Assembly (NCBI GenBank): GCA_951799445.1
Contig: OX637297.1
Coordinates: 14,012,001-14,076,000 of the forward strand
Origin: Pseudisothecium myosuroides
Lineage: Eukaryota; Streptophyta; Bryopsida; Hypnales; Lembophyllaceae
Direction of reading: 5' to 3'
DNA: 64,000 nt
Shown: in pieces, positions 1-64,000 of the stretch
Layout of the letters: the number at the start of each line of letters is the position of its first letter
Position numbering within the stretch: the first letter of the stretch is position 1
Translations under genes and position numbers: made by a program
Notes under the pieces: model-generated
What the model was told of the DNA's origin: nothing
Database searches by the model: none
Seen by the model: the letters and a program-made list of their open reading frames with translations, nothing else

Positions 1-310
1 TTGGACGTCAATATCAGTTCTCACTTCCCTAATACAACGGAGTCTAACTACGTATTCTCTTGACGACAATGTTTTCACTATCGCACACTGGGCCAGCAAA
101 GACCAACAACAAGGCCACCAAACCAAAACATCGCATGACAGCAAATTCCTGTACAATACCATTGCAGCGACGACAACTCCTAAGGACATTCTTCTGCAAA
201 ACTAAATTACTCAACGATGATACGACGGACCAACCCTTATAGCCATCCCCTGTACTGACCAACGGTTTCCCACACCCGTCCATAGACAAAACTTACGACC
301 TCGCTCAAAA

Positions 311-1320
311 CTACCCGCAAGACAAGGGGAATAAAAAGCACAAACTTGCCTGCTGAGATATTCCTTCATAAGTCGGAGTTGCTGACGCCTCCGTCACTGG
401 GCGCCCGGGCGCTAAGGTTTTTCCACAAGAAGGTTCATCACCCTTGCTCTCAATTTTTGCCTTCAAATACTCCATATCCGCTTGCAATTTTTTCAGGAGC
501 TGCATAGCCTCCAGTATTGCCTGACTTCCATCCTTCGCTCGACTGCTCGCAGAGTTTTCTCCACATCCTGTCCACTGGCTTGCAATTGCCACTGTCCCTG
601 TTGCGCACATTTTGGATCACTATCTTCTTCATCAGAGTCGGGATTCATTACTCGGCCACTCTCAGCAACAACCCTGTTGTGAGTCTTCTTTTTCTTTCCA
701 CCATACCCCTTATCTCATGTCATCTCCGCCTGAACTTCCTCTAGATCCAGAGATCTCCACAACTTCTTTCTCAGGGACTCCCGCACTTCAATTTCACCAC
801 CCGGACCAGTCCGGCCCACATTTTGCCTACAAGCATTAGCGTAGCGTATTGCTACAAACTTCCTCTGGAAATTGGGGCTGTCACATATTTGTTCCAACCT
901 GTTCCATGCGTCCGGGTCCATGGTACTAGGGCACTCTTTTCTAGCCCTGATGAGGTTCATTAGCTCATTCCTCCTCTGCAACACACGGTGACCAACCAAA
1001 GGTAGAAGGAACTTATCAGAAACTACGCCACTGTACTCGAAGTTGTCTGTGAGTCGCTTCTTTAGCATCTGCATTTTACTATGTGGCTGCTGGCGTACGT
1101 CACGGATTGACGGGTCCAGCGCTATAAAAAGCTTGTTCAACTTGGGCTTCCATGCCATCAGTCCATCACCATAGGTCTCCCCCAAATCATTTACCATTAT
1201 GTAGAATGATTTCTTTCCCGCCGCCTCTCACTTGAGCATAGCAACATCTTGTTCTGCTTTTTTCCTCTTTCGATTTGCTTGGGCTTTTGACTCCGTCAGC
1301 ACATTCTTGCTTGTCACTTC
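311..1320 (-). pseudogene. CACTA-associated Transposase_24-like (Ptta/En/Spm) gene, core and decayed 3' part
   Basis: The minus frame from about 1320 to 715 reads as one protein if a TGA at about 1229 is passed (CGA to TGA would explain it). The best-preserved part has a W-x-R-L-E-x-I-C segment, then S-P-N-F-Q-R-K and R-Y-A-N-A-C-R, then an R-x-G-P-G-G stretch. This fits the Transposase_24 (Ptta/En/Spm) family, in which a D-x-W-x-x-L-x-x-x-W region is followed by a basic segment and a T-G-G motif. Proteins of this type are the second product of plant CACTA elements and are thought to bind element ends. After the stop at 715 the coding continues in shifted frames (632-450 and 610-311), ending in a Q-L-L-K-K-L coiled-coil-like stretch, so the 3' part is broken. 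The CACTA assignment is fairly good for the core and weak for the tail. It could also be a stand-alone domesticated relic. Confidence 0.55.
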
Positions 1321-1724
1321 GCTCAACCAACACTGACGACGGAACAATTCATGGGTTGAAACGGGGTAATAGAAGCCAATTTCTTCGTAACCACTCCTTT
1401 TTTTGGACCATTATTGACTGTGTAGCTCAAAGTTTATTAGATTTCTCCAAAATAAAGATGCCCCTTGTTTCATAATTGTTATAGTGACATGTTTGACTAT
1501 TATTTAGTCTTTGATGTCATCATTTAATCTTAATTAAGCACAAAAATAGGGCTGTAACTAGTGCTTTTTACTCCTTTGTTGAATTTGAAATTAGACTATA
1601 TTTAAACTTTTTTATTGAAAGAAATGATATTTTGAATAGAATATGTCATTGTTGACAACTTTGAATCATTTTTAGAACTAATTTTGATGAAATTGATGAA
1701 GTTTTTGAGTAAAACATTCCATCA

Positions 1725-3530
1725 AAATTTCAAAAGAAACCCCAAAAGGAACCTGTTCTCCGTCTTGAGTGGCTCCTAATACCCGGTTTTGACCCTCATT
1801 GAAATCGTCATCGTCAATACCTTCATCGACAGGCATTTCAAGACCCATTGTGCGTCCGTTCCGCGGGTCAACCGTCTCCTGAAAGGAGAAAAATCTTGTC
1901 TCCTTCGATAATGGTTCAACCTAGCGCACAGTGGGCTTCAATGGGCTTTGTACTTGTCCAAGCTGTTGCTCCGGTTCACGGCCACCTCTCGGCACTTTCT
2001 GTGCGCCAACGTCCGCCACATCGTTTTCGTCACCACTGCCTCCTCATGCCTGGCCCACTGCGGACCGTCCGTTGAGTACTCCCTGCGGTCAATAGGTCTT
2101 CGTCTTTGCTCCGGAATTGCGGCTGCCTCCTTCTACATGAAGTTCCTCTGTCCTTTTCGTTTTTGAATACTCTCTGCGCAACTCCAGCAGACCACCTCGT
2201 CAGGCATTCTTTCCTGAATGGTAATGACAGAGACATAGTCTCCGCTGTCTACGAGGACCTCAAAGCGGCCTCAATTCAAGCAGCAGCCATGCAATACAGA
2301 AGAGAGAACAATATTCTCAAAATGCGCATGCAATCCATGGTTTTTCCATGACTACGACTTCGCTCTCTTAAGGATCCACTACGTCATACCTTAGGAGGGT
2401 GTTCAAAGTCATTGTTGGAATTGGATTCCGCTTCCGGATCCGCTGCCGCTGCATGCTTGCGCTCTCCCCTCTCCCAAATGCTTTCATTTCCTGCTGGCTG
2501 TGGCGCTCTACACGGCCCTTCCGGCAATGCTTTCACGACTTCCTCACCAATGCTTTCACGACTTCCTCACCAATGCTTTCACGACTTCCTCACCAATGCT
2601 TTGTGGTGGTTGCTTCTAAACTTCCTCTTCGTCCACATTCTGTGATTGAGAGCACTGCCCTCACTGCAATGACAGTTTCCCAGCATTGCGCGTCTCCCCA
2701 TGGTCTACAGAATTGCTGCCACGCCCATTCACCGCTGCCTTCTTCCTTGCATAAACATTTCATATGTCAAAGATAGGAGGTATGCGTTCTGCTTCACCTA
2801 CTTCACTTTGTAACCGGCAGCAACAACTTCCTCATCCTCTGCGCCGAGTACATTGTACAAGTACGTCTGCCACTGTGGGTCCATGCAAGAAAAGTTGATT
2901 GCTGCTGACTTCTTCGTTGCCACGCTTAACTCCACACATTTGCTACAACTTGTTTTCCTTCACGTATTTAAGAGACCACTTCCTCTACGTGCCTGCATGG
3001 CATACGTGGATGTCCGCACATTCCTAATTCCCCCACTCCGGTTTCTGCACTTGACCATCAAAATACAAACCGCAGGAAACGCACAATAGCCTCACAAATT
3101 ACCTAAAAAGTGACTGTTGTCTTTTTCCGTTGACATTGTAGCCGGTGACTGCTTCTTCAAACTTTGCAGAAGAAGGTATTCTTTCTCGGTTATGACAAAC
3201 ATCGAATCACCTTTGAAAGGTCTCTTCTTCTAACCCCTTGATTTTGTGTTAGCTGCCTCTTCCGCGACGGTGACGACAGCCTTTCCTCTGTTGACGATTG
3301 GAGGATGTGCAAGCTCTCCTCTATTGGGCCTGCATTCTGGAATTGCATTTGACTGCTCGCGTGTTCCACCTCCCTGCCTTGTTAGCGCTTTTGTTTTCAA
3401 TTTCTTCACCGACCCCCATCTCTCAAAACCATCCTTGTCATGGCCGTCATCCTCAGGAAAACCCATTGTAGGCACACCCTGCAAACGTGAAGTCCATCGA
3501 CTAGAGAATTCAGTTGCTGTCTGAAAAGCT
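1725..3530 (-). pseudogene. Upstream exons of the same decayed minus-strand gene
   Basis: Three protein-like stretches lie upstream, in transcript order. 3530-3103 is basic and proline/glycine-rich, holds K-K-L-K-T-K-A-L-T, has one TAG, and ends at an AG/GTAATT donor. 2775-2400 holds E-R-G-E-R-K-H and an acidic, Asn/Ser-rich end, with TGA and TAG inside, and ends at AAG/GTATGA. 2160-1725 holds G-L-E-M-P-V-D-E-G-I-D-D-D-D-F, again with TAG/TGA inside. All the stops fit CAG to TAG or CGA to TGA. The low-complexity acidic/basic texture suits the linker regions of CACTA accessory proteins, but no named domain is visible. That these are exons of the 311-1320 gene is inferred from strand, spacing and splice-like ends. 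The 1330-1725 gap is AT-rich and shows no coding. Confidence 0.4.
2526..2594. repeat. Perfect 23-bp tandem triplication
   Basis: Three identical 23-bp units, each beginning AATGCTTTCACG, lie head to tail at 2526-2548, 2549-2571 and 2572-2594. The unit lies inside a minus-strand reading frame. With one unit the frame continues; the 46 extra bases shift it. Perfect identity suggests a recent event. Confidence 0.9.
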
Positions 3531-4019
3531 CTACAATTCACAAAACGCTGTTGTAACACGACAGAAGGGGCGAACCTACAAGCAGTGCTAGTATAGTGAG
3601 AACTCAGTGACAACCAAGGCATCATGACCACGCTCGCTGTGAAGCTGCGAACGACATCCTTGCATAGGGTGTTGCAGATGCTAGGAAAAATTTCAAACTT
3701 CACTTGTGCATGGCCCAGGGTGGGATCCTCAGCCCGCACACCACAGCCGCTGCCCAGTAATCCACCTATGCCGGCCATGGCGAACACAATGACGGTTCCA
3801 ATCTTCTAACACTTCCATGGCGCTGTCAGTGATTATACGCGACCGATAGAGACATGACATCACATATGGACAACCAAACACTCATATGCCACAAATGCAA
3901 CTCTACAAGTCTTCACATGTGCAGAGGTTTTTCGTCGCTGACGTATTAAGTGTATGGGGCTTCGCATATATAAAACCGTGACTCTGTGGCAGTGAATTTG
4001 TCCTCCACCATCGCTACAC

Positions 4020-4825
4020 ACACTCACTCGTACAGCCAGTGGTCATACTTTTCCTCCCAAGCATCAAAGGGGTAGAAACCGTCATAAAACCAAGACATGC
4101 AGTAGATGCTCTTGTTGTAAACGTCGTCTATTGTGTTTCGCATGAAGTCTTTTCCACCAATTATTCCACGGTCAAAGTAGTAACTGTGCTCGGTGTACTA
4201 AAGCACCAAGTCCTCCAAGTACGCGGCATGGTTGTCTTCATACTGATCGAAAGGGTCTTCTTGACAGGGTTTGTCACACTCCCCCACGGATTCAACATCA
4301 CATTCACTATCCTTTTCCGACGTCCAGTCCATGCTAGAGAGTTGCTTGGTAGTTCCTAAGAATGTCATTTGCCAGCCACACACTGGGACGTCATAGCCGT
4401 CATCTTCAGAAACAACGAGGAATCGTTGCATGTTTCTCACATTCCAATTCCATAAACGTCCACTGTGTCCTACCTATGACAACAACAACAGCTTCATATC
4501 CCGAACATTGACGCACACAACTACACAGACATCTAGAAGTGCAACGAAGCTTTCCAGGCATTGATGTAGACATACCGGCCAGTACATGCAACAGCGGCTT
4601 CAGAAAGGGCGGAAACGAAACAACTGCGACAACACATTCCTCGCACACAAACACTTTGGAAGGGCTGCATACATGCCGGAATCTTGTCTTCCACAGAAGC
4701 AAACTGAGAACTATTCTGCCGCCATATACACGTAGGCCAGCCATACTAGGACTACTAGTCGCTTCCTCTTCCTCACTCACACACAAAACAGAGTCATTGA
4801 GCATTGTGTACTTCAAAGTGAGCAA
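4020..4825 (-). pseudogene. Unrecognised acidic minus-strand coding remnant
   Basis: Two minus-strand open stretches (4825-4406 and 4440-4198) are followed, after a TAG at 4200-4198, by more open frame to about 4025. The later part looks protein-like: E-C-D-K-P-C-Q-E-D-P-F-D-Q-Y, then, past the stop, Y-Y-F-D-R-G-I-I-G-G-K-D-F and aromatic-rich W-F-Y-D-G-F-Y-P. I recognise no family. It lies upstream of, and on the same strand as, the Transposase_24-like exons, so it may be a 5' exon set of that element. The GAG-to-TAG or CAG-to-TAG origin of the stop is unclear. No function is claimed. Confidence 0.3.
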
Positions 4826-4829
4826 CTCC

Positions 4830-5530
4830 TTCCCGTTCGAACTACTTCTAGGACATAGTCAACAGCGACACTGCTCCGTCTCCCACAGCTTGTTCTCTCT
4901 CTGTACTATGATATGACAAACAATGAATGTGCTCTCCCTTCTCTGAAAATAGAGTGTCTCTTCTCAAGAGAGGGTGAGTGTGTTACTCTGCTTTTCCAAA
5001 GAGGATACCCAGCATGGCGCACCTGTTTTTTTCCGCCCACGTCAAATTTACTTTGTCGAGGTTTGTCGGTTTGTCTTTGTTCTCTATTATTTTGTATAAG
5101 ACACAAGCTATCAATTCTTACAACATCCCTTTCCAAAAAGCAATATCCCTTACATGGCTGTCCCAACACAGTTGGAGAGCAAGACCTATGCAATCATTTG
5201 AATAGAGGACCGACGGTGACCGAAATTCTACAGGATTTCACTGTTCACAGAGGACAAGAAATACAAACCCATTTAAACAGTCCGACGGAATATTAAATAA
5301 TTGGAACTTCATACAATGACTACACGGGAGCTAATATTGTTGTACACGTTTGCTGGAAAACCCTAATAACAATTGAGCAAACTCTCCAAATTTGCTCTAC
5401 GTTGTCACCACTTCAGTGACCTACGCAATACCGTCTATGCGTTGTATAGTTGCTTGCATTCAATCTTCCCAGCTTCCCAGCAATGCGACAAGCAATTCCG
5501 TGCCGACAATTGAGGATCTACGTTGTAGCA
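4830..5530. other. Spacer without recognisable gene
   Basis: Mixed-composition spacer between the minus-strand remnant and the next unit. I see no conserved domain on either strand and only short chance frames. Confidence 0.5.
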
Positions 5531-5535
5531 ATTTT

Positions 5536-5556
5536 GGGTTTAGGGTTTAGGGTTTA
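5536..5556 (+). repeat. Interstitial plant telomere-type repeat (three units)
   Basis: Three perfect GGGTTTA units, the plant telomere repeat, in an internal position. Short runs like this (telo-boxes) are also common in plant promoters. It lies about 300 bp upstream of a TATA box, so a regulatory reading is as likely as a telomere relic. Confidence 0.85.
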
Positions 5557-5843
5557 GGTTTTTGATTCCCCTGCTTCACGTACAGTCGTGGAAGCAGTCG
5601 CCCCGTATTGACGTTGTCGCAATGTGAATTTTTGTTTTTTGTAAGTTATCTAAACCTTGGAACGGAAAGCGTGATCTGGGATCCGGAATTGAGTAAGAGA
5701 TAACGGAAAACCAGAAATTAACTACGGAACGGAATAGGTGACAATCCGGATTTGATCTGAATCTAAACCGGATTAGAATTGGAGCGGATCTGAGTTGGAA
5801 CGGATTGGATCAAGAATGGATTTGGTCATGATGGCAGATCAGA

Positions 5844-5853
5844 CTATAAATAG
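5844..5853 (+). promoter_or_regulatory. TATA box of a retroelement-like unit
   Basis: CTATAAATAG is a close match to the plant Pol II TATA consensus. About 270 bp downstream is the first ATG of a protein-like frame at 6125. A GT-rich leader (GTGTGTGCGTG, near 5965) lies between. The upstream 5650-5840 is rich in CCGGAT/GGATTG words that recur around 33.25-34.1 kb, so this may be an LTR-type or promoter region of the same element class. Confidence 0.5.
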
Positions 5854-6124
5854 GCTGACCAATCCAGTTGCCACTCTTTTTCAAATTTCTTTTGCGGAAA
5901 TCGCTCTCCAGCGCATACTTAGCTTCCTTCTCCAGCGATTTGCTCCCTTGTTCTGTGAGTTTGTGTGTGCGTGTGTGTGTGAGGGCGCGCAGCGCTTTAG
6001 TGTTTGTTGCAGGTTTAGAGGTATTCCGGTTGAGATCGGAAGAGCGAAGGTGAGAAACGAGACGTGCGGCTAGGAGAGGGAAAGGTAGCCTCAGTTAGAA
6101 TCCGGTTTAGCACAGCTCGTGTCC

Positions 6125-6439
6125 ATGCCTCAGCTCCGCAAGAGTAGAGCAGGGCCGTCTAGTTCCTCCGCAGTAGAAGTTAAACTCCGGAAGGTGTGTC
6201 CGATTATTCCAGCAGACGAGAAGGAAAAGGACAACCTAATAGAGGATCTTGCCAAGATGGGTTGCGGAGGACTGATCGATAAACCCTGGGAACACTATAT
6301 TCAATATTTTGAGAGAGTCGGCCCCTCTCAAAATAGCATTACCCATATAGACGTCCAAAAATTGAATTTTGAGTTTAGCAAATTTAGGATGATAAACACT
6401 AAGCTCATTAGTTGTAAAGTAAAATTTCCATTAAAATGA
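6125..6439 (+). CDS. First coding piece of a retroelement-like protein (partial)
   Basis: The first ATG after the TATA box opens a frame with a basic, Ser-rich start (M-P-Q-L-R-K-S-R-A-G-P, then S-S-S-S) and E-K-E-K-D-N-L-I-E-D-L. The first 65 or so codons look protein-like. After Q-Y-F-E-R-V the composition turns random and AT-rich, so the real coding probably ends at a lost splice site or deletion there. By composition it could be the N-terminus of the gag-like protein at 31.6-33.2 kb, which lacks a clear start, but I cannot show overlap. Function unknown. Confidence 0.35.
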   Translation: MPQLRKSRAGPSSSSAVEVKLRKVCPIIPADEKEKDNLIEDLAKMGCGGLIDKPWEHYIQYFERVGPSQNSITHIDVQKLNFEFSKFRMINTKLISCKVKFPLK

Positions 6440-6543
6440 GAGTTACTATACTCAGTAAGTCTTTAAACATATACAATTCAGTATAATAATCGTTTTTCAA
6501 TTTATATAAGTGAAGATCATGCCATCTATTGAACACCAAGTTA

Positions 6544-6612
6544 TGAGGTCCACAGTTGGTTGTACGGGAATGCTTATCTCATTCAAGCGGTTCGAGTTCG
6601 ATTCTAGTTGAG
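6544..6612 (+). mobile_element. tRNA-like SINE head (Pol III A- and B-box-like)
   Basis: GGTCCACAGTTGG resembles a Pol III A box, and GAGTTCGATTC about 45 bp later resembles a B box (GGTTCGANTCC type). Between them GAATG and CATTC can pair around a 7-base loop, like an anticodon arm. The acceptor stem is not kept, so this is a tRNA-derived SINE or relic, not a working tRNA. No clear poly(A) tail or target duplication is visible. Confidence 0.35.
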
Positions 6613-6614
6613 TT

Positions 6615-7180
6615 TGGACGAGCACCTATGAAATATACATGACTTGGTGCTGCTAAGTAAACTTTGTAGGTAGAAAAGTTGTAACAACATAGAAGCCCCT
6701 ATCCCAAAATGTGACAAGTGCTTAACACGTTAACAAAATAAAATGTGGTAATACCTACTACCATTTTTATCAATTCTTTCAGATATTGAAATGCATTTTC
6801 TATAGTCAATTTAGAAGAAAACTAAAGTCAATCATAGAAAGATGTAAAGGTAGAATGCAATAATAAAATATATTCATATATAAATGCAATTGCTTCACAA
6901 AAACAATTAATACACTGTCTTGAAATCGTGATTCCAATGGAAATCCATAAGGTTAAATCAAAACATACAAACTTATACTATTTATTGTATACCACGCAAC
7001 ATAGAATTTCTATTGCTTATGGAAAGCAAATCTATAGTATAAAAACACTTAACACGCAAATATATTACGTCTCTTGTATGACGCAGAATACAAAATTCTA
7101 TAAGAAAACCAGAAGCATTACCTACACAATATAAAAGCAAAGTATTACTATAGAATGAACTGAGTAGAGTAATATTTATG
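6615..7180. other. AT-rich spacer
   Basis: AT-rich sequence with only short chance frames between the SINE-like piece and the 3' end of the minus-strand DUF7869 gene. No gene seen. Confidence 0.5.
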
Positions 7181-7181
7181 C

Positions 7182-10022
7182 TCAAGTGGAATTCAAGGCA
7201 GCTAAACTGTCGTGAATCACTTCAATTTGAGCGGCCGGGATCTTCAGCTTACACTGAGTCGTGTCCTTCTTGATCTGTGACTTCCATGCAGTCATCAAGG
7301 AATCTGTATGCTCCCAAATAGGATGGAGAGCTTCGTCAACCTTCCAGCGTAATCCTCCTGTAGAATCCCAACCAGTGTAGAATTCTTGAATGTTTCGGTT
7401 TCTTGATGTAGGCTTGAAATACTGAATGAGCACAGAATTGGGTTCTTCGGGGTTGCAATTTGGATCAGACAACGCTCTTGCAATCCAAACAGGCCTTGCA
7501 TCGCCATCCGCGGGACGAATAGCAAGAAAGTATCCTGCATAGACATCACGCATTACCCGAAAGGATTGTTGTGGGCGATCGCGTAATTGCCCAACATAGA
7601 TGTCATCCTCTGCAAACTCTTCCCGAATCTCACCATTATCTTCAAACTGATCTTCAATCGTCGGTGCAACACGAGTGGATGGCCAAAAGCCATCTTTCAA
7701 AGAAGATGGAGGTTCAATAGGTTCATGCAACACTGCTTTCACTACTTGCCAATAGTATATTAAATGCTCATACCGTCTTCTGTACTCCCCAGTTTGGTCT
7801 TCATTGGACAATTTCTCCCAATAATTGATGAATCCCGTTAAACCCTTGAATATGTCATCAACACCTCTCATGGGGCGTGAAAAAATGGGGACCGGCTCTC
7901 CACACGGCCACAAACTCCAACCTTCAGAGTCTTCTTGCCATAATTTAATGCCTCCACCTTCTTTAGGAAGCCAGTCTACATCCGTGCATAGAAGCTTGTA
8001 CTTCATGACTGGGCAGTCATTTGACTCCAGGTAGAATTTGTATTGTTGAGCCTTGGTGTGCCCAACAAGAGACTCGTCTCCCTCCATGATGAATCCCTGA
8101 ATGAAAGCCTTAAAATCAGGCACTTCTTCTACAAGATGGGGAATTGTAGGAACCGATTCTACTTCCATGAAGGACTTCATAAGTGAAGGAATGGTGGAAA
8201 AGTTTTCTTTCTTCAGCAACATGCTCCACCTCCCAAACAGTGCATCGATATCATCGTGAGTATGTCCCACGAGCATGAAATTCACATACACTTCCCGAAA
8301 AAAAATTTTGGCAACAAGAAGGGACCAGAAGCAAAACACAAATCTATTCTTATTATCACCAGTAGCATTGTCCATCTGAACATTCAAAATCGGAGGGAGT
8401 GACAGCCCTAAAATTGGGATCTCTGGAGCTGGTCAAAGAGATGTCTTGCAAATGTGATCTCCTTGTAGAACTGCATCAAAAAGAGGAGCTGATCTGGAGC
8501 CAACAAACAACTCCCTGGAGGAATACTTTGGAGGCAATTCCAAATCTCGCAACAACTTAGCAAAGGAGCCGATTGTGTAGTTGGAATCATGAGAGAAGAT
8601 GTCCAGGCCATAATGGGCATAACGGACATCACCATGACCGTGGGCTATCATACCGGTTACAGATACAGGCAACTTGATTAGACCATCAATAGCCTTATGT
8701 TTGTGGGAGAAAACGGGGGAAGCGGTCTTGGCATGATCCATTTTATCATGCATGATCGTCAAGCACTCATGTGGGTAGGAACTTGACCTGTAACGATTTG
8801 CATAATACAATTCCTTGTATGCCCTAGCAACAACCAAATGCAAATCTAACTTCTTGGCCCATGTTAAAGTTGATTGAGACCCAGCAGGTGCACTTCTCCT
8901 AAGTGAATGGTATCTATCACATGTGGAACAACGTGCAAAATTGTCTCCAGGTTTCTTAGCGTCAAACTCTGAAAAGTTAACCTTCCTGATCTTGCTCAAA
9001 TTGGATGTAGATACTTCTTTCAATCCAAAGACCGTGTTCACAGAGTTAATTTCAGGAATAGCTTCCTTCCATTTCCACGTAGCTGGAAGAATCATGGAGA
9101 CTACCTTCTCGCCCGACTTCAGCGTCCGAGTACGGTGAGGCATGTGATCAGCGTTCTTCTCTAGAATGCACTTCAAAGTGGCAGTGGCTTGCTCAGTGTG
9201 CTTCCGAGGCTTCCGCAAACCAGTATTTCCATGGGGCTGGGCATTGAAACCCTGGTCTGCATATCCTTGGAAACGATGAAAAGTTGCTTCCGATACTTCA
9301 GCAATATGCCTCCAAGCAGACACACAAACATCTATACCCTCCACGGTGACCATCCTCTTTCCTTGCGTATCACGATGAACTTGTCTATGAACATCAAGCT
9401 TCATGTGGTATCGAAACTTATACGATGTGTCTCGATACATACGCTCTCGAAAAGCTCTAATTTTGTCTCTGGAAAACGGTTGAACGCAGTTGTTGACACA
9501 GCAAGTGTTGCTTGAAACACTATTTATGGAGTCTTGAGTGAGAAGAGCTTTGGCCTTCACACAAGTTTCTCTTGGCGGGTTCCTCACTGTACTCGTATAC
9601 CCTGTGCTCCGTGTCGACAGAGGAGCCAAAAGAGCTGCCTGACGACAATTGTAATTGTAACGGAGCTCATGATTCCGAAGACTTGCACCATTATAGAACA
9701 CGTTCTCAATCGGCCACGCACGGACTGAAAACCTCCATTCACCTGGAACATGATTGGTATCTAACGTCTTTGAGATTTGAACGGCAACATAAGAGTCGCC
9801 AAGTGCACCTGTAGCGCCAACTACAAGCTCAGAGCTTACACTGTGACAGATCCCTTCCGCTACTACAAGACCACCCTCATTGAGAAGTGTTACTAACTTT
9901 GTGCTCCAAAGACTTCGTGGAACACCTTCGCATTCGGGAATATCCAATGCCTCCTCTGGATGAACTTGGACATTGTCATCTGAATAGTTATCCTCCGCTT
10001 CGTTCACTCTTGCTGGGTTCAT
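7182..10022 (-). CDS. DUF7869-type protein, probable transposase, one in-frame TGA
   Basis: A single minus frame of 946 codons starts at the ATG at 10022 and is broken only by TGA at 8435-8433 (codon 530), where CGA would fit; both halves are in phase. The N-terminal half has a C-C-V-N-N-C motif near residue 175, a basic R-A-F-R-E-R-M-Y segment after it, and a second Cys pair, C-S-T-C-D-R-Y-H. The C-terminal half has V-Q-M-D-N-A-T-G-D-N-K-N (Asp551) and, 36 residues on, G-H-T-H-D-D-I-D-A-L-F-G-R-W. This pair marks the DUF7869 family, found in streptophytes and some animals. Acidic residues in D-N-x-x-x-x-N-K-N and H-T-H-x-D-I-D would suit an RNase-H-like nuclease fold; the transposase role is inference. 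A large palindrome array starts about 290 bp upstream of the ATG. Another truncated copy lies at 53.6-54.4 kb, showing the gene is repetitive. The TGA could be decay or recent silencing. Confidence 0.75.
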
Positions 10023-10310
10023 GATCTGTTCACCAAATCAAAGATGATCTCAATCGCCAACTTGACACAGAAAATATGGGCGTTGTACTGGGACGGAGTT
10101 TTCTATTTTGAACAAGCAAAACATATACTCCATAAGTCATAAGAAAGGCTAGTACTTAGTCACTATAACTCATTTACAATTATGGTGAGCAAAGGTGATA
10201 TAGCTACTTCCTGAAAGTGCTATATTACCTGCAGTCTAGCTAAATGAAATAATTTCATCAAGTCGTATTCACTTCAAGTGGAGTTGGTTCAAAATAAAAT
10301 GCAAGTCGTA
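10023..10310 (-). promoter_or_regulatory. Putative promoter region of the DUF7869 gene
   Basis: This short region separates the ATG at 10022 from the palindrome array. A degenerate palindrome (TTCACTTCAAGTGGAG) lies at 10269-10289, the copy nearest the gene. No certain TATA box is visible. The position of the array suggests protein binding at the element's promoter or subterminal region, which is inference. Confidence 0.35.
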
Positions 10311-12247
10311 TTCACCTCGAATGAAGGTGAATCAAGAACCTCCAAAAATAAGTTTCAACTCAGAAGAAGGAAAAATAGCCTTCATGATGGTGTGGTATTC
10401 AATTAACATTTACTTTCATTGCCTTATACAAGATGAATTTTTTTCATGTATAAGTAAACTGATTAAAATCTATAATCGATATTTACCTCGAGTGGAGGTG
10501 AATTGATGAATTGACCTACTCTTATAGACCCCTAATTCATATTCACCTCGAGTGGAGGTGAAATGATGAATTGACCTACTCTTATAGACCCTTAATTCAT
10601 ATTCACCTTGAGTGGAGGTGAAATGATGAATTGACATTCTTTTATACCCATAATCAATATTCACCTCGAGTGGAGGTGAATTGATAAATTGACCTATTTT
10701 CAAATACCCATAATCGATATTCACCTCGAGTGAAGGTGAATTGATGAATTGACCTATTTTCAAATACCTATAATCAATATCCACCTCGAGTGGAGGTGAA
10801 TTGATGAATTGACTTGTTTTCAAGTTCCAATAATTGATATTCACCTCGAGTGGAGGTGAACTGATGAATTGACCTGTTCTTAGATACACATAATTGACAT
10901 TCACCTCGAGTAGAGGTGAATTGATGAATTGACCTCTTCTTATATACACATAATCAATATTCACCTCGACTAGAGGTGAATTGATGAATTGATCTATCGA
11001 TTATAAATCTAAAATCGATATTCACCTCGAGTGGAGGTGAACTGATGAATTGACCTGTTCTTAGATACCCATAATTGACATTCACCTCAAGTAGAGGTGA
11101 ATTGATGAATTGACCTCTTCTTATATACACATAATCAATATTCACCTCGACTGGAGGTGAATTGATGAATTGATCTATTGATTATAAATCTAAAATCAAT
11201 ATTCACCTCGACTGAAGGTGAATTGATGAATTGACCTGTTCTTAGATACCCATAATTGACATTCACCTCGATTAGAGGTGAATTGATGAATTGACCTCTT
11301 CTTATATACACATAATCAATATTCACCTCGACTGGAGGTGAATTGATGAATTGATCTATCGATTATAAATCTAAAATCGATATTCACCTCGAGTGAAGGT
11401 GAACTGATGAATTGACCTGTTCTTAGATACACATAATTGACATTCACCTCGAGTAGAGGTGAATTGATGAATTGACCTCTTCTTATATACACATAATCAA
11501 TATTCACCTCGACTAGAGGTGAATTGATGAATTGATCTATCGATTATAAATCTAAAATTGATATTCACCTCGAGTGGAGGTGAACTGATGAATTGACCTG
11601 TTCTTAGATACACATAATTGACATTCACCTCGAGTAGAGGTGAATTGATGAATTGACCTCTTCTTATATACACATAATCAATATTCACCTCGACTGGAGG
11701 TGAATTGATGAATTGATCTATCGATTATAAATCTAAAATCGATATTCACCTCGAGTGGAGGTGAATTGATGAATTGACCTGTTCTTAGATACCCATAATT
11801 GACATTCACCTCGATTAGAGGTGAATTGATGAATTGACCTCTTCTTATATACACATAATCAATATTCACCTCGACTGGAGGTGAATTGATGAATTGATCT
11901 ATTGATTATAAATCTATAATCGATATTCACCTCGACTGAAGGTGAATTGATGAATTGACCTGTTCATAGATATCTATAACTGATATTCACCTCGATTAGA
12001 GGTGAATTGATGAATTGACCTCTTTTTATATGCACATAATCAATATTCACCTCGACTGGAGGTGAATTGATGAATTGACATATCGATTATAAATCTATAA
12101 TCCATATTCACCTCGATTGAAGGTTAATTGATGAATTGACCTATTCTTATATACCCATAATTGACATTCACCTCGAGTAGAGGTGAATTGATGAATTGAC
12201 CTCTTCTTATATTCACATAATCAATATTCACCTCCAGTCGAGGTGAA
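10311..12247. repeat. Palindrome array: about 31 copies, 60-bp monomers, 181-bp higher-order repeat
   Basis: The core is a 21-bp near-perfect palindrome: arms TTCACCTC and GAGGTGAA around five variable bases. I count about 31 copies, at 10311, 10482, 10542, 10602, 10660 and then every 60-61 bp to 12227. From 10861 on, three spacer types follow in fixed order (GACCTGTTCTTAGATA; GACCTCTTCTTATATA; GATCTATCGATTATAA), making a 181-bp higher-order unit repeated about seven times. Each palindrome is followed by TTGATGAATTGA. Repeated 63-codon minus frames across the array are by-products of the periodicity. The same palindrome forms a second array at 23.4-24.2 kb and lies singly in two introns of the 24.4-28.3 kb gene, and I saw it nowhere else in the window. 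Confidence 0.95.
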
Positions 12248-14354
12248 TTGATGAATTGACCTATTCTTAGATAACCAATTTGTGATTAAGTAATTCCACT
12301 CTATCTCATTTATGGACTTTGAAAACCTTCTCTCATCTTGTTTTCCAATCAGAATATAAAGTAGTACATTCAGGTCGACTATGAATTCATATTGTTTGTA
12401 GCAAATTCCATTCAAATGAAGAATTACAACTACACCACTTGCAATGTTCACCCTTCACTGTAGGAGGTGCTACAACCTGCTGTCACTTACTAACAAGATC
12501 CAATACAAACAACTACACTAATAACAGGAATCATAATGGGGTGCAATTTTCCTTGCAATTATCAGTCAATAAAACAATTGAAACCATCAATTCCAATGTA
12601 GACGCATGCCTCCTTGAACTCCTCGGCGTAATCTTCAGAGTTAATAATAGAGCAGTGTACACACAAGTTCGAAAAAATCGGTCAATCTCTTAAAATCTCT
12701 CTTTATACAAAATCATTTGAACAAGTACAAGTGACAACAATTGAGACCAAACTGTTGCAGGAAATACAATTGAACACAAAATTGTCCATTACGATTGCAC
12801 AATTTCCGCTATTCAAGCTACATCTGCGGTCAATTGCCTCACACATTCTGGACTGCAATTCAATAATCCGAAAGACGAATGGTCTTCAATTGAACAACTC
12901 AGTGCATGCAATACAATTCTATTTTCGATTCTACTTTTTAAGATTTAGGATTTTCTAATTCACTATACTTTGTCATCACTACAACAACGATCAGCACAGT
13001 GAAATTCACTGTCTACATACTAAATTATAAGTTGAAAGACTTCAATTCAGGAATGTTGTCTCCACAAAACATTCTCAAAGGCATGTGAGCAGAATCTGTA
13101 CCTTTACTATTACCTCTTCTATCTCAGATGGCACTACTATACTACAATAACAATGCGAACGCCTAAATCCTAAAGCCGCACCAGTTGAGAATCACCGAAG
13201 AAAAAAAAAATCAGAACTAGAAATCCAAGAATTGGACATAGCTTTTCTACACTTGCACTGAATTGAAGATAACTAGCAGCGTTACATCTTGATTACGAAC
13301 CAAAATCACAACCATTGACAGGTTGAATGATGCGACGATGTTTCCATGGAGTCCACACAAGCAAGAGAAAAGATAGAGCATATTGCACAATACAAAGAGT
13401 ATCAAATTCAAATCAAAGGGATACGTCATACTTCCATAGAAATTGCCTGACTCCTTCGATCGTAACCTCAACACGATATGAAGCTCGTAGCAAGCGCCGC
13501 AGCACAACTTGAACAAGCACCGGACTCGACCACTTGCCCACCAGTACTCAAAAGTTTAATCACAAACACTTGAAATAGCACCGGACTCGACCACTTGCCC
13601 ACCGGTACTCAAAAGTTTAATCGCAAACACTCATAAGAACAATATTCGCACATCTCAGGCGCAAGAGCAAAGAGACCTCACAGGAGCAGACAAACAAACT
13701 TCGTCCAAAAATTTGGAATGGCCGCAACAATAATCATTGAGGCGGGAAATTTTGGGAGGGAAGTGCGTTTCCAAACTTGAAACGGTTCTCCTCAAATCTA
13801 GTGCGCTTACAACGGAAGAATGACAGATCCTTCTCCACCTGCAAAATCAAATTCCATTTACTACTTCAAAGGCATTTATGTTGCCGTCACTTTATTCCAC
13901 CGTCTCTAAACTTGCAGGTAGGCGACAGAAATGGGAAAAGTTCACGTTCACCTACTTGAGTTTATGAGAGGCTCAGTCCTCGTCAGGGAATTTTAGGAAT
14001 ACAAGGTTCAGGAGTTAGGATCCACGTGCACATATTTTAAGTAGGATAATTTGCACATTATGCACCTGACATGGCTAAGGCCTACCCTTTACATAGCTCA
14101 TCCCATTCAACCTCATTCCATTTGGCTATTTAAAACACATCCAATGAAATTGGATCTAGTCCTCAAATCAAGGTTCCAAAAACCTTACATTAGGTATTAC
14201 ATTTGGAGCAAATTATCAATGGAAATTGATGAAATTATCTTCATAATTATGGATTTTTTTGCCGTATATTCTTCTTCCTAAATTGGACGACAATTCGAAT
14301 TGCCAGCAAACTTTGGAGCAATAACGCTCTATCCATACCATAAGAGAGGCTACT
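12248..14354. other. Spacer with no recognised gene; one 61-bp direct duplication
   Basis: Mixed AT-rich sequence with only short chance frames on both strands. A 61-bp unit beginning near GCACCGGACTCGACC is present twice in tandem with few changes (about 13508-13568 and 13569-13629). I see no domain-bearing protein. Confidence 0.5.
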
Positions 14355-14395
14355 GGGTTTAGGGTTTAGGGTTTAGGGTTTAGGATTTAGGGTTT
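14355..14395 (+). repeat. Interstitial plant telomere-type repeat (about six units)
   Basis: Nearly six GGGTTTA units in tandem, one with a single change (GGATTTA). This is the plant telomere repeat at an internal site, longer than a usual promoter telo-box. It may mark repair of a break with telomere sequence, or an old insertion. Confidence 0.9.
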
Positions 14396-16244
14396 GAATG
14401 TGGCAACAACACAAGGCAGAGTAGTATCTATTAAAACTAAAGAAGGGCACCTAGAGTGATTTTATAGGAATTACTCTACAAAAGAAGCAACTACTTCTTC
14501 AATACTTATGTGATACTTGGATCACACTTAAGTGATATTTATTGACTGAAATAAATATCAGAAGTAAATGATACATACTTAGATGAAATTCAATATTAGT
14601 TTTAAAAAATAATTGTGATTTGATCATTTTGAATTAAGTAAATTAAAGTTTTTTTCAGCGGTTCAGGGTTATATAACTAGCCAAAAATCATGCATAAAAA
14701 AACATTAAATATTGTAAATGAAAATTTAGCACACACACAAAAAATTCATCAAATTTTACAATGAATGCTCTTTATTTTACCCTTTCTGATGTTAGAATAT
14801 GACTTTGTACTATATAAGTCTCAAACCATATAGAAATGACATGTTTGTATTTTGAAGGAGAGTCGTTCAATTTCTTTAGAATTGAGAGCACAAAGTTAGG
14901 GGTACTAATTTTTACTTCTCAATACATCAAAGTAACTAATTCTTTATTTATATCTATGCCTTTCTAAGGTAATGAGACTAAAGTAAAGATGAAAGGTGGC
15001 ACATCTTTGGTTAATATTTAATTATTTCCAAAAAGTTTGATTAGATAAAATCTAAAAGTAAAAATATGACTCAAGGTGGGATTTTTTTATGCATTGGAAT
15101 TTACAAAACAATGTAATTTTCTAGGGATTATTTTGTGTTCAATCTATCCCATATGTACATTATTAATCATGATTCTAATTTTTTAATAGGATATTTTTAG
15201 CATAAAAGTATAACATTAATTTAATTGGTCATAAGAGAAAAGAAATAAAGACTACAATTTTGTAGTATTAAATTTCTTTTCAAGGTTGAGAAGTCTATAA
15301 ATTCAAACTAAGTAATTGAATTATTTATAACAATAAAAAATTCATTCATATTTTTTATAATTTCATGTTGAAAGAATATATTAGGTTACTGGAGTTCAAC
15401 TAGTATAATGTGCTGTAAAAATTATCTTTAACCGCTTTCATATTAAATGCAATCTCCAAGAATTCTTTAATCCTTCTAGGGGGGGTCACACAATTGCCTT
15501 GTTGTAGATTGCTTCTCTTAGTATTTGAAGATTCACTATTTGTGCATAAATATACAAAGAAATTAAAATAGAATCAAAGATACTTTTGTATCCCACATGG
15601 GGGGGTTATACAGAAAAACTTAGCAAACTATATGCAGCATGATATAGGGAGGTATTAATTCACAACATCTAAAATTTAGAAATAACTTAGAGATAATATA
15701 TGGTATACTAAATCATATGCACTCAATTATAAATAAGATATATAGGTAAGTAATACTACGTATTCAAAAAATTGCACCCAATGTAGGATACAAGCTATAG
15801 ATGCTAGAAATTTTTTGTTACTATGTTCAATTTATGGAACTGCTGATCCATTTAGGGGATGAAGACATATTGGTACTGGTCAAATTTGGATGGACGATTT
15901 TGCCCACTACTATCCGTTGCCTGCGACGTGCCAACTTTAGGGTGGTCAGGATTTTGGGTGCAACTGAACTGGTTTGGGGATTCCTGTACATATTGTAGTA
16001 TTTGCATACTGTAGTGCATATTGTATTGCATACTGTATTATTCACATATTATAGTACATGATTTGTGTCTGTGGCTTTTAATTTTTTAAACATGCTTACC
16101 TTATCAATTTAAATTTGTGAACTTTCAGTGCGAATTTCAAGGTTCTTCATCTGATGTTGTTTCAACTGGCTGGTTACTTCTTTAGGAAGTGCGAGCTAAG
16201 TAGTGAATGGAAAACAACAGGAATTTTGTTGCAACCAATTTGAA
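14396..16244. other. AT-rich spacer
   Basis: Very AT-rich with no protein-like frame on either strand. Near 15.97-16.05 kb there is a short degenerate repeat of CATACTGTA/GCATATTGTA words. Two G runs (near 15480 and 15600) are the only notable local features. Confidence 0.5.
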
Positions 16245-16545
16245 GTAGTTTATGGTTATTTTTCCTTTCCATTTTTTGGGGTCTTAACGTAGTCTACAAT
16301 TACTTTTTTTTCTTATATTTTTGGACTCAAGGTAGTTTACATTTTCTTTTCCATCCCATTTTTTTTGGGCTAAAGGTAGTTTATGGTTTTTGTCCTTCCC
16401 ATTTTTTTGGTGATTAAGGTAGTTTACAATTTTTTTCCCTTCCCATTCTTTTGGACTGATGGTAGTTACATTTTCCTTACCTTCCAATTTTATAACGCTT
16501 TAGGTAGTTTTTGATATTTGTTTCAGTTCCAATTTCTTATGGATT
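16245..16545. repeat. 43-bp minisatellite, about seven copies
   Basis: Units starting GTAGTTTA begin at 16245, 16289, 16332, 16376, 16419, 16462 and 16504, a 42-44 bp period. Each unit has a pyrimidine-rich middle with CCTTCCCATTTTTTTGG. The minus frame across it is a repeat by-product. Confidence 0.85.
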
Positions 16546-18890
16546 TTTAATATTTGAATAATGTGGCAAGCATTGCAGTAGTTCCAACCTCGGAAAACTA
16601 AAATTACTTAAGTTTCTAAAATTTTATATATACTAATTGTTTGAATAGAAGTCTTCAAAGAAATAGACAATTTTATTCGATGCTTTCAGTTCTTGGAAAG
16701 TAATACACATTCATAACAATAAAATATAAAGTAGACTTTCTTAAATTTTTTGAAAACGAGGACCTACCTAGCACTGATTAGTGCCAACAAATGTCTATAA
16801 ATATGTATAAGAGGCCATGAAAAGATTGCATTTGATTTTCTCCAGTTCCAAATGTATATGACTGAGGTAGATATATAGGTTCAAACCACAGTAATAGGAG
16901 CTAGTATTAGACATTATTGAGGTGCTCATGCAGGTTCTTATTGGAATATTCTAACAAAAATTGTTGCTTATTCATCTAAAATAATCCTGAATTGGATGAA
17001 TTAAAGAACCATTAATATGGATGACTGAATGAGTGTTGACAACTAAATTTTTTTATTGAAACTTAGAAACTTAACATAGTTATTTTCTTTTGTATTATGT
17101 CAAATAACCGTAAGTTAAGAACAAAGTACTACAAAAAGATTTCATGTTTTAAGGCATATTCAACAATTAGAACAAAGATTCTTTAAAAAAAGCAGTGGTT
17201 ATGCCAAAATCATCTCCTATAAATTTGTTGGGACCCTATAGGCTTTTTATTATAGTCAATGATTGAGTGCTTTCTACCTGAAAGTATGCCTTACTAAGAA
17301 AATCGATCAATTTGACCCTAAACCAAAAAAATCACAAGAATTAGAATTATAAATTGAGAAGTTTATCTTTCTCATTGAGAATACTCCGTACTATTGTATG
17401 TAAATGGCAACTTGATTCATCCCATTAATTTTGGACTAGTGATGAAAAAATTATGGAGTGTTTTATTTATCAAGCATTCTCATCATCTTCTTCAAAAAAT
17501 AACTCATGATTCATTATTGAACTCCATTTTCACATTTTTGTAAGAAAAGAAGTTGCATATGGATGAGGTTGCTAGCTAAAACAATGTCTTTGTTGCAATT
17601 AGTGTATTTGAATTCCATCTTACAAGTATTGAAGATTTCATATTTTCCTTCACTGTGGTATTTCATATGGAGTATTTGCTTCAACATTTCAATTTCTTGA
17701 CGAATTAAAATGAAGTGTGCTTTTAAAACAAAAATGTAGACCCTCAACTGACGTCTTGAACACAATTTTTTTATTCAATACCTATAGTGCAAAATCTTTT
17801 TAGTTAAATAGATTCAAAGTAAAAAAATCAAATCACGGAAGGTTCCCTCAAAATTGGCATTCTTTACTTTGAATACAAAGATCTTGCTAAACATGTGGGA
17901 GAAGTTTTTTAAATTTCTACCACACATCCTTTTACTTGTGTACTGCAAGATTGAAGAATGTAAAACATTAATCAAATTTGTAAAGCTTATAAAGGAAAAG
18001 TGTCACAAAATCTGAATCATTTCATTGGAATACAATGGAACACCTAATTTAGTTGCATTTTGGCAATCATTACCCAATGAATTGAATAAATGTCTACAAT
18101 GTTACAATGCGCATTGTTGATTGTCAATTCAACGTTTGGTTTCAAGTTCATGATTATTTTGCATTACATGAAAACACCTAATTTAGTTGCAACTATAACA
18201 TAAAGGGTACTAGAAGTTAAAGCATAAATTACATACAACTGCATTCTTGTGATAACATGAAATATGAAATGGCCATTTATAAACTATAAATTTTTTTATG
18301 AATATGTATACTTTATTACGCAACAATATGTCCATTATAACCTCTAAATATGATATTTATTGTTTTTAGAATAAAATCATTCAATTAAACCCTTCATGTT
18401 GGGTACTACCTCAAAATCTCAAAATAGCATTCATTATCTTGAAGGCCATCTCATCATCTACATAAAAGCTTCTAGAAAGGTTAATTATAGAGGGCAATGA
18501 TCAACGCATTTAAAAGTTACCTTGTGTAAAATTTTGACGATTTCTTTTGAACTTCATCTTGAAGTATACCATTCTTTGCAAACATCAAAAATCACAAGCT
18601 TTTTTTTTTCTATTTGTTAAAAATATTAATATATATAAAAATATGGGTTGAGAAAAATGTCTAAAACTGTAAAATTGAGAAGATTAATATAAAATGCAAC
18701 TTCAAAGAAAAAAATGAAGCTGACAATGAAACATAATTTGGAAAATGTGATGTATACATTACATTTAGGTACCGGTAATTGTTTAAATCAAATCCTACAC
18801 TAACCAATTTTGGTAAATAGAATTAAAAAAAAATATTCAATAGAATTATTCAAATAGTTCTATAATATTCACGTTCAACATCTCTTTTTT
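16546..18890. other. AT-rich spacer with traces of dispersed repeats
   Basis: No gene seen. The stretch near 17575-17640 (words such as TTGCAATTAGTG and AATTCCATCT) recurs in diverged form near 59305-59335, which shows dispersed repeat content. Confidence 0.45.
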
Positions 18891-19325
18891 AATTTAAACT
18901 TCAAAAATGTTGAGAACATAGTATAGTGTAGCATGTCTAAGTTTTGTGTCAAAATCTTCTAAATCAAATTTTTCTATGCAAAATAAATTACTTTGTATGA
19001 AAAACGAAGTTCTAAATTGTTTTGAATTTTTTTATTGTGAAACAGATTTCAAGTCTTTTTATCCTCTTGTCACATATCAAATTTGTCACCAAAAAAATAT
19101 GAAAATAAAGGGCATATTTTACATAATTCAAACCAGTTCATGTCTTTTCAAAATATACTCTACAATTTTTTAAATGAATTTTATTGTCATTTTTTCTTAC
19201 AATTGTAGTGCATCTGAGGCGTATTTCCACAAGCCTTGAATATTAGAAAATGAAGATTTTAAATGAGCACCCTTGCACAACATCTTGAATACAATGATCA
19301 AAATTATTCACATAGAATTGAATAA
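18890..19325. repeat. Dispersed repeat, copy 1 (diverged)
   Basis: This matches 20.38-20.70 kb in order and spacing: a CATATCAAATTTG-type segment, then AAATATGAAAATAAAGGGC, then ACTCTACAATTTTTTAAATG, then TGCATCTGAGGCGTATTTCC, then a CACCCTTGCACAAC-type end. It is noncoding. It belongs to a repeat family with copies at 20.15-20.74 kb and 60.06-60.57 kb. Confidence 0.6.
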
Positions 19326-19334
19326 ATTTATATT

Positions 19335-20060
19335 AGTGTGCCCTGTACCGTTGCCACAATGCAAAAAATAAAAATAAAAGTATTTTTCTATTTTTTGATT
19401 CAATAAAAACTTCAAAATTCAATAACTTTCTCATCGTAGGTTCCCCTGCTATGAAACAATCCCTGTGCACTCTTCCTAGCCAAGGGCTTTTTGACAATAC
19501 CAAGCACGCCCTTGGGGAATACACGGTCCGGGAGATCTCAATGTAACAAACAAACAAATAAAACAAAACAAACAAAACAAACAAAACAAACAGCCAAATT
19601 TAAGGTATGGACTTGTGCTGCTGCCACAATCAAAAAATAAATAAAAGCCATTTTAAAACCAAAAATAATTCAAAAATCCATAATTTTCCCAGGATAGGTC
19701 CAAACTCCACAAAGCAAAGTGTACCCTGTGCTGTTGCTACAGCCAAAAAGTAATTTTCTAATTTTTTTATTCAATAAGTACTTTGAAATTCAATGATTTT
19801 TCCATTGTAGATCCAAACGCCACAAAACCAAGTGTAGCCCTATGCCGTTGCCACAGCCGAAAAAAATTAAAAGTTGTTTTAAAAAAATAAATAATATAAA
19901 AGTAAAAATCATTTAGAAAACAAAAAATAACTCAAAAATCCATAACTTTTACATCGCCGAGGGCTTTCCGACGGTACCAAGCACGCCCCCGGGGGACGCA
20001 CTGTCCGGGAGATCCCAACGTGACAAACAAAACAAAACAAAAGAAACAAACAGCCTCTCT
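19335..20060. repeat. Noncoding repeat with a duplicated GC-rich block and AAAC-rich tails
   Basis: A block with ACCAAGCACGCCC, then GTCCGGGAGAT, occurs at about 19478-19545 and again at about 19960-20025, each followed by an AAAC-type microsatellite and CAGCC. Between them CCCTGTGCTGTTGCTACAG-type segments repeat three or four times. This looks like the noncoding part of a retroelement or satellite, not a gene. Confidence 0.6.
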
Positions 20061-20129
20061 TTAGGTATGGATTTTTTAAAAGTAGATGATGTCACAAAGT
20101 ACCCAAAAGCATGATTTCTAAGGGTCACC

Positions 20130-20745
20130 AATTCGGCGTTGATTGTTTAACCCCTAAATGCCCAAGGCCTGTTTTGGGCTTCCTGGATTTTGCTCTAAAT
20201 TGAACAAAATGCCAACAATTTGATGAGTTGTATCAATTTTTTTGGAATTGTAACCGTACAAATTCAAACTAGACATATTAGAGATCTCATAGGAAAAGAA
20301 AACACAACGATATCACTTATGGAGTGAAAGGTTATAATGTTTGACCATGAGGGTGCTAAAACTGCAAAAATCTTTCAATCTTCTTTACATGAGTCAAATC
20401 TAAAAAGTTGGTGATCAAATAAATATGAGGTTAAAGGGCCTAACTTGTATAACCCTGATCAATTTATGGCTTCTTAAAATCTACTCCACAATTTTTTTAA
20501 ATGAATTTTGAATGTGATTTTTTCTCCAAGATCTAGTGTATTTGAGGCTCATTTCCAAGAGCTCTCAACACTACGGGAAGTCAAGATTGCAATGGGTACC
20601 CTTGTATAGAAATTTGAATAGAAAAATCACTATCATTTATTTTCAAGATCGGATTTTTGGTGCTAAAATTAGACTTCAAAAAGAACTTTCTAAAAATATA
20701 AACTACTAAAAATAGCAACTTGGTTAGGTTTTATTTAACTTCAAA
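20130..20745. repeat. Dispersed repeat, copy 2; empty-site relative of a MITE insertion
   Basis: From TTTAACCCCTAAATGCCC through AACCGTACAAATTC and CACAACGATATCACTTATGG to a GTATAACCCTGATC segment, this copy matches 60.06-60.57 kb in the same order. The 60-kb copy has an extra 132-bp MITE; here the matching place (about 20180-20190) is uninterrupted. The right half matches 18.9-19.3 kb. Confidence 0.75.
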
Positions 20746-21089
20746 ATTTTGCAAACACCAGATTTGGGTGCCTTGGGCATTTAGTGGTTAAAGAGTATGT
20801 TTGTTGTCCACTAAGGTAGGAGGCTTGCACTATGATTGGGCATTTTGAACTGAACATGACACAGAGGTACATTTTGCTTTCTTTAATGTACCAAAATGTA
20901 CAGAAGGTGTACATTCTAGGAAGTGGTCGCTTTTAGAGCCATATGGCATTTCAACTTCAAAATTTTATAGTTAATTCCACAAACGTCCAAATAATATGAA
21001 ACAACTTGGATTACATGTCATTTCTTATTGTCTTTCAAGGAAAATTAAGAAAATTAAATATTTTAACCTCTCTGGACAAAATTCAGTTT

Positions 21090-22090
21090 TCACTGCTAGC
21101 TTCATGATCACTATGAGCGCTGAGCGGGTCGGGATTGAAGTCTGACTGCTTCGTGATCACTGTAAGTATTGAATAGGGGTTAACATAGGAGTACCAATCT
21201 GGAAGAGCAGTTGACGAGAATTTGAAGATCTTGGATGTCGACGTCACCACTGAGGTCACGGCTTGGGTCGGGATTGAAGTCTGACTGCGGTCCGGGGGTA
21301 ACTCTCCTTATCTTCTGTGGCTCCTACTCCTCCTAGGGTTTCTGGCTTTTGGTTTCCCGGGCTTTGCCTTCATCGAGGTTTAGAAAGTACCGCACTCTCA
21401 AAAACTTCGTGCGGGCGCGTACCGAGATTTTTTTGGGAGTTCTCCTGCGTTGGCTGGGCGTAGGACGTGTAGTTTAGTTTTTCATTGCGAGTGTTGGGGT
21501 TTGCAGTATCCTTCTAGCTAGTTTCTCCTGCATGACTGCTGCCACCTTTTGCGTGGTTCCCTGTCGCGGAGAAGACCAACGAGGACTGGACGAAGTGGGC
21601 TCGTGAAGTTGCGCTGCTGCTACTGATTTTTGTTGGGGCGCCTGCAAGCACGTCGTGGAGCGCAAGGTGATTTTCACGGACATCCCTACAAGCACGTCGT
21701 GGAGCGCAAGCAGCCAGGTGATTTTCTAGAACTTTGTCGTTGTTATTGCTTTGTTTTCTCTCGGTCTGCTTTTGTAGGCTCTGTCGACTTTGGTTGAGTC
21801 TTGGTAGTTTCTTTGTGGACTTGATAGCGGTGGGCGTGGACGTGAGTTTCGGGTGAGTTTCGGGTGAGATCTTTGGTTGGGGTGAGCTTCGGGTAATGCG
21901 GCGCGTGTTGTAAGTTTCGTTTTGGTTGTTGTTTTGACTTACTCTTCTTTTGCGGTAGGAAGTGCTAGCTGTCTCTGTAATTATTGTCCGCTTGCTTCAG
22001 TTTCAGAAGGAGCTCACATGCCCTATTTTCCTTATCGTGCCTGCTCACTGTGCTAGGGTTTCGGATTAATTTTGGCTAGATCGGCGATTT
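21090..22090. other. GC-richer segment with short direct repeats, possible promoter or 5' leader relic
   Basis: Base composition rises sharply here. GGGTCGGGATTGAAGTCTGA occurs twice (near 21127 and 21267), and CAAGCACGTCGTGGAGCGCA twice (near 21647 and 21690). CCTAGGGTTTCTGG near 21335 is a plant telo-box-like leader element. No domain-bearing frame follows on either strand. It may be the 5' region of a truncated retroelement or gene fragment; I cannot decide. Confidence 0.4.
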
Positions 22091-22224
22091 CTAGGCAATT
22101 TCTAGGTTGATCGACTGTTTTGAAATGATTTGTGATTTCTAGGTTTATCGTGGATTAAATGTTTCCTAATTTTAAGCTCGATCAGTCCAGTGTTCATACC
22201 CGAACCGATCAGAGTAGTACCTTC

Positions 22225-23105
22225 CGATGAACTGATCGACTGAGCAAGAAAACCGATCGACTGAGCAAGAATTTTTTGTAATTTTGATGATGAATTGATC
22301 ACCGATCGACTGAGTAAGAATTTTTTTGGATTTCGGTGATGAACTGATCAACAATCGATTGAGCTAGAATTTTTTGTAATTTTTTTTGAAATTTTGTGAT
22401 GAACTGATCACCGATGACTGAGTTAGAATTTTTTTTAATCTTGTTGATGAACTCATCACCAATCAACTGAGCTAGAATGTTTTTGAATTTCGGTGATGAA
22501 CTCATTACCAATCGACTGAGCTAGAAGTTTTTTTGAAATTTTGTGATGAACTGATCACCGATCGACTAAGCTAGAATTTTTTTTAAATTTGGTGATGAAC
22601 TGATCACCGATCGACAAGGCAAGAATTTTTTTGAATTTTCGTGATGAATTGATTACCGATCGACTGAGCAAGAATTTTTTTGGATTTCGGTGATGAACTG
22701 ATCAACAATCGATTGAGCTAGAATTTTTTTTTTTTTTTTTGAAATTTCGTGATGAACTGATCACCGATGACTGAGTTAGAATTTTTTTTAATCTTGTTGA
22801 TGAACTCATCACCAATCAACTGAGCTAGAATGTTTTTGAATTTTGGTGATGAACTCATCACCAATCGATTGAGCTAGAAGTTTTTTTGAAATTTTGTGAT
22901 GAACTGATCACCGATCGACTAAGCTAGAATTTTTTTTAAATTTGGTGATGAACTGATCACCGATCGACAAGGCAAGAATTTTTTTTAATTTTCGTGATGA
23001 ATTGATCATCCATCGACTGAGCAAGAATTTTTTTGAAATTTCGTGATGAATTGATCACCCATTGATTGAGCAAGAATTTTTTTGAATTTTGGTGATGAAC
23101 TGGAG
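22225..23105. repeat. 50-bp tandem repeat with a 354-bp higher-order unit
   Basis: About 17 degenerate monomers of about 50 bp, each with GATGAACTGATCACCGATCG (or a variant), then ACTGAGC and a T-rich run. A run of about seven monomers is itself duplicated: GGATTTCGGTGATGAACTG occurs at 22328 and 22682, a 354-bp period. The core holds TGATCA and CGATCG, both palindromic. This array lies directly before the second copy of the 21-bp palindrome array. Confidence 0.85.
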
Positions 23106-23383
23106 GCAGCTCGTTCACCGAATTGGAGCAAGGATGTTTGTGAATTCAAACTCAAGGAAGCTCACTGTGCATTTCAATGATTTCCGAGGCGCTTTTTAAA
23201 TTGAATCATTGTGAACAATTTTGCTTTAGGACCATGAGTATACCATTTCAAATCTAGAGTTCAAAATTAGGTTCCAATGAGTACTCTACATTTTGTCTTC
23301 TTAGTTTGTTCTCCAATAAATTCCCTTACATAAAATAATTTTCTCCCTTCTAGTCTACTTCTAGAAGAAGGATCCCAACTCAA

Positions 23384-24210
23384 ATCACCTTGATTCGAGG
23401 TGAATCAATGGCCGCATGGTCTTCTTGTAAAAAATAGTATGTCAAACTCAAATCACCTTGATTCGAGGTGAATCTATGGCTACTTGGTCTTCTTGTGGAA
23501 GTAGTATCCCAAACTCAATTCACCTTCATTCGAGGTGAATAATTAGCCGCTTGGTCTTCTTATAGATTTAGGACCGCAAAACTAAAATCACCTTGAGTGG
23601 AGGTGAATTCCAAACTCAAATCACCTTGATTCGAGGTGAATCAAAGGCAACTTTGTCTTCTGGTAGAAGTAGTATCCCAAATACATTTCACCTTGAGTGG
23701 AGGTGAATCAAAGGCCGCTTTGTCTTCTTATAAAAGTAGTATCCCAAGCTCAAATCACTCTGAGTGGAGGTGAATCAATCAATGGACGCATTGTCTTCTT
23801 GTAGAATTAGAACGCCAAACTCAAATCACCTTGATTCAAGGTGAATCAATGGCCGCTTGGTCTTCTTGTCAAAGTAGTATCTCAAACTCAATTCACCTTG
23901 ATTCGAGGTGAATCAAAGGCAACTTTGTCTTCTAGTAGAAGTAGTATCCCAAATACAATTCACCTTGAGTGGAGGTGAATCAAAGGCCGCTTTGTCTTCT
24001 TATTAAAGTAGTATCCCAAGCTCAAATCACCTTGAGTGGAGGTGAATCAGAAGACGCTTTGTCTTCTCATAGAAGTAGTTTCCAAACTCAAATCACCTCA
24101 AGTGGAGGTGAATCAACGGCCGCTTGCCTTTCTTGTACAAGTAGTATCCATAAATAAAATCACCTTGACTCGAGGTGAATAGCTTGTAGCTCCATTCGTG
24201 GTGAATTTAA
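23384..24210. repeat. Second array of the same palindrome (about 13-14 copies, 33-71 bp apart)
   Basis: Arms (A/T)TCACCTT and GAGGTGAAT recur at about 23384, 23452, 23518, 23586, 23619, 23686, 23753, 23824, 23891, 23958, 24026, 24091 and 24159, with a half copy near 24190. The spacers share GGCCGCTTGGTCTTCTTGT and AGTAGTATCCCAAACTC words. The core is the one seen at 10.3-12.2 kb, but the spacers differ, so the palindrome is conserved more than its surroundings. The array ends about 170 bp before the ATG of the ParB/methyltransferase-like gene. Confidence 0.93.
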
Positions 24211-24378
24211 TCTATTCCTATTTATGAGGTTCTTCAATTCAATTGATATATAGAGTGTTCCATTAGGAGCCAATGGAAATTTGGTTACTACCAATTTCGT
24301 GTTGTATAAGCAAAACGTTTAGGCCTCCAGTTGAATATCTTTTCTAATTAAATTCTTCTTGTATGCTTCAGTATAGGT

Positions 24379-27300
24379 ATGGACGAATACAAAAAGAAAC
24401 TAGACTTGTACTTCAATCAATATGAAGTACCCGAAGCCTTGGTCGAAGAATTTGGTGAAGAGGCCGACAATGGGGATTATTGGAAACTAAAAGAGCCAGA
24501 GAGCGTTGAGTTCTGGAGCATCATTCTTTATCCAATGACGCAAAACGTTGGGTTCATGAAGAAATTCAAAAATGGACCGGTCGCCACACTTCCAATTTCT
24601 CACTATGAAGAAGTTGTTGATATTGCCAAGGGTCCTCCAGGAATGCTTTTGGTCACGTGCTTGATCAAGAACGACCCAGACATGCCAGAGGAATACAAGT
24701 ACACTTATGCCGTCAATCCTCAAGACACGCCATTCAGTATTCATGAATGTTGTACGTCTCTCATGAACACCCAGTATGAAGGCCTCTACAAGGAGCTAGA
24801 AACACAAATCCAGAAAGGAAGGTGGATGAGTAAGGATGGAGGACCGCTGCCTTCAGCAATTCTAGCAACTCGACTGAAGCAGCTGTTAGTCTCTTTTCAA
24901 ATTGAGACAACAACATTAAGGACTAGTTACAAGAACATGACCCCTCAACATTTGTCTCGAGAGTCAAGTGGCGTGGTCGGGAGCCAGTAGTCCCGCCTAA
25001 ATCTCACCCCTGAGACAGGCAGAAGTGAAAATCAAAAACGTCGACCTAGTACTTCAAGAACGGTGCGTGCTAGCACGCCAATGAGGACGTGGGACACTAC
25101 AACAACTGAAGCCAATGATCAAGATCCCGAGTCTAGCTCACTCTCAGTCCTTACAAACATACCAAAGGATTTCAAGTTTATACCCAAAGATAAAGACTCT
25201 GGGAAAGCAAATTACGAGGAGTCCTTGAAGATCTATGATAGTTATTGGTCTGAATGTCAAGAAGCATATTGTTTTGGTAGTGATAAAGTTGAAGAGATTT
25301 CAATTGATCAGTTGATGTTACCTCTTCCTGACATGAACTGCCGCAGTCTAGAGCCGTCCGGCATCGACCACACCATGCATTATTTGATGGAGATGCCTGA
25401 CAAAGACAGAAAGCAGGCCCTTTGTGCTATGCCTATCGGATTGGAGGAAATGCCAAAGGATTGGAAAGATATAAAAGATTGTAAGTTCTACATGATCAAT
25501 GGCCAGCACAGTGTCGAGGCATCAAAGAAGATGCGGACCGAGGCATCTGCATCCAAGATCAAGGAGAAGTTTGAAAAATGGCCATGCTTCACTGTCTGGA
25601 GCAAGGACCACTCCATTCTACGACGAATTTCATCTTATTATAATCGAGTGAATCACTTCGACAAATATACACCTACCTGGGCAACTAATATAATTGGTGC
25701 TTGTGGAGTGTGGGTAAGGATGGGAGAACCAACGCCTCCAAAACAAGCGTCCGAAGTGGGACGATCAGTTTCAAGAACAAAGTCACAATCCAAGGGCATC
25801 AATGCCGAAAATTGGAAGGTATGTCATAAGGAAGTAGTTTTATATTATTCAACTAAATTCTTTCTAATACATATAAGTTAGGAGGTCATCAGTCTATTCT
25901 TGAAGCTTGCAGAATGCAATTTTCTAGTTCATAATTCACCTCCATCCAAGGTGAATTTTCTATTCAGTGACTAATTTGTTTACATTATCTTTGAGTGTAG
26001 AAATTTGACGCTGCTTGCCAGCTACGGTTTGGTATGATTGACATTAAGAAGCAGCAAAGAACCAAGTCTGGCAAGCCCGTGAAGGTTGACATTATAAACG
26101 AGCTCAAAATTATTACTGCTCCAATAGATGTCTATGAGTTATACTCTGAACTCATTTCTGCTGCCTCAATGGGAGAGTTGATCGATCCGGAGTCAAAAAC
26201 ATTGTTCAAGAACAATAAGGGTTGGGTTCCGGAGAAGGATGGCATCATCAATAAAGAGTTCTTCAAATGGCTTGGCAACCTTTCCAATGCAAGCCTCAAG
26301 CGACTTGCAGAGCATCTATTGATGAAGCCTGACCCACTACAGAAGAAGAACAAGAGAATGGAGGATTATCCAAAGGTGACATTTAAGAAGTTGAAGAAAG
26401 TTGTACCAAACTGCTGTACCTATCGACAGTGGTGTGAGAGGCGCAAAAGAAAGCAAATTGTAAAGGTGCAGCTCAATGATATGAAGCCCGAACTTGATTT
26501 GTTAACCACGACGAGAGAGACTAAGAAGGACATGTGGAAGAAATTCAAAAAGGATTACAAGATCACGGACGCTGCCATGCATGTCCTCATCACAGGTCCA
26601 TCTGAGATATTCTTCACTGCATCGAAGCTTTTGTGTAACATCAACAAGAGCATTCGAGAATTGTCACCCTATGCCGAGGAATTTTTGAAGGTCTTCTTGC
26701 GAAATAAAGGAAGGTTTACAGTTCCCACCGGTCAAGCATTCTACCGTCCATTCAACAAAAACACAGACGACTTAGCGAAGTGGGCCAGAGGTGATTGGGA
26801 TCATTTGGATGTTGACCGTATAAAGATGGGATTCATGGACTTCAGAATTTTTCCAAGCAACAAGAAGGAGGCTGGAGGGATGGCAACTCCGTATTTTTAT
26901 TCTTTTTTGATGTTGCTGATGCGGTTAACTGATCTTGCAATTCTTGATATCCCTATGTGGGTGTGGTTGTCTGGAGATAAGAAGACCGACTCCAGTCTCA
27001 TACACCATTTTTACAATTCTGTATTTACAAATAATTATGTCCTTCACCACGCAGAGTACATGCCGGCGAAGTACGAGCGACTTGAAGATCTTGAGTTGAA
27101 CAAGAAGAAAGTTGAAGCGAACGTCCACATCATGTTCCTCATTAAGAAGAACCACAAGGCAAAATGCAACTCCTTGCCAACAAAATTCAAGGCTCCGGAA
27201 ACGCATGAATTCCTTACCTCGGGAGCTTACAATGAAATGCAATACCAAATCTATGAAAATGAACTACGGATGGAATTCTACATAAGCATTTTGGCTTTAT

Positions 27301-28279
27301 TTTGCAATCTTGGAGACACGGTCTTTACCATATACGGGGGTGGAAAAATCATCTGTGCGGCATGGGTGAGTATGTTGTTCTTTCTAAGTATTCACCTCCA
27401 TTCAAGGTGAATTGACATGTTTGTTTGTCTTGGAATTTATTATCTAAAATATATTATTCTAACTATTTTTCCATCTTCTTCCAGATGAATTCCCTGATAA
27501 ATTATATCATTGGGGATTCTGACGAGACGAAATCCTTTAGGGACCTCTCGCAATTGTCTGTGGACTTGGACAAGGCGGATTTCCTTCAGTCAGGGTACTA
27601 TGTTGATGAAGAGAAATATCCAAAGACGGTGGATAATGACACCTCGTCATCCGGTAGGGGCAAGAGAGATCGTATTCAATTGGTTGCTCAAGATTCGGAG
27701 CACGACATGATTGACCAAGGAGAAGATGTCGAAGTCCTCATGATCAATCCTCCCGCATCCCAAGAGTTTAGCACTCCACATGCTGGAACAGTCGCCCCTA
27801 TGGATCCACCAGTAAGTGAACGTCGTGGTTCATCGTTCACTTCTCCATCCCCTTCTTCAGAGCGTGATCGAGGAAAGAGGAAGTTGGATGAAATAGAAGA
27901 TCTTACTATGAAGGATTACATGAAAATGATGCATGAGAGGATGCAGAAGTATGAGGAGGACCAATTTGAGGAGAGGAAGCGTTCAAGGATTGAATATGCT
28001 CAGTTGATGACTATCATCAAGGGAACTCTACCTTCTGGAAATTCTTCCCTTCCAGCTATTGAGATGAATGAGCCGGCCCCTCACGTTTTGTCGGAGAACC
28101 GTGTATCGGTATCTTCAGGTAGTGGAGCTCATGTTCTTCCTAGGACATCTATGGAACTGGATCCAGCGTTGCATAGTCCTTCCGAGGCGCAGCAGCAGTC
28201 AGATGACCTGCAGACTCCTGCAATGAGTTCGGGGGTTGGAAATGAGGAAGTCAATGATCCCCAAGGTTCATCTCAGTGA
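24379..28279 (+). CDS. Three-exon gene with ParB-like motif and degenerate DNA-methyltransferase motifs
   Basis: Exons 24379-25818, 26001-27365 and 27485-28279 join in phase 0 at AAG/GTATGT..GTGTAG and TGG/GTGAGT..TTCCAG, giving about 1199 codons with one TAG (24988-24990, CAG would fit). Exon 1 holds Y-M-I-N-G-Q-H-S-V-E-A-S near residue 372, like the ParB/sulfiredoxin-like nucleotide-binding motif, followed about 45 residues later by S-Y-Y-N-R-V-N, where ParB domains have a conserved Asn. Exon 2 has L-A-I-L-D-I-P-M-W (Asp796), where DNA methyltransferases have [D/N/S]-P-P-[Y/W/F], and near its end C-N-L-G-D-T-V-F-T-I-Y-G-G-G-K (Gly926-928) and I-C-A-A-W, like the SAM-binding motif. Exon 3 opens N-Y-I-I-G-D-S-D, where the acidic end of that motif would fall, then becomes charged and Ser/Pro-rich with a coiled-coil stretch. 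Order (ParB, motif IV, motif I) matches phage ParB-methyltransferase fusions. Catalysis is doubtful because motif IV is altered. Domain calls are by eye. Confidence 0.65.
25935..25955. promoter_or_regulatory. Intron-1 copy of the 21-bp palindrome
   Basis: Arms TTCACCTC and AAGGTGAA around CATCC lie inside intron 1 (25819-26000) of the ParB/methyltransferase-like gene. It is a single copy and not part of a local array. Confidence 0.85.
27391..27411. promoter_or_regulatory. Intron-2 copy of the 21-bp palindrome
   Basis: Arms TTCACCTC and AAGGTGAA around CATTC lie inside intron 2 (27366-27484), about 25 bp after the donor site. Both introns of this gene thus carry one copy. Confidence 0.85.
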
Positions 28280-28827
28280 ACTCTCACTATAATGATTTGG
28301 GATCTTTTGAAGTTGCGTTATTTTTGTTTTTTTAAGTATGGTTTCTTTTCCTTTTACAGGATTGTTTTGTATTGTTGAATGTAATTTTGAAGATTGCATT
28401 TACAAATATGAAGTTGTAAATATTGCAATCGTTTTTTCAGGATTTTTAGTTATTTTCAAAATGTATGTGTATAGAATTGCAAAAGTATTCCATCTTTTTT
28501 TCGCTTGCTTTTATATGTATAATCCAGTTTCACCTTTAAAGAATTGTAAATATTACATTTCTTTTTCAAGATTTTAATTGTGAATTCATACTTAACTCTT
28601 TAAGAGTATGAAAATATAAATATTGAATTTTTTTCATTTACATTATAAATGTAAATCCATAGTTACATGTACATAAATTATAAGTGCGACTTTTGTTTGG
28701 TGATTTTTGATGTGAGTCCACACTTATGTGCATTAGATTGTGAACATAATATATTTTCATAAGATTTGAAGTGTAAATCTACATTTGTTTTGGAAACTAC
28801 TCATTATCCACTTGTATTAATTCGCAG
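28280..28827. other. AT-rich spacer or long intron
   Basis: AT-rich with no protein-like frame. It ends in TTCGCAG, a good acceptor for the next exon at 28828. It may be an intron that joins the ParB/methyltransferase-like gene to the HAD-like exons, or the spacer between two genes. Confidence 0.45.
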
Positions 28828-30094
28828 GTTCTCTTAATGAGGACATAGTGCCCCAACCTCTTCCACCTTCTACCATTGATCCCTCGAATGTGTCCTTCCC
28901 AAAGAGCCCTTCATGTGTTCCAAGATCAAACCATCCAAATTCTGGTGGAAGAGTCGACCCTAATTTGGAAGTGTCACTTCAAGGAGTCCAATTACAAGAG
29001 GATATGGAGGTTGATGTGAATATTCCAGATGATGTTCTCATGGAGGTTCATATACCGCCTCCAGCAAATAATGCATGCACTAAAGAATCCTTACAAAGTC
29101 CTACGTCTGAGGAAATTGTAAGTGGTCAACTTTTCTTTATTCTAATGTGCATCTATTGAGATATTTGTTCTTGTGACTTGGATCTTCTACTGTTTGAGTC
29201 CCTTCATTTGTGTTTCTATTTTGTGCTCAAATGTTTACTAATACTTGTTGGCGTATTTCTCTGCCTTGATTTTAACAGAGGAGCGATCTTTCAAAAATAT
29301 GTATAGGTGCAACACAAGAGCCTATCGTTCTTCCGCTCGCTTCCAGGCCGAGAAGAAGGTGGCTCAATGTCATTCTAGACCTGAATGGGATCCTTTGTAT
29401 ATCTAAGGAAAAGAAAAATCTTCCTAAGGGCACAGTCTACAATGATCTCTCGGAGCCACATTTCAGCGTTTTTCCAGTATCTATTGGTTCAAAAGCTGTA
29501 TATGTTCGACCTCATTGCGAGGAATTCCTTCAACAATTAGCCACAGTCGCATACATTTTTGTTTGGAGTTCCATGATGACTTCTACAACAAAATTCATAT
29601 GCGAGTACCTATTTAGAGGATTAGAAACACCATGGAGTATCCTTGGGCAAGAGTTTTGCGACAATCTGAAGTGTAGGGGTCCGCGAGGAAACATCACAAC
29701 TTTGAAAGTGAAGGGAACCGACAAAGACATGTTCCTCAAACCTCTAGACAAACTGTTCGATGCACAGAACTCAAAGTTTACTATTGGCAATACTATTATG
29801 GTAGACGACAATCCTGAGAAGCATGTTCTGAACGAGCCTGAAAACGTTGTGCTTTCGGATTCGTGGTCAAAGGAAGGAGATGGTTTTAAAGACACTTTCT
29901 TGATGGATGAGCTTTTGCCTTGGATTACACGCTTGCATGGCACCAAGGATCGTGGACTATTATCCTTTCGGAAGAATGACAACATTGGACGGCGGATGCT
30001 TGTTGAGGAGCAGGAAACGCGAGAATACGATGAACTTATAGACGCCATAGAGGAGTCTAAGATGCTAGTTAAGGATCATTCCAATCGTCGCTAA
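28828..30094 (+). CDS. HAD-superfamily (FCP1/NIF-like) phosphatase-like gene, 5' end uncertain
   Basis: Exons 28828-29117 and 29279-30094 join in phase 0 (ATT/GTAAGT..TTTAACAG), giving about 367 codons with no internal stop. The second exon has V-I-L-D-L-N-G-I-L (nucleophile Asp at 29378-29380), V-Y-V-R-P-H-C-E-E-F-L, V-W-S-S-M-M (motif II Ser), F-L-K-P-L-D-K-L (candidate motif III Lys) and T-I-M-V-D-D-N-P-E-K (motif IV, near 29804). This order and spacing are those of the FCP1/NIF-type HAD phosphatases. In motif I the usual second Asp (D-x-D) is Asn (D-L-N-G), as in some plant HAD families, so classic phosphatase activity is doubtful. The first exon is proline-rich and low-complexity and has no start codon; an upstream exon is missing or is exon 3 of the gene before. 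Intactness contrasts with neighbouring decayed genes. Substrate unknown. Confidence 0.7.
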
Positions 30095-30296
30095 TACTGA
30101 ACAATATTCCTTGCGTTTGTGCATTTTATCTATTGCTATGGTGTTTCATTAAAGACAAGTGTATCCATTATAGTTCTATCATAGTCGTCTTGCAAAATGG
30201 ATGATTGTTTAATTCATTTCGAGTTGTTTTATTGTTTGTATTCCAATTGTCCACCCTTTATTCTTTGTAATCACAGTGACTTTTGTGACTCTTCAG

Positions 30297-31105
30297 GATT
30301 TGCGTGATTGTTCCGTACCATATACTGGTAGTGTTTCCAAGTGTAATGCGTCGGTGGATTCCATTTTAGAATACGGCCAATATGCATTATCTCAAAGCGG
30401 TGTGGGTCACATTATGGTCTCGGCAGCTATTGCACTATCTACTATAGACTTCTCCACAAGACCCATCAATGATGGTGTGGTGGATAGTCCACCAAGCGGG
30501 AGAAAGCGATTGCTTCTAGTGAGCTCCCCGTCGCCACTCAAATCTCGAAAAATAGCTCATTCAGCTTGTCTACGTTCAGTTGATGTTATTGTTCCACAAA
30601 GAAAGTTGTATGTTGACAATAGACACATTCCTACAATTTCTAAGGTATGAATGAATTTGATTTATTATCCATTTGCTACAATTGTGTTCTATGCACGTGT
30701 TGGATTACTTTACCACATATTATTGCAATTATAACTTTTTAATTTATTGTCTTCTTTGTTTTATAGGTATCGAGTGGATCCCAAAGAAAAGATTGTATAG
30801 GCACAAAGTCCATTCCAATACCTCCACGACCTATCAATTCAGCAAATGCTGAATATCCGAGGAAATTAGGATTACAAATTCAACCTGGTCTACTTCCTAA
30901 AAAATTGGTACAACGTCATCGTCCATCGAAGTCACATGATGAACGACTCATGCATTGTACCCATCGACCTTGGGATGCATGGGAGAAGAGGTCCTTCAAG
31001 ATGCAAGAACTACAACATCCCCACCAAATACGCCCTCAAGAATGTAGTCGAGGACCTGAGATATGGAAAGCAATGGTAGAGCTAAGGAGTAGATCTCATG
31101 CATGA
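30297..31105 (+). CDS. Unrecognised two-exon gene (5' end uncertain)
   Basis: Exon 30297-30644 follows a CTCTTCAG acceptor and ends at AAG/GTATGA; exon 30767-31105 follows TTTTATAG and ends in TGA at 31103-31105. They join in phase 0 with no internal stop, giving about 228 codons. The protein is basic, with R-K-R-L-L-L-V-S-S-P-S-P-L-K-S-R-K in exon 1 and a His/Arg-rich end. I recognise no domain. The good splice sites and open frame argue for real coding. It follows the HAD-like gene on the same strand by about 200 bp, so it may be 3' exons of that transcript with the TAA at 30092 spliced out, or a separate gene of the same element. Confidence 0.45.
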
Positions 31106-31620
31106 AACTATGTGTATCTATAGGGATTTCATGGATCAAGTAAGATGATTTATCTGTTATATATTATACGGTATATGTTATACCCTTATATAAATACGTT
31201 ATATACCTGCTATACCTGTTATGTATTATATGGTATATGTTATACCTATATATATTACAATAAATTCTATACAATCATTTGACATTTGGATGCAAGATTG
31301 AATCACATTATTAGATTTACAATCAAATAGGCATTCTAGAAGTCCAAAGCTAATCTAATGCTTGTCATATTTGGCAATCTTACTATAAATATATGGATCA
31401 TCAATCTCCAATTGTTTTTTTTAGTTTATGTTGCTGTTACTTTAAGTATTAATGTTACGATTTGATTATTGACTATGAATGAATGACTTCTGCATTGCAA
31501 ATGAATGATATTTTTCACCATGATTGTATGCAATTGTAGCATATAATTGTATTGAAAAGGGCTATCAAAACTCTCATAATCTGAGGATTCTCTCAAATTA
31601 ATGAATATGGTGTTTGGGGG
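31106..31620. other. AT-rich spacer
   Basis: AT-rich with a TATATAC/TTATAC-type microsatellite near 31155-31260. No gene seen. It separates the proposed 7-31 kb block from the retroelement-like unit. Confidence 0.5.
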
Positions 31621-31635
31621 TTTAGGGAGGAGCGG

Positions 31636-33220
31636 ATGATTCGAGAGCTGTTGGGAAAACTCTCGAATCAGTTCGACAAGACCATCCGCGGAATTCCGGG
31701 CAGTTGGACGGAAGAGATGTGGAAGGCCGTGTACGAATTCCGGTCAAGGGATGGCCACCTCGAAGGAGGGTTACACTCGGGGGAAGTTTCGATGCACGGT
31801 GGACTCGAAGGATGGGCATGCGGTCGCGGATTGTTTGGACGACCGGCATCGAAACCTTCTACAGTTCCTGGTTCCGATCATCCACCCGGAGAAGCCGACG
31901 AGGGTGACCATTGCCATCGGGAACCTGATTTTCGGAGCCCTGAGCGGGGAACGGAAAGTAGACTGGGCCAGGATCTTTTCCGATCTGGTCAACCGTCTGA
32001 TTCCGAAGATCGGAGGAAGTAGGCCGACTCCGTTGAGTCCCTACATCTTCCATCTTTACAAGCACAATCAACTCTTCACGGATACGGAGGAGAAGGAGTG
32101 GAAGACTCATGAGTCACTCCTGAAGTATGGGGAATCGGAATCGGAATCGGAAGAAGAAGAACAGGAGGAAGTATCCGGTTCTGAGGAGGAAGAAGAGGAA
32201 GAGGAGGAGCAACACCGGCCGCAGCACAAGCGGCAGAAGACGACGCCTCCTCACCGGAGAGGAACCCCAACCCCTTCGGGTGAGACCTCCAACCTAGGGA
32301 AGAAACCGGTTTTTGGAGAACCGGGTCCTTCCGGATCGGATCCGACGGATCCGTTCTACCAGCTGATCAACATCTTGAGCGATGTACGAGCAGACTGGAC
32401 GGTAAAGAAGCTGACTCTGAACCAGATCAGCGAGCTGGTGGGAGCACCAGCAGACAGCAACCTTGCGGGAAGGGTTGCAGATTTCATCTCCAGCCCGGAT
32501 GAGATCCGGAAGCAAGAAGCGGAGATACGACGATTCCAAGAGGAGAACGAGTCGTTGAAGACGGAATTGTTGCTCCTCAAGGAGGACATGGCTACCACAC
32601 GGGAGATGGCGGAGGCTACCCGGAAAGTAGCTGAGGATGTGAAGGCCACTTTTGGGACAACCGGAGAGGCCGTCACCAAGTCCAAGCTGTTTGACGAGGG
32701 AGTCCTCAAGGAGAAGAAGATATCCGGAACCAGGTTCGTCCGGATCTTGACGGACTACTCCGAGAAAGTGGAATTGGTGATGATGGAAGCGCGAGAAGCT
32801 GCAAACCGGATGGAGGAGAACAGCCGGAAGCTGAACGGAGTGACGTTGTCACGGTCGTTCCATCTGTTCGACCTTTCAATGCCCGGGTCTTTTCCGAACG
32901 TGGGCATTCAGACGGAAGGAAAGGAGGGAACTCCCCAGTCAAAGAAGAGTGGGAGGAAGCTCGCGCACACCATCAACTTGGATTCGTCACCGGATCTCCC
33001 AGAACGTGAAACCGGGGAGCGGAACCGGAACCTGACGGACGTCTTCGAACAACTTGGAACGGACCCGCCTTGAAGTCCCACATTGAACCCGGGGCAAGAT
33101 CAAGGTATGGATCTGACCCCAGATGAGGGTGAGGATCAAGATCAGAGCGTGGACCAAGGCGAAGACCAAGTTATGGACGAAGGAACGGATCAAGGAGTAG
33201 ATCCGGTTATGATAGGATAG
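31636..33220 (+). pseudogene. Retroelement-like (gag-like) protein with long coiled coil, one frameshift and one TGA
   Basis: The first frame (31636 to about 31750) reads M-I-R-E-L-L-G-K-L and W-T-E-E-M-W-K-A-V-Y-E-F; a one-base shift near 31750 leads into the main frame (to 33073). That frame has a folded part with F-L-V-P-I-I-H-P-E-K-P and V-D-W-A-R-I-F-S-D-L-V, then S-P-Y-I-F-H-L-Y, then an acidic Glu/Ser run (residues 125-155), a K-R-Q-K basic patch, and a heptad-rich coiled coil. After TGA at 33071-33073 the same frame goes on for 49 codons with D-Q/E-D-Q acid repeats to TAG at 33218-33220, so the TGA probably was CGA. The layout resembles gag-like or plant-transposon proteins of the plant-mobile-domain type; I cannot name a family. 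No reverse transcriptase is seen, so the unit is nonautonomous or truncated. Confidence 0.5.
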
Positions 33221-34400
33221 TTAGGATTTTAGTTGTAAATATTTGTTAGTTAGGACCGGACCGGATTTGATCCGGATGTGTCTGGTCTGGATCGGATGTT
33301 TTCCGGTCTGGCCGGCTCGGCAGGGACCGAAAGTTCCGCGCGGACTTTCCGGGCCCCTTTTTGTTGACTTTTGAGTTTTAAAGTGTATATTAGTCAGTCT
33401 CTGCGAAGGAGACTGGGAGTCTTTTCTCTTGAGTTTTTGTGCATGTTCTATTGACTTCTTGTTGTACGTCTCTCCCGCCCGTGGCAGGGTTGTTTTAGTG
33501 AGGAGATAGGAAAATGTATGCAGATTCTAGAGAGATTTCTTCCCTTAGTGCGTTTGTTTTGCTCTTATGTGCATGTGATTGGGTATTCTAAGTGTTGGGA
33601 GCGGATTTCAGTTCCTCAGCGCCTCTACAGTTCACGATTCCGGGCGAGAAAACCGTTGTTAGGCTAGGCGGATAGGGAAAGAGTCCTTAGTCGCGCTAGA
33701 GCTCCTGGATAGGAAATCCAGTTGAGTGTCCGATCTCCCGTGAGGTCTCGCTGCCCTAGTTGGTAAACGGAAGGACTTTAGTTGATGTTGGAACGGACGA
33801 GTTCGCTTGTAACCACCTAACTTTGCGCGGAGGGAACTTGGCATCAAGGTCGTTGTAGTATGAGAAGATCGTACGGGGGGTCTTTGTGTGACCTGCAAAC
33901 CGGATCGCTGTCCGGGTGGCTGTGAGAGATCAAACCGGATCCGCGCTAGTGTAGGAAGTAGTGGAATAGAGAAGTGGGTCTTCAGCCACTATAAGTCACG
34001 AAAGGAGTGGCGGGCTTGCCACTCTCAAAAGCAAGCGGCGAACCCTCTGATGGTGAAACAGAGGCAAAACTAAACCGGAGTGGAATGAGAGTACGTGCGA
34101 AAGGACCGGATCGGATCGGTCCAGAGAAGTTCCTGGATCAGAAATTGTAGGATCCTGGGTTGTGATAGGATTACAGGACCGAATAGCTTGACAGGCCGGA
34201 AGAGATAAAGAGAGGTCTGGTCGTTGTTTTCGGTGTGTTGTTGTTTCCGGTTTTAGATCTAGGACCGGAAAGTAGAAATTGGATACTGGCTGAGCTTAAG
34301 TTGGGAATAGAACTAGACACTTCACAGAATCTCGTGGGTTCGATCTTTAGAGTCATTTTGTTATGCTTTAGAGTGGTTTTTGGGAGTATAACAGGGAATT
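33221..34400 (+). mobile_element. LTR-like 3' flank of the retroelement-like unit
   Basis: Base composition here is GC-richer than the nearby spacers and is rich in CCGGA/TCCGG words, as is 5650-5800. It contains a TATA-like TGTATATTAG near 33385 followed by GTCTCTGCGAAGGAGACTGGG. No ORF with a domain is visible on either strand. Without the matching partner LTR in the window I cannot prove LTR ends. Confidence 0.35.
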
Positions 34401-34403
34401 CAC

Positions 34404-35600
34404 TTACTCTGTGCTGCGACAGACGTCGTCGTCAGAAGTGACCTGCAAGGAGTCCGCCTTAGTGTCCGTGATTCGTTCCCCTAAAAACTCCCCCGTGCTC
34501 TTTGCTTGTGTACTGTGAATGTCTATGTTGTTGTCTGCAATGTCAGAGTGGACCTTCCCCTCAAAAGACTGCTGCGTCATCCAGTAAATTTCGTCGCCGT
34601 CTTTTCCTTTTTTCTCTGCGCTTTGGCCTTCAACATCATCAAAGGAGGTGTACCTCAATGGAGTTGGCGAAGCCGTCGTCTGAGGTCGCAATGCCAAGGC
34701 CGCATCGAGTAGAGTTTCAAAATTTTGGACCTCGTACCTACAATGCATTAATTCACTGCACCCTTAGTGAAAAGCAACAGGAATCGCATTCCGCCAACAA
34801 AGGTATGACGAGCACAGCCCACAGAACGCATCCGCTTGGCGGTCAAAAGTCCTAGCTGCGCTAACAGCAACGAATACGGGCAGAGAGAAATGCCAATGGA
34901 CCTTCCTCTTGGAAGGATTTCATCTGCTCTGTAGACAAAGACACTGTACTTTGAAAACTATTCCTTGACGAGAAAGATACAAAAACCTATGCTAAGAAAG
35001 GCATTCCGCAGACTCCCTTTAAATCCATGGCGGTTTTTTTTGTTTGCACTCTCAGCTATTTGCGGAATTGTAGAGCGGTGGGCAGAGCAGCGCTATGGAT
35101 TTTTGTTCCTTTCCATGTCCTTTGCGCATGAAAGGACGTCCAAGAAGTTGCACTGTCCGACGATTTTTAGAAGTCTATGTTGCATGGCCATTTATGGACA
35201 CTCTCTCACAAGCGGCGTGAACTATACATAATTCAGCTACAGGCGTGCATGGTAACACAAGTTCAGTCAGTATGGTTTCCCCGAAGCTAAACATCGACAG
35301 CATTGCGATTACCATAGTTAATTTCCGACACACGAAAACGGCATCACTTACACGGACTGTCCAAGGCCGCACAGCTATTTGAGACCAACGTGATTGCCGC
35401 AAATTCTTATCCAGCGCTTCATCTCCAACAGGGTCACTACAGGCATCTCCCTTAGGTGTCCACAAAATCTTTCCTATGTCTTCCTCCACCAAGTCCGGCC
35501 AATATTTTCGAAATTACCAACCGCTGGACTTACGGTTGACAAAGGTCATGGAAGACGTGACCTTCAAAGAATCCTCTGCTGTTGGCGTCCTCCTATATAG
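34404..35600 (-). pseudogene. Decayed minus-strand gene, family not recognised
   Basis: Two coding-like stretches are seen. 35600-35352 contains V-T-S-S-M-T-F-V-N-R-K-S-S-G-W, a TAA at 35516-35514 (CAA would fit), then F-R-K-Y-W-P-D-L-V-E-E-D-I, and ends at CCGT/GTAAGT, a strong donor. 34748-34404 contains Y-W-M-T-Q-Q-S-F-E-G and S-L-Q-V-T-S-D-D-D-V. The sequence between is not open. Texture, strand and decay style resemble the 0-5 kb locus, so it may be another CACTA accessory gene. No domain is recognised. Confidence 0.35.
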
Positions 35601-37110
35601 AGCTCCCCCCGCACATGTTTCCTCTGTGCAGCCGATTGCATTTGCCCTACGTACCCATCAAGCTGTCCTTGTCGGGCAACGAAGGTATGTCACCTCCGCA
35701 CTGCATTCCTGATTAGCAAAGCTGTCGCCTCACAATTTCAATGGCAGATATAGAAATTGCTGTCACTCTATTGAGTTGCGGTGGCATGATTGGGATTTGA
35801 TGAGATTACATTGAGTGTTCCTGGATTTCATGAGGATTTGATTTCTTCAACAAAATTACACATGTTTCCCAATGATCATGTAAAACTACTTGAGGAGTTG
35901 TAAAGGCTGTTGTTGTTGGCCATGAAATTCAGAGTTATGCAGCAACAGCTGTCGAGGAGTGCATCTGTTTGTGTTGTACTGGGAAGATTCAGAGATGAGT
36001 TTTTACATGTGTCACTGACATATCATCCTCTGTATACCATGTTTTTCAACAGAGTTTCCCTTGTTTCTGTCAGCGCAAGAACGAAGAGGCCAGCAGCAAA
36101 TAATCCAACATGCCCAAGTCAACACGCAGGTTTTGCACGTCGATAAATTCCCACCCTTTTCTTCTTAATTTCCTGAAGACGTGTCATAACTTATGTTCCT
36201 CTCAAACATAAGAAATAGGTTCGTGTTTGTGAGCAAAGGAACTTATGGCTGAGCTACAATTGCGTTTCAGAGGCGCTGCAAATATTTGAATGACTACTCC
36301 CACGGAGAAGAAGTTCTGGACGTCATGCTCCAGTGGCTGATGGATTACTCAGCATAGAAGTGGTACAAGTTCACTTATAAGACATGGACCATTAGCAAGG
36401 TCACATTGTATACACTGTATGCAGCCAAAGCCTGTGTCCTCTCGTCACGTAACCAGGGGTTCACGCCAATAAGTTGGAACCGCGTCCTTGAATAGCCGTG
36501 AAGGCTGTTCAAGGCTCTTTCACATATATAGTTCTTGTTATTCCATTAGTCAGTGCCCTCTGTTGTACAGATAGTGGATTTCCCAAAGGCTGCCCTCCAG
36601 TCTTTATATTTTATGTACGTGATGGCCGTAGCATTTCTGTTTCTATGGAAGTGCATTTGCACTATGTACTTCACATAACTTTCTATGTATGAATCCATAT
36701 TTTGAAGACAAAGCGCATATGTTGAGTGCTTGTACGCTTTCTGGTAATTCATTACATGTTGTCGCTTGCCCTCTTGAAGCACTCAGTCATTTTTGTTCTC
36801 CCGCAAATTACCATGTGTATAGTGCACTGAAACATATAATGAATTTGAATTTTGCGGACAGATTGTATTCAACTCTTGCTAGTGACTATCGTCTTCTATG
36901 TAACTGACGGCCGGCTCCCACATTCTGAAAAGCATTTTGCAAAGTAGCGGGTACTGCGTGCCCATGGTCCGCTGTGTTACGTAGATCCAAACAAAGTTGT
37001 GCATCCAGTGCATAAACGTGAAGGGAGGTGCACAGAGCAGGTGCATGCCCTTCCGTTATTTTGACATGAGCTCGTGGAAGTCATAGCTTGCAGACTTTCG
37101 AATGTGTAGA
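35601..37110. other. Spacer without recognisable gene
   Basis: Mixed sequence with several short frames on both strands, none with a domain or continuous coding texture. Probably decayed element DNA that continues the previous unit. Confidence 0.4.
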
Positions 37111-37114
37111 AGAC

Positions 37115-37159
37115 TGTGAGCGCTTATTTACCCACCCTTGGTAAATAAGTGAGCACAGT
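37115..37159. repeat. Imperfect inverted repeat at a composition boundary
   Basis: GACTGTG, four bases, CTTATTTACC, a 7-base loop, GGTAAATAAG, four bases, CACAGTC. Both arm blocks pair perfectly. It lies where the mixed-composition block ends and the AT-rich spacer begins, so it may be an element end or a transcript hairpin. Confidence 0.6.
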
Positions 37160-40100
37160 CAAGCTCTAAGTGTTTTGGGGTTTAATTCATTCTATGGGTG
37201 CCTAGCATTTAATTCATTGTGCCTTCCAAGCAATGGATCTTTTCTAAATCCTAAACATACTTAAGGTTGCAAGAAAACCAAGGGAATCAAGAAAAACTAC
37301 CCAATTTGTAATGTTTACTCTAATTGGGGCATACCAACTAGGCCGCTGTGGTTTTTGAATGAAATGTGAAAAAGTCTAAATTTAGCCATATAGGAAGAGA
37401 GAGAATTTCATTCCATTTCTAAAAATATAAAACTCAACATTATACAACCTTCCTAGCAAAAGTTATGGACGGATGAAAATCTAGCTTCTATAAGTCTATC
37501 CAAACTTCATCCTTGGATTTAGACTCTTTTCTTATTCTATTTTACTTCAAGTTTTTGACCCCGATTCTATATTTCCCACTTCTACCCAAGTTCTAAGTTT
37601 GGACTTAGATGGATGAATTTTACCCTATTTCATCCACATCCTAACCCAAACTTCATCTGTGGTTTTCTACTAACCTACAACTTGAACTCTTGTTTTTGTT
37701 TCACTTCTGGATTCTAGATTTATGTTTCTACCTAAGTTTTCATTCTTGTTCCTCTTGGATACTCCTAAATGTTTTTTATCCAATTTTGGTGGTAGACTTC
37801 ATCCCTTCATATCTTATTCGTTTTAACTCTATTTTCTAAGTGTCATATGTTTTCGGAAACCTTAGTCTAGAGATTTTCTACAATAATCTGAAATTAAACT
37901 TAGAATAAAAACTATTCTTAAAGGTCTGAACCTAACTTGTAACTTCGGCTATGGTTTTGCAATTTAAACAAAAGAATTTCTACCTCCTTTTCTTTCTTCA
38001 CTTGATTTCTTTTCTCTCTATCTCTTTCTCACCTCAATTATTGAAGTCAAATCATAGACTTGGCCTAAAGAAGATATTATTCCCTACTAGAGACAATTAG
38101 TCAAATCCTCTAAGATCTTGTCTCCCTTGTCTAAAAGTCAATAATTTTAGACCCTTATCTAAGTCAATTATCCAATTTGCCCAAGATTGTTGTCCCCCTA
38201 TCCCAAGTCGATAATTGTCTAATCTACAATTCTAATGGCTAATTGAATTTTGGAAATCAAAAGTCCTATCTTATCACAATTTTCTCCCACCCCCAAAAAT
38301 CAAACAAGAGGAAGCTTAACTTGATTTTTCTTGAACTATTCCTCTGCTTACTAAACCTCTTTCCGAACTGTTGTTAGGCTGGACCCCCTTTGAACATTGT
38401 GATGAATTTCTTGCTGACTGTTGATTTTATTCCGACTATTGCTGGCTGCTGACTTCCTTCCAACTGTTGCTGGCTGATACCAAGTGGCTTGATTTTAGAT
38501 TGTTTTCTCCCCTTGCTTAGTCAGGTTTGAATTACTTGATGCTGGTTTTTTTGATAGCTCCTAGCTCAGTCTGGGGTTGAAGGCTAGGGACTCGGTTGAT
38601 TTAGACGAGCTGCCTAGCATTCTCTAATCGACTGAAACAAAGGACCCCAGGTCCTTGGTGATCCTCTCTTTTGTTTGAATTGACTAGGAATTCTAGTCTA
38701 ACTTAATCAAAGTGAAACAAAAGTGGCCTCTAAACAACCCGATTTTGTCTCTCTTCACATTGATGTGGGCTTCTGGCTGCCTCTCTCTTTACACAATGAC
38801 TCTAACTAAAGACGAAGATGACTTTGACCCTTGTTGTTTTCTCTTTTGGGAATTGATTATGGACTCTAGAAGGCCAGAGCTAATTTGCAAGCCTGATCTA
38901 ACTTTGATTCTGGTTCTAATTACCACTAATTTTGTAGGATGGTATGGGCTCTTGGTCTTCACCAACTAGTACCTAATTGACATCTTGTTTTGGTTTTCCA
39001 GCTTCCTTTCCAACTAATTGAAGTAGATGCGGTTTTGATTTCTTTTGAGATTTTTTAAAAGAAATATGAATGACTAGATCTGACCCCTATTTAGGGTCTT
39101 CCTTTTCTCAAGACTTAAAATGTACTAGAAATTGATTGGATCTAGTTCTAACTGATTTAAACTCTGTTTTGATTTTTCTTTTGGGACTTTTAAAGTGAAA
39201 TTTGAACTCTAGTGACTGTTGGTTTCTCTCGGGACTATTTTTTTTGATTCTGACTAAGTTTTATTGACTGGAACACAATCCACTCTGTTTCAACTGATTA
39301 GGACTTAATAGCGAGTACTATTTAAACTAGAACTGGACCTCTAAACAACTCCAATTTAATTGTTTTGTTTAAACTAATTCGGATTGCTAACTGCCTTGCC
39401 TAAACTAAAAACAAAGGGATCCTTAACTGCTCAATTCTCCCTTCTAAGACGAAGTTGGAAATCTTAACTAGCTTGAATCAAACTGAACAAAAGGAGCCCC
39501 TTACCCCTAGATAGGCCTAAGCTAGTTCTTGTCCCAAACTTAATTGAAACTCTAATTTAGCTTAAGGATGACTAGAAGCTTGATTTGACACAAAAAAGTT
39601 AAGGGTATGGTTAACTTGGCATAGGGGGTTCGAAGCTTCGACATAATTTTAATAACACTCTAAGTTCTATCAACTTTGAAACATCCAAAGCCAAAGCTTT
39701 GCCGTCAAATTTAAAACACTAGAATTTCACTTTTAGAGAAGCTAGAGCTTCACCATCATAGGGGAAATGATAACACAAGGGGTAAGGTTAGCCACAAGAC
39801 ACCACGTCAATAATCAAGTTAATACACAAACCAAATCTCAACCAAAATCCACACACCTTTAGGGGAATTCTCAATTAAGGAATCTCTACTTGAGTTTGTG
39901 TAAACTTAACAATAGACATTAGAGGTCCTCCTAAGTGACATTGACAAGGTAAGGAGGGGGAATTCTCTAGGATTAGTAAAAGATTAATAATAGACACCAA
40001 CAAAAATTCGCAACAAGCCTTCAATAAGGCAATAAGAGAAAACTTTGAAGGGACCTCAATGTCCTTCAAAGAGAGCTCCGGAAACACCAACAATAGAGCT

Positions 40101-41741
40101 AAAATGCTCCAAAAACACAACGTGGCCTAAAACGGCCAAAATCCAACTAAATGAATCTAAATGTGTAAAGTGAGCCAAAATATGGCTACAAGGTATGTTT
40201 GTGAGAGGGAAATGAACCCCTTTATATACATTTCCAAGGGCACTCACGCCCTCTCTTTTTCCTAGTAGTAATCTTATCATCTAAGATTTTCATCCTAAAT
40301 AATCAATTTTGACTTTCTACTCTGATCCAAACTTCTAACTTTTGGAGATTAACTCCAAATTGAAAACCAATTGCGCTGTTGGCTTCAGAAGGTATTTTTT
40401 GTCTTGGAGAACCTCCGCCCCATATCCAAACTCCAAAAAACGCAACATAACCTATCGCTAACTGAACACCAAAACGGGGTAAAAACCCAAATCTTGGGGG
40501 TTGACTTTTCTGAGAAAAGTAAATAGCCTAGGTTCTTTAGTAGGTATGGGGGAGTAAAAAGAAACCTAGCTTTGACCTCATTCCGATTTCGTATGCTCCC
40601 GGTATGCAAGTCAACTCCACCGTAAACTTCAAATTTGCCAATTATCGTGGAATCTCGCCGGTTCAGGCATTTTTGGCTATCGGAATGTCTTGAAACTTAG
40701 TGGAGCATCTTATTAGCATAAAAAAATCTAATCGAATTTTTAATGAGATTTTACCGCAACCTGGGTACTCTCTAGGAATTTTCCATCGTAGGTTTTGGCG
40801 ATTGACCGTCCGAAAGGGCATCTTCTGGAAGTCTGAAAATTCCGAAACTTTTTATGGAACCTCTCATGGAGTTCCACAAAGGATGTGCAAGCTCATATTT
40901 TTACTTTGCACAAAGGTCAGAGGAGAATCAAATTCTGTCTTCTCCTTTTAATTCCGGCAACTAAAAAATCTTTCACATACAAGGGAATCTTGGCAAGTCG
41001 ATTTCGCCATTGAGTCCCAAATGTGATTTCCATCCTAGAACACCATACTCCACCCGTAGATTCCTCTTACGGGTCCATCTTGAGTTTGTGACTCATGCAG
41101 GCCAACAATTGGGGTTTCCGCTATTTCTTCGATGCTATGGGGAAAGTGAAACCTATCTCTGGGAATGCACTTAGAACCTCAACAGTGTTCCCTCGAACCA
41201 ATTTTAGCCATAAGATGTCACATGTACCATAGGTTTGGGCTGTTTGGGCCAGATTAGCCTTTAATTCTACTATTTACCTGTATTTCCACGTTTTAACCTA
41301 TGTACAAGTGAAAATGGGATTTATTTGGGGAAAAACAACCTATAGGGGATCAAATGCTATATTGATACGTGACATACCTATTTTGATCTTACACTCTTTT
41401 TTGGGCTTTTTGTATATAAAACTATACTTAAATTTGTAAAAATTGAAAATAAGAAAACTCTGAATCCCCAGTGACGAATTGGGGGCTCACAAAGATGACC
41501 TTCACAATGTGATGGAAAACGAAGAAATTGTCTTCGTATATTGTGTGCACTTGTCAACATAGAATGCCAATCGTCTATTCTTTATTGGATCCGGAATGAA
41601 CATCATTGGTTTCCTGGACTAATGAATGTGTCTTTCATGGGGGTCTACGGCAACCGAAAGGATGTTGTTGTAGACAAAATGGAATTTTGTAGGGTACATG
41701 AAGTTTTCCGCGTTTGTTTTAGTTCTTAGTCAAGGGAGAAT
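37160..41741. other. Long gene-free spacer
   Basis: About 4.6 kb with no protein-like frame on either strand. It is rich in repeated words around AACTGATT/GACTCTAA (38-39.6 kb). From 40.4 to 41.1 kb CCGAAAC and similar words resemble retroelement noncoding sequence, but no ends or domains are seen. It stops at the fold-back CACTA element. Confidence 0.45.
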
Positions 41742-42844
41742 CACTAGTAGAAAATTCAGTGACCAAATTAACAAAAATTCAACACGAAAGTGTTGATTTT
41801 TTTGTTGATTTGGACAAGTTAATTTGGGCACTTCTAAACAGAAAAGTGTTAATTTTTTTGTTAATTTTTTGTTGATTTGGTCATTTACAAATTTTTGAAG
41901 AAATCAAATTTCAAACGAAGGCCATTAAGAGGCCGCCACGTGGCAGCGCCTCATTGGTTCATTTTTAATTTTTTCAAATATTAAAATTGATCATTAAAAT
42001 AGTGCCACGTGGAATCCCGCCAACTGGACTGCCCGTATAGAAGCCCGCCAACTAGATTGGCCACATGGCAGCCCACGTGGCACTATGTGCCAAACCCAAG
42101 GTTCGAACCTTGGACCTCCCACTTGGGAGGCCATAGCTCTAAAACCATTGAGCCACCCATTCATGTTGTATGCACATGAGGGGTACTTCTTGGTACTTAT
42201 CTACTTCGGACATTAGAAATGCCTCTTTTGTGTAATTTCAGTAGACTTTGAACGCCGTTTTCACATAGTAAATCAATTTTTTTTCTCAAACTTTGAACTA
42301 AGAAAAGTTAGAAAATAAAGTAAAGATTCATCTCCAAAAAACGGTTTGTGATTTGGAGCTTTTAATAGAAAGTTATGAATTAAAAACCAAGGCAATGTTT
42401 AAAAAAGAATTGGTTTAACATTTTCAAACACTGACTTGGTTTTTTATTCATAACTTTCTTATAAAAGCTCTGAATTACAAACGGATTGTTGGAGGTGAAA
42501 CTTAGTTTTATTGTGCAACTTTTCTTAGTTCAAAGTTTTCGAAAAAAAGTTATTTTTCTATGCCTAAATGACCTCTGAAGTCTGCTATAGTTTCAAAAAT
42601 CGACTTGTAACCATTTTTTAACAAAAAAGTGTTGATTTTTAGGTCCCCTTTGTCCAAATCAACAAAAAAATGTTAATTTTTTTGTTCTTTTGGACTTGTG
42701 CTACCTGAATCAACAAAATTATTTTGCCCATTTAGTTAACTAGTGCCAAATCAACAGAAAAGTGTGAAAATGGTCGATACAGTACCTAAATTGACAAAAA
42801 CTTGTTGATTTTTTGTTGATTTGGACACTAATTTTCTACTAGTG
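41742..42844. mobile_element. 1.1-kb fold-back CACTA element with AAT target duplication
   Basis: Left end CACTAGTAGAAAATT, right end its inverse AATTTTCTACTAGTG, flanked by AAT at 41739-41741 and 42845-42847. The inverted similarity continues for about 45 bp (CAAATTAACAAAAA and relatives). A second, inner inverted repeat spans about 42240-42590: ACTTTGAACTAAGAAAAGTT-type and GGAGCTTTTAATAGAAAGTT-type arms around a centre near 42410. No transposase is encoded. The 5'-CACTA..TAGTG-3' ends with 3-bp duplication are those of the CACTA (En/Spm) superfamily; the element would depend on a transposase supplied elsewhere. Confidence 0.9.
42090..42158 (-). other. tRNA-like sequence inside the fold-back element
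   Basis: On the minus strand GGGTGGCTCAATGG (A-box-like) is followed by CCTCCCAAGTGGGAGG (hairpin) and CCAAGGTTCGAACCTTGG, a perfect T-arm-like palindrome with a B box (GGTTCGAACC). The 3' acceptor strand does not pair with GGGTGGC, so a functional tRNA is unlikely. It is best read as a tRNA-derived or SINE-like piece captured by the element, possibly still a Pol III promoter. Confidence 0.5.
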
Positions 42845-42847
42845 AAT

Positions 42848-43520
42848 GCCGTCAAGGGCACCCAAAAATGTGCAGTAGGGGAGTCTTAGCGCTGCATGTT
42901 TTGCCAAGGCAATGTCTTTAAAGTTCCGTCCATTAGAACAGGGGACTCTGTATCATGCATGTCTATGTGGCTAATGTGATTTGCTGGTGGACGGAACTCA
43001 TGTCCTGGTCAGACTTTTTTTTCTTCAAGTATGGGTGCATTGCCATCGTCGGTATAGAATGCAACTTTTCAAGGAATTTATAGGCGAGATTCGTGTCTGA
43101 AGAAGTCGCCTACGTCATAGTACCATGTGCTGTCTTCATGTGCGATTAGTGCGTGGATGTAGTGTGCAAGGGTTGTGGCAAAGCTACTGGGTGAGAGGTT
43201 CATTGACGGCGGTCTTCATGGATCCGTGAGGGATTTTTGCACCCATTCTTTGAGCTTCTTATAGGTAAAGTTGTTAATTGTCTTCCGAAGTGGACTCTGA
43301 CACCGCTGAATAGAAGATAAAAACATAATCTTCTTATACTATGATATAGCGTTCCAATATATGGAGCTGGGGTGCATGCGCATTTGCTATGTGGAGAGGG
43401 CTTCTAACGTGAAATGCAATGTCTAATAGTGTAGACTATGGATGGACAAATACTGTCATATGAAAATACTGTGAATGAAGTCGCTAGTCCTTCCTGATTT
43501 ACAGTAGCAAAAGTAAGTGT
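42848..43520. other. Spacer, probably 5' noncoding part of the CACTA element
   Basis: No coding on either strand. It lies directly before the first coding segment of the TNP2-like gene. I searched for a CACTA-type terminus here and found none that I could pair with a right end. Confidence 0.35.
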
Positions 43521-43521
43521 T

Positions 43522-46500
43522 GTGGCTCATAGCATCATCATACAGAGAATGGCTTCTAGAGCAAATTTGTTGGCAACGTATTACATCGAATGCTCCATTG
43601 CATCAAAGCAAGGATTAGCGGAGTACTTGTGCGCCTGTAAGAAATGCAGAGGTGCCAGAGTTCTAAAGGTGGACACAGTCGCCCGCCATCATAGGGTGCA
43701 TGGACGAGATCTGTATTTGCAGTACCCTGTCCTAGTGAGCTACACATGCCCTTACACTCACAGGCGACGTTTTGTTACGAAACACATTTTTTGCCCTTGA
43801 ATTGATGAAGGTTTATGGTCCCTTCTATTAAAGCGCAGGGAGACCCTCAATAGCTATGGTAACATTGAAATTGAAAGAACCTGGGTTGAATGTAGACTGA
43901 GACTGGTCAAAGCATTGGAGTTCCAACAAACGAAGGGATGGATGGAGGGGAAGATTACTTCCGCGAAGTGGAAGAGGATGACAGAGGCCCGCATGAGTTC
44001 GTGTGGTCGGAGAGGATAAGTGTAGATGTCGTTGCCATTGTGAGGGATGCATATGCACGCATGGACCATTTGCACGCTAAAATTCATAAAGCAGCTGGAG
44101 AGGAGGCCGATGAGGTTGAAGAAGATTTGCATTTCGAAATGCATGGTCCATCTTATGACGAATTACTACGGGAGTCAAACGAGCGCGTATATGAAGGCTG
44201 CAAGCTGAATCCCCTTGAAGTGTCAATAGTCCTCATCACGATGTGCAGTTTGTTTTCCATCCCTTACACCTTCCTGGACAAGTTGCTGAAATTCCTTTCG
44301 CAGGACTTGCTTCCCAAATCCAACTGTCTTCCCCGCACTTTGTATGAGGCGAGGCGAATGGTGCTAAAACTGGGATTGTCACATGAAGCCATTCACTGTT
44401 GCCCAGATGGACATGACTGTGTTGTTTAGAGGAGAGAAATCCAAGTACGTGGAAGGCTCAACCACTGTCCCGTCAAAGGTGTTGCGGTATTTTCCAGTCA
44501 TAGACCAACTTTGCAGAATGTTCCAGTGCCCTGACATTGCAAAATTCATGAGATTTCACGCAACCAAGAAGTTCAAAGATCGTGTCATGAAATCGAATGT
44601 AGATGGGGAGCAGTGGAAACACATAGATGAAATGTACCCTAATTTTGCTACCATTCCAACAGACCTCCGCGTCAATCTCGTAGGTGATGGAGTCAATCCT
44701 TATGGGAACCAATCTGCAAAGCACTCAGTGTGGCCTATCCTCTTGGCAATATACAATTTGCCGCCTTGGATGACCACGAAAACTTTATTTTTGAAGCTTG
44801 TGTTATTAATACCCGGGCCGCAGGCCCCTGCAGCAGAGGTCATTGACATTTACCTCGAGCCACTAGTAGAAGATTTGGTGAAATTGTGGGAGGGAATTCC
44901 GGCTGTTGATATGTCCATGCTTGTGGGCTAGAGAAACTTCACTCTGCGGGCAATGTTGATGTGGTTGGTTCACAATTTCCCAGCTTATGGGCTTCTATCG
45001 GGGTAGCAGACAAAGGGCTACCGAGGTTGTCCACTTTGCGGAGAGGAGACAACATTAGAGTATTCTGGAATATTGCAGAAGATGGTTTATTTGGGTTCCC
45101 GACGTTTTTTGGACCTGTAGCATCCGTTTAGGAATGCTAGGAGAGCTTTTAATGGACGAGCGGAAAGGTCGGCTCTTCCACGGCATCCGAGCGGCCAACA
45201 AATATATGCCAATGGCGCAGAGCGGGACCAGTTCATTCGCAAAGGTGGAGTGGAGGAGTCGGATCAGGATCCAGTAAAAAAGCACGGAGTCAAGCGCGTT
45301 AGCGTGTTTTTCCGACTTCCTTATTGGGCGGTAAGATTAGCTGACCATTTCGCATTCACTTTCAATTCCCAGAGAGGATGTGCTGTTACAGGGCTTCATT
45401 TGTAAAGGAAGAAGGTGCGGCGGGTGGCAGCTGTCATATATGTCAAGTCGAACGACGTTCAACCTACAGTCCGATGATTGAAGTGCAGTTCTTGGATTTG
45501 TTGTTTACATAGCACGGGGGCTTAGTAGCAATAGATGCATTGTATGCAAGATGGAAGAGGCCTTATCCATAATGCAATGAGGCATTTCACATGTCCAGTT
45601 GATGAATCTTTACGGTGTGGCGCATGTCACATTGCGCTTTGCGTATTAGAATGTTGTTTTGTGGTCAACGGCGATGTTTGGGAGGCAATAATTGGTCAAC
45701 ACTTACGCATGGATGACCGGAATTGTGCATCATTTTCGTATGTTTCATAGCATAAGACGCATTGTTTTGGTTGATTATGAGAGGAAACAATTGACAGCAT
45801 GTGCAAGTTGTTTTTTGTGAGTGCATGTTCTTGATATGTGGCATTGCTTTGAGCATCAGCATGTTGCATGATTCGTCTGGAGGTTCCTTTTTTCAGAAAA
45901 CAGGGTACTGATTACGACAGGAAATTCCAGTCGATGAATTGTTGCATAGCTGCAACAACTATTTAGTTTTCTGTGACGATAGTTGAAAATGTCCAGGATA
46001 GGAGAGAACGGAAGCCCTTCTTGGCAGTCCTCAGTGACAGAGGGAAAGCATTTTCTGCAACTCTGTTGCGAATCACAGGTGAGTGCAGGTGCAGAGGCAA
46101 CTAACTTGTATGGACAGCAGCAGATCGGGATTCTTCTGGTCAGTGTCGTTTTTTGAAAACCATGTGTAGGTGTGGTTCTTTTAATGGACTTCACGAAGGA
46201 GCGCAGTGTGACATGTTTGAAGTCGGTCATTTCAGTGTGGGAAACTAGGGGCGAATGATTGTCTGAACTTGAGTGCCGTTTTTGCTTGATTTAGGTCTGA
46301 GGCCTTGTCCGCTGCTTGCTTTTTGCTGTGCATTTGTGTCTTTGAACACGGCACCATTTTTCTCATTGATTTGTAATTTTCCATTGCAGGATCTTCCTTG
46401 CAAGCACACCTTTGATGTCATGCATTGTGAAAAGAACATATGCGAGACTTTATTGAAATTCCTTTTGGGCAAGAACAACACCCCGGCAGTGAGGCTGGAT

Positions 46501-48730
46501 TTGTAGGGGCGCGAAGTGCGGGAGCATCTATGGGTTTGAAAAACTTATCCCGGGAGTGACAGATTCTTCATGCCAGAAGCAGAATACGTGCTGTCTAGAG
46601 CTGATAGAGAGACCTTCTTTCAGACCCTTCGTGATCTTAAAATGCCTAGCCGGTACGTGTCCAATATACGACGCAAAATTGAGAAGGGTAAGCTCTGAGG
46701 GTTAAAGTCTCATGACTTCCACATCATCATGCAACAATTTTTGCTAGTCTGCGTGCGAAACATTCAAAACCAGGAATTAGCGTCTACCATAATCAGATTG
46801 AGCAAGGTTTTCCAAAGAGTGTGTGACAAGCTCATTAGCACAGACTGCAAGCAACAACTCTTACAAGATGTAGCAGAGACCATGGTATTACTTGAGAAGC
46901 AGTTGCCCCCCTCAGCTTTCACGATAATGATGCACTTGCCTTATCATATAGTGCAAGAACTCTTCATTTGCGGACCTGTCCACAATCGTTGGATGTATCC
47001 ATACGAGCGCTACTACTAGGGACTGAAGAGCTATGTGAGAAATCTAGCGAAACCGGAAGGCAACATGGCAGCAAGTTATAAACTAGAGGAAGCAGCGGGT
47101 TACGTGACGGAGTACATGTCAATTACAGCTCAACGTGCACTAGGGTGTGGGATGCTGAGGAGGATCCAACAATGACAGACAAAATCCTAGAAGGCAAGGG
47201 AATTCCGAGAGCTCTGACAAACGGCCGAAGGGAACTTTTTTACAATTTTGTAATAGACACGTCGGGTTACTGTGAGGAATTCTGGGAGTAAGTTGTTTAT
47301 TTCCGCTTCTATGATGTCGTCATAGGCAAGTGCAGATAGACTGCTAGAATGAAAATGACCGCTTTCATTATTTCAAGTGCACATTTTGCATGCAGTAGCC
47401 AAGGAAGTGAGGCTACTGCGTGTGACTGACGTCTTTGTTTGACCTATAGCCGTGAGAATGAAATCCTGTATTGATTGTTGTACACAAGAAGAAACAGGCA
47501 CGAAGGAATTATGAATTTGGAACTTGCATTAGAGGAATGAGAGCTTCCCTTGCTAGACACGATAGTGTCATTTTCATGACCAGCAGCGATGGCCACTCAG
47601 CCGAGTAGTGACTTTGATATGCAGACTAAGTAGGTCTTGTTGTGATGAGGATGGATACTGTGATCTCTATGCTATGTCGACGAAGAAGTGACGTAGCCCA
47701 TTGGTAGAATGGACTGATTAAGGCACTGTGATAGAGGCCGGATGAGGAATACCGCAGTTGATGTCATTTCGTTATGTCAGAGTCATGTCATGAAAATACT
47801 TGTCATGTTTTTGTCATGTGCATAGCTGAATAATGCAGTTGTTCTGATTCTGTAGACGGTACGAGCATCTTAAACTTGAACGGGATGAGTAGAGGAGGAT
47901 GTGGCGTCGACAGAACCTACACAGAAAGGGGAGAAGAAGGGCACCATATCCACAGAATTTAGGCGAGCTGCCTTCCTTTGCAATCTGGTTTGAAGATGAT
48001 GTATAGTTGGCACTGGCAAATGGAGTCGAAGTTCTAGACATTGTGGTGGATGTCTCAATACCCCCTAAATATCAGTGCAAAAAGTTCCGCAGCATAAAGG
48101 GCTTTCGAAAACCGATTTCGGGTGGCCAGTTTTGAGAGGAACTTACAAACTCGTGACAGCGGCATGGCAGCCACATTTATAAGACCGTGGCGGGCAAGTG
48201 CAAGGGACCAAAATGTAGTTGAAGCGGATGTGGAGTATATAGGGGAATTGAAAGAGATAGTGGAATTAGACTACCGGAGGATGTGTATTGTAGTTTTCGT
48301 ATGCAGGTGGATTAAAGCAAACTATCGAGGGCCAAATGCGACAGTGAAGAAGGACAAGTGGGGGTTCACGCTTGCAAATTTTGATTCGTGCTAGAGTTTT
48401 GGGAAAGAGTCATTTGTCTTCCCAAAACATTGTGAGCAGGTGTATTTCAGTGATGCTCCTGAATTGCCGAATTGGAGAGTTCTTCTGCGACGAGAGATTC
48501 AAGGGAGGAGAGTCAATAATTTTGTGGACACAGGCAGCGCCTATATGCTCTTCAACATTGGACGGGACTTTGAGCACGAAGGTCTTTGCCCACCTAACAT
48601 GATACTAGAGAACATCATCAGTCGCCCTTTAGGAGGTAGAGAAATAACAAGAGAGGATGTTTTCCAGGAAGCGGCACAGGAAGAAGAATTTTTTGATTTG
48701 GACCTCGGAGAGTCGTTTGACTCGGAGTGA
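43522..48730 (+). pseudogene. CACTA (En/Spm) TNP2-type transposase gene, decayed
   Basis: Domains come in TNP2 order. 43522-43797: N-terminal C-A-C-K-K-C-R region. About 43938-45330: Transposase_21-like core with a V-L-R-Y-F-P-V-I start, then G-V-N-P-Y-G-N-Q-S, W-P-I-L-L-A-I-Y-N-L-P-P-W, P-G-P-Q-A-P and Y-L-E-P-L-V-E-D-L. An intron (GCG/GTAAGA at 45331 to TTGCAG at 46389) leads to D-V-M-H-C-E-K-N-I-C. 46390-47287 holds H-D-F-H-I-I-M-Q-Q and, DUF4218-like, H-N-R-W-M-Y-P-Y-E-R-Y and S-Y-V-R-N-L-A-K-P-E-G. Exon 47856-48730 ends in a DUF4216-like part (W-G-F-T-L-A-N-F, C-E-Q-V-Y-F). Stops at 44929, 45004, 45118, 46504, 46537, 46696, 47017 and 48392, and shifts near 44400, 47140 and 48110, rule out a working product. 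Splice phases are kept. Exact 5' exon structure is unclear. Confidence 0.85.
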
Positions 48731-50076
48731 GGAAGTGGCGACGATGATCTTGCTCTTGTTGCGTGTTCTCGCTTCAATGAGGAATTCGTCACAGGAGCTG
48801 CTTGTGTTGCACACTGTCTTCGAGTTAGTTGTCGTTTGTACGCATAGTTTTGAAGCAGTGCAGAGTGTCAACGAAGCAGGGGTACTTTGCTTGACCTCAT
48901 TGTCCGAAGTGGGCATAGATATTCAGTCCTTCCTGTTAATCAGTGGTTTTTGGTTGAACTTCCATTTTCGGGTCCTCCGTTTAGAGTGCGTTTCTGGCAA
49001 CGAATATGGTGTCCAGAGATTTGCAGTACAATGTGCCAGGGAAACGCCTTTGCTCACAAAAATATGCAACTCTTCTGAATTGCAAAGGTCTGAATACTGT
49101 CAGCATAATTTGGAGCAGTAGGTAGATGTACCTCAAAAATGAAAAGCATGTGCACAGTCTTTGTATTACATTTAGACTTTGGAATTACCTTATAAAGAGC
49201 ATGACATTTGAGAAGGTGGTCACAATGGTTGGTGAGGTTGAGGATAGTGGATGAGGTGGCGGAAGGTTGTGGCTGCAAATTGTTTTAGGAGGATCGAATG
49301 TGGCATTGTCGATTTCTAAAAACAATACACAGCCGGACGGTTGGGTTTCTTTGAAAAACGAAGGAGTCTTTGGTATCTATAAATATTCAGTTTGTATGTA
49401 TTTGAGTATGTGCTATCATATATAGTGTGATATATGCACTGCTGTAAGCCGGAATCCCATTTTTAAAAATGAAACAGAAAATGCCGTTTAGTAATTTCCA
49501 AGATTCTTCTTTCCCTGATGTTGTCGATTGCACTGTTAATTGTTCAGTACAGAAAACATCGAACCTGTTGAAAAATACTTCTAGAATCTGTTTGCCTACT
49601 GAAAAAACCTTTCCTGTTGGTTCCAACACATTTGTCTTGATTTTGTCTTGGTTTTGCACACCGCTCTAGTAGTGTAGGATTGCCATCCTTCGTGGACGGC
49701 CCTGATGACCAATTACAGTACCATGATTAAGGTGAGCAAACTGTGATTACCCCTCCTACTTGCCTTGGGGAATGACCCCGTATAAGCTTACTTAGTGATC
49801 TCTGGACGGCCATTGTGTTTGCTTTGGAGCTGGCCGGACTTGGTTTGCAAAAAGCCTTGCCTTCTAGCTCTGAAGTATCCGTGTTCCGGAGATTGTGCAC
49901 ATTGTTTCAGAGCGTCCCCCCCCCAAGCTAGACGTCCTTGGTTTGGATAAAGCCTTGGTGTGTAGTTTTGGAGGAAGCCTGATTGTTGTACCAGTGTGCC
50001 CATTTCCCAGCATCCGGTCATTCATTTTTCCGTGTCCGAGCAATAGCAGGCCTATTTCTTTGGTAGGGGAAGGACA
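48731..50076. other. Spacer between the TNP2-like gene and the RING-like gene
   Basis: No domain-bearing frame. Several short frames follow the TNP2 stop but look random. In CACTA elements the two genes are often adjacent, so this could be intergenic DNA inside one element; no element end was found. Confidence 0.4.
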
Positions 50077-52440
50077 ATGGAGAATATCGGGACTCCCAGC
50101 TTCGGGGAGAACCCCGCAACACCAGCAAAGAAGAGGAGGGGTAATAGAGTGGCACTGGACTACACCGTGTTCAATGCAAAGGACCAGGATGCAAAGCCTG
50201 GGTAGGAACTGGTCCGTGGTTCATGGACCCAGTTGCAGTCTTCCAGATTTTTGGATTGGGCACACATATGCCGTCATTGGCATCGAGACCGATACTCCAC
50301 TTTTGTAAAGGCTGGTTTCGTGGACATCGACACGTGCGGGCATCTCTGCTTCAAGAAGAGACTAATTAAATTGGCAAGAGCATTGTGGGACACGAACACA
50401 AAGAAGGACGGCACTTTGACACTATGCCAAATGACTTATGTCGAGGTGTTCTTGGGGTGGACAGTGAAGTGGGAGACGTTCCAGCAAACGCAATGTTCTG
50501 GCCGTAAACCAAACAAACTAAGCTCCATCCTGCCAAATGATGACATGGTTTTGGAGGGGGACACATCGACGAGTCGCAAAGACGTGAGGATGGTGGAGGC
50601 AAGAGGTTCTCGCCAAGATGATGTGGACATGACAGAAAGGCAATTGAATGAGGTGGATGTTGCCCTTGGCCCCCACAAGATAGCCTTGGATAATGTGGAT
50701 GGACATGCAAGTGTCCACCCTTCTTCTTCCACGGATGAGCACCAGTTAGAGTCGTTGGCAACAATGGATGAAGGTACCTAAGCAAGTCATGATCAAGATG
50801 AAGTCATCCAGCTACGTGCACTAGCACATGCATTGCAAGAGCAACTAAATGAAGTCACGCAACGGCATGCGGACAAGCTGAGAAGAGAGGTAGAGAAGTC
50901 GAAGGCTCTCAAGGAGGCCAACATCATATTGAGGGCCCAAGTGCAACGTGCAGTAGTTGAAGAGTCTCCAATACGTGATGAAGGAGGTGTTTCTGTAATT
51001 GCGTTAGCTGCCATGCAAGCACACGTAGAGCAAGCCGAGTTGGAAGTACATAATATGGCGGTTGTACTGACCGATGTATCCAATGCGTTGAACAACCACA
51101 ATGAGGTAGTTTCCCGAACCGAGAAGTTGGAAGCCAAAGTGGCCCAACTCCACGCCGAGATGAACAACATGAAGTGCTTGCTAAGCAACATGAAGTTGGT
51201 GTGCATTTTGGCCCGCAATGAATCGGAACAAATGCAGCATGAGGTTAGGAAAATAGCCGTAGAATTTTGGGACGGAGAAATAAGGTATTTCGGTATGACG
51301 TCATGGCCACTCCTTGAAGTCTTGTTTCTCAGTGGTTTGCCTAAAATGCCAGGAAGTACAAACATTGATTGGAACAGAGACCCCGCCTTGGAGTTCCAAT
51401 ATAATACTTTAAGGCGGCGATACCGCGTTGAGGGTGACCCCGAAGGCCCATTGCCACTGTTGTGGGCAGACCTGACGGCACTAGAAGAAAATTGCGTTAC
51501 ATTCCCTAAAAACGCGTCACCTTGTTTTCGTTGAGTTCTTGTTTCAAAACGAAGTGGAAAAGCCAAAAAACGTAGTTTTCTGCGTTTTCCTACGCTTTTT
51601 GCGTTTTGACTGCGTTTTGAAATGGGAACTCAACAAAAACAAGGTGACACGTTTCCAAGGAATTTAACACAGTTTTCTTCTAGTGCGGATTTTGTCAAGG
51701 ACGGGTCCACTTGCATCATTTGTTTGGGTCCATTTGGCACTGAGGGCGAATGGAATTTGGGTACATGTTGCCGTGTGTTCCACCCACAGTGTCTAATACC
51801 CACAATGGTGACAAAAAAGAGATGCCCGCAATGTTGAGCTCCCTTTCATGGTCGCCTATACCAAATGTTTGACTTGGAAAACCATATGCCTGAGCATTAT
51901 GAGTACAACAAAGAGAATTTGCTTGGCAAAGCACGACATTAGTGGGGGCAAGACATGATCTGGCTGTGGAGGTGGAATCACTGGAACATTGATCTTCCAA
52001 CACGAAGCGTGGACAAAGTGAATTTCAAGGATGGCAACCAGATATCGAGGTGTGGCAGATACATGCATCCAGGGCACGAAGCGCCGAAGCAAAAAAATTT
52101 TGCGTCTTGTCTTGGTGGCCACTAGGACTTCCTCCTTGATGCCTTCATCCGAGCACCATACCCAGGCGGCAAACCCCTCTTCAACAATGAAGGGGAGCTA
52201 CTTGCTTGGGAGGGGGAACTAGGAGACGTGGTTGCTGTAAAATATGAAAACCATCGGGCATACCATGAGATGGTAATCCTAAGTGCCATTTACGGGTTTT
52301 TACAACGTGAACATGATAAAGTCCCCTTGGAGCTTCTGAAGGTTTTGCAATCCAAAGAAGGATTGCAAAGTTTTCTGGCCTCAAGTATAGCCCGCGGTGT
52401 CATCAAACCGGGTTTGGAAGAACAGGAACGTCCTCACTAA
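50077..52440 (+). pseudogene. Coiled-coil plus RING-like protein gene, split by a MITE, five stops
   Basis: From the ATG at 50077 one frame runs to 51478, then after the MITE (51479-51685 plus one target copy) to TAA at 52438-52440. Internal stops are TAG 50203, TAA 50779, TGA 51835, TAG 51940 and TAG 52123; all fit CAG, CAA or CGA before C-to-T change. The N-terminal part has a basic K-K-R-R-G-N-R patch, W-A-H-I-C-R-H-W-H-R-D-R-Y and C-G-H-L-C-F-K-K-R-L-I-K-L-A-R-A-L-W. The middle is a long heptad-rich coiled coil (about 50830-51250). Past the MITE comes C-I-I-C-L-G-P-F, then G-T-C-C-R-V-F-H-P-Q-C and C-P-Q-C, a RING-H2-like zinc module with Arg where a His ligand is expected. The C-terminal part (D-V-V-A-V-K-Y-E-N-H-R) is protein-like but unnamed. 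Whether it belongs to the CACTA element just upstream or was captured is open. It may have been an E3-ligase-like or DNA-binding protein; function not known. Confidence 0.6.
51479..51685. mobile_element. 207-bp CACTA-type MITE inside the RING-like gene
   Basis: Ends CACTAGAAGAAAAT and GTTTTCTTCTAGTG are inverted; CGG flanks both sides (51476-51478 and 51686-51688). Internal GCGTTTT-rich sequence is partly palindromic (CAAGGTGACACG and CGCGTCACCTTG). It has no coding. With the element and one CGG removed, the codons on both sides are in one frame (ACG then GAT). Confidence 0.9.
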
Positions 52441-53244
52441 ATTGTACCTCATGGCAAAGGCACCAGCGCGCACACAAATGTACAAAGTAGGAGCGACGTC
52501 ATTATAATAAATTAGCCATCATGCAGGACACTAGGACATAGGTATCGTACGAGTTGTACATAGTGTATATTCCCCATTTTCTTTGAACTCGTTGTATGTC
52601 CAAAAGTTTTTTTGAAATAAAGGTGAATATTAACATACTTGAACATTTGATGCATGCCCTAAAGCTTGTTTCTCATTTCGCGATATTCACACCTAAACCC
52701 TAAACCGTCCCCAATGGACAAAATAAGACACCCACCTTTCTAAGTTCTAATTTGTACTAATGTTTGCATGATTTGTGGGGTGTCTAAAAAGGCCTTCCTG
52801 AACTCCGGAATTTGGGTCCCAATCTAAACCACAAGCGTCCAACTGGATCATCCACCGTAAAACCGTCCCCAGGGCTATTTTTAGGGCCGTCCCCAGGGCT
52901 GTCCAGCCAGATCGTCCATCATTTTTGTCCATGGGACCGTCCTTGTAGTCCGTCCCCGTGGTCCATCCTTCGCCTACCCACACGGTTCTTTCAAGGTCCG
53001 TTGACGTACTCCGACCCCTAAACCGTCCACAGAATCCTCTGCCGCAAAAACCATCCACAAAGTCCGTCCTCAAAAACCGTCCTAGGAGACCGTCCGCTAG
53101 AACCGTCCACGGAGACCGTCTACTAAGACCGTCCACAAAGTTCATCGGCAGCGAAGGTCCGTCCACGGAATCCGTTTGCCGTCGGGTCAGTCCATTCGCG
53201 ACGCGATTGCTGTCATCTACTCTGTCGACCGTGGTAACTAAATT
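52441..53244. repeat. Spacer followed by a degenerate ACCGTCC-type repeat
   Basis: About 52850-53170 holds some 20 short units built on CCGTCC and ACCGTCCAC, spaced roughly 10-25 bp. A 176-codon minus frame here is Asp/Gly/Arg-rich simply because it reads GGACGG repeats; I do not call it a gene. The part before 52850 shows AAACCCTAAACC near 52695 (two telomere-type units) but no gene. Confidence 0.6.
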
Positions 53245-53247
53245 TAC

Positions 53248-53441
53248 CACTAGTAGAAAATGTAAGAATTCTAACATAATTCTATTGATTTGGTCGCGTT
53301 TTCTCGGTCACTATCCTGTTGATTTCCAACAGAAATCTATTAAAATTAACAGATTTCTATTGGAAATCAACAGAACAGTGACCGAGACAATGCAACCAAA
53401 TCAACAGAATTTTAGTAGAATTCCTGCGTTTTCTACTAGTG
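53248..53441. mobile_element. 194-bp CACTA-type MITE, target duplication TAC
   Basis: Ends CACTAGTAGAAAATG and CGTTTTCTACTAGTG, flanked by TAC (53245-53247 and 53442-53444). The interior forms a near-complete hairpin: GTTGATTTCCAACAGAAATC on the left pairs with GATTTCTATTGGAAATCAAC on the right. Confidence 0.92.
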
Positions 53442-53619
53442 TACCCCATTAGACAACCCTAACAGGTAAGATTCGGTTCGGACAAACGCTGGGGTTTGAT
53501 CTTGATGTACCATTGGTCAGACCGACGTCCGGATGTGACGTGACGGGGACAACCCTGAAAGACACATAGACACAACCTTCTCTCTTGACTTCATAGTTCA
53601 ATTACAATATAGCATGTGA

Positions 53620-54400
53620 TTTGCTTCCTTGTCAAAGATGCACTTCAATGTAGCAGTAGCTTGTTAAGTGTGTTTCCTTAGCTGTAGCAATCCTTTATTG
53701 TTGTGATCCATTTCTTCCCAACAATCCTTCATGTATGTTTGATAGCGGAAGAATGTGGACTCCAAGACCCCAGAAATATGCATCCATGCTTGCATGTACA
53801 CACATATCTTTTCAACCGTCTCCATCCTTCTTCAACGTGAGTCATAATGAACTAGTCTATGGACTTCAATCTTCATGAAGGCTCTATGCTTGAACGTTGA
53901 ATTCCAATACATGCGTTCGCAAAATGCTCAAATCTTCTCCCTTGAAAATGGCTAAATGCAATTTTGGTTGCAACAAACTTTATTAGACACTGCGTTGATG
54001 GAATCTTGAGTGAGGAGATTCTTAGTATTGATAGCAATTTTTTGAGGCGGATTCTAGATGGCACTTGTATATGGTCTAGAAGACGCTGCAGATGGCAAGT
54101 TCAAGAGAGCAACTTTAAGAAGGTTGAATTTGTCTTGGACTTCATGGTCATGGAGACTTGCACCATGGCAATGGACTAGATGAATAAGCCAAGCTAGGAT
54201 CAAGGTCATCCAATCCTGTGGCATGTCCTCTTTGCAATGTGTCTTTGAAATGTAGACAATTACATGAGTATTTCTGAGAGGGCCGTTGGCACCAAGCATA
54301 AGGTTAGAGTCAATTGTGTAGCAAGTACCTTTACCAATAAGTACTCCAGCTTTGTTGTTCAGAGTAAAAACCTTCTTATTCTAAAGTCAACGTGGATGTC
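53620..54400 (-). pseudogene. Truncated second copy of the DUF7869 gene (N-terminal part)
   Basis: The minus frame aligns by eye with residues about 45-300 of the 7.2-10.0 kb protein: L-L-T-Q-D-S-I-N-A-V-S-N versus L-L-T-Q-D-S-I-N-S-V-S-S, K-V-C-C-N-Q-N-C-I versus N-T-C-C-V-N-N-C-V, P-F-S-R-E-K-I versus P-F-S-R-D-K-I, F-C-E-R-M-Y versus F-R-E-R-M-Y, and Q-A-T-A-T-L-K-C-I. In-frame stops replace a Gln (TAG) and an Arg (TGA) found in the other copy, and other stops are present. It ends abruptly near 53620 without the C-terminal nuclease-like motifs. The divergence is high, so this is an old copy of a related, not identical, element. Confidence 0.8.
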
Positions 54401-54599
54401 CTTTACACTCTGGAACACCAACATTCATTCTAGGCTCAGAACGCCAACATCTGCAATTTGTTACCTCATCAAATGTATCTATATTGTTGATAAGGGCGGC
54501 CGTGGAATCCATGGTACCAAGACATTTTCACAAGATGGATTACGGTAAATAAAAATAGCTATTGAAATGATCATTTCATGTAGAACCATATTCAATATG

Positions 54600-55680
54600 T
54601 CAACTTCAAATCAACTCAACCTAAATGCTATATAGTAAAGACAAAATATGACACAGTTTTTTCTAGCTATACTATAGTATAAATCCTTGTGATTAAGTCT
54701 AAAAAGGAAAAATTTATTCTAAAGTGCATTACTCTTTTATGTCCAATGGAGACGGAGGTCATCACAAATTTAGCTCGACTTGATGTAAACAACTATGTAA
54801 CTATTTACTTTGAAATCTAGAAGGATAGGTATTGCATACAATATTGGTTACAAAAATCTAGACATCCAGGATCAATATTTTCACAACCATCTCCATTGCA
54901 ATGTAAACTAATAGATTCAAATATGAACTTTATAACAAGTTCTTTTCCTTTTAAGGCTAAATCTATATAAAAATATAAAAATCATTGTAAACAATTCATT
55001 ATTTGCAAATAATGTTAAGTGCTCCTAGATGTCATATTATGCCTTCTAGGTGAAGTTGACCTGATGTGCAATACAATCTTCTACTCTAAATATTAGTGAA
55101 TAAAGTCTTTTAGGTCAAGTTGACCTAATATGCATAGGTTTGTCTGAAAAAAGGTATCACACTTGTTCAAGTCAACTCAACCTGAAACGTAATGGGCTAA
55201 TGGCCTGAAATTTCATCTCCTTGGATCCTTCATTTTGAAGTTTACTGGTTCTAGTTTTAGTTTTTTTTAATTCTACGGTTCATTTGACTTGACATACACT
55301 AGTAGAAAAAAAAAAAATTTTGTTGTTTTGGATGCGTTGTTTTGGAGAAAATTTGACAGAAATCTGTTGAAATCAATAGATTTTTGTCAAATTTTCTCCA
55401 AAACAACGCATCCAAAACAACAAAACAAAAAAAAATTCTACTAGTGATAAAATGAACAAAAATTCTACAGAACATTTGTTGTCTAGTTATATTTTTTTCT
55501 GCTCCAATAGTTTTCTTATTTAGGTTGGGTCGACCTAAAATGTGTTCTTGGATTCTCAAGGTCTCTAGGAATCTGGGTCTGAGGTTCTCTGTGTCTTTGG
55601 TTCTAAAGGTCTTTGAGTCTCTAGTTAAGGTTGACTCAACCCTAAACGTGATCTCCTTAGGTCAACTCAACCTAAATGTT
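54600..55680. repeat. Second palindrome family: AGGTCAA..TTGACCT type, seven copies
   Basis: Short palindromes with AGGT(C/T)(A/G)A and T(C/T)GACCT-type arms occur near 54608, 55048, 55111, 55166, 55519, 55626 and 55658; the best is TAGGTCAAGTTGACCTA at 55111-55127. They lie upstream of the truncated DUF7869 copy on its minus-strand orientation, as the 10.3-12.2 kb array does for the longer copy, but with another sequence and irregular spacing. Confidence 0.7.
55297..55446. mobile_element. 150-bp CACTA-type MITE, target duplication ATA
   Basis: Ends CACTAGTAGAAAAAA and TTCTACTAGTG, flanked by ATA (55294-55296 and 55447-55449). The interior is a hairpin with TTGTTTTGGATGCGTTGTTT and its inverse. 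It landed between palindromes of the second family. Confidence 0.92.
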
Positions 55681-55699
55681 TCCAGTATTTACGGAATCT

Positions 55700-56889
55700 T
55701 CAACTATGAACTGTCTAGTTCCTCTTACATCCTGGATATTATGGCGACAAATTCAAGAATGACAACAGTAGTTGTATGCAATTGAAAAGAAAAATGAAGA
55801 ATTTAACAACTGGATGCAAGATTTAAGACTCACCATTACAATGCAAAATAATATGAAACTACAACACATTAGACTTTGTGCAATAGTTTTTTAGTGAAGG
55901 ACTACTGTGTGCTAAAATAACATAATGAAAACAAAATACATGGAAATCATCAAAGATACAACAGAACCGTCTGTGACATATTCATAGTGATTAGTGTCTT
56001 CTTGACAAACTCCTCAACAATAGTCTTGCACGACATATATTGTACGCAACCTTTACAACATGCAAAAAACAATGGGCACAATATGGACAGCGCGCTTGGA
56101 GGTGCACACACAAATCTAAAAATGAAAGAAAAGTTGATCTAAATTGGTCGTCGACAAAAGTCGAGGACTTCTTGGCAGGAATGTGGAAGGCGGCAAGTAC
56201 AAAAACAAGTTTTGAACTTCTAAAAGTCATGCACAACTGCAGACAATTGTGTCCAATTACTAGAATTGCCATGCCTTCAATATTGTTGAAAGGACATAGG
56301 CAAGTTGGACCAATCACTTTAAATGATCCCACTACTCTCTTCAAAGTCAACAATGCTTCAAAGATTTGTTTTCTATATTGAAAGAAATATGTAGTCTAAA
56401 TTATCTTAAATTTCTGAATTCTATAATTTTGAATTCTATAAATTTCTCTTAATTATCATAAAGTTCAGGGAATTTTCACAAATTTGGAGCAACAACTTCC
56501 TGCCAATATTCCCTTTGCATTTTAAGGGCATTGAGAAGTCAACATTAGAATTAAAATAGTGCATTGTATCATAAACTTAAGGGTCATTGGAGAACATAAG
56601 AATCTGATATATTAACTCCATTCCCTTCTTATAAAAATTAGCATAAATAGTCTATACATCTATTTAAAAGAGAACTAAATGGTCTAGGATATCCAATGCT
56701 AGTTTTTTTGCAGGTAAGAGCTTAGGATTTAAATTCAAGGCTCTAGATTTAGAGTGTAGGATTTAAGGTTTAGGTTCAATGGCTTTCTTGCTTAAACACT
56801 ATAGCCTATTTACAACTTCTACACCTTTTTTTTGTAGCCGCACAAACAAATTAAAATACTTCTTTGATTTGAATTCATTATTGTACAAA
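55700..56889. other. Spacer with one unrecognised frame (56040-56381)
   Basis: The plus frame at 56040-56381 (K-W-R-C-T-H-K-S-K-N-type, then M-W-K-A-A-S-T-K-T-S-F-E-L-L-K-V) is moderately protein-like, but an equally long minus frame overlaps it and no domain is visible. The rest is AT-rich. I do not assign a gene with confidence. Confidence 0.3.
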
Positions 56890-57390
56890 AATGAAAAAAA
56901 ATTGGAATTAGCCAAGCCTTGTACTTTAAAGAAACCAAATTCCAAAAGTCATGACACTCGTATGAAAAAGAAGGAAAAAAGAATGTGCAAGTTGAAAATA
57001 CTCTATTCATTTGGAATTCATGTTGAGTATGTTGAATTAGTGCTCCATTTTCAAAAAAATTCTATGAGAATGAAAAAAAATTGGAATGAGCCATGCTTTG
57101 TACTTTAAAAAATCCAAATTCCAAAAGTCATGAAATTCAAATAAGAAAGAAGGAAACAAAAATGTGCAAATTGAAAACACTCTACCAATTTGCAATTCAT
57201 GTCAAGTACATTCATTTAGTACTCTACTTCATTAAATTTTCTACAAGAATGACAAAAGAAATTGAAATAATCCATGTCTTGTACTTTAAAGAAACAAAAT
57301 CCCAAAAGTCATGACAATCCTTTGGAAAAGAAAAGAAAAAATAATGTGCAAGTTGAAAATACTCTGCTCATTTGGAATTCATGTCTCGGG
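56890..57390. repeat. 179-bp tandem repeat, nearly three copies
   Basis: Units starting AATGAAAAAAAATTGG begin at 56890, 57069 and 57248, an exact 179-bp period with diverged sequence. Shared words are CCTTGTACTTTAAAGAAAC, CCAAAAGTCATGA and AATGTGCAAGTTGAAAA. A partial unit precedes the first. Short frames inside are by-products. Confidence 0.88.
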
Positions 57391-59760
57391 AGGGGCACTG
57401 GCAAAAAATATAGGAACTGCGTGCAAAAAAATATAGGGTCTAATATATTCATTGTAGGTAATATTTGTAATAAATTACATATATTATAGGATGCTTTAAA
57501 AGTGTAAAATATGATTATATGTAATATAGGGTTGGATATAATACCATAAAATTATATAAATGGTACATGTAAAATAGCATATATTGAATGAGATATTGGA
57601 AAAGGAAAGGGATATACTACGTACATAGGTTATATGGGCTCTAAAATTGTAAATGGAAATGAAAAATCTGCTTTCTATTTAAGTTATGGATGTCTTTTGG
57701 ACCCAATACTCTACCAAACGGCCTAAATTTTAGCATAGGATATGTATCTAATGTAGTATCCAAAGTAAGGTATTCCAAGTGCATTATTGAATGAGTGGTT
57801 TTGAATTGTTGTTGACAAGGTGCAGGAAGGAAAATGCAATGAGCTCGTTGTTTTGTTTGGAACTGACCTACCGTTCTTGTAGCTTTAGAATGGTTTGCAC
57901 TGGCTGTATTTTACTTAGGCATATCATTATTGTGTTTGATTTTTGGTGCCCTGTTTTGGAAGAAGAAATTTGAGGCCAAACATCGCTAGTATTCACACAG
58001 CGGATGAGGTTTCATATGGTAGAGGTTTTCTTGGTTTTGGACGTAGACCTTGCTTTAGGGTGAGCGTGTCTTGTTGAATTGTGGGTTACCTTCAGTTCTC
58101 TTAGAGCTTTGCATGCTAGAAGTAAGTATTTCACATCTTGTTTTGCTTGGAATTATCTGCACTCTACCATCGTTTCAATTCTTGCTTTCTAGGATTTAGG
58201 GTTTGGCTATTAGCCAATGTTGCTGCCAAATTTGCTCTCCAGGTCTTTTTTTCTGCCTCATTGGAGTCGGCTGCCACCAACGGCGCTAGAGTGTGAGCGG
58301 CAAGTGATGAGCAATGAGCATTGAGCAATGAGCAATTAGACTTGAACGCTCACTAAGATTTTTTACTAAAAATAGATATATCAGAGTTATAAATAGTGAT
58401 GTCAAATCCAAAATAGTAATGTTAAAATTACCAAAATAGAGATTATTAAAAATAAAATTATCAAAAAATCAATTTATTGCTAAAATTTTTTAATTTGAGG
58501 TAGTTATTTAGCATTCAAATGTTGTAGGTAGGGCCTAGAATGATAGCTTGGCCTCTCCTACAACATGAAAAGTACTACCATAGAAGTGATGTGAAAATGA
58601 ACTTCATCCATGTTATCCATTCATTTTTTATAATAATTGAAAAATAATTGAATTGGAAAATATTTGAACTGTAATTTAATTTAATTTAATTTTTTCAAAA
58701 AAAATCAAAAAAAATTTCTTAGGAAAAATAAAATTATTTAGCACATAGCTCCTCGGATTTGAAAGAGCTACCCTTCAATTTTGAAAAGCCTTCCATTGGC
58801 TCCAAAGGACCTTTACATAGAACTTAAAACCTTTAACTCCTAAAAGCCTATTGTCCCTTTGGGAGACAAATGAGATTTTGGGGAGGTACCTACAAGCTGA
58901 ATTTTTGTTGTGATTTCTTGAAGCTTTTTTTTGAAGATGGAAAAACTAGTAAGTTTTAAGGGAATATAATCTTTTTCACAATTGGTGCCTCGGAACAGAA
59001 GTTATGACCAAATAAGCTCAAAACAGGGGACGGGTGGCAGCCCAGGCAGCAAAATAAAATTGCAAAAATTTGAATTTTTTTTTTATCTTTTCTCTCATAG
59101 ATTATATTTTTGTCTATCTAGAAAGCTTTTATTCATTTCATTTGGATTTGTTATGAGAAAGTTATGGACACTCTTGTTTTTTGGGCAGTTTGAGCATCTT
59201 TTTGAAAAAAATAACTTGTTGGATTCATTTTTGAATGCAATTTTTCAAATTTTTCAAATTTTTTTTTATTTGCATGGTTTAGTTTAGTTTCTAGAACAAT
59301 CTCACCATTGCAATTAGTGCATTTTAATTCCATCTAAAATATATGAATATTTTAGATTTTCCTCCTATCTTATACCTACTTCTACTTAACAATTTTCTTA
59401 AGAATGATATTTAAGTTCTTTTGAATTTTTGTTTTTTCCTAGACTCTCAACTCAATTCTCCACTATAAAGATTTAAAGCTCAAAATGCTGAAGTGCAAAA
59501 CTTCTAAGTTAAAAATGTTTAAAATCAAAAAATCTTGTCCCGCAACAGGGTTGTCTTGTCTGACACGTTTTTGGATTTAGGTGTCGTGTTGGACGTCTGA
59601 CGTCGCGTGTCGTATAGGACAACATGACGGATGGGCGTTGCACCTCGTTGCACAAGGGTAAAAAAATTTACCCCTCAGTAATTCGATTTCGCCTATGTGG
59701 CACGTTCCAAAATCTAACGTGGAAACTCATGTATGCGACTGTGGGTGGGGGCACGTGCAG
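57391..59760. other. AT-rich spacer with dispersed repeat traces
   Basis: No gene seen. A GAGCAATGAGCA microsatellite lies near 58300-58340. The piece near 59290-59340 resembles 17575-17640. GTGTCGTGTTGGACGTCTGA near 59580 begins a GC-richer part. Confidence 0.45.
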
Positions 59761-59769
59761 GTCACGGTA

Positions 59770-60045
59770 AGGGGACATCGGGTCCAAATTCCAAGGCGAC
59801 ATCGGGTCCAGGATGAGGGGCGACTTCGGGTTCGATGGTGACCTCGGGTACAGGGGCCTCTGGGCGACATCGGGTGAAGAACGCTGGGCGACTTCGGGTC
59901 CTTGGGACCTCGGGTCCACCACCTTGGGCAACCTCGAGTTCAAGTGCGACCGCGGATTGAGGTTTAGGTGGGCGACTGCGCGTAATTTGAAGTGCGGCTG
60001 TCGGTTCAGTGGGCGACCTCGGGTCAAGAAGGCGACCTTGGGTCT
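59770..60045. repeat. GC-rich minisatellite with GGCGACNTCGGGT units
   Basis: About 13 degenerate units of 15-30 bp built on GGCGACATCGGGTCC (also GACTTCGGGT and GACCTCGGGT). Frames on both strands are Pro/Arg/Ser- or Gly/Asp-rich by-products. Confidence 0.75.
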
Positions 60046-60064
60046 ACCTTTTTAGGTTTTAGGG

Positions 60065-60570
60065 CGGATATAGGTCCCTCTTAACCCCTATATGCCCAAA
60101 ACTTTCTTTTAGTTTTACCACTAGTAGAAAATCTGCCCGGTTTTGTTGTTTTGGTCGCGTTGATGATCAACAAATTTTTGTTGATTAACATAAATCTGTT
60201 GATCATCAACGCGACCAAAACAACAAAACTGGATAGATTTTCTACTAGTGTACGGATTTGCTCCAAATTCACAAGAAAAGTCAATAAATTTTATAATTCT
60301 ATGAATTTTAGGGAAATGGTTACCGTACAAATTCTAAAGGGACTTGTTAAAGATCACATAGAAAAAGGACACACAACAACATCACTTATGGATCGAAAAA
60401 ATATAATGTGGGAGTCTGAGGGTGTTCAAACTCCTATATTGATTTGAAGTCTTCCGATCCGCTTTTCACATGTCAAATCTAGAAACTGGTTACATTCAAA
60501 AATATGAAGTTCAATGGGATAACATGTATAACCCCTATCAATTTCAGGCTTCTCACAAATAAGCTATTTA
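60065..60570. repeat. Dispersed repeat, copy 3, interrupted by a MITE
   Basis: It matches 20.13-20.5 kb from TTAACCCCTATATGCCC through ACCGTACAAATTCTAA and CATCACTTATGGATC to GTATAACCCCTATCAATTTC. The 132-bp MITE at 60119-60250 is the main difference. Confidence 0.75.
60119..60250. mobile_element. 132-bp CACTA-type MITE, target duplication TAC
   Basis: Ends CACTAGTAGAAAATCTG and GATTTTCTACTAGTG, flanked by TAC (60116-60118 and 60251-60253). The interior pairs fully: TTGTTGTTTTGGTCGCGTTG with CAACGCGACCAAAACAACAA around GATCAACA.. sequence. Confidence 0.93.
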
Positions 60571-60697
60571 ATTACTCAAAATGAAGCTTTTACTTCCAAA
60601 TATGCTAGAAGTTCAGGAACTTCAACTACAAATCTTTACTACAAAACAGATAAGCTAAACCCTTCAAACACTAATGTCTACTGTATTGCCTAGACAT

Positions 60698-63600
60698 CTA
60701 GTTCCTTGGTTCGTAAGTGGAATCGCTTTGTACTTCATCAGTGTCGGGGTCCGTATCCTCATGCGACTCTGGGGGGCTCCTATTGTCCCCTGAGCTCTCG
60801 TTCTTGTCATCTTCTCTTGTTACTGGTTCATTTCGTATCTCACGTTCAATCTCAGAGTTAAGGTTCCGTACTTCAATATCTTGACCACCCGGGACTTCCG
60901 TTGGCACCAATCGCTTCGTGAGCCTCCTTGCATTGGTGGTTCCATCAATGTTGGGCCCTTCTCTATTCAGTTGACCAACAATTTGCGTGGAACATCCCGC
61001 CCCTATGCTATATTGTTGGACAACCTTGTTTACACGTTTAGGATTCCTCTGTGCCCTCTCATCCCTGGTCCTGAAACGCTTCTTTGTTCATCTTTTGCAT
61101 CCATGCATTGCACGTGATGATTCTCCAAGGCCAGATAGAAGTGAAGGTTGAGTAGGCTGGGGAGCTGAGCCACGAATGTCTTCATCAACGCTCGATATTG
61201 CAGGTCGGTGTCCAGGCAGCCTTGACCGTAGCCAAGTTCGTGGCTTGTCCACGATTGGAGGGTGCATTACGCGTCATGTTCAGGACTCTATCCAATGGAA
61301 CATTATCTGAATCATATCCCCTTGCATTAGATGTTCGAGGATTTCCTTCGTTCAATACTGCTGGAATTAGAATTCTCTCGTGTGGCACTTCATCAACGAG
61401 AGGTGCCTCTCCTTGCCGTTCACTTCCTAAACTTCTACGTGCAGCGCTCCGAAGATTCATTGCTGGGCTCAAAGGCACCCGTGCTAGTACCGGAGATCTC
61501 GTCCGCCGTGATGATGCTGCCATAGGACTACGTAAGCCTTCTTCGTTTAATACTGTAGGAATTGGAATTCTCTCATGTGCCACTTCATTGATAGGAGGTG
61601 CCTCTCCTTGCCGTTCACTTCCTAAACCTCTATGTGCAGCGCTCCGAAGATTCAATGCTAGGCTCGAAGGCACCCATGCCGGTACTGGAGATCTCGTCCG
61701 CCAATCTAATGCTGGCATAGGGCTCCGTAAGCCTTCAATGTCCAGATCGAGAGTTAATTCCCTCAACGGCGGTAAATCCTCTATTGGATCCGCATGCCAC
61801 GCACGAACCCGGACCGGTGAAGGTGAACGTAAGATTTCTTCCTCAGCTGAATTGTTCCCATCATTGCCTGCCGCAAACGTGTTTGGATAAAAACGTTGTC
61901 GTCGATAAGGAGACACATGAGGAGGAATCATTGCAGCCCAGACATTGCCACGTAGGCGCTCCTCTTCGTCCCTACAATTCTTGTTCGCTTCCATGAAATT
62001 GGGAATCACTTCTTCCTCATCTTCCGATTCCAATGGCTCATCCTGCTCCGGAACCTCATCCTCCTCCGGAACCTCATCCTCCTCTACAAGGAGGTCCTCG
62101 TAGAAAAGAGCAGGATTGTGTCCACGTTTCTCACATTCCAGTTTGTTGTTCGCGTAAATGTATACCAATGTCTCCGCCTTGGATGTGGCTAGGCAGTTTC
62201 GCACTTTATTGTGCACAAACGAATACATGCTCCAATTCCTCTCAAATGAAGATGCTGAGCACGTCAACCCGAGAATTCTCTTTGCAATCTTCGAAAGAGC
62301 ATTGCCACCCACCCGGTTCCACCACTGATGAGGGAGTAATTTACATTGATTGATATCGGGAGCCTCCAACAAGGGGTCGAATGGACTGGTCTTCTCTTCA
62401 AATTGCGTCAACTCCATCATTGCCTCATAAAAGGACACTCCCAGTGGCGCGCTCATTTTTTGTATGACTCGATTCAGGGCTCGCTTGGCTTCTCCATCGT
62501 TATGAATGGAAGGTAAATCTGTCAAGAAGGGGTTCAATAGTGCCCCCGCAAAGTGCAAGTTCGTTCTCATCAACTTCCAACGAGCGTCAAACTGAGCCTC
62601 GTACCTGTCTGCCACCACCGGATCTAGCTCAAACGGCACTCGTCTGAGACTAAACACGTGGGTTCTCAAGTTTGCCGTTATTAACCAAGCTTGAGGCATT
62701 GCCGAAATTTTGCCATCAAAATGACAAAGAGCCAGGAGGACGGGCTCTACCATGTACAAAAAATTGTTGCACCTTGTCCAAAACACATCCGCTTTTATGT
62801 TCATCCAACACTCCTTTCCTCGGGCAAGAAGTACGTGCCCGTTTTTCCTCTGCTCCAAACTGAACTCAAACGCCATGTAGGTGTCATCACTGACCACAAA
62901 GTTCAACGCTTGACGTAACTCCACCAAACGGTCTATCATCAAGAAATTGGTGGCGAAGTGTGTTTGACCTGGAAGTCTCAACGCCTTGTTCGGTGACCAC
63001 TTCCGAAACAAAGCCAAAGTAAATTGGTATTTTTTTATGTACTTTACTATATCCCTACAATCTGCCACCAATTCCTTCATCTTCAAATCTTTTCCCCAAT
63101 CTTCCAAAAGTAAGTCCAGGATGTGTGCTGCACACCCCTGTTTATACATATGAGGGTACTTCAACTCCAAGCTTGTCATGGCCCCTGTCATTACTGCAGC
63201 GTTGTCCGTACAAAGTTGCACAATGTTGAGAGGACCAACCTCCTCTATGTATTGCAACATCTTCTCCGTCGTGTAGGCAATGTCCTTTCTATCTCCCGTG
63301 CTATCCACCGATCCCCAAAAGACATCCCCAGCAGGACAGACCAGCATCATGTTCATCAATGGACGCACATTGGTATCAGACCAACCATCCGAACAAAAAG
63401 TTGCTCCGTATTGGCTAATAGAGTTCTTCGTCCGCTCAGAGACCACATTTGTAACGGCTCCTTTCTTCACATCTATCATCTTTGTCCGCACTGCGTTGTA
63501 CGATGGCAGGTGGTACACAATTCCAGCTACCGCCATTTCCTTGACTGCGTTCACGAAGGCAAGGTGTCGCACAACATTGAATGCAATATTGGCCTCATAA

Positions 63601-64000
63601 AAGAAAGAAGCCCACATCTTATCTAACTTCTGCCTGAGGCCCACTTGTAACACCTCATCCATACTTCTTTGACGAAAAACAGAAGGTCGATTAGGCCTTC
63701 TCTGGACTACGGCGGGAGTAGAATCTACTGAATCGGGAGTAGGAGTTGTTGTTTCGTCCATGCTAGTAGGGTTCGCTGAGACTTCCGCCTCCACGTCCAC
63801 TAGAGGCTGAACAAGGGACTCTGCTACTGCATTGCCTACATTACCGGGAACTGGTGCCTCGTACATCTCTTCGTAGCTCATGGATTTAGGAACAAACCCT
63901 CCACAATTTTCAAACTTCTGACGTACACACCTTGGCATTTCCTTACAACGATCTGACAAGGGATTACCGCCAATCATGTCCAAAATGAATGAATGCCCTC
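60698..64000 (-). CDS. hAT transposase (DUF659 plus hAT dimerisation domain), partial at window end
   Basis: The minus frame is open from the window edge to 61185, at least 932 codons, so the N-terminus lies outside. The first visible residues (G-N-P-L-S-D-R-C) look like the end of a BED zinc finger, but that is outside view. DUF659-type features: C-S-D-G-W-S-D (Asp199 counting from 63983), C-T-D-N-A-A (Asp260) and G-C-A-A-H-I-L-D-L-L-L-E-D-W (C-x-x-H). Further on lies the C-terminal dimerisation motif S-S-F-E-R-N-W-S-M-Y. It would cut and paste hAT elements (8-bp target duplications, family knowledge). A Pro/Ser/Arg-rich tail has a 65-residue tandem duplication. After the stop at 61185 a frame one base off stays protein-like to TAA..TAG region ending at 60698, with one TGA near 61085, so the true C-terminus probably was there. 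The core has no internal stop, so it may be recently active. Confidence 0.85.
61347..61736. repeat. 195-bp tandem duplication within the hAT coding tail
   Basis: Two units, 61347-61541 and 61542-61736, share blocks such as GGTGCCTCTCCTTGCCGTTC and GCAGCGCTCCGAAGATTCA. The period is a multiple of three, so the frame is kept and the protein has two 65-residue copies. Confidence 0.85.

What the first reader, a model, noticed from the sequence alone, without database searches (positions are those of the whole stretch)
10269..27411. One 21-bp palindrome links two arrays and two introns over 17 kb: evidence for a single large mobile element
Seen: arms TTCACCTC/GAGGTGAA occur about 31 times at 10.3-12.2 kb, about 13 times at 23.4-24.2 kb, and once in each intron of the 24.4-28.3 kb gene, but nowhere else that I noticed. 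The spacers differ between arrays, so the palindrome is what is kept. Inference: it is a binding site for a protein of the element (the DUF7869 protein or the ParB-like protein), and 7-31 kb is one unit with a transposase-like gene, a ParB/methyltransferase-like gene and a HAD-like gene. ParB proteins are known to bind repeated palindromic sites in bacteria, which makes the pairing striking.
Basis: partly seen in the sequence, partly recalled or inferred. Interest (0 to 1): 0.9.

Follow-up and report, generated by a model that had tools for sequence, protein, structure and literature searches.

The report
Moss giant transposon with ParB-like sites
A 25-kb jumping element in a moss-like genome carries dozens of copies of one mirror-image DNA motif beside its two main genes and inside the introns of one of them; the motif changes in step on both sides in relatives, so it is probably the landing site by which an element-made, bacterial-looking ParB protein recognises the element's own DNA.

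Summary
The dyad TTCACCTC-N-A-N-T-N-GAGGTGAA occurs 45 times (up to 3 mismatches) in the window, all between 6291 and 31614. That stretch is a 25,324-bp DNA transposon: 29-bp inverted ends (25 of 29 identical), 4-bp target duplications (perfect in 4 of 5 copies read), uninterrupted copies of the host repeat it sits in, and 40 scored left ends in the 388-Mb genome. The genome holds 1025 dyads at up to 1 mismatch, backward-read control 0. Five copies hold 205 sites inside and 0 in 118,115 bp of flanks, at the same four places: upstream of the DUF7869 gene, upstream of a gene with ParB/Srx and methyltransferase folds, and in both its introns. Relatives carry the same geometry with both arms changed together. 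Best mechanism, inferred: the ParB-like protein loads at these sites and covers its own element, most likely against silencing, as VANC does for Arabidopsis VANDAL elements. Giant transposons with a ParB-methyltransferase gene are published (PMC12477816); the candidate site is what is new. Binding is untested.

The parts
6291..31614 (.). whole DNA transposon, 25,324 bp
   Evidence: homology of 5 copies stops at the same two points; empty sites
6287..6290 (.). target site duplication TGGG, left
31615..31618 (.). target site duplication TGGG, right
6291..6319 (+). left terminal inverted repeat, 29 bp
   Evidence: 25 of 29 identical to the right end
31586..31614 (-). right terminal inverted repeat, 29 bp
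7182..10022 (-). DUF7869 gene (probable transposase, inferred), one in-frame stop at 8433-8435 in this copy; the frame is open in one other copy read
   Evidence: Pfam PF25273 E 3.5e-34 and 3.1e-05 for the two halves, the second just under its cut-off; 963-aa open relative L007
10311..12247 (.). array 1: 31 dyads, 60-bp period, directly upstream of the DUF7869 gene
22252..23102 (.). second, different dyad array (GGTGAT-6-ATCACC, 16 units, 49-bp period); in this copy only of 5 read
23384..24179 (.). array 2: 12 dyads, 67-bp period, directly upstream of the ParB/methyltransferase-fold gene
24379..25818 (+). exon 1: N-terminal PTB/FERM-like part and ParB/Srx-fold domain; in-frame stop 24988-24990 in this copy
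   Evidence: boundaries by eye; fold from the relative L002's exon
25935..25955 (.). dyad in intron 1
   Evidence: same place in 5 of 5 copies
26001..27365 (+). exon 2: residues 244-455 have the fold of beta-class DNA methyltransferases
27391..27411 (.). dyad in intron 2
   Evidence: same place in 5 of 5 copies
27485..28279 (+). exon 3 of the same gene
   Evidence: boundaries by eye; conserved without stops in 5 of 5 copies
29276..30650 (+). HAD-like (NIF phosphatase) gene, two exon-like stretches 29276-30091 and 30213-30650
   Evidence: PF03031 E 8.1e-16; same order in L002
5615..6290 (.). left part of the host repeat that the element interrupts
   Evidence: empty sites
31615..34423 (.). right part of the same host repeat

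Best explanation
Window 6291-31614 is one copy of a roughly 25-kb DNA transposon with inverted ends in a moss-like genome (shown). It encodes, on opposite strands, a probable transposase (DUF7869) and a protein with a ParB/Srx-fold domain and a beta-class methyltransferase-fold domain, plus a HAD-like gene. The 21-bp dyad marks the element's own non-coding DNA: the promoter side of both genes and both introns (shown). In my reading the dyad is the loading site of the ParB-like protein: dimers bind it, probably spread from it as bacterial ParB does, and so mark or cover the element so that its genes stay expressed and un-silenced (inferred). The methyltransferase-fold part lacks the usual catalytic tetrapeptide in the 38 aligned relatives, so it more likely reads, shields or recruits than methylates (inferred).
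For: Element: common ends, 29-bp inverted ends, 4-bp target duplications TGGG, TATA, TACT and TTAG in 4 of 5 copies, host repeat uninterrupted at three other places; 40 left ends scored of 47 candidates, 33 at 97% or more. Dyad confined to it: 205 inside and 0 in 118,115 bp of flanks over 5 copies; on contig C1 (55 Mb) the perfect sites shown in the capped list fall into 3 clusters, each 4.3-5.0 kb from one of the 3 left ends found there. Kept at four places in 5 of 5 copies, array 2 of copy A being in two blocks; in copy C array 1 has another repeat unit (44/88 bp) but the same dyad. Relatives: L001 and L002 have 8 sites each of TTCAGCTCGA-N-TCGAGCTGAA (up to 3 mismatches), 0 of 16 touching the exons I marked (65% of those contigs), in both introns and between genes; L007 has 3 TTTAGCTCGA-N-TCGAGCTAAA sites upstream of an open DUF7869 gene; that whole bin has 19 sites, all on these three contigs, backward control 1. 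Intron read-through tails in database proteins: 32 of 51 (intron 2) and 28 of 58 (intron 1) fit TTCAGCTCGA-N-TCGAGCTGAA at up to 3 mismatches, against 0.73 and 1.1 in shuffled tails; two other typed palindromes fitted 0 and 1 of 51. ParB/Srx fold. Methyltransferase fold. Same site placement is published for VANC targets (PMC5735166).
Confidence: 0.5

Rival explanations
1. The dyads are binding sites of the DUF7869 transposase, as sub-terminal repeats are for some plant transposases (recalled), and serve to bring the ends together.
For: In L007 the dyads lie beside a DUF7869 gene; array 1 is next to that gene in the 5 copies read in full.
Against: They are not near the ends: in the window copy array 1 starts 4.0 kb from the left end and array 2 ends about 7.4 kb from the right end, and single sites sit in introns of the other gene. 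L001 and L002 show many sites around the ParB gene, though no DUF7869 gene was seen on those short contigs.
Confidence: 0.2
2. The dyads are sites for a host transcription factor captured as enhancers for the two genes and their introns.
For: They lie upstream of both main genes and in introns.
Against: Arms differ between elements of different hosts while geometry is kept; flanks of 5 copies hold none; 1025 sites against about 40 elements leave little room for host sites.
Confidence: 0.15
3. The dyads act in RNA as hairpins, in splicing or against silencing RNAs.
For: Single copies in introns; arms complementary. In array 2 the departures from perfect pairing mostly keep a G-U pair on the strand sense to the ParB gene (69 cells, against 2 on the other strand and 48 on neither); in array 1 the sense strand of the DUF7869 gene is slightly favoured (23 against 16, 7 on neither). 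Cells are not independent: array units share inherited changes.
Against: In the introns all 10 such departures keep a G-U pair only on the strand that is not transcribed as the gene. Both arrays lie upstream of the start codons and the genes point away from them. Transcripts were not available.
Confidence: 0.1
4. Neutral tandem repeats that hitch-hike in a transposon.
For: Arrays vary in number between copies.
Against: Single intron sites in 5 of 5 copies, dyad kept while repeat unit changes, symmetric arm changes in relatives.
Confidence: 0.05

Closest known systems
Sola1-1_Ec32, giant transposon of the brown alga Ectocarpus (PMC12477816, passages and part of the reference list seen)
   Same: 21.5-kb DNA transposon with a ParB-like plus DNA methyltransferase gene on the strand opposite the transposase; its authors already suggest that such proteins bind and modify their own transposon.
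   Different: The passages seen name no binding site; the present transposase matches DUF7869 and its kinship to Sola1 was not tested; here the methyltransferase-fold part lacks the usual catalytic tetrapeptide.
VANDAL elements and VANC anti-silencing proteins of Arabidopsis (PMC5735166: outline and abstract, first part of Results, the tandem-repeat section)
   Same: Element-specific motifs in introns, intergenic and terminal non-coding DNA, often as fast-changing tandem arrays, upstream of the transposase gene and in the accessory genes' introns; VANC6 and VANC21 act on different elements.
   Different: VANC has DUF1985 and DUF287, not ParB; the motif is 9 bases, not a 21-bp dyad; DUF7869 is not known to me as a VANDAL transposase (recalled).
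Bacterial ParB-parS and KorB-OB (PMC11790492, passages)
   Same: Palindromic loading sites read by a ParB-fold protein; KorB loads at OB and slides. L007's half-sites TTTAGC/GCTAAA equal those of the OB oligonucleotide printed there (possibly chance).
   Different: Bacterial plasmid or chromosome; longer spacing here; eukaryotic transposon; sites in introns.

Membership tests
[quoted passage not shown]
   29-bp ends 25/29; 4-bp duplication in 4 of 5 copies, copy C unclear
[quoted passage not shown]
Giant ParB-methyltransferase transposon (Sola1-1_Ec32 type) | ParB-like plus methyltransferase domains in one gene opposite the transposase | tested here: met
   folds (models; no sequence match in Pfam); strands
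Giant ParB-methyltransferase transposon (Sola1-1_Ec32 type) | Sola1 transposase | not tested
   no Sola sequences on hand; only DUF7869 matched above its cut-off
VANDAL/VANC | VANC protein with DUF1985 and DUF287 | tested here: not met
   no such Pfam match up to E 0.1 in the element's proteins given
VANDAL/VANC | motifs in non-coding parts, introns and tandem arrays | tested here: met
VANDAL/VANC | anti-silencing activity | not testable with these tools
   needs plants
ParB/parS | ParB N-domain fold | tested here: met
ParB/parS | CTP-binding and catalytic residues, helix-turn-helix | not tested
   -
ParB/parS | palindromic sites clustered near the gene | tested here: met
Beta-class DNA amino-methyltransferase | fold with motif IV before motif I (order recalled) | tested here: met
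Beta-class DNA amino-methyltransferase | catalytic tetrapeptide (D/N/S)PP(Y/F/W) (recalled) | tested here: not met
   at the end of the strand that I match to it by order the family has D-x-R (x mostly F); D280 and R282 are invariant in 38 sequences

The most novel reading that the evidence does not exclude
A eukaryotic parS system: plant transposons carry arrays and intron copies of a palindrome that load a transposon-encoded ParB clamp, which spreads over the element and shields it from host silencing with a methyltransferase-fold part that no longer methylates; sites and protein change together from element to element, so each element recognises only itself.
Probability: 0.35. Interest if true: 0.9.

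Novelty: new variant of a known kind. Interest (0 to 1): 0.74.

Why it matters
ParB/methyltransferase proteins in algal transposons have been proposed to bind their own DNA, but no site was named in the passages seen. This gives a concrete 21-bp candidate, a natural series of arm variants, a genome with about 40 copies and a moss setting, so self-recognition by such elements can be tested directly. It would also be a second case, with a different protein, of the VANDAL style of site-guided anti-silencing, and a possible ParB clamp working on eukaryotic chromatin.

Tried and rejected
Abundant satellite unconnected with the genes: rejected. In-frame stops as recoding signals: rejected, since the stop positions differ between copies (the window copy and copy A share one DUF7869 stop; copies B, C and D lack it) and the DUF7869 frame is open in copy D. 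My guess about that stop in note entry 1 was wrong and is not used; one search used a wrong frame for DUF7869 and its DUF7869 rows are replaced. Relatives' DNA in viral contigs: patterns and profile found nothing. PDB by sequence: nothing for exon 1, one chance-level row for exon 2. Pfam found no ParB or methyltransferase match by sequence; the folds come from models only. In the random-arm control the mean was 0.5 of 51 tails, but the best of 200 shuffled arms reached 32, perhaps a shuffle equal or close to the arm itself; I did not check it. The CACCT form of the window fits 19 of 51 tails there, but it overlaps the CAGCT form. Copy C's target duplication is unclear. Not reached: a genome-wide count of the ParB gene and of other dyad variants, because the genome search stayed unavailable. 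On checking against the calls I raised the RNA rival from 0.08 to 0.1 because.

Literature: DUF7869, 0 papers; ParB, methyltransferase, Physcomitrella, transposable element, 0 papers; 5, 7 and 16 papers listed; of these I opened only PMC12477816, judging the others by title and abstract start. References 50 and 51 of PMC12477816 (green and red algae) were seen only as citations. PMC12730594 and PMC4455052 were seen as passages. PMC10398659 was seen in a listing only. Of the listings I opened only the papers named here.

Full report
Observation. Arrays have 60-bp and 67-bp periods. The window lies in a 388-Mb genome of 222 contigs, which holds 1025 sites at up to 1 mismatch and none for the pattern read backwards (only about 100 lines are listed). 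The nearest named relatives of the DUF7869 protein L007 are in the mosses Ceratodon purpureus and Physcomitrium patens, and Physcomitrium has relatives of the other gene, so the host is moss-like; it is not named.

The unit. I fetched the first four clusters listed, so not a random sample. All four lie beside a DUF7869 gene and, with two of them extended, all four also have the ParB/methyltransferase-fold gene and the HAD-like gene. Homology with the window stops at 6291 on the left and 31614 on the right, give or take a base. The ends are inverted repeats of 29 bp, 25 identical, and 4-bp duplications flank four copies: TGGG, TATA, TACT and TTAG; the fifth, an older 34.6-kb copy with nested insertions, is unclear. 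The window copy interrupts a host repeat which is uninterrupted at three other places. The left-end 200 bp found 40 scored places, of 47 candidates; 33 are 97% identical or more. Copies of 23.9 to 34.6 kb were read. All five copies have a stop or frame break in at least one of the two main genes, mostly at different places (the window copy and copy A share a DUF7869 stop); the DUF7869 frame is open in copy D.

Dyads belong to the element. Over five copies 205 sites (up to 3 mismatches) lie inside and 0 in 118,115 bp of flanks. With up to 1 mismatch the five copies hold 36, 29, 42, 32 and 16 sites; about 33 such copies would account for the 1025 in the genome, close to the 40 left ends (arithmetic mine). 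On contig C1 the three listed clusters of perfect sites match the three left ends one to one. At six further left ends, chosen by me (four close, two divergent), I fetched only the stretch expected to hold array 1: four had sites (16, 25, 10 and 5) and two had none. In one of the two the element is displaced by about 3 kb and the stretch missed the array position; in the other it is displaced by about 1.7 kb and the rest of the stretch does not match, so an array may be missing there. In all five full copies sites lie at the same four places: upstream of the DUF7869 gene, upstream of the ParB gene (in two blocks in copy A), and in both introns. Copy C has another repeat unit in array 1 around the same dyad.

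Relatives. Two contigs binned with a cyanobacterial genome, L001 and L002, encode the methyltransferase-fold exon at 36% identity; L002 also has the HAD-like gene downstream. Each has 8 dyads close to TTCAGCTCGA-N-TCGAGCTGAA (up to 3 mismatches), 0 of 16 touching the exons I marked, in both introns, upstream (L001) and between or beyond genes. One caution: the L002 site at 6591 lies in an open frame whose first part may be the second HAD stretch, which I did not count as coding. In the same bin a third contig, L007, has an open 963-aa DUF7869 gene with three TTTAGCTCGA-N-TCGAGCTAAA sites upstream and two weak ones downstream. The bin has 19 sites at up to 3 mismatches, all on these contigs, with 1 for the backward control. 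So both arms change together while the geometry stays. Database proteins that run on into the introns tell the same: 32 of 51 intron-2 tails (73 of 94 proteins reached the exon end; 21 tails too short and 1 too long were dropped) and 28 of 58 intron-1 tails (of 70 proteins) fit the TTCAGCTCGA form at up to 3 mismatches, against 0.73 and 1.1 in shuffled tails and 0.33 and 0.8 in exon stretches. Two unrelated palindromes fitted 0 and 1 of 51. Of 109 tails, 62 fit some arms at up to 2 mismatches: for 44 equal arms were among the best, for 18 only unequal ones; I have no chance baseline for that split, and the tails are related to one another and include L002's own. Two contig lengths, 19,989 and 722,511, occur in both the exon-2 and the DUF7869 protein lists, which suggests but does not show linkage there.

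Mechanism. Shown: element, placement, confinement, symmetric change. Inferred: the ParB-like protein reads the dyad. The sites are not near the ends, which speaks against a pure end-binding role for the transposase; they lie on the promoter side of both genes and in introns, just where VANC of Arabidopsis VANDAL elements finds its motifs, which also arise as changing tandem arrays (PMC5735166). A clamp that loads at a palindrome and slides is known for KorB (PMC11790492). An RNA hairpin is less likely but not excluded: departures from pairing in array 2 favour G-U pairs on the sense strand (69 against 2, 48 on neither), array 1 slightly (23 against 16), while in the introns 10 of 10 wobble departures favour the other strand. 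I put 0.5 on the ParB reading with an anti-silencing or marking role, and near certainty on the element itself.

Novelty. Giant transposons with a ParB/methyltransferase gene are published (PMC12477816), and site-guided anti-silencing is published. The candidate site, its arrays, its presence in introns across relatives and its arm changes were not found in the searches. I file it as a new variant of a known kind.

Noticed in passing
22252-23102: A second dyad array, GGTGAT-6-ATCACC, 16 units, 49-bp period, just before array 2; absent from the four other copies read. Its half-sites resemble the main dyad in the opposite order.
   Followed up: partly
53576-54049: A distant, 32%-identical DUF7869 fragment on the minus strand; no dyad lies near it.
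   Followed up: no
61188-63998: Open frame of 937 aa, running off the window end, with DUF659 and hAT dimerisation domains: a hAT-type transposase.
   Followed up: no
L001, L002, L007: Moss-like transposon contigs sit in a genome record named as a Synechococcales cyanobacterium, and a similar protein is filed under a Leptolyngbya genome (P0097): probable contamination of public bacterial genomes.
   Followed up: partly
copy C, G000:C1:32166047-32200649: The host repeat that holds the window's element is present twice, uninterrupted, inside this older copy.
   Followed up: no
14355-14395 and 5532-5562: Short runs of the plant-type telomere repeat GGGTTTA (type recalled), one inside and one outside the element.
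   Followed up: no
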